Shown piece by piece: positions 1-40,095 of a DNA stretch of 40,095 bases. Origin of the DNA: Salinivenus iranica (GTDB lineage Bacteria > Bacteroidota > Rhodothermia > Rhodothermales > Salinibacteraceae); the NCBI GenBank assembly GCA_002894665.1, contig NCRB01000020.1:1-40095 (forward strand). Direction: 5' to 3'. The position numbers were made by a program, and so were the translations under genes. A model generated the notes under the pieces. The model was not told the origin of the DNA, did not search any database, and was given only the letters and a program-made list of their open reading frames with translations. Positions within the stretch are counted from its first letter, which is position 1. Each line of letters opens with the position of its first letter.

Positions 1-196
1 GCATGGAGGGGCGGGAAATTCCGGTGGGCCGTGCGAAGAGGGGCGAACATTCAGTCCTCCCCAAGTATACACAGGGCGGTGCGAAGACGAGATCCCTCCG
101 CCCGGCTTTGTGGGAATTTTGACGTTCCGCCAGCGGCCCGCGGAGGGCCCGGTGCGCCCGACAACTGCTGCCCTTGACTGACCCTGCGACCCATCG

Positions 197-1738
197 ATGG
201 ACGACCTACTGCGTACGGCGCTGGAATGGGCGGGCCCGCTCCAGCGCGTGGAGGCGTTTAAGACGCGCCCCGTCGCCACCCAGCGCACGCTTCTGCGCCG
301 CCTTCTCACCCAGGCCGCCGACACCGAATGGGGCCGTCGCTACGGCTTCTCGGAGATTGCCCAGGCGCCCGACATCATGGGCGCGTACCAGGAGCGCGTG
401 CCCCTTCATACCTACGACGACATTGCGGAGGACGTGAAGCGGGTGCGGAACGGCGCGGCCGATGTGATGTGGCCGGGCACCGTCACGAACTTCGCCGTCT
501 CCAGCGGCACGGTGTCCGACGGCAAAATCATTCCGATTACGGAGGAGACGATCGACCACAACCGCTCCTTCAGCGTGGGCACCGGGCTGCACTACCTGAA
601 GGAGACCCTGGATGTGCAGCTCTTCCTGGGGAACCACCTGACGCTTCCGGGGCGGGTGGAGGAGGATCCGGACTATCCCGGGACCCTGGCGGGCGAGATC
701 AGCGGGATCCTCGCCGAAAACGCGCCCGACTTCTTCAGTACCCTCTTCCAGGCCGTCCCGAACGAGGTCTCGTTCATTCCCAACTGGGAGGAAAAGCTGC
801 GCGCCATTGCCAAGCGGACGGTCGACCAGGACATTCGCCTGCTCGTGATGGCGCCCACCTGGGCGCTCACGCTCTTCGACGAGCTGATTGCCATTCACAA
901 TGAGCGCCACAACGACACGGCCACCACGGTGGGCGAGGTGTGGCCCAACCTGCAGCTGTTTATCGCGGGCGGCGTGCCGCTTCGATCGTACCGCGCCCTG
1001 CTGGAGGCCAGGATCGGGAGGGACATCGACTTCCTGGAGACGTACGGCGCGTCCGAGGGCTTCTTCTCGTTTCAGGACGACCTGGACGACGCGTCCATGC
1101 TGCTGCACCTCGACAACGGGGTGTTCTACGAGTTCGTGCGGATCGAGGAGGAGGGAGACGAGAACCCGCGCCGCTACACGGTGGCCGACGTGGAGCCGGG
1201 CGAGCGCTACTCGCTCTACGTCACCTCCTGCAGCGGCCTCTGGTCGTACCAGGTGGGCGACGTGATTCGCTTTACGCAGACCTTTCCGCACAAGATTACG
1301 GTGGCGGGGCGAACCAGTGAGATGATTGACGAGTATGGGGAATCACTCTACGGCGACGAAGCCCGGACGGCACTGCGCGAGGCCTGTGCATCCACCGGGG
1401 CGCACGTGGTCGATTATCACATCGCCCCCCGTGCCATGAACGGGGAGGAGCGGCCGGGGCACGAGTGGCTCATTGAGTTTGAGGACCGCCCCGACGACCT
1501 CGACGCCTTTGCCCGCTGCATCGATGAACACCTGCAATCGGTGAACCGGCACTACCGGATACGGCGGGAGGCAAAGGCCTTCGAGCCGCCGCTCATCTCG
1601 GCCCTGCCCGAGGGGGCGTTCTACAACTGGCTGAAGGCGACCAAGGACAGCATTAGCGGCCAGACCAAGGTGCCGCGCATGAGCGACGGCCGGGCCGTGG
1701 CCGACGGACTGCTGGAGACGGCCGGACGCACGGAGTGA
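197..1738 (+). CDS. GH3-family acyl-adenylating enzyme
   Basis: This 513-residue protein belongs to the GH3 family, known from plants where members adenylate hormone carboxylates and conjugate them to amino acids. Bacterial members are generally annotated only as GH3 auxin-responsive promoter family proteins, and their substrates are unknown to me. Visible motifs match the adenylate-forming fold: a phosphate-binding loop SSGTVSDGK near residues 102-110, an ETYGASEGFF motif near 280, a GDVIRF motif near 354, and a QTKVPRMS segment close to the C terminus. The ATG gives a family-typical length. It stands alone ahead of the sigma factor gene. The family call is firm; the reaction is open. Confidence 0.85.
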   Translation: MDDLLRTALEWAGPLQRVEAFKTRPVATQRTLLRRLLTQAADTEWGRRYGFSEIAQAPDIMGAYQERVPLHTYDDIAEDVKRVRNGAADVMWPGTVTNFAVSSGTVSDGKIIPITEETIDHNRSFSVGTGLHYLKETLDVQLFLGNHLTLPGRVEEDPDYPGTLAGEISGILAENAPDFFSTLFQAVPNEVSFIPNWEEKLRAIAKRTVDQDIRLLVMAPTWALTLFDELIAIHNERHNDTATTVGEVWPNLQLFIAGGVPLRSYRALLEARIGRDIDFLETYGASEGFFSFQDDLDDASMLLHLDNGVFYEFVRIEEEGDENPRRYTVADVEPGERYSLYVTSCSGLWSYQVGDVIRFTQTFPHKITVAGRTSEMIDEYGESLYGDEARTALREACASTGAHVVDYHIAPRAMNGEERPGHEWLIEFEDRPDDLDAFARCIDEHLQSVNRHYRIRREAKAFEPPLISALPEGAFYNWLKATKDSISGQTKVPRMSDGRAVADGLLETAGRTE

Positions 1739-1910
1739 GAGCACTCCCATTCTAGAACGAACACGTTTGTGGACCGGCCCCTCGTGGGGGCTGGAACAAC
1801 CCCTCCTCGTCACTCGTGGTGCTTTCACAGAAATGTAGTTCGTCACGTCCAAGTGGCGTCCAGGGAAGAGGCGGTGCAATCGGGCCGCCCCGGGCGCGAT
1901 CCGGCGTTGT

Positions 1911-2810
1911 ATGGGCGTGCCGCTCCCGTGTCACCACCATCGTGATCCCTTCTCACAAAGAGCCCAACTGCACGTGCCGCGCGAACAACGGATGCTGGAC
2001 CAGTACCTCCAAGAAATTGGAAAAATCGACCTGCTTGAACCGGAGGAGGAGGTCGAGCTGGCTCGTCGCATCAAGGATGGGGATGAGGAGGCCCTGCACA
2101 AGCTCTGCCGGGCCAACCTTCGATTCGTCGTTTCTGTCGCCAAGAAGTATCAGGGACAGGGGCTCTCGCTCGCGGACTTGATCAACGAGGGCAACTACGG
2201 GCTCATCAAGGCCGCGAAGCGGTTCGATGAGACCCGCGGGTTCAAGTTCATCTCGTACGCCGTTTGGTGGATCCGTCAGGCCATCCTGCAGGCCCTTGCC
2301 GAGCAGAGCCGCGTGGTGCGCCTGCCGCTCAACCGCATTGGCACCATCTCGAAAATCCGCAAGGCCAGCGCCCGGCTCCAGCAGGAGCTCGACCGCAAGC
2401 CGAACATAGAAGAACTGGCCGAGGAGCTCGAGATCGATGTCCAGAAGGTGCGGGAGGCGATGCAGCACACCAGTCGGCACCTGTCCATGGACGCGCCCTT
2501 CAACGAGGAGGACGATAACAGCCTCCTCGACGTGCTTCCGGACGAGGAGAGCGACTCGCCGGACGAGGAGATGCTGGCGGAGTCCGTTAAGATTGACATC
2601 GAGCGCGCCCTGAGTGCGCTCCACGACCGCGAGGCCGAAATCACGCGCCTCTACTTTGGCATCGGGCGCGAGCACCCGCTGACCCTCGAGGAGATTGGCA
2701 AGCGCTTCGACCTCACGCGGGAGCGGGTGCGTCAGATCAAGGAGAAGGCGCTGCGCAAGTTGCGCCAGCGTCACGACCGAGACGACCTGCAGCCCCATCG
2801 CAGTGACTGA
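1911..2810 (+). CDS. rpoD: Primary RNA polymerase sigma factor (sigma-70, short Bacteroidota type)
   Basis: Directs RNA polymerase to housekeeping promoters. Region 1.2 ([20 protein letters not shown]), region 2 with the GYGLIKAA-like core-binding and WWIRQAI melting segments, region 3 ([10 protein letters not shown]) and region 4 with a helix-turn-helix ([14 protein letters not shown]) follow in order. There is no region 1.1, which fits the roughly 290-residue primary sigma factor of Bacteroidota. The start is uncertain: the frame is open from ATG 1911, but homologues as I remember them begin about 15 residues before the DQYLQEIGK motif, so a start around 1950-1992 is possible. A strong terminator follows directly. 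Confidence 0.93.
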
Positions 2811-2844
2811 ACCGCTACGATTTGGCCCGGCCACGAATCCGAAC

Positions 2845-2878
2845 AAAGGGCGCGTCCCCGTCGGGACGGGCCCTTTTT
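2845..2878 (+). terminator. Rho-independent terminator of the sigma factor gene
   Basis: A GC-rich hairpin (arms AAAGGGC and GGCCCTTT, with an inner GTCCC/GGGAC stem) ends in a short T run about 35 bases after the sigma factor stop codon. It argues that the DUF2071 gene starts at 2910 rather than at the upstream in-frame codon at 2877, which would overlap the terminator. Confidence 0.85.
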
Positions 2879-2909
2879 GTCTGTTGCCTGCGACGGTCCT
2901 TCGGTGCCC

Positions 2910-3638
2910 ATGTCCGCCTCCGTTTCGTCGTCTCGCCCCGTCGTCCTCCGCGCCACGGCCCGCCACCGGGTGGGCGTGCGCTACGAGGTGCCCCCGGCGT
3001 CGCTGGCGGCGCACCTGCCGGACCTACTGGTGCCCGATACGCAGGACGAACGGGCCGCCCTGAGCCTCGTTGGGGTGCACCTGACGGACGTTCGAGTGCT
3101 CGGGATTGCGGGGCCGGGGCTTCGCCACGTGCCGGCGGTGGAGCTGCGGGCGGCGGTCCGGCACCCGCCCACGGACCGGAAGGGCACCCTCACGCTACAG
3201 GCGTACGTCCCCCGGCGGCTCGTCGCGTGGGGGGCGCGCACGCTCTACGACGAACCGGTGGCCGTGGCGTCCATGCAGCCCCTGCGCCGCACGTCCGACG
3301 ATCGGGTGTCGATGACGTACCGGTTCGACTGGCAGGGGCGCGAGCAGCGCCTGCGGGTGGAGCGCTCCCGGGCGGGCGCGGCCGACCCGCCGGCGGCGAC
3401 GTCTCCGGCGGCGACGGGCGGGACCTGGCGCTTTGCGACGGGCGGCGGCCCGCTGCGGTGCGCGCGTCTCGACCAGGAGCCGGGCCCCGTCCGGCGGGCC
3501 GACACGGCGCACGTCACCGTGCGGTGGCGCGCGGCGTTTGGGGAGGTCGGGGCGCTCCTGGCCGACCGGTCCCCGTCCGCGGCGTGGGTCGGGGGCGAGG
3601 GCCCGCTGGCGCTCCGGTGGCGCGAGCGCCTCGGATAG
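2910..3638 (+). CDS. DUF2071-like (YqjF-type) protein
   Basis: A 242-residue soluble protein resembling the DUF2071/YqjF family, whose function is not established. Support comes from the overall pattern: an N-terminal segment PVVLRATARHRVGVRYEVPP, a central motif about conversion of a beta-strand-rich acetoacetate-decarboxylase-like fold (TLQAYVPRRLVAWGARTLYD), and a C-terminal basic strand. A Pro/Ala/Gly-rich insertion lies near residue 155, encoded by very GC-rich DNA. I start at ATG 2910, after the sigma factor terminator. The lipoprotein gene follows 55 bases downstream. No catalytic residues can be named. Confidence 0.6.
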   Translation: MSASVSSSRPVVLRATARHRVGVRYEVPPASLAAHLPDLLVPDTQDERAALSLVGVHLTDVRVLGIAGPGLRHVPAVELRAAVRHPPTDRKGTLTLQAYVPRRLVAWGARTLYDEPVAVASMQPLRRTSDDRVSMTYRFDWQGREQRLRVERSRAGAADPPAATSPAATGGTWRFATGGGPLRCARLDQEPGPVRRADTAHVTVRWRAAFGEVGALLADRSPSAAWVGGEGPLALRWRERLG

Positions 3639-3693
3639 CCGACGGTCTGCGCTGTACGCTCACCAGACGACCCCTGTCCCCGTGTCTCGTCCG

Positions 3694-4296
3694 ATGCGAC
3701 TGGTTGTGCCTGTGCTCATTCTGTTCGTGGGGGGCGGCTGCCAGACGCTCGCGCCCGAGGAGGGGGGCCGCCGCGCTCGGGACCGGGCGGCGGCCGTGAC
3801 GGTCGTGGACCCGGAGGCGGCGGAAGCGGCGGTGGCCGGCTGCGAGAAGGTGGGCGACCTGTCCGTCCGCCCGCCCTTTCCACTGCTGGCCCAGCGCTAT
3901 CCGGAGCTCTCCTCGTTCGGGCAGGCGGAGGTCGAGGCCGAGCTGCGCTACCGGGCCGCCCTGGCGGGGGGCGACACCGTGGTGCCTACGGGCCTCGCCG
4001 ACGGGCGCACCCAGGCCGATGCCTACGACTGCGGCGGGGCAGACGGACGCAGGCCGCGTGGGGGCGTGTCGCATAGACGCGAGCGTCCTCATTCGGCACG
4101 CGGAGCTAGGAGAGCCGGCGGGGGCACGTCCGGGCGTCACGTGGTCTTACGCCGCGCGAGCACCCTGAAGTTATCCGGGCTCAGCCCGCGGCTCGACTGG
4201 ACGACCCACGACCACGCCGTGTCCAGCCCTTCCCCTCTACCGCCTCCAGCGGGGAAAATTTGGCATAGAAGAGCGCCCCCACCCAAGCGTCGTTGA
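3694..4296 (+). CDS. Small lipoprotein, DUF4156-like, with an unexpected C-terminal run-on
   Basis: The first about 115 residues look like a small envelope lipoprotein: a hydrophobic signal VVPVLILFVGGGC with the lipobox cysteine at residue 16, then a domain ending GGDTVVPTG...AYDC that resembles DUF4156 (YjeI-like) lipoproteins of unknown function. Such proteins normally stop soon after the AYDC motif (about position 4031). Here the frame continues for about 88 more low-complexity, Arg/Gly/Pro-rich residues to the stop at 4294-4296, just before brxA. I infer that the true 3' end was lost or shifted where the BREX island joins. A sequencing or assembly error would look the same. Confidence 0.5.
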   Translation: MRLVVPVLILFVGGGCQTLAPEEGGRRARDRAAAVTVVDPEAAEAAVAGCEKVGDLSVRPPFPLLAQRYPELSSFGQAEVEAELRYRAALAGGDTVVPTGLADGRTQADAYDCGGADGRRPRGGVSHRRERPHSARGARRAGGGTSGRHVVLRRASTLKLSGLSPRLDWTTHDHAVSSPSPLPPPAGKIWHRRAPPPKRR

Positions 4297-4310
4297 CTTG
4301 CTCGGGTGGG
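4278..4310 (+). other. Hairpin in the leader of the BREX operon
   Basis: Perfect 7-bp arms CCCACCC and GGGTGGG enclose a 19-base loop, 48 bases before the brxA start. No T run follows, so a classical terminator is unlikely. It could end the lipoprotein transcript or act in the BREX leader; neither is shown. Confidence 0.4.
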
Positions 4311-4357
4311 TCTGGTTTGTTGGGGACGCCCACGAGTTCCCCGTCAGTTGTGCTGCC

Positions 4358-5158
4358 ATGATTCGACTTCTCTCGCAGACGGTGAATGCCCTGCCCGAAG
4401 CGTTCGGCTTCCGGGCGGGAGAGAAGGGAGTGCATAACACCCGGACGATGATGCTGGAAGACCTGGAGACGCTCCTCGACGAGCTTCCCCCAGAGACGTC
4501 GAAGAAAGAGTACCAGGCCGCCATTGTCGAGGAGAACATCCTGGCGAAAAACACGGCCTCCACGCGCCGTTACAACGCGCAACGACTCGCGGAGCTGTAC
4601 GGGCTCGACCCCGAAATTCCCCTCTTCCGCATCTTTCGGGCCCTTTGGGACCGGGACGAAGGGCGTCCCCTTCTGGCCCTGCTGTTGGTGCTCGCGCGGG
4701 ACCCGATGCTCCGGATGACGGCGGAGCCAATCCTGGACCTGGAGACTGGAGAGCGGTTCGACAAAACAAAACTCCAGGCAGTCCTTCGGGCGGAAACCGG
4801 GGATCGATTTAGCGAAACCAGCATCAAAAAGATCTCCCGCATGACGGGCTCGTCCTGGACACAGGGCGGGCTTCTGGAGGGGCGGCAGAAAAAGACGCGG
4901 GTCCATCCCCAGTGCACACCGACCAATACGGCCTACGCGCTTATCCTGGGGCATCTGTGTGGCGTGCGCGGCTCGCTTCTCTTCAATACCTTTTGGACGC
5001 GCGTGCTCGACGCGCCCGAACACGAGCTCCAGGACCATGCGAAATCGGCGTCCCGGCGGGGAATGCTCACGTACCGCAATGCGGGGGGCATCATTGAAGT
5101 GGACATTTCTCCCATCCTCCTCCCACACGAACAAGACCTCCTTCGTGAGCAAAGTTGA
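4358..5158 (+). CDS. brxA: BREX protein BrxA (DUF1819 family)
   Basis: First gene of the BREX locus. BrxA is a small helical protein required by type 1 systems; DNA binding has been described for the family. The 266-residue sequence shows the family pattern I recognise: GVHNTRTMMLEDL near residues 24-36, EENILAKNTASTRR near 58-71, PLLALLLVLARDPMLR near 107-122, SSWTQGGLLEG near 168, and a closing GGIIEVDISPILL. I choose ATG 4358 because it keeps the conserved N-terminal segment and clears the leader hairpin; the frame is open from 4298 and an internal start at 4448 is also possible. It overlaps brxB by 14 bases, so the two are probably translationally coupled. Confidence 0.82.
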   Translation: MIRLLSQTVNALPEAFGFRAGEKGVHNTRTMMLEDLETLLDELPPETSKKEYQAAIVEENILAKNTASTRRYNAQRLAELYGLDPEIPLFRIFRALWDRDEGRPLLALLLVLARDPMLRMTAEPILDLETGERFDKTKLQAVLRAETGDRFSETSIKKISRMTGSSWTQGGLLEGRQKKTRVHPQCTPTNTAYALILGHLCGVRGSLLFNTFWTRVLDAPEHELQDHAKSASRRGMLTYRNAGGIIEVDISPILLPHEQDLLREQS

Positions 5159-5678
5159 CGACCTCCTCGACCGGTACGAGCAGAACGTTAACCGTCCGTG
5201 GAAGAAGCGGCTGGACGGGGCGCAGAAGGTCTGGTTTGTCGTGTATCCGCCAAAGTATGAGCGGGCACTCCGAGCGCGGATCGAAGAGTTTCGGATGGCG
5301 ACGACGCAAGCCGGGCACGGATGGACCGAATCTGATTTGACCCGCGCGTTCCCGGAGTGGATGGCGGACCACGAGTACCGGGAAGGGTATTTCGAGGACC
5401 CCTCCGGTTTCGACTTTGTGAAGCAGGATTTCCTGGAGGATCTCGCGCAGGACATCCGGGCGGATCTTCAAGAGGAAGACGAGGAAACCGTCGTGGCCCT
5501 CACGGGCATCGGAACGCTCTTCGGATTTGTCTCCATCTCCGACCTGATCGAGGAGGTCCACTCCGAAATTCGTGGACGCCTCGTCGTCTTCTTTCCGGGT
5601 CGCCACGAGGCGAACACGTACCGCTTCCTCGACGCCCGGGACGGCTGGGACTATCTTGCCCTGCCGATCAAAGCATAG
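5145..5678 (+). CDS. brxB: BREX protein BrxB (DUF1788 family)
   Basis: BrxB is a conserved small component of BREX type 1, part of the core set with BrxA and BrxC; its molecular role is not settled. This 177-residue version carries the expected features: KVWFVVYPPKYERAL near the N terminus, then TESDLTRAFPEWM, and a C-terminal GRLVVFFPGRHEANTYRFLD, which is the strongest signature. I start at GTG 5145, which overlaps the brxA stop. Longer in-frame starts inside brxA encode an Arg/Ser-rich shadow of brxA rather than family sequence. brxC follows after 48 bases. Confidence 0.85.
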   Translation: MSKVDDLLDRYEQNVNRPWKKRLDGAQKVWFVVYPPKYERALRARIEEFRMATTQAGHGWTESDLTRAFPEWMADHEYREGYFEDPSGFDFVKQDFLEDLAQDIRADLQEEDEETVVALTGIGTLFGFVSISDLIEEVHSEIRGRLVVFFPGRHEANTYRFLDARDGWDYLALPIKA

Positions 5679-5726
5679 AAGCCCTCTCTTCTCTTTCTGG
5701 CTTCTCTCACTGAATCTGGCTGTGTG

Positions 5727-8700
5727 ATGCAAAACCGCGTAATTTACGAGCAGGACCCCACGGAATTTCAACTCCTGAACAACGGGGTCGCGAAGGTTCG
5801 GGACGCACAAACCAAGGAAGAGCTCGAAACGCTCCGCTTTGAGCTGAAGACCTTTATTTGTGAGGGACAGTACGAAGAGGGACTGATCCGGCTACTTCAG
5901 AGCTACCTCGACAACCTCGGGCAACCGGAACAGCCCGCCGCCTGGATCAGCGGGTTCTTCGGGAGCGGCAAGTCGCACCTCGTCAAGATGCTTCGCTACC
6001 TGTGGGTCGACTACGAATTTCCAGACGGAGCGACGGCGCGGGGACTGGCAAACCTTTCGACCCGTGTCGAGGACCTGCTGAAGGAGCTCTCCACCCAGGC
6101 CCGGCGCCTGAACGGGCTCCATGCGGTCTCGGGGTCGCTGGGCTCCAGCTCAAAGGGGAGCGTCCCCCTCGCCCTGCTCAGCCTCATTTTTAAGTCGGCG
6201 GACCTGCCGGAGCAGTATTCGCTCGCTCAGTTTGTGATGTGGCTCAAGGAGGAAGGACACTATGAGGAGCTTCGTCGGCGGGTGGAAGACGAAGGGCGGG
6301 ATTGGGACCGGGAGCTCCGCAATCTCATGGTGTCGTCGTCCATTTCGAAGCACCTGCTCGACCTGGAGCCGTCGCTGGCCGACGACGTGGCGGGCGTGCG
6401 GGACCTGCTCCGGGAAAGCTACCCGAAGGTCGACGACGTCTCGCTCGACCAGATGGTGGATGCCATCTACGACGCGCTGGCCGACGACGGCGAGCTCCCC
6501 TGCACGCTCGTCGCCCTCGACGAAATCCAGCAGTTCATTGGGGACGACTCCGAGAAGACGTACGACATTCAGGAGGTCACGCAGGCCTGCTGTTCGGAAT
6601 TCGGCGGGAAGCTGCTGTTTGTGGGGACGGGACAGACGGCGCTCACGGGCACGCCGGAGCTGGAGAAGCTGACCGGGCGCTACCGCATCCAGATTCAGCT
6701 CTCGGACGCGGATGTGCAGGCGGTCACGCGGAAAACGGTGCTCAAAAAGAAGCCGTCGAAGCGGCCCGACGTCGAAGACACCTTGACGCGGAACAGCGGG
6801 GAGATCTCCCGCCACCTCCGAGGTACCGACTTTGAATCGAAGCCGGAGGACGAGGACCACCTCGTGGATGACTATCCATTGCTCCCCACCCGGCGGCGGT
6901 TTTGGGAGCGAGTTCTGCGGGCCGTCGACGAGGCGGGCACCAAGAGCCAGCTCCGCACGCAGCTCAAGCTGGTGGACGAGGCGGTGAAGCAGACGGCGGA
7001 GGAGCCGATTGGCTCCGTCGTGGCGGGGGACTTCATCTACGAAGATCTCCGCTCCGACCTGCTCCAGAGCGGCGTTCTCGCCAACGACATCGACACCCGA
7101 ATCGAGCAGGTGCGTGCCGAGGAAGACGATGAGCTCGGGGCGCGGCTCTGCGCGCTGGCCTTTCTCATCGGAAAGCTGCCCCGCGAGGAGGGCGTGGATA
7201 CGGGCCTCCGGGCTACGCCGGAGACGTTCGCGGATCTGCTGGTGAAGGACCTAAAGGCGGGCAGTGGCACGCTCCGAGACCGCGTCGAAGCCCGGCTCGA
7301 CCAGCTGGTGAAGAAGGGCATCCTCATGCAGGTGGAGGGGGAGTACCGGATGCAGACGCAGGAGAGCCAGCAGTGGATGAATGAGTTTCGCGAGCGATAC
7401 CGGAGCATCACGAAGAAGCGGGAGCAGCTGGCGACGCACCGGAGCGACGAGCTGCGCAAGGCCGCGAGTGACGCCCTTGGCGACGTCCAGAAGATCAAGC
7501 ACGGCGACAGCAATGAGCGGCGGACCCTCGAGCCGCACTTCTCGAAGGAGGAGCCCACGCCCAGCGGCGAGGCGATCCCGGTCTGGGTTCGCAACGAGTG
7601 GCGGGACACGGCGTCGTCCGTCGAGGCCGACGCCCGACAGGCGGGGACGGACAGCCCCATGATTTATGTGTTCCTGCCGAAGCGGAGCGCCGATCAGCTC
7701 GATGAGGCGATCGCTACCGAGCGGGCTGGGAAGGCGACCCTCGAAGTGAAAGGGCGAACGACCACGCAGGAGGGGGAGGAAGCCCGGCAGGCGATGATTA
7801 CGCGGCGCGAGCAGGCGACGCAGCGTAAGGAGGCCGCCCTCGAAGAGATTCTGGAGGGCGCCCGGGTCTTTCTAGCCGGGGGACAAGAATACGTGGCCGA
7901 TACCGTGGCGGAAGGCGTCGAGAATGCCGCGCTAAACGCCCTCGAACGGCTCTATCCCAAGTTCGAAACCGCCGACGATAGGCGGTGGAACCGGGTGTAC
8001 CGGCAGGCGCGGAATGGGGACAAGGACGCCCTGGAGGAAGTGGACTTTCGGGGCAACCCCGAGGACCATCCCGTCTGCGAAGCGGTGCTGGAGGCAGTGA
8101 GCGCTACGACCAACGGCAAGGAGGTCCGGCGGCAGTTCACAACGGCCCCTTACGGATGGCCCCAGGATGCGGTGGATGCGGCCCTTGTGTTGCTTACGCT
8201 CACGAATCACGTGCGGGCCAGGCGCAATGGGGGGGCGGTGGACGCTTCCGACCTCACACAGCGAAACCTGAGTACCGCTCGTTTCCGGGCCGAGACCGTC
8301 ACGCTGAGCCGCAAGCAGATTCTGGAGCTCCGAGGACTACTGCAGCAGTTTGCCGACGACGTCACGGGCAACGAGCAGGAAAAAGTGCCGGAGTTTCTGG
8401 AGCGGGTCCGGACCCTCGCCCATCGAATCAGCGGGCCGCCGCCGCTTCCGGCCCGCCCGGACCTCGACTACGTAGACGAGGTCGCACGGCACTCCGGAAA
8501 CGAGCAACTCGCGAAGCTCCACGAGTATAAGGAACGCTTCCTAAAGGAGACTGGGGAGTGGCAGTCGATGGGCAATCGCAAGCCGCAGCGGGAGGCCGAG
8601 TGGTCACAGCTCCAGACGGCCCTCCGCCGGGCAGAAGACCTCGACGGGGTAGAGGAAATCCGGGAGGATGCGAATGCGATCAAGCAGCAGCGCTCGCTCC

Positions 8701-9161
8701 TGGAGCCCACCGATCCCGTACAGCCGCTCCTCAACTCGGCCACCGACCGGCTCCGGGAGGAGCTTCGTTCGCTGTACGACGAATATGAGGCCGCCTTCGA
8801 GGAGCAGATGGAGGCGCTCCAGGCGGCGGAGCCGTGGCAGAAAATCGATGACGAGACCCGGCAATCGATCCTCCGGCGGCACAACCTCGACGGCATTCCG
8901 GAGATTGAGGTAGGCACCACGGAGGCGCTCCTGGACACGCTTGATGACACCCCGCTCGGCGGCTGGCGCACCCGCAAGGATGCCCTTTCCCAGCGGTTCG
9001 ATGACGCCCTCTCCGACGCCGTGCGGGAACTGGAACCGGACACGACGCGCATCAATCTGGACTCTCAGGTTCTGAGGTCAGAGGACGACGTGGAGGAGTG
9101 GCTCGACGAATCCCGCGAAACGCTCCTCGACCACCTGGAGGACGGTCCCGTGCAGGTGTAA
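5727..9161 (+). CDS. brxC: BREX ATPase BrxC
   Basis: BrxC is the large P-loop ATPase of BREX, related to AAA+/STAND-like ATPases and essential for defence and, in studied systems, for methylation. The 1144-residue protein has a Walker A motif GFFGSGKS at residues 76-83, a Walker B segment CTLVALDEIQQFIGDD about 180 residues later, and a sensor-like FVGTGQTAL motif. The C-terminal half is a long acidic helical region with coiled-coil character. The length fits the family (about 1100-1250). ATG 5727 is preferred over the in-frame GTG three bases upstream. The gene is intact and GC-rich throughout, unlike pglX. Confidence 0.93.
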   Translation: MQNRVIYEQDPTEFQLLNNGVAKVRDAQTKEELETLRFELKTFICEGQYEEGLIRLLQSYLDNLGQPEQPAAWISGFFGSGKSHLVKMLRYLWVDYEFPDGATARGLANLSTRVEDLLKELSTQARRLNGLHAVSGSLGSSSKGSVPLALLSLIFKSADLPEQYSLAQFVMWLKEEGHYEELRRRVEDEGRDWDRELRNLMVSSSISKHLLDLEPSLADDVAGVRDLLRESYPKVDDVSLDQMVDAIYDALADDGELPCTLVALDEIQQFIGDDSEKTYDIQEVTQACCSEFGGKLLFVGTGQTALTGTPELEKLTGRYRIQIQLSDADVQAVTRKTVLKKKPSKRPDVEDTLTRNSGEISRHLRGTDFESKPEDEDHLVDDYPLLPTRRRFWERVLRAVDEAGTKSQLRTQLKLVDEAVKQTAEEPIGSVVAGDFIYEDLRSDLLQSGVLANDIDTRIEQVRAEEDDELGARLCALAFLIGKLPREEGVDTGLRATPETFADLLVKDLKAGSGTLRDRVEARLDQLVKKGILMQVEGEYRMQTQESQQWMNEFRERYRSITKKREQLATHRSDELRKAASDALGDVQKIKHGDSNERRTLEPHFSKEEPTPSGEAIPVWVRNEWRDTASSVEADARQAGTDSPMIYVFLPKRSADQLDEAIATERAGKATLEVKGRTTTQEGEEARQAMITRREQATQRKEAALEEILEGARVFLAGGQEYVADTVAEGVENAALNALERLYPKFETADDRRWNRVYRQARNGDKDALEEVDFRGNPEDHPVCEAVLEAVSATTNGKEVRRQFTTAPYGWPQDAVDAALVLLTLTNHVRARRNGGAVDASDLTQRNLSTARFRAETVTLSRKQILELRGLLQQFADDVTGNEQEKVPEFLERVRTLAHRISGPPPLPARPDLDYVDEVARHSGNEQLAKLHEYKERFLKETGEWQSMGNRKPQREAEWSQLQTALRRAEDLDGVEEIREDANAIKQQRSLLEPTDPVQPLLNSATDRLREELRSLYDEYEAAFEEQMEALQAAEPWQKIDDETRQSILRRHNLDGIPEIEVGTTEALLDTLDDTPLGGWRTRKDALSQRFDDALSDAVRELEPDTTRINLDSQVLRSEDDVEEWLDESRETLLDHLEDGPVQV

Positions 9162-9231
9162 CTCCGGCCAATCGCCTTCACGGGGCGACGCCTGGTGCAG
9201 GTGACGCCGAGGAACGGCGCTGTAGCCTCTC

Positions 9232-9241
9232 TTGTATACAA
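9232..9241. promoter_or_regulatory. Palindromic operator candidate for the MazF module
   Basis: TTGTATACAA is a perfect 10-bp palindrome 40 bases before the antitoxin start, in a locally AT-rich patch, and is followed by a second ATATAC motif near 9256. Ribbon-helix-helix antitoxins bind such short palindromes to repress their own operon, so this is a plausible autoregulatory site. Confidence 0.4.
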
Positions 9242-9280
9242 TCAGCACACACACGATATACAGATTTGCCCAATGGCCCC

Positions 9281-9550
9281 ATGAGTGACACCGGTAGCAC
9301 CACGGTCCGCGTCAGTCGTGACGTACACCGCCGACTCAAGGCGCTGGCGGAGGAAGAAGGGGGAACGCTCTCGGAGGTCGTCGATCGTCTCCTCGAAGAA
9401 CGGCGGCGGGATCGGTTTTTTCGCCGGACCAATGAGGGGTTTGATCGGCTTCGGCGTCGCCGGGAGGCGTGGGCGGAATACGACGCGGAGACGGAGGAGC
9501 TGGCGGGCGCGTCCGACGATGGGTTAGAGGCACACCCCTACGATGGCTGA
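9281..9550 (+). CDS. Ribbon-helix-helix antitoxin of a MazF module
   Basis: An 89-residue protein with an N-terminal ribbon-helix-helix fold: a beta strand TTVRVSRDVH followed by the helices LKALAEEEGG and LSEVVDRLLEERR, residues about 7-42. The remainder is a charged, probably flexible toxin-binding tail. This is the usual organisation of a type II antitoxin that represses its operon and neutralises the toxin downstream. ATG 9281 was chosen because earlier in-frame sequence does not extend the fold. The stop overlaps the toxin start by 8 bases (ATGGCTGA), indicating translational coupling. Confidence 0.85.
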   Translation: MSDTGSTTVRVSRDVHRRLKALAEEEGGTLSEVVDRLLEERRRDRFFRRTNEGFDRLRRRREAWAEYDAETEELAGASDDGLEAHPYDG

Positions 9551-9917
9551 GTCCGTTCCTGAATCGGCGTCGCCAGACCCGCGGCGCGCGGAGCTATGGT
9601 GGGTGAACTTTTCCCCGACGCGGGGCCGCGAACAACGCGGCGACCGGCCTGCAGTCATTCTTTCGGACACCCGATTCAACGAGGGACCGGCCGGACTGAT
9701 TGTCTCCGTTCCGTTGACCACGACCCACCGTCCCGGCATTCCCACCCACGTGGAGGTGACCCCGGAGCAGTCGGACCTCGACCATCGCTCGTTCATCATG
9801 TGCGAGCAACTTCGCGCGATTTCGAAAGATCGACTTCGAAGCCGGATCGGTCGGATCTACGATCAAGCGGTCGTGGACATTGTGGAGGACCGGGTCCGAC
9901 TGCTTCTCGGCCTCTGA
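9543..9917 (+). CDS. mazF: MazF/PemK-family endoribonuclease toxin
   Basis: MazF toxins cleave mRNA at short sequence motifs and halt growth when the antitoxin is lost. This 124-residue protein has the family signatures in order: AELWWVNFSPTRGREQRGDR near residues 17-36, PAVILSD, the VSVPLTTT strand, and SFIMCEQLRAISKDRL near 82-97. The length is typical and the family residues are present, so it is probably active. It sits inside the BREX operon between brxC and pglX. It may stabilise the island or act as a second abortive layer during infection; the sequence cannot decide between these. Confidence 0.9.
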   Translation: MAESVPESASPDPRRAELWWVNFSPTRGREQRGDRPAVILSDTRFNEGPAGLIVSVPLTTTHRPGIPTHVEVTPEQSDLDHRSFIMCEQLRAISKDRLRSRIGRIYDQAVVDIVEDRVRLLLGL

Positions 9918-10040
9918 CGTGCACGGGTTGTCTTCTCTCGCCAGTCGTTTCTGAAGACGGAGCCGCCCAGCACGAGTAGATTGCGAGACCAAGCGGTCCC
10001 AGGCGCTACCCTGAGACGGCGGCACGGGCCTGGAGATGTC

Positions 10041-10244
10041 CAGGGCAATCGCATGAACGCAAACCGTCGCTCCAAGCTCGACTTGGAGCCCATCTGACGA
10101 CTGTAGAAGCCTCCTCCACGAATCGGATGGCTCCCAAATCAAGTGTGGGACGACAAACGTGAGCGCTTTTTTGAGTCTCCGCTGCCAGAAAATAGATTTC
10201 TAAGCATCAATTTGAAGCAGTAGGCTATTGATGCGATTGCCCTG
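10041..10244. mobile_element. 204-bp MITE-like element with 10-bp target duplication
   Basis: The ends are 15-bp inverted repeats: CAGGGCAATCGCATG on the left, and on the right GATGCGATTGCCCTG, which matches the left end at 14 of 15 positions when reversed. It is flanked exactly by the direct repeat TGGAGATGTC at 10031-10040 and 10245-10254, a clear target-site duplication. There is no coding capacity. The same ends occur on the element at 10956-11199. Termini starting CAGGGC with 10-11 bp duplications remind me of ISAs1-type elements, but I do not assign a family. Confidence 0.8.
10065..10154. repeat. Palindrome-ended repeat, copy 1
   Basis: The left end CGTCGCTCCAAGCTCGACTT and the right end AAATCAAGTGTGGGACGAC are imperfect inverted repeats. 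The interior (CATCTGACGA...GAAGC...CGGATGG) matches a second copy at 21618-21732, and similarity continues about 15 bases past the right end. This copy lies inside the 204-bp element; the second copy has no such surround. The left end alone can fold into a small hairpin (CTCCAAG/CTTGGAG). Confidence 0.6.
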
Positions 10245-10269
10245 TGGAGATGTCGCACTGCTTTGAATC

Positions 10270-10291
10270 AAACGTACATTTTCGTACGTTT
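10270..10291. promoter_or_regulatory. Palindromic operator candidate before the 60-aa gene
   Basis: AAACGTAC and GTACGTTT form a perfect 8-bp inverted repeat around a 6-base centre, ending 37 bases before the 60-aa gene. The spacing and symmetry fit an operator for a dimeric regulator, possibly the 60-aa protein itself. Confidence 0.45.
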
Positions 10292-10328
10292 CCAAACCTC
10301 AGTTCTTCTCATAAACCGGTGGTCTCCC

Positions 10329-10511
10329 ATGAAAGCACCGACCTCGGAACGTGCGCGACGCATTTTTTCGGACGACGAGGCTGCCCAGAAGGTGATTAAC
10401 GCCGCACGGAAAGGGAAGTCCACCACGGTTGAGGTGGACGGCAAGCGGTATCGCGTGCAGCGGGTTTCAGAAACCCGTGCGGAAGACCCGGCCGAGAATG
10501 GACGCGAATAA
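10329..10511 (+). CDS. Unknown 60-aa charged protein
   Basis: I do not recognise this protein. It is 60 residues, strongly charged, with a probable helix (SDDEAAQKVINAARKGK, residues 16-32) followed by a strand pair around STTVEVDGKRYRVQRV. The strand pattern and small size recall antitoxin-like or Phd-like proteins, but this is only a resemblance. ATG 10329 lies 37 bases after a perfect palindrome, and the next gene begins 12 bases downstream, so the two look like an operon. A longer in-frame start at 10263 would run through the palindrome and adds no convincing sequence. Confidence 0.6.
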   Translation: MKAPTSERARRIFSDDEAAQKVINAARKGKSTTVEVDGKRYRVQRVSETRAEDPAENGRE

Positions 10512-10955
10512 TCCCTCGGGTGAATGAACCTTGCATTCCCGGCACTCTTTGTTCTTCTCCTTCTCCTGCCGGGCATTCTTCTCAGCTACTCCTACCGACG
10601 AGGCTTTTTTCGCCGAAGTCCGATCACCCTTGGCCCGATCCGGGATGAGATTGGCCGGGGCATCGTCCTGGCAGTCTTCGTTCACGTTGGAGCCCTCGGG
10701 CTCTCTTGGTGGTGGACGGAATGGGCCCCGAAGACCGACGTGATTCTGGCTGTTTTTGCTGATACGGGAGCGGTCTCGGCGAAGGAAGCTGCCAAGGAGT
10801 TTAAGGCGGGACTCCAGTCCCTGGTCGTGACCATTGGGGCCGCTCTCGTGATCGGAGGGGCCTTACACGGGATCGTGCGGTTCTGCCAACTCGATCTGCG
10901 GTGGGAACGACTGCGGTTCAACAACGAGTGGCACGACCTCTTCTCCGGGGAGGTG

Positions 10956-11199
10956 CAGGGCGATTGCATGTTAAATAGGTCCACAGAAGTACAGTCATTC
11001 TGAGCGACTGACGAACGAAGAGAGGAAGGAGTCGAAGCATCTCTTTGAATTCGGCGAAAGCAGTGCTGTGGGGCGTTTCCGCCTGTCTTCGAAGAGATTC
11101 CTCGACTCGGACTTCCCGACGGCGGTCGGGACGCCTCGCTCGGAATGACGATATGAGCAAACGTGTTTTCTCCGTTGTACTTGAGATGCGATTGCCCTG
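10956..11199. mobile_element. 244-bp MITE-like element with 11-bp target duplication
   Basis: The ends are CAGGGCGATTGCATG and GATGCGATTGCCCTG, inverted repeats matching at 12 of 15 positions and shared with the element at 10041-10244. It is flanked by the direct repeat CCGGGGAGGTG at 10945-10955 and 11200-11210. It inserted into the membrane-protein gene. It contains a long inverted repeat (10994-11149) and no transposase, so it must have been moved by an enzyme encoded elsewhere. Confidence 0.85.
10994..11149. repeat. Long imperfect inverted repeat inside the 244-bp element
   Basis: The outer ends GTCATTCTGAGCGA and TCGCTCGGAATGAC are inverted copies differing at one of 14 positions. Both arms then carry a TCGA(A/G)GNATCTCTT(T/C)GAA motif, giving arms of roughly 55-60 bases. 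Repeats beginning GTCATTCYGAGCGA are, as I recall, dispersed in many bacterial genomes. No target duplication is seen at these inner ends, so it moved as part of the larger element or is an old nested insertion. Confidence 0.6.
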
Positions 11200-11592
11200 C
11201 CGGGGAGGTGTGGCTCTACGAGAAGGACACCGACCAGACGGTGGACTGGGTGTTTGCATCCGTCGTCGTCGATCAGGGAGAACCGTCCATCCTCTACTGG
11301 GGCCGGCTGGTCGATTACGTGTTTGATCGGGCCGGAGCCCTCGACAAGATCATTCTCACGCAGGCCCAGCGCCGGTTTTTGAGCCCGGAGTCGGATCGAG
11401 ATCTGTATCCTCCAGAGGGAGACGAGAACTCAGAGGAGACGGACACGGACTCTGAGGAAGCAGCTCTGCCCCCGGCGAGCGACCGCTACTATCCCATTCG
11501 GGGGGAGTACTTCGTCATCGAGTACGAGAACGTACAGACCCTCAACGTCGAGTACTTCGAAGTGCTCGATGAGGAGTAGACCCGGCGCGGCA

Positions 11593-11730
11593 ACGCTAAT
11601 AAAAAATGAGCCCCGAACTTTTCATTAGATGACTGGCGCCCCATCTAACAAAACGCCTTTTCATTAGCGCCGTCCTACGCCGGGAGCACAGTTCTCCGCC
11701 CCCGCAACACGCAATACGCACTACGCAATA
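11593..11730. repeat. Small inverted and tandem repeats before pglX
   Basis: The 157-base gap before pglX has no gene. CGCTAATAAAA at 11594-11604 is inverted near TTTTCATTAGCG at 11659-11670; CTTTTCATTAG also occurs as a direct repeat at 11618-11628 and 11657-11667. Next to the pglX start, TACGCAA/TACGCAC-type heptamers occur in tandem (about 11709-11730). These may be footprints of earlier insertions; no promoter can be assigned with confidence. Confidence 0.4.
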
Positions 11731-11736
11731 CCCCCC

Positions 11737-14700
11737 ATGCAATCCCTCGACACCGACCTCCGCAGCACCCTCGAATCCACCGTAGAAGACGCCCGCGAGG
11801 TGGCCGAAACCGGCGCGAACGCCGCGTTGAATCAACTGGGCGTGGGCGACCGCGAGAAGCCGGATTATCTCGACGAGGAGCAGGCCGAACTGCGCCGTCG
11901 ACTCCGGGCCCGAGGCCGACAGTTGGGCGACGAACTCAAAAACAGCGGCGAGCAGGAGACGTGGCACCTCGCCCGCGAGATCGCCTACGAGCACTGGCAC
12001 CGGATGCTCTTCGCCCGCTTCCTGGCGGAGAACGACCTGCTGGTGCATCCCGAGCTGGACGTGGCCGTGACGCTGGAGGACTGCGAGGCGCTCGCCGACG
12101 AGGAGGGGGCGCGGGACGGCTTTGAGTTGGCGGCGCGCTTTGCCACCGGCATGCTGCCGCAGATCTTCCGGGAAGACGACCCGGTGCTCGACCTGGAGAT
12201 GGCCCCGGAGCATCGAAGCAAGCTCAAGCGCATGGTGCAGGACCTGCCGGAGGCCGTCTTTGAGGCCGACGACAGCCTCGGGTGGGTCTACCAGTTCTGG
12301 CAGTCGAAGCGGAAGGACGAGGTCAACGCCTCCGGCGACAAGATTGGGGCCGACGAGCTGCCCGCCGTCACGCAGCTCTTCACCGAGCACTACATGGTGC
12401 AGTTCCTCCTCGACAATACGCTCGGGGCGTGGTGGACGGCCCGTCACCCAGACGCCGACATCGATCTCGACTTCGAGTACCTGCGCTTCGTAAAGGATGA
12501 GGAGACCGGCGAGGAAGTCCCGGCGGCGGGGACGTTTGACGGATGGCCGGACACGGCGGCGGAGCTGACGGTGATGGATCCGTGCATGGGCTCGGGCCAC
12601 TTCCTGGTGGCGGCCCTGCCGATGCTGGCGCGCATGCGGATACACGAGGAGGGCCTCTCGGCGGAGGCGGCGGTGGACCGCGTGATTGCGGAAAACCTGC
12701 ACGGGCTGGAGATCGACGAGCGCTGCACGCAGATCGCGGCGTTTGCCCTGGCGATGGCTGCGTGGACGTTCAATGGAGCGTCGGGCTACCGCGAGTTGCC
12801 GGAAATGAATCTTGCTTGTAGCGGCCTCGCGCCCCAGGGGGACCTGGAGGACTGGGTGATGCTGGCGGGCGAGGACGAGCGATTACAAAATAGTATGCGT
12901 CAGATTTATGATACATTTGAGAATGCCCCGACATTGGGAAGTCTCATAGCCCCCGATGAGTCCGACAATCTTGTACACACAGCCACCTCGAAGGAGGTGA
13001 GACCGCTACTGCAAGAGGCTTTGGCCAATGAACAGAGTGCGGAGGTTATTGAGCGAGGCGTTAAGGCATTTGGTATTGCGGAGGCAGCAGATATGCTCAC
13101 ATCCACCTATTGTCTGGCAGCTACCAATGTGCCGTATCTCCATAAGAGTTACTACTCGAATGTGTTGAAGAACTATGTGTCCCAAAATCACAGCTTGTCT
13201 GACGAAAACATATCAACTGTATTTTTGGAAAGAATATTACAGATGACTGAGGCGGGGGGTTCGACCGCCTTGGTAATGCCTCAAAATTTCTTATTCCTCG
13301 GTAGGTATTCGAAAATAAGGGCCAATTTGCTAAACAATTACGAGATAAACTCAGTAGTATGGTTGGGGCCTAACTCCTTCGAGACAATATCTGGAGAAGT
13401 AGTTAATGCATCGAACATTATATTGTCTAATAGGAAAAGGAACAAGAAAATAACGGCAATAGATGCGCAAAAAAAAGATAGCATAGAAGAAAAGTTGAAT
13501 TATATGAAAAAAGGGAGGTTGAAAAAGATTGAACAGGAAGAGATGAGTAACAACGTAGATTCGAGGATAATACCTGACGTAACGGGAGACAGGGAACTGC
13601 TAAAAAAGTACGCAAGTAGCCTAGGGGGGATAACGTCCGGGGATTCTCCAAGATTTAGAAAAAAGTTCTGGGAGATAGATTTGGAGATTGGCACATGGGT
13701 AAGGCAGCAGGGGCCACCAGAAAGCACCCAAGAGTTTTCGGGCCGAAAAAACGTATTATTGTGGGAAGAGGGGGAGAAAGAGATAAAAAAATATGCCGAA
13801 AAAGGAAAGGCCACTATAGCCGGAGAGGAGGCTTGGGGGAAAGATGGAGTATGTGTAAGGTACACGTCAAGTTTACCAGTAACTATCTATAAGGGTGAGA
13901 TATACGAAAATACATCAGCGGTGATCGTTCCTTACAAGGAAAAAAACTTGGAAGCTATATGGTGTTTTTGTGAGTCAGAAAAGTTCGAGGAAGAGGTCAG
14001 AAAGATAGATAAAAAATGGGGAGTAACATGCAATACATTGGCCAAAATTCCTTTCGATCTCAGTTATTGGGGTCAGGTCGCAGAGAAAAAGTATCCGGAT
14101 GGTCTCCCCAATCCTTACAGCGACGATCCGACACAGTGGATCTTCCACGGTCACCCGAAGCCGAGTGAGCGCCCCCTCCAGGTGGCCGTTGCCCGCCTCC
14201 TCGGCTACCGGTGGCCTGCTGAGGAGGATGAAGACATGGAGCTCTCCGACGAGGCCCGCGAGTGGATCGAGCGATGCGAGGACCTCGACGAGCACGTGGA
14301 CGACGACGGCATCGTCTGCATTCCCGCCGTCTCCGGCGAGCGCGCCGCCGCCGACCGCATCCACGACCTCTTGGCGGCGGCCTACGGCGACGACTGGGGC
14401 GAAGACGTCCTCCAGGACCTCCTCGACGAGTGGGGCTACCGTAGCGGCGGCTTGGAGGGCTGGCTCGACGGCGCCACCGCCCGGCAGAAGGGCAAGTTCG
14501 CCCAGCAGCACAACAAGCTCTTCGGGCACCGGCCCTTCATCTGGCACGTGAGCGACGAGCACGCAGACGGCTTTAGCGCGCTCGTCAACTACCACCAGCT
14601 CGACCGCGCCAACTTAGAGCGGCTCACCTACACCTACCTCGGCGACTGGATCAAGCAGCAGGAGGCGGCGATGGAGCGGGGCGACGACGGCGCGGAGGCC

Positions 14701-15081
14701 CGCCTGCTGGCCGCCCAGGACCTCCAGGAGGAACTGAAAAAGATCATCGAGGGCGAGCCCCCCTACGACATCTTCGTCCGCTGGAAGGAGGCCCACGAGC
14801 AGCCCATCGGCTGGGACCCGGACCTCAACGACGGCGTCCTCCTCAATATCAAGCCCTTCATCGAGGCGGGCATCCTCCGCGACGAGCCCAACGTCCGCTA
14901 CACGAAGGACCGGGGCAAGAACCCCGAGGGCGCCCCGTGGGGCCCCAAGCGCTACAACCGCTACGAGGACGTGCCCGAGGAATACAAGCTGACGGACGAA
15001 GACGGGGAGGTCATCGAGCACCTGACGAACGAGGTGAAGCGCCGGGTTCGGGCAGAACGTGCCTCTCAAGATAGCCAGTAG
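11737..15081 (+). CDS. pglX: BREX adenine-specific DNA methyltransferase PglX
   Basis: PglX (BrxX) methylates adenine in a short non-palindromic site so that host DNA is spared by BREX. The protein has 1114 residues. The SAM-binding motif I DPCMGSGHF starts at residue 281, and the catalytic motif IV is NVPY at 464-467 rather than the usual NPPY. A probable target-recognition region follows, then an acidic helical C terminus. DNA from about 12885 to 14090 (residues about 383-785) is strikingly AT-rich, with AAA, ATA and AAT codons that its flanks avoid. The frame stays open across both junctions, so this is a mosaic functional gene rather than a broken one. Its terminator follows at 15185. Confidence 0.93.
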   Translation: MQSLDTDLRSTLESTVEDAREVAETGANAALNQLGVGDREKPDYLDEEQAELRRRLRARGRQLGDELKNSGEQETWHLAREIAYEHWHRMLFARFLAENDLLVHPELDVAVTLEDCEALADEEGARDGFELAARFATGMLPQIFREDDPVLDLEMAPEHRSKLKRMVQDLPEAVFEADDSLGWVYQFWQSKRKDEVNASGDKIGADELPAVTQLFTEHYMVQFLLDNTLGAWWTARHPDADIDLDFEYLRFVKDEETGEEVPAAGTFDGWPDTAAELTVMDPCMGSGHFLVAALPMLARMRIHEEGLSAEAAVDRVIAENLHGLEIDERCTQIAAFALAMAAWTFNGASGYRELPEMNLACSGLAPQGDLEDWVMLAGEDERLQNSMRQIYDTFENAPTLGSLIAPDESDNLVHTATSKEVRPLLQEALANEQSAEVIERGVKAFGIAEAADMLTSTYCLAATNVPYLHKSYYSNVLKNYVSQNHSLSDENISTVFLERILQMTEAGGSTALVMPQNFLFLGRYSKIRANLLNNYEINSVVWLGPNSFETISGEVVNASNIILSNRKRNKKITAIDAQKKDSIEEKLNYMKKGRLKKIEQEEMSNNVDSRIIPDVTGDRELLKKYASSLGGITSGDSPRFRKKFWEIDLEIGTWVRQQGPPESTQEFSGRKNVLLWEEGEKEIKKYAEKGKATIAGEEAWGKDGVCVRYTSSLPVTIYKGEIYENTSAVIVPYKEKNLEAIWCFCESEKFEEEVRKIDKKWGVTCNTLAKIPFDLSYWGQVAEKKYPDGLPNPYSDDPTQWIFHGHPKPSERPLQVAVARLLGYRWPAEEDEDMELSDEAREWIERCEDLDEHVDDDGIVCIPAVSGERAAADRIHDLLAAAYGDDWGEDVLQDLLDEWGYRSGGLEGWLDGATARQKGKFAQQHNKLFGHRPFIWHVSDEHADGFSALVNYHQLDRANLERLTYTYLGDWIKQQEAAMERGDDGAEARLLAAQDLQEELKKIIEGEPPYDIFVRWKEAHEQPIGWDPDLNDGVLLNIKPFIEAGILRDEPNVRYTKDRGKNPEGAPWGPKRYNRYEDVPEEYKLTDEDGEVIEHLTNEVKRRVRAERASQDSQ

Positions 15082-15184
15082 AAGTTAATATTCGGTGAAT
15101 GGAGACTGGCAGGGTGAACGATTCCCATTTGGGAAGTTCAATATATTGATATTCATCCCCAGATGGGCGATATGCTCACTGGCC

Positions 15185-15217
15185 CCCGCCGGGTTACGAT
15201 CCGGCGGGTTTTTTTTT
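15185..15217 (+). terminator. Rho-independent terminator after pglX
   Basis: A perfect 8-bp stem (CCCGCCGG/CCGGCGGG) with an 8-base loop is followed at once by nine T residues. It lies about 100 bases after the pglX stop and 37 before the NYN gene, so the downstream genes, including pglZ and brxL, probably need a second promoter. Confidence 0.92.
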
Positions 15218-15253
15218 GCTCAAATCTGATTTTCCCCGTTTCGGAGTTCCTAC

Positions 15254-15898
15254 ATGTCTTCTACACGAGTAAGCTTCCTCGTTGACGGATTCAATCTGTA
15301 CCACTCCGTCAAAAAGGCCGAGCGCGACCTGGGCGGATCGACGACGAGGTGGCTCAACCTGCGAAGCCTGTTCACCTCCTATATGCACCTGTTCGGGCGA
15401 GAGGCCGACCTGGAGGAGATCTACTATTTCTCCGCTCTCGCAAAGCACCTGCTATCGAAGAAGCCCGACGTCACGAAGCGGCATAAAAAGTACATTCGGT
15501 GTCTGGAAGACGTCGGGGTGAACGTGGAACTGAATCGGTTCAAAAAGAAGACCCTCCAATGCTACAACTGCGGCAACCGATTCACGAAGCATGAAGAGAA
15601 GGAGACCGACGTCGCCATTGCTGTTCGGCTGATCGAGCTACTGATGGAAGACCAATGCGACATCGCTGTTCTCGTCTCAGGAGACACGGATCTTGCTCCG
15701 GCCTTTCGAACTGCACAACGGCTTGCCCCCTCGAAGGCCGTTACCTTTGCGTTTCCGTATGAGCGAAAGAACAATGAGCTGGCCCAAATGGCCTCGAATC
15801 CGTTCCAGATGAAGAAGGGACAATACGTGAAGCATCAATTCAACGACCCGTACGAACTGAGCGACGGCACGGAGGTCCACATGCCCTCCTCCTGGTAA
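15254..15898 (+). CDS. NYN-domain (PIN-like) nuclease
   Basis: NYN domains are PIN-fold, metal-dependent RNases. The 214-residue protein shows the acidic centre expected of the fold: VDGFNLYH (Asp11, Asn14), KETDVAIAV (Asp119), and SGDTDLAPAF (Asp144 and Asp146). A CYNC pair just before the second motif could bind metal but is only half of a zinc knuckle set. The protein resembles LabA/DUF88-type members. It lies between pglX and pglZ, after the pglX terminator, so it is separately expressed or begins the second BREX transcript. I infer an accessory defence or regulatory RNase; no substrate can be named. Confidence 0.85.
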   Translation: MSSTRVSFLVDGFNLYHSVKKAERDLGGSTTRWLNLRSLFTSYMHLFGREADLEEIYYFSALAKHLLSKKPDVTKRHKKYIRCLEDVGVNVELNRFKKKTLQCYNCGNRFTKHEEKETDVAIAVRLIELLMEDQCDIAVLVSGDTDLAPAFRTAQRLAPSKAVTFAFPYERKNNELAQMASNPFQMKKGQYVKHQFNDPYELSDGTEVHMPSSW

Positions 15899-15979
15899 GG
15901 CCGGTCGAGGCGGGCTGTGTTTTTCGGGGCTGTTTGTTTTCTTGCCCCCGATCCGTCGTTCGACAGCTTCGCTCTCCCC

Positions 15980-16200
15980 ATGCCCGACGTCATCACCGCC
16001 GCCACCACGCCCCTCGACGCTCTGGAGCGGGCCTTCGACCGGGCGGCCACGTACAACGAGCGCTCCCGGGTGGCCCCCTCCTCTGGCCCGTCGAAAAAGA
16101 CGAGTAGACGCGCCTGCTCCCCCGCCTCCGCGAGCGGGTTCCACAGCTGCTTACGCTACGGGACTACGACCCTGAAATAAAGTCCGGCCCAGCCATCTGG
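15980..16200 (+). pseudogene. Decayed duplicate of the pglZ 5' end
   Basis: From its ATG this stretch matches the first about 228 bases of the intact pglZ (16959-17186), nearly identical for the first 95 bases (residues PDVITAATTPLDALERAF and on). A 7-base loss near 16077 shifts the frame and the copy drifts until similarity ends at ATCTGG (16200). Similarity begins exactly at the start codon. The copy and the intact gene bracket the PIN cassette, which suggests the cassette arrived by an event that duplicated this end of pglZ, after which the upstream copy decayed. Confidence 0.85.
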
Positions 16201-16312
16201 TACAATGTGGGAGCCGCCTCTCGTTCGTTGAGCGATCAGAGACTCCAGCGACATCGTTCCGGGAGCACGGGGAAACGATTCGATTGTCTTTTTCGAGGTC
16301 CGTTCCGTTCTC

Positions 16313-16786
16313 ATGCCCATTCGAACCTACGCCGACACGTCCGTATACGGAGGGCTTCACGACCCCGCGTTTTCGGACGCCAGCTACACGTTCTTCGACC
16401 AGGTACGAGCGGGGCGGTTCGACCTGGTCACCTCGGCCGTCGTCGCCGAAGAGCTCGCGGAGGCGCCCGACGCCGTCCGGGACGATTTCGAAGCCATCCT
16501 TCCGCATACCGAAATCGTCGAGGTCACGGCCGAAATCCTTGATCTGCAGGCGGCGGACCTGGACGCGGGGATTCTCACCCCCCAGTGGGAAGACGACGCC
16601 CTCCACATGGCTCTTGCGACCGTCGGGAACTGTGAGCTGGTCGTCAGCTGGAATTTCACCCACATCGTGCACTTTCAGAAGATTCCCCAGTACAACGCCG
16701 TAAACCAGTTGCACGGATACGACACGCTCGCCATCCATTCCCCGCCGGAGGTGATTTCTGATGACGACAACGAAGAAGGAATTTGA
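16313..16786 (+). CDS. PIN-domain ribonuclease, probable type II toxin
   Basis: A 157-residue PIN-fold protein of VapC-like type. Visible acidic residues are Asp8 in TYADTSVYGG, Glu46/Glu47 in VVAEELAE, Asp94/Asp95 in WEDDALHMALA, and the closing SWNFTHIVHF motif with Asn114, a pattern common in a PIN group paired with a small downstream partner. Such proteins cut tRNA or other RNA. It overlaps its partner by 26 bases. The pair lies between a dead and a live copy of the pglZ start, so it was most likely inserted into an existing BREX operon. The active-site residues appear complete. Confidence 0.85.
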   Translation: MPIRTYADTSVYGGLHDPAFSDASYTFFDQVRAGRFDLVTSAVVAEELAEAPDAVRDDFEAILPHTEIVEVTAEILDLQAADLDAGILTPQWEDDALHMALATVGNCELVVSWNFTHIVHFQKIPQYNAVNQLHGYDTLAIHSPPEVISDDDNEEGI

Positions 16787-16943
16787 CTGCATCGCGATGA
16801 AGCGCCAAGGCGCACAGGCCGTGCGGGCCCACTTGAAAGAGAAGACCCGGGACGAGCGGATCGCGTATTGGCACGAGCGGACACGAGCGCTTCGGGAGCG
16901 GCAAGCAGACGTGTCGCCCGACTCTTCCTTCGACGACGAGTAG
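16761..16943 (+). CDS. Small partner of the PIN protein, probable antitoxin
   Basis: A 60-residue, charged, mainly helical protein: EFDCIAMKRQGAQAV (residues 7-21), then KEKTRDERIAYWHERTRALRER. Short proteins with an MKRQGA-like helix and a YW(H/R)ERT segment commonly follow PIN toxins of this type, as I recall. It overlaps the toxin gene, and pglZ begins 15 bases after its stop, so pglZ may be read from the cassette promoter. Toxin-before-antitoxin order is less usual for VapC-type pairs. Confidence 0.7.
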   Translation: MTTTKKEFDCIAMKRQGAQAVRAHLKEKTRDERIAYWHERTRALRERQADVSPDSSFDDE

Positions 16944-16958
16944 CCCATTTCATCCTCT

Positions 16959-19289
16959 ATGTCCGACGTCATCACCGCCGCCACCACGCCCCTCGATGCC
17001 CTGGAACGGGCCTTCGACCGGGCGGCCACGTACAACGAGCGCTCTCGGGTGGCTCCCGCCGCCATCCTCTGGCCGGACGAAAAGGAAGAGTGGACGCGCC
17101 TGCTCCCCCGCCTCCGCGAGCGGTTTCCGCAGCTCCTTACGCTGGGGGAGTACGACCCCGAGACGAAGACCGGCCCGGCCATCTGGCTGAAGTGCATGAT
17201 CGCCCGCACGCTGGAGGCGGCGGACGGGCCGGAGGAAGAGATTCCCATCGTGTACCTGCCCGGGGTGTCCCGCCGCGACATTCGGGCTGTGGAGCGGTGT
17301 CCTGAGGAGATTAAGCCGCTTGCCGAGCTTCAGTACCGGGGCGTGCTCTGGAACCAGACGAACGGGCGAGACTGGACGGTGCGGGCCTTTCTGATGAGCG
17401 AGAACGGCGGCCTGGGCCTCGACGTGGCGGGGGACGAGGAGACCCTGGCGGCCATGCAGCGCGCGCTCCCCGAGCTGGCAGACACGCCGATCGACCGCCT
17501 GCGCGGACAGCGCCTCGACGCAAGCCGGTTTCGCACCCTCATCACTGACGACCCGGTTCGGGACCTTCTCACGTGGCTGAGTCGTCCGGAAGAGACCCAG
17601 GGAGACTGGAGCCCGGAGCGGTGGACGACCTTCTGCGAGATCTGCGAGGACGAGTACGGTTTCGATCCCGAAAAGGACGGCCCGCTTCACGCCGCCAAGC
17701 TGCTTGGGTTCAAGGAAGGGGCATGGGCCCCCGTCTGGCAGCGATTTATCGAGGCGCCGGACCGCTATCCCGGCATCCCAGACAAACTCCGGCAGGCCCG
17801 GCCCCCGCAGTCGGGCGACCTCTTTGCGAAGGAGCCGATGTGGCCCCAGGACAACGAGGTGATGGAGGAGGAGCTGCGGGAGGAGCTCCTGAAGATCGGC
17901 GACCTGCGCCCACCGGAGGCCGCAGAGAAGATTGACGAACTCGAAGCAGCCCACAGCGAACGGCGGTCCTGGGTCTGGTCGGAGCTTGGAGAGGCCCCGC
18001 TCGCCAATGCGCTGAGGCCCCTTCGCACGCTCGCCGAGGCGGTGCAGTCGCCCCTCGGCGGAGCCACCCCCGAGGCCGTCGCTGAACACTACCGGGACGG
18101 CGGGTGGAAGGCAGATCGGGCGATGCTCGACGCCATGCAGGGTGTGCGGGAGCCCAAGGATGTGAAGGCGGTCCACTCGGCCATCGGGGCACTTTATCAG
18201 GGCTGGCTCGAAAACGGGACAGAGGCCTTACAGACCGCGTTCGCCAATAAGGGCGTGCCGCGCCCCCCTGAACCGCCCGATCCGGCGGCGGGGGAGGTGC
18301 TTCTATTCGTCGATGCGCTCCGGTACGACGTTGGGCAGACGTTGGCGGAGGTCCTCCGCTTCGTCGACCTGGAGGTGGAGATGGATTCGCATTGGGCGGC
18401 CCTTCCGTCCGTGACGCCGACGTCGAAGCCTGCCGTCTCCCCGATTGCGGAGGAGATCAGTCAGGAGAGCGACCCGGACGAGTTTCAGCCCGAACTGGAT
18501 GGAGATCGCCTCACCATCCGGCGGTTTCGCAATCGCATGGAGGAGCGAGGCCATCAGATCCTGGACACGGAAGAGACTGGGGATCCCGCCGGGACCGCCT
18601 GGAGCGAGATCGGGACCATTGACACGTACGGGCACAACGAAGAGTGGAAGCTCGCCCGCCGAGTCGACGAACTCATGACCGAGATTACGGCCCGGGTGCG
18701 TCAGCTTCTGGGGGCCGGGTGGGACACCGTGCGGATCGTCACGGACCACGGCTGGCTCCTCGTTCCCGGTGAGCTTCCGAAGGAGGACCTGCCGCACTAT
18801 CTTGCACAGACCCGCTGGGGACGCTGCGCGACCCTGAATGAAGGAGCCGAAACCAGCCACATGACCGTCGGGTGGCACTGGAATCCAGACGTGCGCATTG
18901 CGATGGCGCCCGACATGCGGGTCCACAAGCGAGGGATCGGCTATGCCCATGGCGGGATCAGCGTGCAGGAGTGCCTGGTGCCGCGCCTGCGTGTTCAATC
19001 CTCGGGAGAGGAGGGACCGAGCGCCCACATTTCCTCTCTGAAGTGGCTTCGGCTCCGGTGTCGCATTCAAGTAGAGAACCCAACCTCTGGGCTGGAGGTC
19101 GACCTTCGGACCCGGGCCAACGATCCCGAAACCTCCGTGGCCTCTCGCCCCAAACAGGTGAAGGAAGATGGGACGGCCTCCATTCTTGTCCCGTCGCCCG
19201 AGAAGGAAGGATCCGAGATCACCGCCGTTCTCCTGGAGGACGGCGACGTTATTCACACCCACTCGACCACCGTGGGAGGCCATGAGTGA
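16959..19289 (+). CDS. pglZ: BREX alkaline-phosphatase-superfamily protein PglZ
   Basis: PglZ is the hallmark BREX protein with an alkaline-phosphatase-type domain; it is required for defence and acts with PglX. The 776-residue protein has an N-terminal helical half and a C-terminal phosphatase-like half: LLFVDALRYD near residues 448-457, with the expected metal-ligand Asp; PSVTPTSKPAVSP, which supplies the nucleophile-region Thr/Ser; TDHGW around Asp596; and a closing AHGGISVQECLVP. It resembles what is annotated as type B PglZ of BREX-1, from memory. It starts at ATG 16959, 15 bases after the PIN partner, and overlaps brxL by 8 bases (ATGAGTGA). Confidence 0.92.
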   Translation: MSDVITAATTPLDALERAFDRAATYNERSRVAPAAILWPDEKEEWTRLLPRLRERFPQLLTLGEYDPETKTGPAIWLKCMIARTLEAADGPEEEIPIVYLPGVSRRDIRAVERCPEEIKPLAELQYRGVLWNQTNGRDWTVRAFLMSENGGLGLDVAGDEETLAAMQRALPELADTPIDRLRGQRLDASRFRTLITDDPVRDLLTWLSRPEETQGDWSPERWTTFCEICEDEYGFDPEKDGPLHAAKLLGFKEGAWAPVWQRFIEAPDRYPGIPDKLRQARPPQSGDLFAKEPMWPQDNEVMEEELREELLKIGDLRPPEAAEKIDELEAAHSERRSWVWSELGEAPLANALRPLRTLAEAVQSPLGGATPEAVAEHYRDGGWKADRAMLDAMQGVREPKDVKAVHSAIGALYQGWLENGTEALQTAFANKGVPRPPEPPDPAAGEVLLFVDALRYDVGQTLAEVLRFVDLEVEMDSHWAALPSVTPTSKPAVSPIAEEISQESDPDEFQPELDGDRLTIRRFRNRMEERGHQILDTEETGDPAGTAWSEIGTIDTYGHNEEWKLARRVDELMTEITARVRQLLGAGWDTVRIVTDHGWLLVPGELPKEDLPHYLAQTRWGRCATLNEGAETSHMTVGWHWNPDVRIAMAPDMRVHKRGIGYAHGGISVQECLVPRLRVQSSGEEGPSAHISSLKWLRLRCRIQVENPTSGLEVDLRTRANDPETSVASRPKQVKEDGTASILVPSPEKEGSEITAVLLEDGDVIHTHSTTVGGHE

Positions 19290-21348
19290 GTACGACGTAA
19301 TGGAACTGGATGCGGTTGATCGAACGGCTGCCGATGCGTTCGAGGGATTTATCGTGCGGAAGGACCTCGTGCGCCGCTTTCAGAATCAGTACCCGGTCCC
19401 CACGTACGTTGTCGAGTTTCTGCTGGGCCGCTACTGCGCGAGCGTCGACGAGGAGGAGATCCAGGAGGGCCTCGACATCGTTCAGCGTCAGCTCTCGGAC
19501 CGGACCGTGACCCCGGGAGAGGAGGAGCTTTTCAAGTCGAAGGCGCGGGAGAAGGGTAGTGTGCAGCTCATTGACCTCATTCGTGCCCGTCTCGATCCCC
19601 GGGAGGACGCCTACGTCGCCGAGCTTCCGAGCCTCCAGCTTCGCCGCGCCCGGATCGACGCGAACGCCGTGAAGAACCACGAGCGGATGCTCACGGGCGG
19701 CTTCTACGCGGAGGTCGAGCTCGAATACGACCCGATCATCGCAGAGGAACTCGGCGGAAATCCCTTCGGCGTCCGCAATCTCCGAGAGATTCAGCTTTCC
19801 ACCTCGAACGTCCTCGATACCCTCTCGGAGGGACGCCGCACCTTCACGACGGACGAGTGGACGTCGTTTCTCCTGCGCAGCATCGGCCTGGAGCCGGAGG
19901 CCTTGAGCGATCGGGAGCGCGACGTGTACCTGCTGCGGATGGTCCCCTTCGTTGAGCGCAACTACAACGCCATCGAGTTGGGGCCACGGGGCACGGGGAA
20001 GAGCCACCTCTACCAGCAGGTGTCTCCGTACGCCCATCTTGTTTCGGGGGGGAAGACGACCGTGGCCCGGATGTTCGTCAACCTCAACACCGGCCAGCGC
20101 GGGCTGGTCTGCCAGTACGACGTGGTCTGCTTCGACGAGGTGGCGGGCATCTCCTTCAACAAGAAGGATGGGATCAACATCATGAAGGGGTACATGGAGT
20201 CCGGCGAGTTTAGTCGGGGGCAGGAGAGCATCCGGGCGGACGGCGGAATCGTCATGGTCGGCAATTTCGACGTCGACGTGCAGCACCAGCAGCGCGTAGG
20301 CCACCTCTTCAGTCCGCTGCCGGAGGAACTTCGGAACGACACCGCCTTCATGGATCGGATCCACGCCTATTTCCCCGGCTGGGATGCCCCGAAGCTCAAC
20401 AAATCTCACTTCACCGATCACTTCGGGCTCGTGGGCGACTTCATGTCGGAGTGTTGGTCACAGCTTCGCCGCCAGAGTCGCACCTCGGAGTTGATGGGCC
20501 GCGTGCAGCTCGGTGGTGCCCTGAGTGGGCGCGACACGAAGGCCGTACAGAAGACCGTGAGCGGCCTCCTGAAGCTCCTCTACCCCGACTCGAACATGGA
20601 AGTCCCCGACGAGGATCTGGAGTGGGCCGTGGAGATCGCACTGGAGAGCCGTCGCCGCGTGAAGGAACAGCAGAAGCGAATCGGCTCGGCGGAGTTTCGC
20701 AACACGAACTTTAGCTACCGGATGGGGACCGACGGCATCGAGCAGTTTGTCGCGACCCCCGAGCTTCAGAGTGACGATAAGATCGGGGGCGATCCGCTTC
20801 CGCCGGGGCAGGTGTGGACCGTGAGTCCGGGAGGGGAGGACGAGCATGCAGGACTCTGCCGTATCGAGGTCAAGAGCGGCCCCGGTTCCGGAGAGAAAGT
20901 GCTCAACCGCCCCACGCCGCAAGCCTTTGCCGAGAGTGTCCACTACGCCGAACAGAATCTCTATTCCCAGTCCGACGCGCTGGTGGGCAGAGATCGAGAG
21001 CCGAGGGAGCACTCCTTCACCGTGCAGCTTCGCACGTTCGATGCGGCAAAGAGCGGAGCCGACATCGGCGTTGCCGTCCTTCTCGCCCTGAGTAGCAGCC
21101 TCATGGAGCAGAGCCTAAAGGGCGGATTGGTTGTGGTCGGGGCCCTCAATCTTGGTGGATCCATCGATCCCGTCCATAGCGCCGTGGACCTTACCGAGCT
21201 TGCCGCCGAGCACGGGGCGAAGCGGGTGCTGATCCCCGTCTCGGCCCGGGACCAGCTGTTCAAGCTGCCGGACGATGTCGCGACCTCGATCAACCTTCAG
21301 TACTACTCGGGGATTGAAGATGCCCTGCGAAAGGCTCTTGTGGGGTAA
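19282..21348 (+). CDS. brxL: BREX AAA+/Lon-like protein BrxL
   Basis: BrxL is an AAA+ ATPase with a Lon-protease-like C-terminal domain; it is the effector-side component that distinguishes type 1 BREX and forms DNA-associated rings in studied systems. This 688-residue protein has Walker A GPRGTGKSH from residue 234, Walker B VVCFDEVAG (Asp285, Glu286), and a Lon-like domain from about residue 575 to the end. In the position of the Lon serine motif (GPSAG) it reads SGADIG, and the expected catalytic lysine position reads SID, so the Ser-Lys dyad seems absent. ATG 19282 overlaps the pglZ stop. It is the last BREX gene. Confidence 0.92.
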   Translation: MSEYDVMELDAVDRTAADAFEGFIVRKDLVRRFQNQYPVPTYVVEFLLGRYCASVDEEEIQEGLDIVQRQLSDRTVTPGEEELFKSKAREKGSVQLIDLIRARLDPREDAYVAELPSLQLRRARIDANAVKNHERMLTGGFYAEVELEYDPIIAEELGGNPFGVRNLREIQLSTSNVLDTLSEGRRTFTTDEWTSFLLRSIGLEPEALSDRERDVYLLRMVPFVERNYNAIELGPRGTGKSHLYQQVSPYAHLVSGGKTTVARMFVNLNTGQRGLVCQYDVVCFDEVAGISFNKKDGINIMKGYMESGEFSRGQESIRADGGIVMVGNFDVDVQHQQRVGHLFSPLPEELRNDTAFMDRIHAYFPGWDAPKLNKSHFTDHFGLVGDFMSECWSQLRRQSRTSELMGRVQLGGALSGRDTKAVQKTVSGLLKLLYPDSNMEVPDEDLEWAVEIALESRRRVKEQQKRIGSAEFRNTNFSYRMGTDGIEQFVATPELQSDDKIGGDPLPPGQVWTVSPGGEDEHAGLCRIEVKSGPGSGEKVLNRPTPQAFAESVHYAEQNLYSQSDALVGRDREPREHSFTVQLRTFDAAKSGADIGVAVLLALSSSLMEQSLKGGLVVVGALNLGGSIDPVHSAVDLTELAAEHGAKRVLIPVSARDQLFKLPDDVATSINLQYYSGIEDALRKALVG

Positions 21349-22001
21349 AGGCGAGATGGAAAGCGGCATCTCAATTATTCCAATCCATCGAATGACGGAC
21401 CATGGCTTCTGCTTCCCAGCGCACCGCTGCGGCGAAGGCCGTCTATGGGCTCGTGTTGGCTCGCCCCCGTTCGCGCCCGCGTGGAGACCGGCCCTGAGCT
21501 GAGTACCCCAGCGGGGCGCCTCGCTGCGGCCCCTGCCTCTGAGAACGACCTGTGCTATGGTGTAAGACATGTGCCCGGCACCGGAAGACTGCTTCCTCCG
21601 GAAAAAAACATCACACCCGTCGCTCCAAACTTGATTTGGAGCCTATCTGACGATGGTCGAAGCTTCCCCGTCCCGTCGGATGGGCCCCACACGAGCGAAG
21701 CGACTGATGCAATAAATCAAGTTTGGGACGACAACATAGCTCTTTTCTAGCGTTTAGAGAGGGGCACACATACTTTCGACATATAGCACAACGCGTTCTG
21801 AGACATTCGGCATTGGGCTGCGACACGGACGAGATCCACGGTCGAATCCACGGCCGAATATTGGAGATGGCCCTGCTCCTCTACGAGGTCCTCGCGGCAA
21901 AAGGGTAACAAAGAAGATAAGAACGTATTTTTTTCCGATTTTGGGGGACCCCTGTCTGGCCGCTCCCGAATAATTCCCCGCCACGGTTCGGCGTCCCTCG
22001 T
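21349..22001. other. Remnant zone downstream of brxL, no convincing gene
   Basis: The 650 bases between brxL and the DUF302 gene contain only short open frames without recognisable sequence. The notable content is the repeat copy at 21618-21732. A near-duplicate of about 12 bases (ATCCACGGTCGA / ATCCACGGCCGA) lies near 21835-21860. This is probably the right junction of the BREX island. Confidence 0.5.
21618..21732. repeat. Palindrome-ended repeat, copy 2
   Basis: The ends CGTCGCTCCAAACTTGATTT and AAATCAAGTTTGGGACGAC are inverted repeats with two mismatches. The interior matches the copy at 10065-10154, and this copy is about 25 bases longer in the middle. CTCCAAA/TTTGGAG forms a small hairpin at the left end. 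No target duplication is evident. Confidence 0.65.
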
Positions 22002-22658
22002 ATGCCGACTGCGGGAAGTCGCCGTTCGCTGTTGACTCATCAGATCGCACTCGCCCTGATGCTTGGATTTGGTCTTGGGTTTCTTGCCGGCGTATGTGCC
22101 GTCGCGATTGGGGCCTGGCAGGTCCTGCCCGGCATGATGCTGGAGGTGCGCGAGAGCCCCTACGACACGGTCGAGGAAACGTGCGATCGCCTCGCCGCCG
22201 CCATTGAGGAGAAGGGGTGGTCCAACCAAGCCATCCGAAACATGAACAAATCGATGGCCAAACACGACGTGCAGATGGACCGGCCGGTTCGGGTTGTCGA
22301 ACTCTGTAATGCATCGCACGCGAAAACGGTGCTTAACGCACACCCGGAGGTTTCCACGATGATGCCGTGCGCCTGGGGGGTCTACGAAGACGAGGATGGA
22401 GCCGTCTACGTGTCCGGAATGAACATGGGCTTAATGGGTGCGATGTTTGGCGGCACGATCGCCGACGTGATGGGCGATGTCGTTGCGAGGGAAGAAGGGG
22501 AGATGCTCGAAGAAGCCCTCGGCGAGACCTCGTCCGCGCGTCCTCGTCACCCCTTGCGGGAGCCCGATGCGCCGGGTGGAGACGAGTCGGCCGCCGACGC
22601 ATCGATGGACACGGGCCGCCCCAATCCGTCCGGCGACGCATCGAACGCCGCCCGGTAG
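22002..22658 (+). CDS. DUF302-domain membrane-anchored protein
   Basis: A 218-residue protein with one N-terminal membrane helix (residues about 14-40, IALALMLGFGLGFLAGVCAV) followed by a DUF302 domain. The domain shows the usual layout: an early helix DTVEETCDRLAAAIEEKGW, then RVVELCNASHAKTVL and MMPCAWGVYEDEDGAVYVSGMN near the end. The C-terminal 50 residues are low complexity. DUF302 function is not established. Start ATG 22002 includes the helix. The OsmC-like gene follows 88 bases downstream on the same strand. Confidence 0.8.
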   Translation: MPTAGSRRSLLTHQIALALMLGFGLGFLAGVCAVAIGAWQVLPGMMLEVRESPYDTVEETCDRLAAAIEEKGWSNQAIRNMNKSMAKHDVQMDRPVRVVELCNASHAKTVLNAHPEVSTMMPCAWGVYEDEDGAVYVSGMNMGLMGAMFGGTIADVMGDVVAREEGEMLEEALGETSSARPRHPLREPDAPGGDESAADASMDTGRPNPSGDASNAAR

Positions 22659-22746
22659 CTCCTCGCCCGGCGGTCGACCCAGCCATTCCCTCGGAAAGCG
22701 AGAGTACTACCTTCGTATTCTCAAAAACAGAAAACCCACATCTACG

Positions 22747-23172
22747 ATGAAGGCAACGTCCGAACACGCGCATGGAGACTACCAGTCGGTCGTCGATAAC
22801 GGCCGCCAGCACGATCTCGTGCTCGATCTTCCCCCCGGACAGGACGGGGACGACATCGGGCCCACCGCCCTGGAGTTAGCGGGAATGTCGCTGGCCGGAT
22901 GCATCTCGACGATCTGGGCCAAGGTTGCAGAAAACTCCGGCGTGACCTACCGCAAAATCCGAGTGGAGATGGACCTTGGCAAAGAACAGGGCACCATCGG
23001 CGCGTCCGAAACGCTCGTGAAGGTCGACAGCGACGAAGACGCAGGCAAGCTGGAGCGGGTGCTTGACAAGACGATGCGCACCTGTCCGGTGGGGCAGCTC
23101 TTCGAACAGGCCGGGGTTGAGATGGACACCCGCCTGGAGAAAACCGCACTGACGAATGGGCGAGGCGGCTGA
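22747..23172 (+). CDS. OsmC/Ohr-family protein
   Basis: OsmC/Ohr proteins reduce organic hydroperoxides with two cysteines. In this 141-residue protein both are present: Cys52 in LAGCISTIW and Cys113 in MRTCPVGQLF, in the conserved CPV context. The length matches the family. ATG 22747 is chosen because longer in-frame sequence overlaps the preceding gene and is not family-like. I infer a cytosolic thiol peroxidase or a related sulfur-relay member; the sequence does not distinguish OsmC from YhfA-like subgroups. Confidence 0.85.
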   Translation: MKATSEHAHGDYQSVVDNGRQHDLVLDLPPGQDGDDIGPTALELAGMSLAGCISTIWAKVAENSGVTYRKIRVEMDLGKEQGTIGASETLVKVDSDEDAGKLERVLDKTMRTCPVGQLFEQAGVEMDTRLEKTALTNGRGG

Positions 23173-23272
23173 GGCCGCCCCCGCGCCGCAGCGTCGGTCG
23201 GAGGCGCAACGCCCCAGTGCGTACGGAGCAGGTGAGCATTTTGCTTTTCGCTTTCGTCTTCTTCCATGGGCT

Positions 23273-24823
23273 ATGGATTACGACGTCATCGTCATTGGAG
23301 CCGGGCACAACGGCCTCGTGTCCGCCGCGTACCTCGCCCAGGCCGGCTACCGGGTCGGTGTGTTTGAGCGACGCGACAGGGTGGGCGGCGCCGTGGCAAC
23401 CGAGGAAGTGGTGCCGGGGTACCAGTTCGACCTGGGCGGCAGCGCGCACATCCTCATCCGCCTCACACCCATCGTGGAGGAGCTGGAGCTCGGGCGCTAC
23501 GGCCTCGAATACATCGAGCTGGACCCGCTGCTCGCCGCCCCCTCTCCCGACGGCCCGCCCCTCTACGTGTGGCGGGACCCGGACCGGACCGCCGCCGCCC
23601 TCGACGAGGCGGTGCCGGGCGCCGGCGATCGCTACCGTTCGTTTTTGGACGACTGGTCCCAGTTCGCACAGGCGCTCAAAAACATGTTTCTGGCCGAGCC
23701 GACGCCCTGGCAGCTGGGCCGGTCGATGCTCTTTGAAACCGCCACGCCCCTCCCCTGGTCAGAAGCCGCGCGCACCATCTCGCGCCCCTACGGCGACGTG
23801 GTGGCCCAGTACTTTGAGGACGACCGGGTGCGCGCCCTGCTGGCCTGGATGGCCGCGCAGTCGGGCCCGCCCCCGAGCGCGCCTCTCTCCGCCCCGTTTG
23901 TCCTCTGGCATCCCCTGTACCACGAGAGCGGGGTGGCCCGCCCCCGGGGCGGCTCCGGCATGCTAACCCAGGCCCTGCGCCGCCACGTGGTCTCCCACGG
24001 CGGGGCCGTCCACACGAGCGCGCCGGTCGACGACATTCTCGTGGAGGACGGCACGGCCGCCGGCATCCGGGTCGGGGGCTCCGTCTATACTGCCCGCGCC
24101 GTCTGCTCGGCCACCCACGTCCGGGAGACGTACGACCACCTGCTGCCGGATGCCCATCGCCCGCCGGAGGCTGGAACCCTCCGGGTTGGAAACGGCTTCG
24201 GGGCGATGCTGCGTCTGGCGCTTGACGCCCCCGTCGAGTACGCCAACGCCCCCGACCGGCCCACCCGAACGGACATGCAAATGCTGGCCCGCTCGGTCGA
24301 TCAGATCGAACGGGCCTACGGAACCTTCAAGGCGGGCCGGCCCGCCGAGGACCCGCCCCTCGTGGCCATGACCTTCAGTGCGGTCGACGACACGCTGGCC
24401 CCCGAGGGCGGCGAGGTGCTGTGGCTGTGGGGCCAGTATTTTCCTTACGAGCTGGCGGAGGGCCGGACGTGGGACGACATTGGCGAACGGGTGGCCGACC
24501 GCCTCCTCGACGCTTTTGAGCGCTACGCGCCCGGGACTCGCGAGAAGGTGGTCGGCCGCCTCTTTCAGGACCCCGCCTGGCTGGAGGCGCACCTGTCCCT
24601 CCCGCATGGCAACGTGATGCACCTGGAGATGGACCTCGACCAGATGTTCGCCGCCCGCCCGTCGCTGGAGCACCCCAACTACCGGGGGCCGGTCGACGGG
24701 CTGTACCTGACCGGGGCCAGCACCCATCCGGGGGGCGGCATTATGGGCGCGTCCGGGCGCAACGCGGCCCGTGTCATGCTCCGTGATCTCAGCTCGTGGG
24801 TCGAGCGCGTGTCCCTCGGGTAG
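23273..24823 (+). CDS. FAD-dependent oxidoreductase, CrtI/PYROXD2-like
   Basis: A 516-residue flavoprotein of the phytoene-desaturase superfamily. The Rossmann motif [20 protein letters not shown] starts at residue 9, followed by ERRDRVGGA, and the C-terminal FAD-binding segment reads [20 protein letters not shown]. The family includes carotenoid desaturases, isomerases and the less defined PYROXD2 group; GHNGL and THPGGG are closer to the last, in my judgement. It is preceded by the OsmC-like gene and followed by a DUF2214 gene 35 bases downstream. Carotenoid or retinal metabolism would fit a pigmented halophile, but that is inference. Confidence 0.82.
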
Positions 24824-24858
24824 AGGCCCCCGGTTGGCCCCGCCCTCGGATTCGTCCC

Positions 24859-25362
24859 ATGATCCCGCGCCGCGTCATGTCCCCCTGGTCTTCTGCCGTC
24901 GTCCTGTCCCTGCACGTGCTCAGCTTTATGGTGACCTACGCGGCCGTTGCGGCCGAGTACGCCCTGCTGCGCGGATCAATCGACGCGCGCACCATTCGCT
25001 CGCTGGGTACGGCGGACGCGGCGTACGGGCTGGCGGCCGTGGGCGTGTTCGGGACCGGCGTGCTGCAGGTGCTCTACTTCGGCAAGGGCTTTTCCTACTA
25101 CCTCCAGAGCCCGGTGCTGTGGGCCAAGGTGGGGCTCTTCACTGTCGTCGGGGCGGCGTCCGTCTATCCGACCCTTACGTTTCTCCGGTGGCAGGCCGAA
25201 CTCGACCGCGAGGCGGTCCCCGTCAAGAACCTTTGGGGCCTTTCCATCCCCTCCCGCACGGCCCCGTGTAAAGAGCAACTGCGGGCCGTGACGGGCGTCG
25301 AGCTGGCCCTGTTGACCGTCCTCCCGTTGCTGGGCAGTGTCCTGCACTACGGCCTGGGATAG
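24859..25362 (+). CDS. DUF2214 membrane protein
   Basis: A 167-residue integral membrane protein with four likely helices: [20 protein letters not shown], a segment around [39 protein letters not shown], and [20 protein letters not shown]. The conserved pattern [25 protein letters not shown] and a closing short helix match DUF2214, which has no established function. ATG 24859 was used; an upstream in-frame ATG at 24796 adds basic residues that overlap the preceding gene. Its stop lies in the left arm of the following hairpin. Confidence 0.8.
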
Positions 25363-25396
25363 CCCGGCCGCTCCCGTGGCCCGGGGCGGCCGGGCT
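25361..25396. terminator. GC-rich hairpin between convergent genes
   Basis: A perfect 10-bp stem, AGCCCGGCCG and CGGCCGGGCT, with a 16-base loop overlaps the DUF2214 stop and lies 21 bases from the end of the opposite-strand gene. There is no T tail. Its position suggests a shared, bidirectional terminator. Confidence 0.55.
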
Positions 25397-25417
25397 CGGG
25401 CGTGTGCCCGGTCCCGG

Positions 25418-26926
25418 TTAGTCGGCCGGACGGGGGCGAGGGTGTTCGGTCCAGCCTGCCCGTCCCGTCTTGGGCCGATACTCGCCGTAGAGGTAGTCGA
25501 TCACGTCGTCGGCGTCGTACTGCGGATTCTCCGCCGAGCCCAGGGGCAGGTCCTCCAGCGCGTCGCCGCCGGTGAAGAGGGGCGGTTCCGGGCCGTCGGC
25601 GCGCCGCTGGGCGTGACCGATGTTGGCGAGGAGCGCGTTGCAGAGGCACGCCCGCCCTTCCGCCTCCGCTGGGTCGCCGCCCCGGCTCGTGTAGGTCTTG
25701 ACGGGCTCGGCCGGGCACCGCCCCATGAGGCGCCCTTTCGCGTCGAGGTATGGCTCGCGCAGGTATCCGAGGTCGCAGACACGCCGGCGCTCGTCGTAGA
25801 CCGCGTCGTCGGCCAGCGTGTCCTCGGCGGTCAATACCTTGAAGGGAAAGCCCGTGGAGGAGACGCGCCCCTCGGTGCTCACCGAAATGTCGCCCCTGTG
25901 GAGGCGGCGGACCAGGCGGCGGGTCGTTCCCTCGGGGTAGCCCGACTCGTCGGTGAGAGAGAAGAGCGACCCCACCTGGATGCCCGCCGCCCCGACGCTC
26001 CGGGCAAATCGCAGGCCGCAGGGCGACCCGTAGCCCCCGGCGAGGTAAAACGGCTTGCCGAGGGCGCGGAGGGCCTCCAGGTCGGCCTCGTCCCGCTCGT
26101 CGTAGATCGGCGTGTCGTCCGCCGCGTAGTTCTTGTTTCGGGGCGGTGCGTTGTGGCCGCCGGCCACGGGGGTTTCCACCACCCATCCGTCCACGTGATC
26201 GTCGGGCAGCTTGGTGTTGAGGATCCGGGCCAGCACGTCCGACGACACGATGGGCAGAAACAGCGGGCGGTCGAGTGTGGGCGGGTCGTCGAGCACGTCG
26301 GACGGATCGAACGAGTAGGTGAACGACGCGTCCGTGTCCGGGGCCTGGCTCGTGTCCACGTCCAGTCCCAACTCGGCGGGCGCCCCGGCCGCCAGCCGCG
26401 GAATCTGCCGCGCCTCCTCCATCGGGATGCCCGCCCCGATCGAGACGATGTCGACCCCGGCCAGCAGGGCCCCGTAGATGCAGGGCAGCGTGTAGCGCTT
26501 GAGCTTCGCCAGCAGGTTGAGGCCCACCAGCCCGTCGTGGCCCTCCGTCGCGAGGCGCACTTCCGTGTAGGTGGCCGCCGCCAGAAGGCGCTGCGAGCGG
26601 GGCGACGGCTCGAAGCCGTGCATCTTGAGGAGATCGTAGGCCGCGCCCGGCGCCCGGCCCTCCGGCCGGTAGAAGCGGTCGATCAGGTCGTCGGCGATCG
26701 CCGTGTCGGGATAGTCCGCCAGGACGCGGCGCCGGCCGTGGGGGTCGCCCTCCTGGAGTTCCCGCACGACGACCGCGTCGATGCCCGTTCCGGACACGAC
26801 ACCGATTTCGCCACGCTGGGCCACGCGGCGGGCGAGTCGCCAGGAGGAGACGCCAATCCCCATCCCGCCCTGGATGATGTTCGGGGGCGCGGTGTGGGGC
26901 AGCGTACGAGAGGAGGAGTTGGACAT
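25418..26926 (-). CDS. Nitronate monooxygenase / 2-nitropropane dioxygenase-like flavoprotein
   Basis: A 502-residue TIM-barrel FMN enzyme resembling nitronate monooxygenases. Recognisable parts are IIQGGMGIGVSSWRLARRVA near residues 17-36, VSGTGIDA, a central VDIVSIGAGIPMEE, VVETPVAGGHNAPPR and the FMN-phosphate loop PFYLAGGYGSP. It is about 150 residues longer than typical members. The added C-terminal part holds several cysteines (RRVCDLGYL, GRCPAEP, RACLCNALL) that could bind metal. The start at 26926 is 8 bases after the thiO stop, so both are probably one transcript. The substrate is unknown. Confidence 0.75.
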   Translation of the reverse strand: MSNSSSRTLPHTAPPNIIQGGMGIGVSSWRLARRVAQRGEIGVVSGTGIDAVVVRELQEGDPHGRRRVLADYPDTAIADDLIDRFYRPEGRAPGAAYDLLKMHGFEPSPRSQRLLAAATYTEVRLATEGHDGLVGLNLLAKLKRYTLPCIYGALLAGVDIVSIGAGIPMEEARQIPRLAAGAPAELGLDVDTSQAPDTDASFTYSFDPSDVLDDPPTLDRPLFLPIVSSDVLARILNTKLPDDHVDGWVVETPVAGGHNAPPRNKNYAADDTPIYDERDEADLEALRALGKPFYLAGGYGSPCGLRFARSVGAAGIQVGSLFSLTDESGYPEGTTRRLVRRLHRGDISVSTEGRVSSTGFPFKVLTAEDTLADDAVYDERRRVCDLGYLREPYLDAKGRLMGRCPAEPVKTYTSRGGDPAEAEGRACLCNALLANIGHAQRRADGPEPPLFTGGDALEDLPLGSAENPQYDADDVIDYLYGEYRPKTGRAGWTEHPRPRPAD

Positions 26927-26934
26927 GAAGTCGG

Positions 26935-28074
26935 TTAGTTTCGTGATCGATGTAGCGAAGTCGTGTCGAAGCGGTCCGGTCGAAACGGCGCAATCCAGTC
27001 CGACCGGGTGCCCGTCAGCACGTAACGGGCAATCTCCTGGGCCGTGACCGGCGTCAGGAGAACGCCGTGGCGGTAGTGGCCGGTGGCCGCCACCACGCCG
27101 GGCGCCACGGGCCCGAGGACCGGCGCGTTGTCGCGGCTGGCCGGACGGAAACTGGCACAGGTGCAGGCCACCGGCAGGTCGAGGATCCCCGGAACCACCT
27201 CCCATCCTCCCTCCAGGTTTTCGTAGAGCCCGCGGGCGGTGACGGTGTCGTCGAAGCCTTTTTCCTCGGCGGTGGCTCCCACCACCACCCGCCCGTCGTT
27301 CTTTGGCACCACGTAGGCGTCGGGGCCTCGCACGACGTGCCGGAGGTCGAAGGAGGGGCCCACGTCCAGCGCCACGGCCTCCCCCTTCACGGGCCGGATG
27401 GGGAGGACGCCATCGAGCCCGTCAATCGAGTTGGACCAGGCCCCCGCAGCTACGATCACTACGTCGCCCGTCACGCGGGGGCCCGTGGCCGTCACCACGG
27501 CCGGACGGTCCGCGTCCGGGGCGACCGCTTCGATGGGCGTGTGCTCGTGCAGGCGCCCGCCGTGCTGCGCTACGCCCTGCCGCAGGGCCTTCACGACCGC
27601 CCGGTTGTTGACCTGGTGGTCGTGCGGCGACCGGACGGCTGCCGACAGGCGCGGGGCTAGGAACGGCTCCTTGGCACGGGCCTCCTCACCCGACACCCAT
27701 TCGACCTCCAGGTCCTGCTCGCGCTGGAACTGGTAGCGACGGCGGAGGGCCTCGGCGGCGTCGCGGTCGTCGGCCACGATGAAGGTGCCCTCCGTGCGCA
27801 GGCCCACGTCCACGCCGGTGTCTGCCTCCAGGTCGGCCGCAAAGTCGGGCCAGCGGCGCCGGCTCTCCGTGTTGAGGTCATGGAGCGTGGTTTCTTCGAA
27901 CTCCAGCTCCGCGTCGGGCGCCAGCATCCCGGCGGCCACGTGGGACGCCGCCTGGCCGGCTTCATCGCGGTCGAAGAGGTCCACGCGACACCCGGCTCGG
28001 GCCAGCTCCCACCCGATGGAGAGTCCAATGATGCCGGCGCCGATGACGAGAACGTGCTGGTTGGTACGAGGCAT
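26935..28074 (-). CDS. thiO: Glycine oxidase-like FAD enzyme (ThiO type)
   Basis: ThiO oxidises glycine to iminoglycine for the thiazole of thiamine. This 379-residue protein has the FAD motif VLVIGAGIIGLSIGWELARAG from residue 8, the AASHVAAGMLAP segment typical of ThiO/DAAO proteins, VVIVAAGAWS, and a C-terminal RPASRDNAPVLGPV...GHYRHGVLLTP that carries the conserved arginine, tyrosine and His-Gly features of glycine oxidases. No thi genes or TPP riboswitch lie near, so a general amino-acid oxidase role cannot be excluded. It heads a two-gene minus-strand unit. Confidence 0.8.
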   Translation of the reverse strand: MPRTNQHVLVIGAGIIGLSIGWELARAGCRVDLFDRDEAGQAASHVAAGMLAPDAELEFEETTLHDLNTESRRRWPDFAADLEADTGVDVGLRTEGTFIVADDRDAAEALRRRYQFQREQDLEVEWVSGEEARAKEPFLAPRLSAAVRSPHDHQVNNRAVVKALRQGVAQHGGRLHEHTPIEAVAPDADRPAVVTATGPRVTGDVVIVAAGAWSNSIDGLDGVLPIRPVKGEAVALDVGPSFDLRHVVRGPDAYVVPKNDGRVVVGATAEEKGFDDTVTARGLYENLEGGWEVVPGILDLPVACTCASFRPASRDNAPVLGPVAPGVVAATGHYRHGVLLTPVTAQEIARYVLTGTRSDWIAPFRPDRFDTTSLHRSRN

Positions 28075-29000
28075 GGATCGGTGGAAATACGATCGAGAAC
28101 GGCGACAATATTGAATCTCAAAGGCTTTCGTAGCATGTCGGTTGCTCGTCGGGGCCCACGCCTAGAGGGAGGCGTCGAAGGTGGCGGCGACGTTGCGCAC
28201 AAGGAGTTGACCCGGTGGGTAGCTCGTGTAGCGGGGCAGCGACCGGTTGGAGCGGCGCAGGAGATCCAGGAGGACATCCATGACAGCAAAGGGAGATTGT
28301 CGGACTGGCGGGGCGGCCGGACTGGCGGGGCGGCCGCCCGCGACTCAGGCCTACCGGGCACCAGACAGGATATCGGACGGGGACGGGGCTCCCCAGCCCG
28401 AAAAGTTACTATACAGAAAAAAGCATGTTTTTGTCTTTTATCAAGCATGCCTATGCCGCCGTCGCCTGAACAGGAGATCCTTCAGGGACGAACCTCGGTC
28501 AAGATACCCAGTTGGGTACCAAACCTATTCAAAGGTAAATTTGCCGGTATGATGTTCGTCCGGGAGGGCCCCTTGACCATGCGTAGAAGGGCTCACGCTT
28601 TTCTCCGGCGAGGCGGCCTTCCTCCTTCTCTTTGCCTCCTTTCGTGAGACCGGGGCCGACGTGTCGAAGCCCTGGCCCGTGTTTTTCTCACTGGCAGAGT
28701 CGGTAGTAGATTTCTTTTTTGCCAGCCGCGCCACTGCGGGAGGGCCACCCAATGACAGAACGGGGATTAAATCCAACGAGACGAAGAGGTAGACGAGGCC
28801 GAAACAAGCCCTGCTCTTGGTTGCGGCCGCGGACGGTTGTCTTCGAAAATCCACTTGGTGACCGACGGGATTGGACTTCCGCTCGGCGCAATCATCAGTG
28901 GCGGACAGCGCCACGAATCAGCCGTTTTACAAGCGGATGCTGACGTGGACATTCGCAGCCGAATCCCGGCGTCGACAATTCTCAAACAGAGTCTAGTTTT
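28075..29000. other. Long intergenic region upstream of thiO and the histidine kinase
   Basis: About 925 bases between divergent genes, which should contain promoters for both. Apart from the hemN-like fragment, only unpersuasive open frames are present, for example a 129-residue minus-strand frame at 28525-28914 with one hydrophobic patch and a Lys/Arg-rich tail. GGACTGGCGGGGCGGCCG occurs as an imperfect tandem repeat near 28303-28333. No TPP riboswitch pattern was seen. Confidence 0.5.
28162..28281 (-). pseudogene. Probable 5' fragment of hemN (coproporphyrinogen dehydrogenase)
   Basis: A 39-residue minus-strand frame begins MDVLLDLLRRSN and continues PRYTSYP before losing all similarity and stopping. 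HemN proteins begin with a short helix followed by the motif PRYTSYPT, and Bacteroidota versions read roughly LLxKYNxxxPRYTSYPT, so the first 23 residues fit a hemN N terminus. The radical-SAM cysteine motif and the rest of the gene are absent. I infer a truncated relic; a chance match of seven residues is the alternative. Confidence 0.45.
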
Positions 29001-32000
29001 ATGAACCCGTTCCCCACAGGCGACCCGGTGTACCTGGCGTACCTGATCACCTTCGCGGCTGCAGCCTCCGGGTGCTTTTTCGGCGCCTGGCAGGCCCGAA
29101 CCACGTCCCTGCCTGGGGTTCGGCGCGGGCTGACCGGCCTTCTTGTGACCAGTGGCCTCTGGGGACTCTGCCACGTCGGGGTGTTGCTTTCTGCGAGCCT
29201 TCAGTTGAAGACAGCCTTCTACGAGGTCGGCCTTGTCGCTGGCTTCGGAGCGGTCTTGTCCTGGCTCTGGCTCTGCTCTTCGTACAGTGGACGCTCGCTG
29301 CATGGGGACACAAGGGTCCGCTGGGTCGCTGGTGCCGTCTTTGCGGCGGTCACGCTGGCAAAACTCACCAACTCGTGGCACGGGCTCTACTTTTCGGTCG
29401 AGTGGGGGACGCGTCCATTCCGGCATCTTATGGTGGACCACCACCCCCTCTACTGGTTCACCGCAGCCTTCTCCTACACGCTTGCAGCGGTTGGTTTCTT
29501 CATGCTGGTCGAGCCGCTGCGACGGGCACAAGTAGGGACGGGACGGCTCGCGGTCCTGTTTGGGCTCACGGCCCTGCCGCTCGGCGCAAATGCACTCGGG
29601 AACGTTGGGCCGTATCTGCTGGACCTAAGCCATGAGCCGGTGGGGGTAGCGGCGTTTGCCCTCGGGGCGCTTGTGCTGAGGGACAATCAGCTCGATGAGG
29701 CCAGTCAGACAGGGCGGGAGGAACGGCCAAGCCTCGTTCTGTCCCGGGACGGAACGATTCGAAATTACAACCGGGCGGCCGCCGAGCTTTTTCCGGCGCT
29801 TCGAGAAGAGAAGGCGGCCCGGAGTCCATTGGAGGACATCCTCCCCCGGCTGTCGCGCGCCCTGGCCGGCGTGGCAAAGGGCGCGGGAGCGTCCGACGAG
29901 GAGGACGTTCTTGCGATCGATGGTGTTGGGGAACCGCCGAGGGCCGGAGAAGACCCGAGCGGTGCGGGAGGGACACGCGCCGGCGGACGGACCCGATACG
30001 TTCGGCCCGAAGAGACCTCGTTCCAGCGGGGCTCTCGGCGGCTGGTCGTCCTGATCGACGTGACCGAACAAGTGCTCCGGCGACGAGAGCAGGCCTCTCG
30101 CCTGGAGGTCCTCTTTGACCAGTCGCCCGATATGATCAACGTGCACGACGCGAAGGGGCGCCTCCTGGAGGCCAATCCACGCTTTCTGGAGGAGACCGGG
30201 TATGACGAAGCGGACCTCTCGGAGATGAGGGTGTGGGACCTCGACCAGTCCATCAGTCCGGAGAGCGCGGTTGAGCTCTGGGCCGAGATGGATGTTGGGG
30301 ACCGCCACCAGTTGGAGGGGACCTACCGGCGGAAAGACGGCTCGACGTTTCCGGTCGAGGTGCACATCCGGCGCCTGCAGCTAGCGGGAGGCGGCCGGTT
30401 TGTGGTCATCACGCGGGACATTACCGAGCGGAAACGGGCCGAGCGGGAGCGGAAGCGGGAACGGGACCGGCTAGAGACCCTCTTCGAGAGCCTTCCAACT
30501 CCAGTGGTACGCTGTCGACTCGACGGGGGGACCCCAACCATCACCGATGCGAACCCGGCGTTCGGCGACACCTTCGGCTCCGCCGGGGAGGAGGTAGAGG
30601 GAAAGAACTTAAATGCCCTTGTGGCTCCGGAGGGTCTGCGAGCGGAGGCGGTCGAGATTGACCGCTGCGCGCTGGAAGAGTCAGACGGGGAGGGGGCAGG
30701 GGAGGGGCCGGTAGAAACGGAGGTCCGTCGGGCCACCGCGGAGGGGCCCAGGGACTTTCGGCTTCAGGTGGCCGGGCGCACGCCGGAGGAGGGGCCGCCC
30801 GAGGTGTACGCCGTTTACACCGACATCACCGAACGAAAGCGGCGGGAGCGGCGTCTCCAGCAGGCCGAGACGTTCTTCGAGAACGCCCAGGACGCCCTTT
30901 TCCTCATCGATGTCGAATCCGACGGTGCCGACCGCGGGGAGGGGAGGCGAGAGTTCTCCATTCGTCGGGTTAATCCCGCGTATGAGGCGGCGACGGGCTT
31001 TTCTGGGGAAGACCTCTACGGGCGGCCGCTCCAAGACATCTTCGGGGAGGAGGCCGGGCAAGGAATTGAGGAGCGATACCGGAGATGTGTCCGGCGGCAA
31101 AAGCCGATTGACTATGAGGAGGAGCTTCCGGTCGGCGGGGAGGTGACCTTTTGGCAGACCCGGATTGCGCCGGTGATTGTGGAGGGGGAGGTGCGGCATA
31201 TCGTCGGGACGACCCGAGACGTCACGGAACGGAGACGCCAGCAGCGCGAGCTGGAGCGGCAGAACGATCTCTTCGAGCGGGCCCAGGAGATTGCGAAGGT
31301 TGGGGCCTGGCAATTCGACTTGCAGAGCGGGGAGTTCAGGCTTACCGACCAGGGGTACCGGGTCCACGGCCTGCCTCCCGGCAACGACATGACGGTGGAG
31401 CGGAGCCACGAGCTGTTTGCCCCCGAGGATCGCTCCAAGGCCGACGAGGCGTTTCGCCGAGCCATCGAGGACGGAGAGCCATACGACATTGAAGCCTGCC
31501 TTCACACCGAAGACGGGGAGAAACGGTGGGTTCGCACCCGCGGGGAGCCGCTCTGGGAAGACGGGGAGGTGGCAAGAGTTCGGGGCACGATTCAGGACAT
31601 CACCGATCGGAAACGGCGAGAGGAGGCCCTCCGCGAGGCAAAGGAGGAGGCCGAGAAGGCCGCCCGGCTGAAGTCTTCGATGCTTGCGAACATGAGCCAC
31701 GAGATCCGCACGCCGCTGACCTCGATCATCGGCTTTGCCGAGGCGATCGGCATCGAGTCCTCGGAGTTGGAGCTCTCGGAGGAGAGCCCCCTCCCCAGAT
31801 ATGCTGATCTGATCGAGAAGAGCGGGAAGCGGCTTCTGGAGACGCTGGAAGGGGTGCTGAACCTCTCGAAGCTGGAGGCCCGCCAGATGGAGCTCTCCGC
31901 TGAGCCGGTGGGGCTGGCCGATCAGGCCCGGCACGTGGTCGAGGAGCTTCGGCCGGAGGCGGCGGAGAAACAGGTTGACCTCGTGGTCCAGGTTGAAGAT

Positions 32001-32369
32001 GTCCAGGCCGTCGCTGACCAGGGGGGCGTTCAAATCGTGCTCCGGAACCTTCTCTCCAACGCGATCAAGTACACGGAGAAAGACGGAGCCGTCTGGGTCC
32101 GGACCCGCCAGCAGGAGGGCTCGGCCGTGCTGGAGGTCGAGGATACCGGCGTCGGAATGGAGGCGGGGATGGCAGACCAGCTCTTCGAGCCGTTCCGGCA
32201 GGCCTCGGAGGGATGGGGACGGGAGTACGAGGGGACCGGCGTGGGGCTGACGGTAACGCGGGAGGCAACAGAACAGATGGGCGGGAGCATCGAGGTGGAG
32301 ACTGAGGAGGGGAAGGGCAGTTGCTTTACCGTCTGTCTGCCGCTGAAGGAAGAGGGGCAAGCAGGGTAG
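29001..32369 (+). CDS. Membrane-bound multi-PAS sensor histidine kinase
   Basis: A 1122-residue two-component sensor. Residues 1-235 form a 7TM input domain of the HisKA_7TM type, with the recognisable TNSWHGLYFSVEWG loop. Four to five PAS domains follow (about 250-345, 365-480, 485-610, 620-745, 755-875), joined by DITERKRRER-type linkers. The HisKA domain carries the phospho-acceptor His900 in MLANMSHEIRTPL. The ATPase domain shows the N box NLLSNAIKY, the G1 box DTGVGM and the G2 box GTGVGL. There is no receiver domain, and no response regulator gene is adjacent, so it is an orphan. The signal is unknown; halophiles often carry many such kinases. Confidence 0.93.
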   Translation: MNPFPTGDPVYLAYLITFAAAASGCFFGAWQARTTSLPGVRRGLTGLLVTSGLWGLCHVGVLLSASLQLKTAFYEVGLVAGFGAVLSWLWLCSSYSGRSLHGDTRVRWVAGAVFAAVTLAKLTNSWHGLYFSVEWGTRPFRHLMVDHHPLYWFTAAFSYTLAAVGFFMLVEPLRRAQVGTGRLAVLFGLTALPLGANALGNVGPYLLDLSHEPVGVAAFALGALVLRDNQLDEASQTGREERPSLVLSRDGTIRNYNRAAAELFPALREEKAARSPLEDILPRLSRALAGVAKGAGASDEEDVLAIDGVGEPPRAGEDPSGAGGTRAGGRTRYVRPEETSFQRGSRRLVVLIDVTEQVLRRREQASRLEVLFDQSPDMINVHDAKGRLLEANPRFLEETGYDEADLSEMRVWDLDQSISPESAVELWAEMDVGDRHQLEGTYRRKDGSTFPVEVHIRRLQLAGGGRFVVITRDITERKRAERERKRERDRLETLFESLPTPVVRCRLDGGTPTITDANPAFGDTFGSAGEEVEGKNLNALVAPEGLRAEAVEIDRCALEESDGEGAGEGPVETEVRRATAEGPRDFRLQVAGRTPEEGPPEVYAVYTDITERKRRERRLQQAETFFENAQDALFLIDVESDGADRGEGRREFSIRRVNPAYEAATGFSGEDLYGRPLQDIFGEEAGQGIEERYRRCVRRQKPIDYEEELPVGGEVTFWQTRIAPVIVEGEVRHIVGTTRDVTERRRQQRELERQNDLFERAQEIAKVGAWQFDLQSGEFRLTDQGYRVHGLPPGNDMTVERSHELFAPEDRSKADEAFRRAIEDGEPYDIEACLHTEDGEKRWVRTRGEPLWEDGEVARVRGTIQDITDRKRREEALREAKEEAEKAARLKSSMLANMSHEIRTPLTSIIGFAEAIGIESSELELSEESPLPRYADLIEKSGKRLLETLEGVLNLSKLEARQMELSAEPVGLADQARHVVEELRPEAAEKQVDLVVQVEDVQAVADQGGVQIVLRNLLSNAIKYTEKDGAVWVRTRQQEGSAVLEVEDTGVGMEAGMADQLFEPFRQASEGWGREYEGTGVGLTVTREATEQMGGSIEVETEEGKGSCFTVCLPLKEEGQAG

Positions 32370-32728
32370 TCCCTGGCGACTGGAAGACAGTAGGAGAACG
32401 GCGCTCGGGGAAGGGCATCAGGGCCCTGTGCTAGCGGATTTCGATTGCGGTACCCCCCGCCTGAGCTGGGGCTTGAAGCAGATTCGCAAACATCGTTCGT
32501 GTCGGAAAAGTCTTTCTCAGCGAAAGGGCTCTCGGCTGGAGGGGGGCGCCAGGTCCTCAGGGGACGCGGGATGGGGACGAGGCCCGCGCCGGCCTCGGCA
32601 AGACCCCCTGGCTCTGTTGGGACGGGCATTTTGCGTTGTATCCGCCTCGTACTCCCCTCAGATGCGCGGACCGGCACCTTGCGACAGACCAATCGTCATC
32701 CAGACTCACGACCAGATTGACGACGAAA
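32370..32728. other. Intergenic region between convergent kinase and tlpA-like genes
   Basis: No gene, RNA or clear terminator is recognised in these 360 bases. Short open frames on both strands have no protein-like pattern. Confidence 0.5.
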
Positions 32729-33313
32729 CTAGCGACTGGAAAGATGCTCGCCCAACATCTCCCGAAGGCCTGTCGAATCTCCAGGCACGATGATGTCGAT
32801 GACCGTTCCCTCCCGCCCAACGAGAGTCACGTTGGGGAGTCCTCTCATTTGCTTTGCGCCAGACTCGCTGGGCACGCGGGCGAACTTGCCTCCAAATTCG
32901 CCCATCAGCCCCCCACGTGCATAGGCGTGACGTCCCGGCATCTCACGCTTTTCCAAAAACGCCGTTGCTTTCGACCGAGACCGGTCGACCGAGACATTCA
33001 AAATGGCAAGCGTCTCCGAGGAGTAGCGCTGCCGCGCCTCCCGGAGCTCGGGGATTTTTTCGATGCAGGGCGCGCACCACGTGGCCCAGAGATTCATCAG
33101 CATGTAGCGGCCTTCAAAGTCAGAGGGAGTGACGGCACGCCCCGGGGGCCGGAGCGCTTCAATCTCGAAGCCGGGCACCTGCTCCCCAATTTCGGCGGCC
33201 TCCGGTTGTGCTCGTGCTTCCAGTGGCGATAGGCAGAGCATGGGCAGAGCCGACATAACGAGAACCAGAACTGGTGCCCTCAAGGGACAGTAGTGCATCC
33301 ATAGGGTGCGCAT
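32729..33313 (-). CDS. TlpA-like exported thioredoxin
   Basis: A 194-residue thiol-disulfide protein of the TlpA/ResA type, which reduces or exchanges disulfides in the envelope. There is an N-terminal signal sequence (hydrophobic APVLVLVMSALPMLCLSP, cleavage likely after EARAQ), an AhpC/TSA-like strand VPGFEIEALRPPGR, the active site WATWCAPC with Cys80 and Cys83, and a late GLPNVTLVGREG strand containing the proline region. The family normally has a cis-Pro after a GxP motif; LPN may serve. ATG 33298 is an alternative start five codons in. It stands alone on the minus strand. Confidence 0.85.
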   Translation of the reverse strand: MRTLWMHYCPLRAPVLVLVMSALPMLCLSPLEARAQPEAAEIGEQVPGFEIEALRPPGRAVTPSDFEGRYMLMNLWATWCAPCIEKIPELREARQRYSSETLAILNVSVDRSRSKATAFLEKREMPGRHAYARGGLMGEFGGKFARVPSESGAKQMRGLPNVTLVGREGTVIDIIVPGDSTGLREMLGEHLSSR

Positions 33314-33853
33314 TGTGCTGGGACGTGGGGCAGAAGCCTGCGAAGAATCTTTGACAAAACGCCAAAGAAGCGATGGCCACGTAGGGCCGATCGTTCCCCT
33401 CTGCGTGCCGGACTGCTCGCTACGAGGGCGGCCTTCGGGGGCGACCGGCTGGGCGTTCGGAGCCTGTCGGGCCTGCTCGTCAAAAACGCCGCTGCCGATC
33501 TCGTCCTGATCGGTAAGGTAGGGGCGGATCCGCTCGCTGAAGGGAGGGGGAAGAGCAGTCGCGAGGGAGTCGTAGGTGCACTCCGCGGACCCCTGCTTAT
33601 CCTCGGCGGCCTAGATCTCAGTCTCGGTTACAGTTGAACAGGACAGGGGTTGAGCTTCGAAGGTGGGATCCTGCCATCCTATGTCCGCTGATGCAAATTC
33701 ACGCCTACACTGCGATAACCTTCCGATATAGTGAATCTTCCCATTGAAGAGGGCTGAGAGAAACTGCCAACGCACCTTATCCGTGGCGGGAAGTCCTATC
33801 CGAGGCAATATCCTGGCCTTGTTTTTTTCTTCACACCCGTTTCGATCATTGCT
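33314..33853. other. Intergenic region, no convincing gene
   Basis: These 540 bases should hold divergent promoters for the TlpA-like and PAS genes. Base composition falls and becomes more AT-rich from about 33660 towards the PAS gene. No coding or RNA feature is supported. Confidence 0.5.
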
Positions 33854-34273
33854 ATGCATATCTCTGAGCTTTCCGATCTCCTTACCTCCCATCTGCTGAA
33901 GGCAGCCGCCGACCATTCCTTCTCTGCCATCACGATCACTCGCTCCTCCAGTGAGGAGGCTCCCGGTGAAATTATCTATGTCAACGATGCCTTTGAAAGC
34001 CTGACAGGGTACGACCGAGAAGAAGTTATCGGCGAGACGCCAGGAGTTTTGCAGGGTCCTGATACCGAGCAGGACGTGATCGATCGCCTTGATCGTAAGC
34101 TTGAGGCCGGGGAGGTTTTCCACGGTAAGGCCACCAACTACCGAAAAGGGGGAGAGCCGTTCACGATGGAGTGGAAGGTGATTCCCTTGGCTGTGAAAGG
34201 TACAGATCTTGATCTGACTAAGGAGGCTGGAACCTACCATGTTGCTGTTCAGCGCGAGGCTCCCGGCACCTAA
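33854..34273 (+). CDS. Single-domain PAS protein, LOV-like without the photoactive cysteine
   Basis: A 139-residue stand-alone PAS protein. The core reads IIYVNDAFESLTGYDREEVIG, then LQGPDTEQDVIDRL and a late strand NYRKGGEPFTMEWKVIPL, a pattern very close to LOV domains, which bind flavin. In LOV proteins the helix before LQG reads GRNCRFLQG and the cysteine forms the light-driven flavin adduct; here it reads GETPGVLQG with proline at that site, so classical photochemistry is not possible. It may bind flavin as a redox sensor or act as a plain PAS adaptor. Codon use is slightly less GC-rich than its neighbours. No partner domain is fused. Confidence 0.8.
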   Translation: MHISELSDLLTSHLLKAAADHSFSAITITRSSSEEAPGEIIYVNDAFESLTGYDREEVIGETPGVLQGPDTEQDVIDRLDRKLEAGEVFHGKATNYRKGGEPFTMEWKVIPLAVKGTDLDLTKEAGTYHVAVQREAPGT

Positions 34274-34590
34274 ACTAGGCACTGTCTGATAAAAAAAGGC
34301 TGTATGAACGGCTTGCGTAATCTATCGGACTAATCGGGGGCATCTCAATCCTTTCCTTAAAAGTGCGCCCGGTGAATCTTTCCTCACCTTCGAGTATCGG
34401 CGGTGGAATGCGACCAGCCACCGGGGCCACGTGATCACAACTATGTAGTTCAATGTGATAAATTGTGATAAATGACGGCGGGGACGGCCGTCGGGAGAGG
34501 GACCGGAGATGCGGGACGGAGGAAGAGAGCCCGACAAAAGGTCAACACCGAAAAACACCTTTCAGCGACGATGAGGGCCGATTGGGGACC
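34274..34590. other. Intergenic region with a 10-bp tandem repeat
   Basis: No gene is supported. TGTGATAAAT is present twice in direct tandem at 34454-34473, in an otherwise GC-rich stretch. It could be a regulator site, but no gene start is close by. Confidence 0.4.
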
Positions 34591-34624
34591 AAAAAGAAAA
34601 GCCTGCCTCCGTCTGGAGACAGGC
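34591..34624 (-). terminator. Rho-independent terminator of the tRNA-Met gene
   Basis: Read on the minus strand, a 10-bp stem (GCCTGTCTCC/GGAGGCAGGC) with a 4-base loop is followed by TTTTCTTTTT. It starts 12 bases after the tRNA 3' end, so the tRNA is probably transcribed alone. Confidence 0.88.
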
Positions 34625-34635
34625 CTAAAGAGCCG

Positions 34636-34709
34636 TAGCGTGGGGGGGAATCGAACCCCCGACCTCCGGGTTATGAATCCGACGCTCTAACCGACTGAGC
34701 TACCACGCC
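34636..34709 (-). tRNA. tRNA-Met (anticodon CAU)
   Basis: A 74-base cloverleaf on the minus strand. The acceptor arm is GGCGTGG paired with CCACGCT (one G-T pair) and discriminator A; the D arm contains AGCTCAGTCGGTTAGAGC; the anticodon loop is TTCATAA; the T arm is GGGGG-TTCGATT-CCCCC. CCA is not encoded. The first anticodon-stem pair next to the loop is an A-C mismatch. The CAU anticodon fits elongator or initiator Met, or Ile2 after lysidine modification; the A-containing normal first acceptor pair points away from a bacterial initiator with an unpaired position 1, but G1-U72 leaves some doubt. Confidence 0.93.
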
Positions 34710-34799
34710 AGAATTGGACCATCGCTTATATGCACCGCCGCGCACGCGGTGTTTCTGGGCCGCAGTGAAGAAGCGGTGGACGCATCGGGCACGACCGGG

Positions 34800-35024
34800 T
34801 TAGTTCAGGTGGTCGACGTGGCGGAGCGTGGTGGGCTCCAGTAGGCGATTGATCTCGTACTCCAGAATGTCGCGCAGCCGCCACCGGTCCGGCAGCTGCC
34901 CGGCGTCCACCTCCACAAACAGCGTGATCCGGCCACGGGTGGCCCGCAGGGCACGTTTGTTTGGGGCCGTTCCGTCGGGGCGATACGACTCAAATGTAAA
35001 CCCGCGGTAGGTGGAGGCGTTCAT
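34800..35024 (-). CDS. Unknown 74-aa protein
   Basis: I do not recognise this protein. The sequence has a beta-like start (TYRGFTFESYRPDG), basic residues, a second strand ITLFVEVDAGQLP and a C-terminal helix LRDILEYEINRLL, which together look like a small alpha/beta fold. ATG 35022-35024 is preferred to the longer frame beginning at 35120 because the added residues are low complexity and lie close to holB. It lies between the tRNA and the divergent holB gene. Confidence 0.5.
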   Translation of the reverse strand: MNASTYRGFTFESYRPDGTAPNKRALRATRGRITLFVEVDAGQLPDRWRLRDILEYEINRLLEPTTLRHVDHLN

Positions 35025-35164
35025 GGGGCGTGAGGCGGCGTGAACGGGAACGACACGTTCTCCCACGTGTCGAGAACGGGGGATGTTCGGCGGGGGCGGC
35101 CTTGTGACCGTCGCCCGCATCGACTATCCTACACGCCTGTCGCCGGCCCCGAGCGCGTTGGGGC

Positions 35165-36385
35165 ATGCTGTCCACTGATGTCATCGGTCGTATGGCCTGG
35201 AGCTCAATTCTCGATCAGGAGCGTGTCGTGTCCACCCTGCGCCGGGCGCTGACACAGGAGCGGGTGGCCCACGCCTATCTTTTTCACGGGCCGGAGGGGG
35301 TGGGCAAGCAGGCGGTCGCCCTGGAGTTCGCCCGCGCCCTGGAGTGCACCGAGCAGACCGCGGAGGCCTGCGGGCAGTGCCAGGCCTGTCAGAAGACGCG
35401 CCGGATGGTGCACCCGGACGTGCACGTGCTCTTTCCGTATCCGAAGGGGACCGACGAGGAGGACGTGGCCGAGCGCATCCAGCGGCTGGGGGAGAAGCCG
35501 TACGCGGCCGTCGACTTTGTGCGGCGTCCGTCGCTCTCAGACCCGGGGGAGACCTCGAACAAGCAGGTCATGTACCACATCGACCGGGTGCAGGAGGACC
35601 TGCTCCGGCCCATGAGCTTCCGTCCGGGCGAGGGGCGCTACAAGGTGGCGTTGATTACCGACGTGGAGCACATGAATGAGACGGCGGCGAACGCTTTTTT
35701 GAAGCTGCTGGAGGAGCCGCCGCCGCAGACCGTGTTTTTGCTGACGACGAGTCGGCCCGAGCAGCTGCTGCCTACCATTGTGTCGCGCTGCCAGCGGCTG
35801 CGGTTCGACCCACTGCTTCCGGAGTCCATTGGGTCGGCCCTGCAGGAGCGGGAGGGACTGGAGGCCGACGCGGCGGCCATGCTCGCCCGAATGGCGGACG
35901 GGTCGTACAGCCGGGCGCTCGACCTCGTGGAGAACGACGACCTGATGACGAGTCGGGAGCTGGTGCTAGAGTATTTTCGGGCCGCCTACTCGCAGAAGGT
36001 GGAGCCCCTCTCGTCGTGCGTTCAGGAGATCAAGGGGCAGGGGCGCGAACGGGTGAAGGGCGTGCTGCGGCTCATGCTGCGGTGGGTGCGCGACCTTGTG
36101 CTCTACCGGTCGATGGGCGAGGACGCGCCGCTGGTGAACGTAGACCAGGCGGAGACCGTCGCCCGCTTTTGCGACAACCTGCCGGAGGCCGACCTGGAGG
36201 CCATGGTGGGACTCGTGGAGGAGGCGCTTCACCTCACGGAGCGGAACGTGCGCACGCAGTTGGTGCTCACGGCTCTGGCGCAGGCCCTGGCGCAAACGAT
36301 GCGGGGCCAACCGGTCGAGTCGCTGTACGTGCCGCTGCCCCACGCCGAACGCCGGGCCGTGCAGGCCGAGTCGGCGACCGGGTAG
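35165..36385 (+). CDS. holB: DNA polymerase III delta' subunit
   Basis: The delta' subunit is part of the clamp-loader that places the sliding clamp on DNA. The 406-residue protein shows Walker A HGPEGVGKQ near residues 41-49 (functional in some delta' proteins), the zinc-binding run CGQCQACQK near 76-84, the sensor segment AANAFLKLLEEPPPQTVFLL, and the SRC motif TIVSRCQRLRF of clamp-loader subunits. It is longer than many delta' proteins because of an acidic C-terminal helical part. ATG 35165 is used; ATG 35192 (MAWSSILDQ) is an equally plausible start and is closer to the conserved N terminus. Confidence 0.92.
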   Translation: MLSTDVIGRMAWSSILDQERVVSTLRRALTQERVAHAYLFHGPEGVGKQAVALEFARALECTEQTAEACGQCQACQKTRRMVHPDVHVLFPYPKGTDEEDVAERIQRLGEKPYAAVDFVRRPSLSDPGETSNKQVMYHIDRVQEDLLRPMSFRPGEGRYKVALITDVEHMNETAANAFLKLLEEPPPQTVFLLTTSRPEQLLPTIVSRCQRLRFDPLLPESIGSALQEREGLEADAAAMLARMADGSYSRALDLVENDDLMTSRELVLEYFRAAYSQKVEPLSSCVQEIKGQGRERVKGVLRLMLRWVRDLVLYRSMGEDAPLVNVDQAETVARFCDNLPEADLEAMVGLVEEALHLTERNVRTQLVLTALAQALAQTMRGQPVESLYVPLPHAERRAVQAESATG

Positions 36386-36478
36386 GGCACATCGGGGCCG
36401 TCGGGGCGTACAGGGAACTGCGAGGCCTATAGTCCGCGCGCCCTGTTCCTGTCTTTTGTCCCGACTGCCCCCTTCCTC

Positions 36479-37270
36479 ATGCGTGCCGTCCGAGTCGTCT
36501 CCGCGTCCGCCCTCTGTGTGCTTCTCATCGGGCTGGGTTTTCCCGTCCCGTCCGCGGCGCAGTCCAGTGCCCCGGACGCCCCGACACACGACGCCCTCAG
36601 TCGGATTGACAGCCTCCGACAGGCGGGCGCGTTCGAGGACGCCCTTCGGCGGCTGGATTCGTTGCAGGCCCGGGACGGTGCCAGCGCGCCCGTGTTGTGG
36701 CGCCGGTCCCTCACGCGGGTCGACCTGGCGAAGACGGTCGAGGACACGGACGACCGCACGCCGCTTTACGAACGAGCGCTCACCGATGCGGAGGCCGCCC
36801 TCGCCGCCGACTCGACCAGCGGGAACGCCCACCTTGCGGTGGCCGTGGCGGAGGGGCGGCTGGCCCTCGATGCCGGGACCCGGGAGCGTGTGCGGCGCTC
36901 ACGGGCGGTAAAACAGCACGCCGACCGGGCCATCGAGCTCGACTCGACGCTCGCCGGGGCCTACCACGTGCGGGGTCGCTGGCACCGGGAGGTCGACGAC
37001 CTCGGCTTTTTTGAGCGGGCCATCGTGAAAACAGTGTACGGCGGGCTGCCCGAGGCCTCGTCCGAGCAGGCCGTGCGCGACTTTCGGCGGGCCCTGACGC
37101 TCGAGGAACGGGCGTTCCACTACCTGGAGCTCGGCAAGACCTACGAACTGATGGATCGTCCCGAGGAGGCGCGGACTGCGTACGAGGCGGCCCTGGAGGG
37201 GCCCACCCACGACCCCTTCGCGCCCCGATACAAGGACGAGGCGCGCGAGCGACTGGCCGATTTGGACTGA
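36479..37270 (+). CDS. Exported TPR-like protein
   Basis: A 263-residue protein with a signal peptide (hydrophobic LCVLLIGLGFPVPSAAQ, cleavage after about residue 28) and a helical-repeat body. Repeats are seen at AGAFEDALRRLDSLQ, RTPLYERALTDAEAAL, HADRAIELDSTLAGAYHVRGR and YLELGKTYELMDRPEEARTAYEAAL. The LGFFERAIVKTVYGGLPEAS segment resembles the TPR group related to regulator of microtubule dynamics (RMDN) proteins; in bacteria this group has no defined role. It probably acts as an envelope scaffold. It stands 93 bases after holB. Confidence 0.75.
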   Translation: MRAVRVVSASALCVLLIGLGFPVPSAAQSSAPDAPTHDALSRIDSLRQAGAFEDALRRLDSLQARDGASAPVLWRRSLTRVDLAKTVEDTDDRTPLYERALTDAEAALAADSTSGNAHLAVAVAEGRLALDAGTRERVRRSRAVKQHADRAIELDSTLAGAYHVRGRWHREVDDLGFFERAIVKTVYGGLPEASSEQAVRDFRRALTLEERAFHYLELGKTYELMDRPEEARTAYEAALEGPTHDPFAPRYKDEARERLADLD

Positions 37271-37392
37271 GGAGAAGGGCGGCGTACAGGGCGGCCAACG
37301 GACTGTCGCACTTTTTACATCGGGCGGGGAACGACGGGCGGAATGCCCAATGCCATCGACGAGCAAATCGGTCTGTCAAATCCCTTCCGCCC

Positions 37393-38259
37393 GTGCCGTA
37401 TTCCGCCGAAATTAGCCGCGAGCACCCGACCGCGTTTCTCTTCCTCCTCGACCAGTCCGCCTCCATGCAGGACGCGTTTGGGGGCGCCGAGCAGACGGGC
37501 GACGCGGCCCCCAGCAAGGCCCGCGTGCTGGCCGATACGGTGAACGACCTGCTGCAAAATCTGGTGCTGCGCTGCGCGAAGGAGGAGGGCGTGCGCGACT
37601 ACTTCCACGTGGGGGTGATTGGCTACGGCGAGCGGGTGCAGCGCCTCATCGAGCCGGCGGACGGGCAGGGGGCCGGCACGGGCCTGGTGCCCATCAGCCA
37701 CCTGGCGGACCGGCCCCGCCGCATGGAGGAGCGGGTGCAGGAGGTGTCGGACGGCGAGGGGGGTACGACCGAACAGCGTGTGAAGCGACCGATCTGGTTC
37801 GACCCGCAGGCCAAGAACGGCACGCCCATGTGCCAGGCGCTCGACCTGGCGGCGCAGAGCGTGCGCCGGTGGATCGACGAGCACCCCCGCAGCTTTCCGC
37901 CCGTCGTGGTGAACGTGACCGACGGCGAGGCCACGGACGGCGACCCGCTCCGCTACGCCCAGCAGCTGCGCGAGTTTGCGACCGACGACGGGGAGGTGCT
38001 GCTCTTCAACGTCCACCTGTCGGAGTCGGAGGCCACGCCGGTGGAGTTGCCGTCGAGCAGTGACGAGCTGCCCACCGACGCCGAGTACGCCGAGACGCTC
38101 TTTCAGATGACGAGCCGCCTCCCCTTCTCGATGCGGTCGGCGGCGGAGCAGGAGGGCTACTCGGTCACCCTCGACACGCGCGGCTTTGTCTTCAACGCCG
38201 ATCCGTCCGCGCTCGTCACGTTCCTCGAGATTGGCACGCGCCCCAGCAACCTCCGCTAA
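37393..38259 (+). CDS. von Willebrand factor A domain protein (TerY-like)
   Basis: A 288-residue soluble vWA protein. The metal-ion-dependent adhesion site is complete: DQSASM (Asp20, Ser22, Ser24), a threonine in NGTPMCQAL, and VTDGEATDGD (Asp177). The start is a GTG codon at 37393; the preceding ATG in frame does not exist within the leader. It is followed after 3 bases by a PP2C gene and then a kinase gene. vWA, PP2C and kinase triads of this kind have been described as the TerY-P triad linked to tellurium-resistance-type stress systems; membership here is inferred from order and domain content. Confidence 0.85.
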   Translation: MPYSAEISREHPTAFLFLLDQSASMQDAFGGAEQTGDAAPSKARVLADTVNDLLQNLVLRCAKEEGVRDYFHVGVIGYGERVQRLIEPADGQGAGTGLVPISHLADRPRRMEERVQEVSDGEGGTTEQRVKRPIWFDPQAKNGTPMCQALDLAAQSVRRWIDEHPRSFPPVVVNVTDGEATDGDPLRYAQQLREFATDDGEVLLFNVHLSESEATPVELPSSSDELPTDAEYAETLFQMTSRLPFSMRSAAEQEGYSVTLDTRGFVFNADPSALVTFLEIGTRPSNLR

Positions 38260-38262
38260 TCC

Positions 38263-38997
38263 ATGCCGCCCGCGACCCCGACGGTGACGTATCGGCACCT
38301 CTCGGTGCCGAAGCACGACGGCGACGAGGCCGTCTCGGAAGACGCGGCGGCGGTGCGCACGGACCCCTCGCCCCTCCGCGCCGCCGTGGCCGACGGGGCG
38401 ACGGAGTCGGCCTTCGCCGCCCGCTGGGCCACCGTGCTCGTGCGGGGGATGGTCGACCAGGCGGTGACGCCCGAGGCCCTGGCCGCGGCCCTGCCCGACT
38501 GGCAGGCCGAGTGGCGGGACGCGGTGGCGACCCGGGCGCACGACGCCCCGTGGTACGTGCAGGCCAAGGCCGCCGACGGTGCGTTCGCGACCCTGCTGGC
38601 GCTCGAGCTCAGCCGCGAGGGCCGGTGGCGGGCCGTCACGGTGGGCGACGGCGGGCTCTTTCAGCTTCGCGACGACCGGGTGCATGTGGCCTGGCCGACG
38701 GCCGACCCTGAGGCCTTCACGAACCGACCGGCGCTCCTCCCCAGCCGCCCGGCCCGTCCCGTCTCCGAACCGGAACCAACGACCGGCGCCTGGAGGCCCC
38801 ACGATGTGTTTCTTCTTGCGACCGACGCCGTGGCGGCGTGGCTGCTGCGCACAGACCCGCTGCGCGCCCGCGACTGGACCGCCGATACCTTCCGCGAGGC
38901 CGTCCTGGCGGCCCGAGCGGAGGGCACGCTGCGCGCCGACGACGCTACGGTCCTGATCCTAGAGATCGAGGAAACGTCCGACGGAGAGGCCGCGTGA
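38263..38997 (+). CDS. PP2C-family protein phosphatase
   Basis: A 244-residue metal-dependent Ser/Thr phosphatase of the PP2C type. Metal-binding aspartates are present: AVADGATES (Asp44), VGDGGLF (Asp129), ATDAVAAWLL (Asp188), and DDATVLIL (Asp226/227). An early EDA segment (residues 26-28) stands in for the usual NED motif. The distance to the vWA gene is only 3 bases, and the kinase begins 59 bases further on. I infer that it removes phosphate from targets of the neighbouring kinase, possibly including the vWA protein. Confidence 0.85.
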   Translation: MPPATPTVTYRHLSVPKHDGDEAVSEDAAAVRTDPSPLRAAVADGATESAFAARWATVLVRGMVDQAVTPEALAAALPDWQAEWRDAVATRAHDAPWYVQAKAADGAFATLLALELSREGRWRAVTVGDGGLFQLRDDRVHVAWPTADPEAFTNRPALLPSRPARPVSEPEPTTGAWRPHDVFLLATDAVAAWLLRTDPLRARDWTADTFREAVLAARAEGTLRADDATVLILEIEETSDGEAA

Positions 38998-39056
38998 TTT
39001 GGTGCGTCGTGTGCGCTTTTTTTCCGTAGCTCGCCCCGACCGATTCAGCGTCCGCA

Positions 39057-40095
39057 ATGGCCGACTACCCCACGCCCAGCCAGTACCAGGAGGCCCTGCA
39101 GGTGCCGGCCACGGCCTTCGCCGATCCGGACTTGCAGGACGCCACCCCGCGGACCAACGTGCTGGGGCTGCCGCAGCCCATCACCGGGGCATTTGCGGCC
39201 GTCTTTCCCATGGAACGCCCGGCGGGGGGGCCGGTCGCGGCGAAGTGCTTCCTGAACGAACAGCCCCGCCAACAGCGCCGGTACGAGGCCATCGCGGCAC
39301 ACCTGGCGGAGGTCGACATGCCGGCCTTCCTGGCGTTTGACTACCAGCCCGAGGGTGTGCGGGTTGGCGGGGCGGCCTACCCACTCCTCAAGATGGAGTG
39401 GGCGGAGGGCACTGCCCTGAACCGGTTCGTCGAGGCCCATCTCGATGCTCCGGCGGTGCTGGAACGCCTTGCCGGCGCCTGGGCGGATCTGATGGGGCGT
39501 CTGGAGCAGGAGGACCTGGCGCACGGCGATCTCCAGCACGGCAACGTCCTCGTGCAGTCCGTCGGGGACACGCTTCGCCTCCGCCTTGTGGACTACGACA
39601 CGATGTACGTGCCGGCGCTGGAGGGGGAGCGCAGTGCCGAGGTGGGCCACCGCAACTACCAGCATCCCGACCGGACGGAGGCGGACTTTGGGCCCACGCT
39701 CGACCGTTTTTCGGGGCTCGCCATCCACACGGCGCTCCGGGCCTGTGCGCACCAGCCGTCCCTCTGGGAGCGGTACGACACGGGCGAAAACCTTCTCTTC
39801 CGCGATGCGGACTTCTACGCACCCGACGACTCGCCGCTGTTTGAGGAGCTCCGCACGATAGAGCCCGTGGTGGAGGAGGTGGAGGCCCTGCGGACGGCCT
39901 GCTACGTGGAGCCTACGGCGGTGCCGTCCGTGTCGGACGTGCGGGCGGGGGACGTGACGATCCGCTTGGGGGAGGTCACCCGCAAAGAGCGGCGTAGGGA
40001 GGGCGCGCGTGAAGAGCGGAGCCTCTTTGCCCGGGCCTTTGGCCCGCTGCTTCTGACGGTTGTCGTGGGCGCGGTGGGGCTGGCGGGGGCCGGGT
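39057..40095 (+). CDS. Protein kinase-like protein, C-terminus beyond window
   Basis: At least 346 residues, open at the window edge. The kinase fold is visible: an ATP-binding lysine in VAAKCFLNE (Lys63), the hinge LLKMEWAEG, the catalytic loop HGDLQHGNVLV (Asp158, Asn163) and the metal-binding VDYDTMYV (Asp179) in place of DFG. The HGDLQHGN loop is typical of bacterial kinases beside PP2C/vWA genes. A basic stretch (TRKERRREGAREE) is followed by a membrane helix FGPLLLTVVVGAVGLAGAG, so the kinase domain is cytoplasmic with at least one C-terminal anchor; what lies beyond is cut off. ATG 39057 starts the conserved segment. Confidence 0.85.
   Translation, partial: MADYPTPSQYQEALQVPATAFADPDLQDATPRTNVLGLPQPITGAFAAVFPMERPAGGPVAAKCFLNEQPRQQRRYEAIAAHLAEVDMPAFLAFDYQPEGVRVGGAAYPLLKMEWAEGTALNRFVEAHLDAPAVLERLAGAWADLMGRLEQEDLAHGDLQHGNVLVQSVGDTLRLRLVDYDTMYVPALEGERSAEVGHRNYQHPDRTEADFGPTLDRFSGLAIHTALRACAHQPSLWERYDTGENLLFRDADFYAPDDSPLFEELRTIEPVVEEVEALRTACYVEPTAVPSVSDVRAGDVTIRLGEVTRKERRREGAREERSLFARAFGPLLLTVVVGAVGLAGAG

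Follow-up and report, generated by a model that had tools for sequence, protein, structure and literature searches.

The analyzed window, the whole stretch of 40,095 nucleotides, carries a full BREX type 1 gene set (brxA, brxB, brxC, pglX, pglZ and brxL), with all six genes identified by PADLOC or NCBIfam models within positions 4298-21348 (Table 1). Judged by this gene content, the locus is a complete type 1 BREX operon. The true start of brxB probably lies further in, because the PADLOC match begins only at residue 64. Inside the operon, one gene resembling ribbon-helix-helix antitoxins and one resembling PemK/MazF toxins are located between brxC and pglX (9098-9917), and a NYN-domain nuclease-like gene (PADLOC HEC-09) between pglX and pglZ (15254-15898). 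Two copies of the first ~220 bp of pglZ (15980-16958 and 16959-17186) lie 979 bp from each other, with identities of 93% and 86%; the frame of the first copy is soon lost, and a reading frame sitting between the two copies was judged by eye, without a Pfam hit, to be PIN-type toxin-like. This arrangement suggests that an insertion at the pglZ start doubled the 5' end of the gene.

Table 1. Genes of the BREX operon and features of pglX in the window.
Feature	Position	Strand	Details and basis
brxA	4298..5158	+	PADLOC BrxA E=3.5e-88
brxB	4959..5678	+	PADLOC BrxB E=1.4e-68
brxC	5724..9161	+	PADLOC BrxC E=0; NCBIfam NF033441
pglX (brxX)	11737..15081	+	1114 aa, BREX type 1 adenine methyltransferase and specificity protein; PADLOC PglX E=0, residues 1-1108
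High-GC 5' flank of pglX: N-terminal domain and SAM-binding half of methyltransferase domain	11737..12881	+	GC 0.67, GC3 0.88; follows the GC3 of the host in relatives (control slope 1.03)
Motif I DPCMGSG (SAM binding), in conserved 5' flank	12577..12597	+	residues 281-287
AT-rich block, putative exchangeable specificity cassette	12882..14094	+	residues 382-786; maximum-likelihood breakpoints; Halomonas identity breaks match
Motif IV TNVPY (catalytic), in block	13123..13137	+	residues 463-467; aligned to NPPY 508-511 of E. coli BrxX
Counterpart of the E. coli BrxX loop 587-601	13363..13407	+	residues 543-557; alignment; function from PMC11842806
Target-recognition domain (TRD)	13555..14064	+	residues about 607-776 (about 605-776 by alignment), equivalent to E. 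coli BrxX 651-837; alignment (approximate in low-identity columns); PMC11842806; AF2 model
High-GC 3' flank of pglX: C-terminal domain, opening with conserved PDGLPNPYSDDPTQWIFHGHP stretch	14095..15081	+	GC3 0.92; columns 787-826 near-invariant
pglZ, BREX-1 type B	16959..19289	+	NCBIfam NF033450 E=5e-271
brxL	19168..21348	+	TIGR02653, score over cut-off

An AT-rich block within pglX

The composition of pglX changes sharply at two points, with GC contents of 0.67, 0.42 and 0.67 for the 5' flank, block and 3' flank, respectively, and third-position GC (GC3) of 0.88, 0.47 and 0.92. Maximum-likelihood GC breakpoints fall at 12882 on the left (2-lnL range 12871-12887, i.e., located to 17 bp) and at 14094/14095 on the right (2-lnL range 14068-14155), and a three-segment GC3 fit gains 125 lnL units, whereas none of 30 codon shuffles gained more than 10.6. 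Splitting the block at a further breakpoint adds at best 3.2 lnL units, and the block therefore reads as a single piece. Nothing else in the 40 kb window equals it; among other 1.2-kb stretches the lowest GC is 0.545, and the sampled intergenic DNA (GC 0.48-0.66) is richer in GC than the block.

The first-pass annotation had placed the edges at 12885 and 14090, which hold and prove sharper than it described. Its observations that the frame stays open across the block and that the block contains codons avoided by the flanks are likewise borne out, with a reading frame open through 1114 codons and block versus flank counts of 19 versus 1 for Ile ATA, 21 versus 2 for Lys AAA, 14 versus 2 for Val GTA, and 14 versus 0 for Arg AGA and AGG together. 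At family-conserved residues (those conserved in at least 80% of relatives), codons have a GC3 of 0.45 within the block and 0.94 outside it, and variable codons within the block show the same GC3 of 0.45 as the conserved codons there.

Functions encoded by the block

An AlphaFold (AF2) model of the window's PglX (mean pLDDT 86) aligns with E. coli BrxX (9EWZ) over 961 residues (Z 39.6, rmsd 6.7) and has the BrxX fold, with an N-terminal helical bundle, a gamma-class methyltransferase, a target-recognition domain and a C-terminal part. The first-pass annotation had assigned motif IV and the probable target-recognition part to the block and had called for structural mapping of residues 383-785; both the TNVPY motif and the TRD indeed lie inside the block, and the model fits the BrxX fold with the TRD so placed. 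Within motif IV, N464 and Y467 are invariant across a 52-row alignment and align with the contacting residues N508 and Y511 of E. coli BrxX. The equivalents of E. coli T243 and L245, two residues lining the pocket for the flipped adenine, are located in the 5' flank. Motif IV of the subfamily is mostly NVPY rather than NPPY, the latter occurring in a betaproteobacterial clade and in one other relative (L004); NVPY was considered as a mark of foreign DNA and rejected as such, since it is usual in the PglX subfamily.

In the E. coli enzyme, base 6 of the site is read by loop 587-601, and bases 1-4 are read by TRD residues K681, D684, R751, Q784 and N823 (PMC11842806). By alignment, the equivalents of these TRD residues fall at about query residues 630-762, inside the block, a placement that is only approximate in the low-identity TRD columns. 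These correspondences support the assignment of the block as the specificity-determining part of PglX, which would comprise the second half of the methyltransferase domain together with the TRD. From the base contacts in the E. coli BrxX structures (PMC11842806), we infer that this cassette sets the methylated sequence.

Block exchange and composition among relatives

In Halomonas, pairs of pglX genes are 90-96% identical in their N-terminal parts and 83-96% in their C-terminal parts, with blocks that are 30-36% identical in most pairs. The identity breaks of these pairs, at query residues 364-367 and 785-797, lie close to the window's own composition breaks (382 and 786); for one pair (L021/L049), amino acid identity is 0.96 / 0.33 / 0.96 and changes at query residues 364 and 786. 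The flank tree unites six Halomonadaceae with full support, whereas the block tree rejects them as one group (p-AU 0.0019). Three of them fall instead with Methylonatrum, a planctomycete, and the 34%-GC firmicute Proteocatella, the exact partners being unsure in these quick LG trees with long branches. A shorter exchanged unit, from residues ~546-591 to 757-797, is seen in Accumulibacter-like bacteria, Comamonadaceae, Cloacimonadota and some Halomonas pairs.

Similar breaks are found in E. coli, where all 78 pairs among 13 pglX alleles break within the equivalent region. Identity in these pairs is mostly 0.8-0.99 in the outer parts and drops to 0.25-0.46 in the middle, with left breaks mostly at BrxX residues 514-516, 541, 567-573 or 604-613 and right breaks at 947-962. 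When a plasmid pglX was compared with E. coli, 5 of the 350 matching genomes matched over at least 80% of its length, and nearly all other E. coli genomes among the matches listed matched it in two pieces, at both ends. Two alleles (L135 and L137) are practically identical apart from 534-656, the stretch holding the base-6 loop, and this pair offers a natural test of base-6 specificity. Collectively, the identity breaks point clearly to repeated exchange of the homologous block as a unit in Halomonas and E. coli.

Blocks also differ between the two adjacent pglX genes of Botrimarina hoheduenensis (L002:6447-13468), which show identities of 0.90 / 0.40 / 0.33 / 0.73, their N-terminal parts being 90% identical and their specificity blocks 33-40%, and one BREX operon there possibly marks two sites. 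Accumulibacter-type PglX proteins (L043, L056 and L058) have an additional ~170-180 aa near query residues 252-261. In a relative of the same family (L075, G013:C56), positions 1501-1764 encode only pglX residues 32-107, 71% identical and fused behind another frame, which looks like a broken 5' remnant without the block.

To describe the composition of the block more widely, we surveyed 57 aligned full-length rows, consisting of the window gene and 56 relatives (among which two are identical). Block GC lies below flank GC in every row, with a mean difference of 0.107; the window has the largest difference (0.245), closely followed by the Halomonas genes L049, L064 and L021, and ranks fourth by GC3 difference. 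Block GC3 tracks flank GC3 weakly (slope 0.58; 0.42 for the TRD part), whereas control segments of the same gene track it with slopes of 0.97-1.03. The dip is also present in mid-GC Bacteroidota relatives and absent from two low-GC Firmicutes, and in the E. coli alleles the TRD has a GC of 0.33-0.38 versus 0.52-0.53 in the N part. The AT-rich block is thus a feature of the whole PglX subfamily and not of this strain alone. The first-pass annotation had held that close relatives with the same block and the same composition would speak against replacement; relatives share the bias (57 of 57), but their block sequences differ.

Origin of the block and its counterparts in known systems

We consider it probable that the AT-rich block is a PglX specificity cassette that originated in the pglX gene of an organism with AT-richer DNA. 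The cassette would have arrived whole, through recombination within the conserved coding stretches on either side of it, and the unchanged flanks would retain SAM binding and both ends of the protein. The remainder of the BREX complex would then still fit PglX, and the swapped cassette, carrying the catalytic motif and the base-reader equivalents, should redirect both methylation and defence by BREX to a new site. The steps that we infer are recombination as the route, an AT-rich organism as the donor, and a change of the methylated site. Because a resident fast-evolving region should keep host-like codons at unchanging residues, the low GC3 of the conserved codons together with the sharp edges favors entry as one piece, and these AT-ending codons argue against gradual drift.

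Searches with the full and block proteins against viral contigs, plasmids and 395 genomes of the phylum found no block more than ~40% identical that could be the donor, and no cassette standing on its own. A pglX ortholog is absent from all 12 other genomes in the genus, and therefore the sequence replaced in the window is unseen. Tree conflict was not found for the window's own block; a grouping with the nearest relative, L079, is not rejected (p 0.84), and the L079 block, with which it groups, is AT-rich too. An AT-rich ancestral block common to both and kept since their split nevertheless seems unlikely, because the flanks of the two genes are only 56% identical and differ widely in GC3 (0.88 versus 0.58). 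The earlier proposal that DNA from a low-GC source replaced the specificity-determining half is borne out in part by the exchangeable module in relatives, by its nearly identical boundaries and by the foreign codons; on the other hand, no donor was found, the block is not peculiar to the strain, and its tree position shows no conflict.

The strongest alternative, to which we give a small share of the likelihood, is that the block was not imported and that a specificity domain under diversifying selection became AT-rich in place through AT-biased mutation and weak codon selection. Such drift is consistent with the near universality of the AT bias, which includes mid-GC hosts and E. coli, with a dip that vanishes only in the lowest-GC hosts, and with the grouping of the window's block with that of L079. 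It does not readily account for conserved codons as AT-rich as the variable ones, a left edge located to within 17 bp, or a block GC below that of the sampled intergenic DNA, and the module has clearly been exchanged as a unit in Halomonas and E. coli. An assembly chimera, in which reads from the pglX genes of two organisms were joined, is very unlikely: the genome consists of 133 contigs with an estimated contamination of 1.2%, but a chimera requires two joins between sequences with little in common, both joins are in frame, the resulting 1114-aa protein is intact, contains motif IV and has a confidently modeled fold, and the same architecture recurs in many isolates and complete genomes. Phase variation, with the cassette switched on site from silent copies as in hsdS shufflons, can be almost entirely discounted despite the adjacent Botrimarina pglX genes with different blocks, as no second block was found in the window's own genome even at E<=10, the edges have only short, chance-level repeats rather than long inverted or direct ones, and the scanned neighboring genes include no recombinase.

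While import as one piece remains our preferred reading for the window, exchange among the sampled hosts would on average equalize block and flank GC, whereas the blocks are AT-richer nearly everywhere. This one-way bias could reflect either carriers that are themselves AT-rich or a drift toward AT as the region rapidly diversifies. More speculatively, PglX specificity cassettes may form a cross-phylum pool that is AT-rich in any host, whether through AT-rich carriers or a local process, and may comprise two nested units, the base-6 loop and the TRD reading the first four bases, exchanged separately or together; we regard this wider picture as tentative.

PglX sets the 6-bp site whose methylation lets BREX tell self from phage. 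Were the specificity part a portable cassette, BREX could change this site in one recombination step, resetting which phages are resisted. E. coli BrxX hybrids with only the base-6 loop exchanged lose defence (PMC11842806), and the natural boundaries show which parts need to move together: the base-6 loop travels with the TRD or with a longer stretch around the loop. With natural allele sets like that of the 13 E. coli alleles, base preferences could be assigned to cassettes through methylome comparison.

Among known systems, the closest counterparts are the PglX/BrxX proteins of type 1 BREX from E. coli HS (9EWZ) and Salmonella (8C45), which match the window's model with Z of 35-40 and share its domain order of SAM motif, motif IV, TRD and C-terminal domain. 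The window's protein differs from them in its NVPY motif and shorter C-terminal part, and identity is only ~20%. The TRD has been described as the most variable part of BrxX (PMC11842806), and attention has been drawn to divergence within pglX when E. coli HS is compared with Salmonella (PMC9009780). In the literature searched, which covered few subscription papers, no description was found of the exchange of the PglX module, its AT bias or its two sizes, a silence that is weak evidence of novelty.

Other methyltransferases are already known to exchange cassettes, in one case a low-GC one. The modA type III methyltransferases of Neisseria and Haemophilus likewise have conserved 5' and 3' parts around a variable central recognition domain that horizontal transfer replaces as a block, and in modA12 the GC of this domain is significantly lower than that of its flanks (PMC3311624). 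These genes belong to phase-variable type III restriction-modification systems and were studied in two genera, whereas PglX is a BREX protein found in many phyla and its block includes motif IV. Similarly, recognition domains of the type I and III systems of H. pylori are replaced as blocks (PMC3983042), and those of HsdS undergo domain movement there, recombining as units through conserved flanks and altering the methylated site (PMC3077401, PMC3983042). HsdS, however, is a separate subunit with two recognition domains, whereas PglX is one fused enzyme with a single module.
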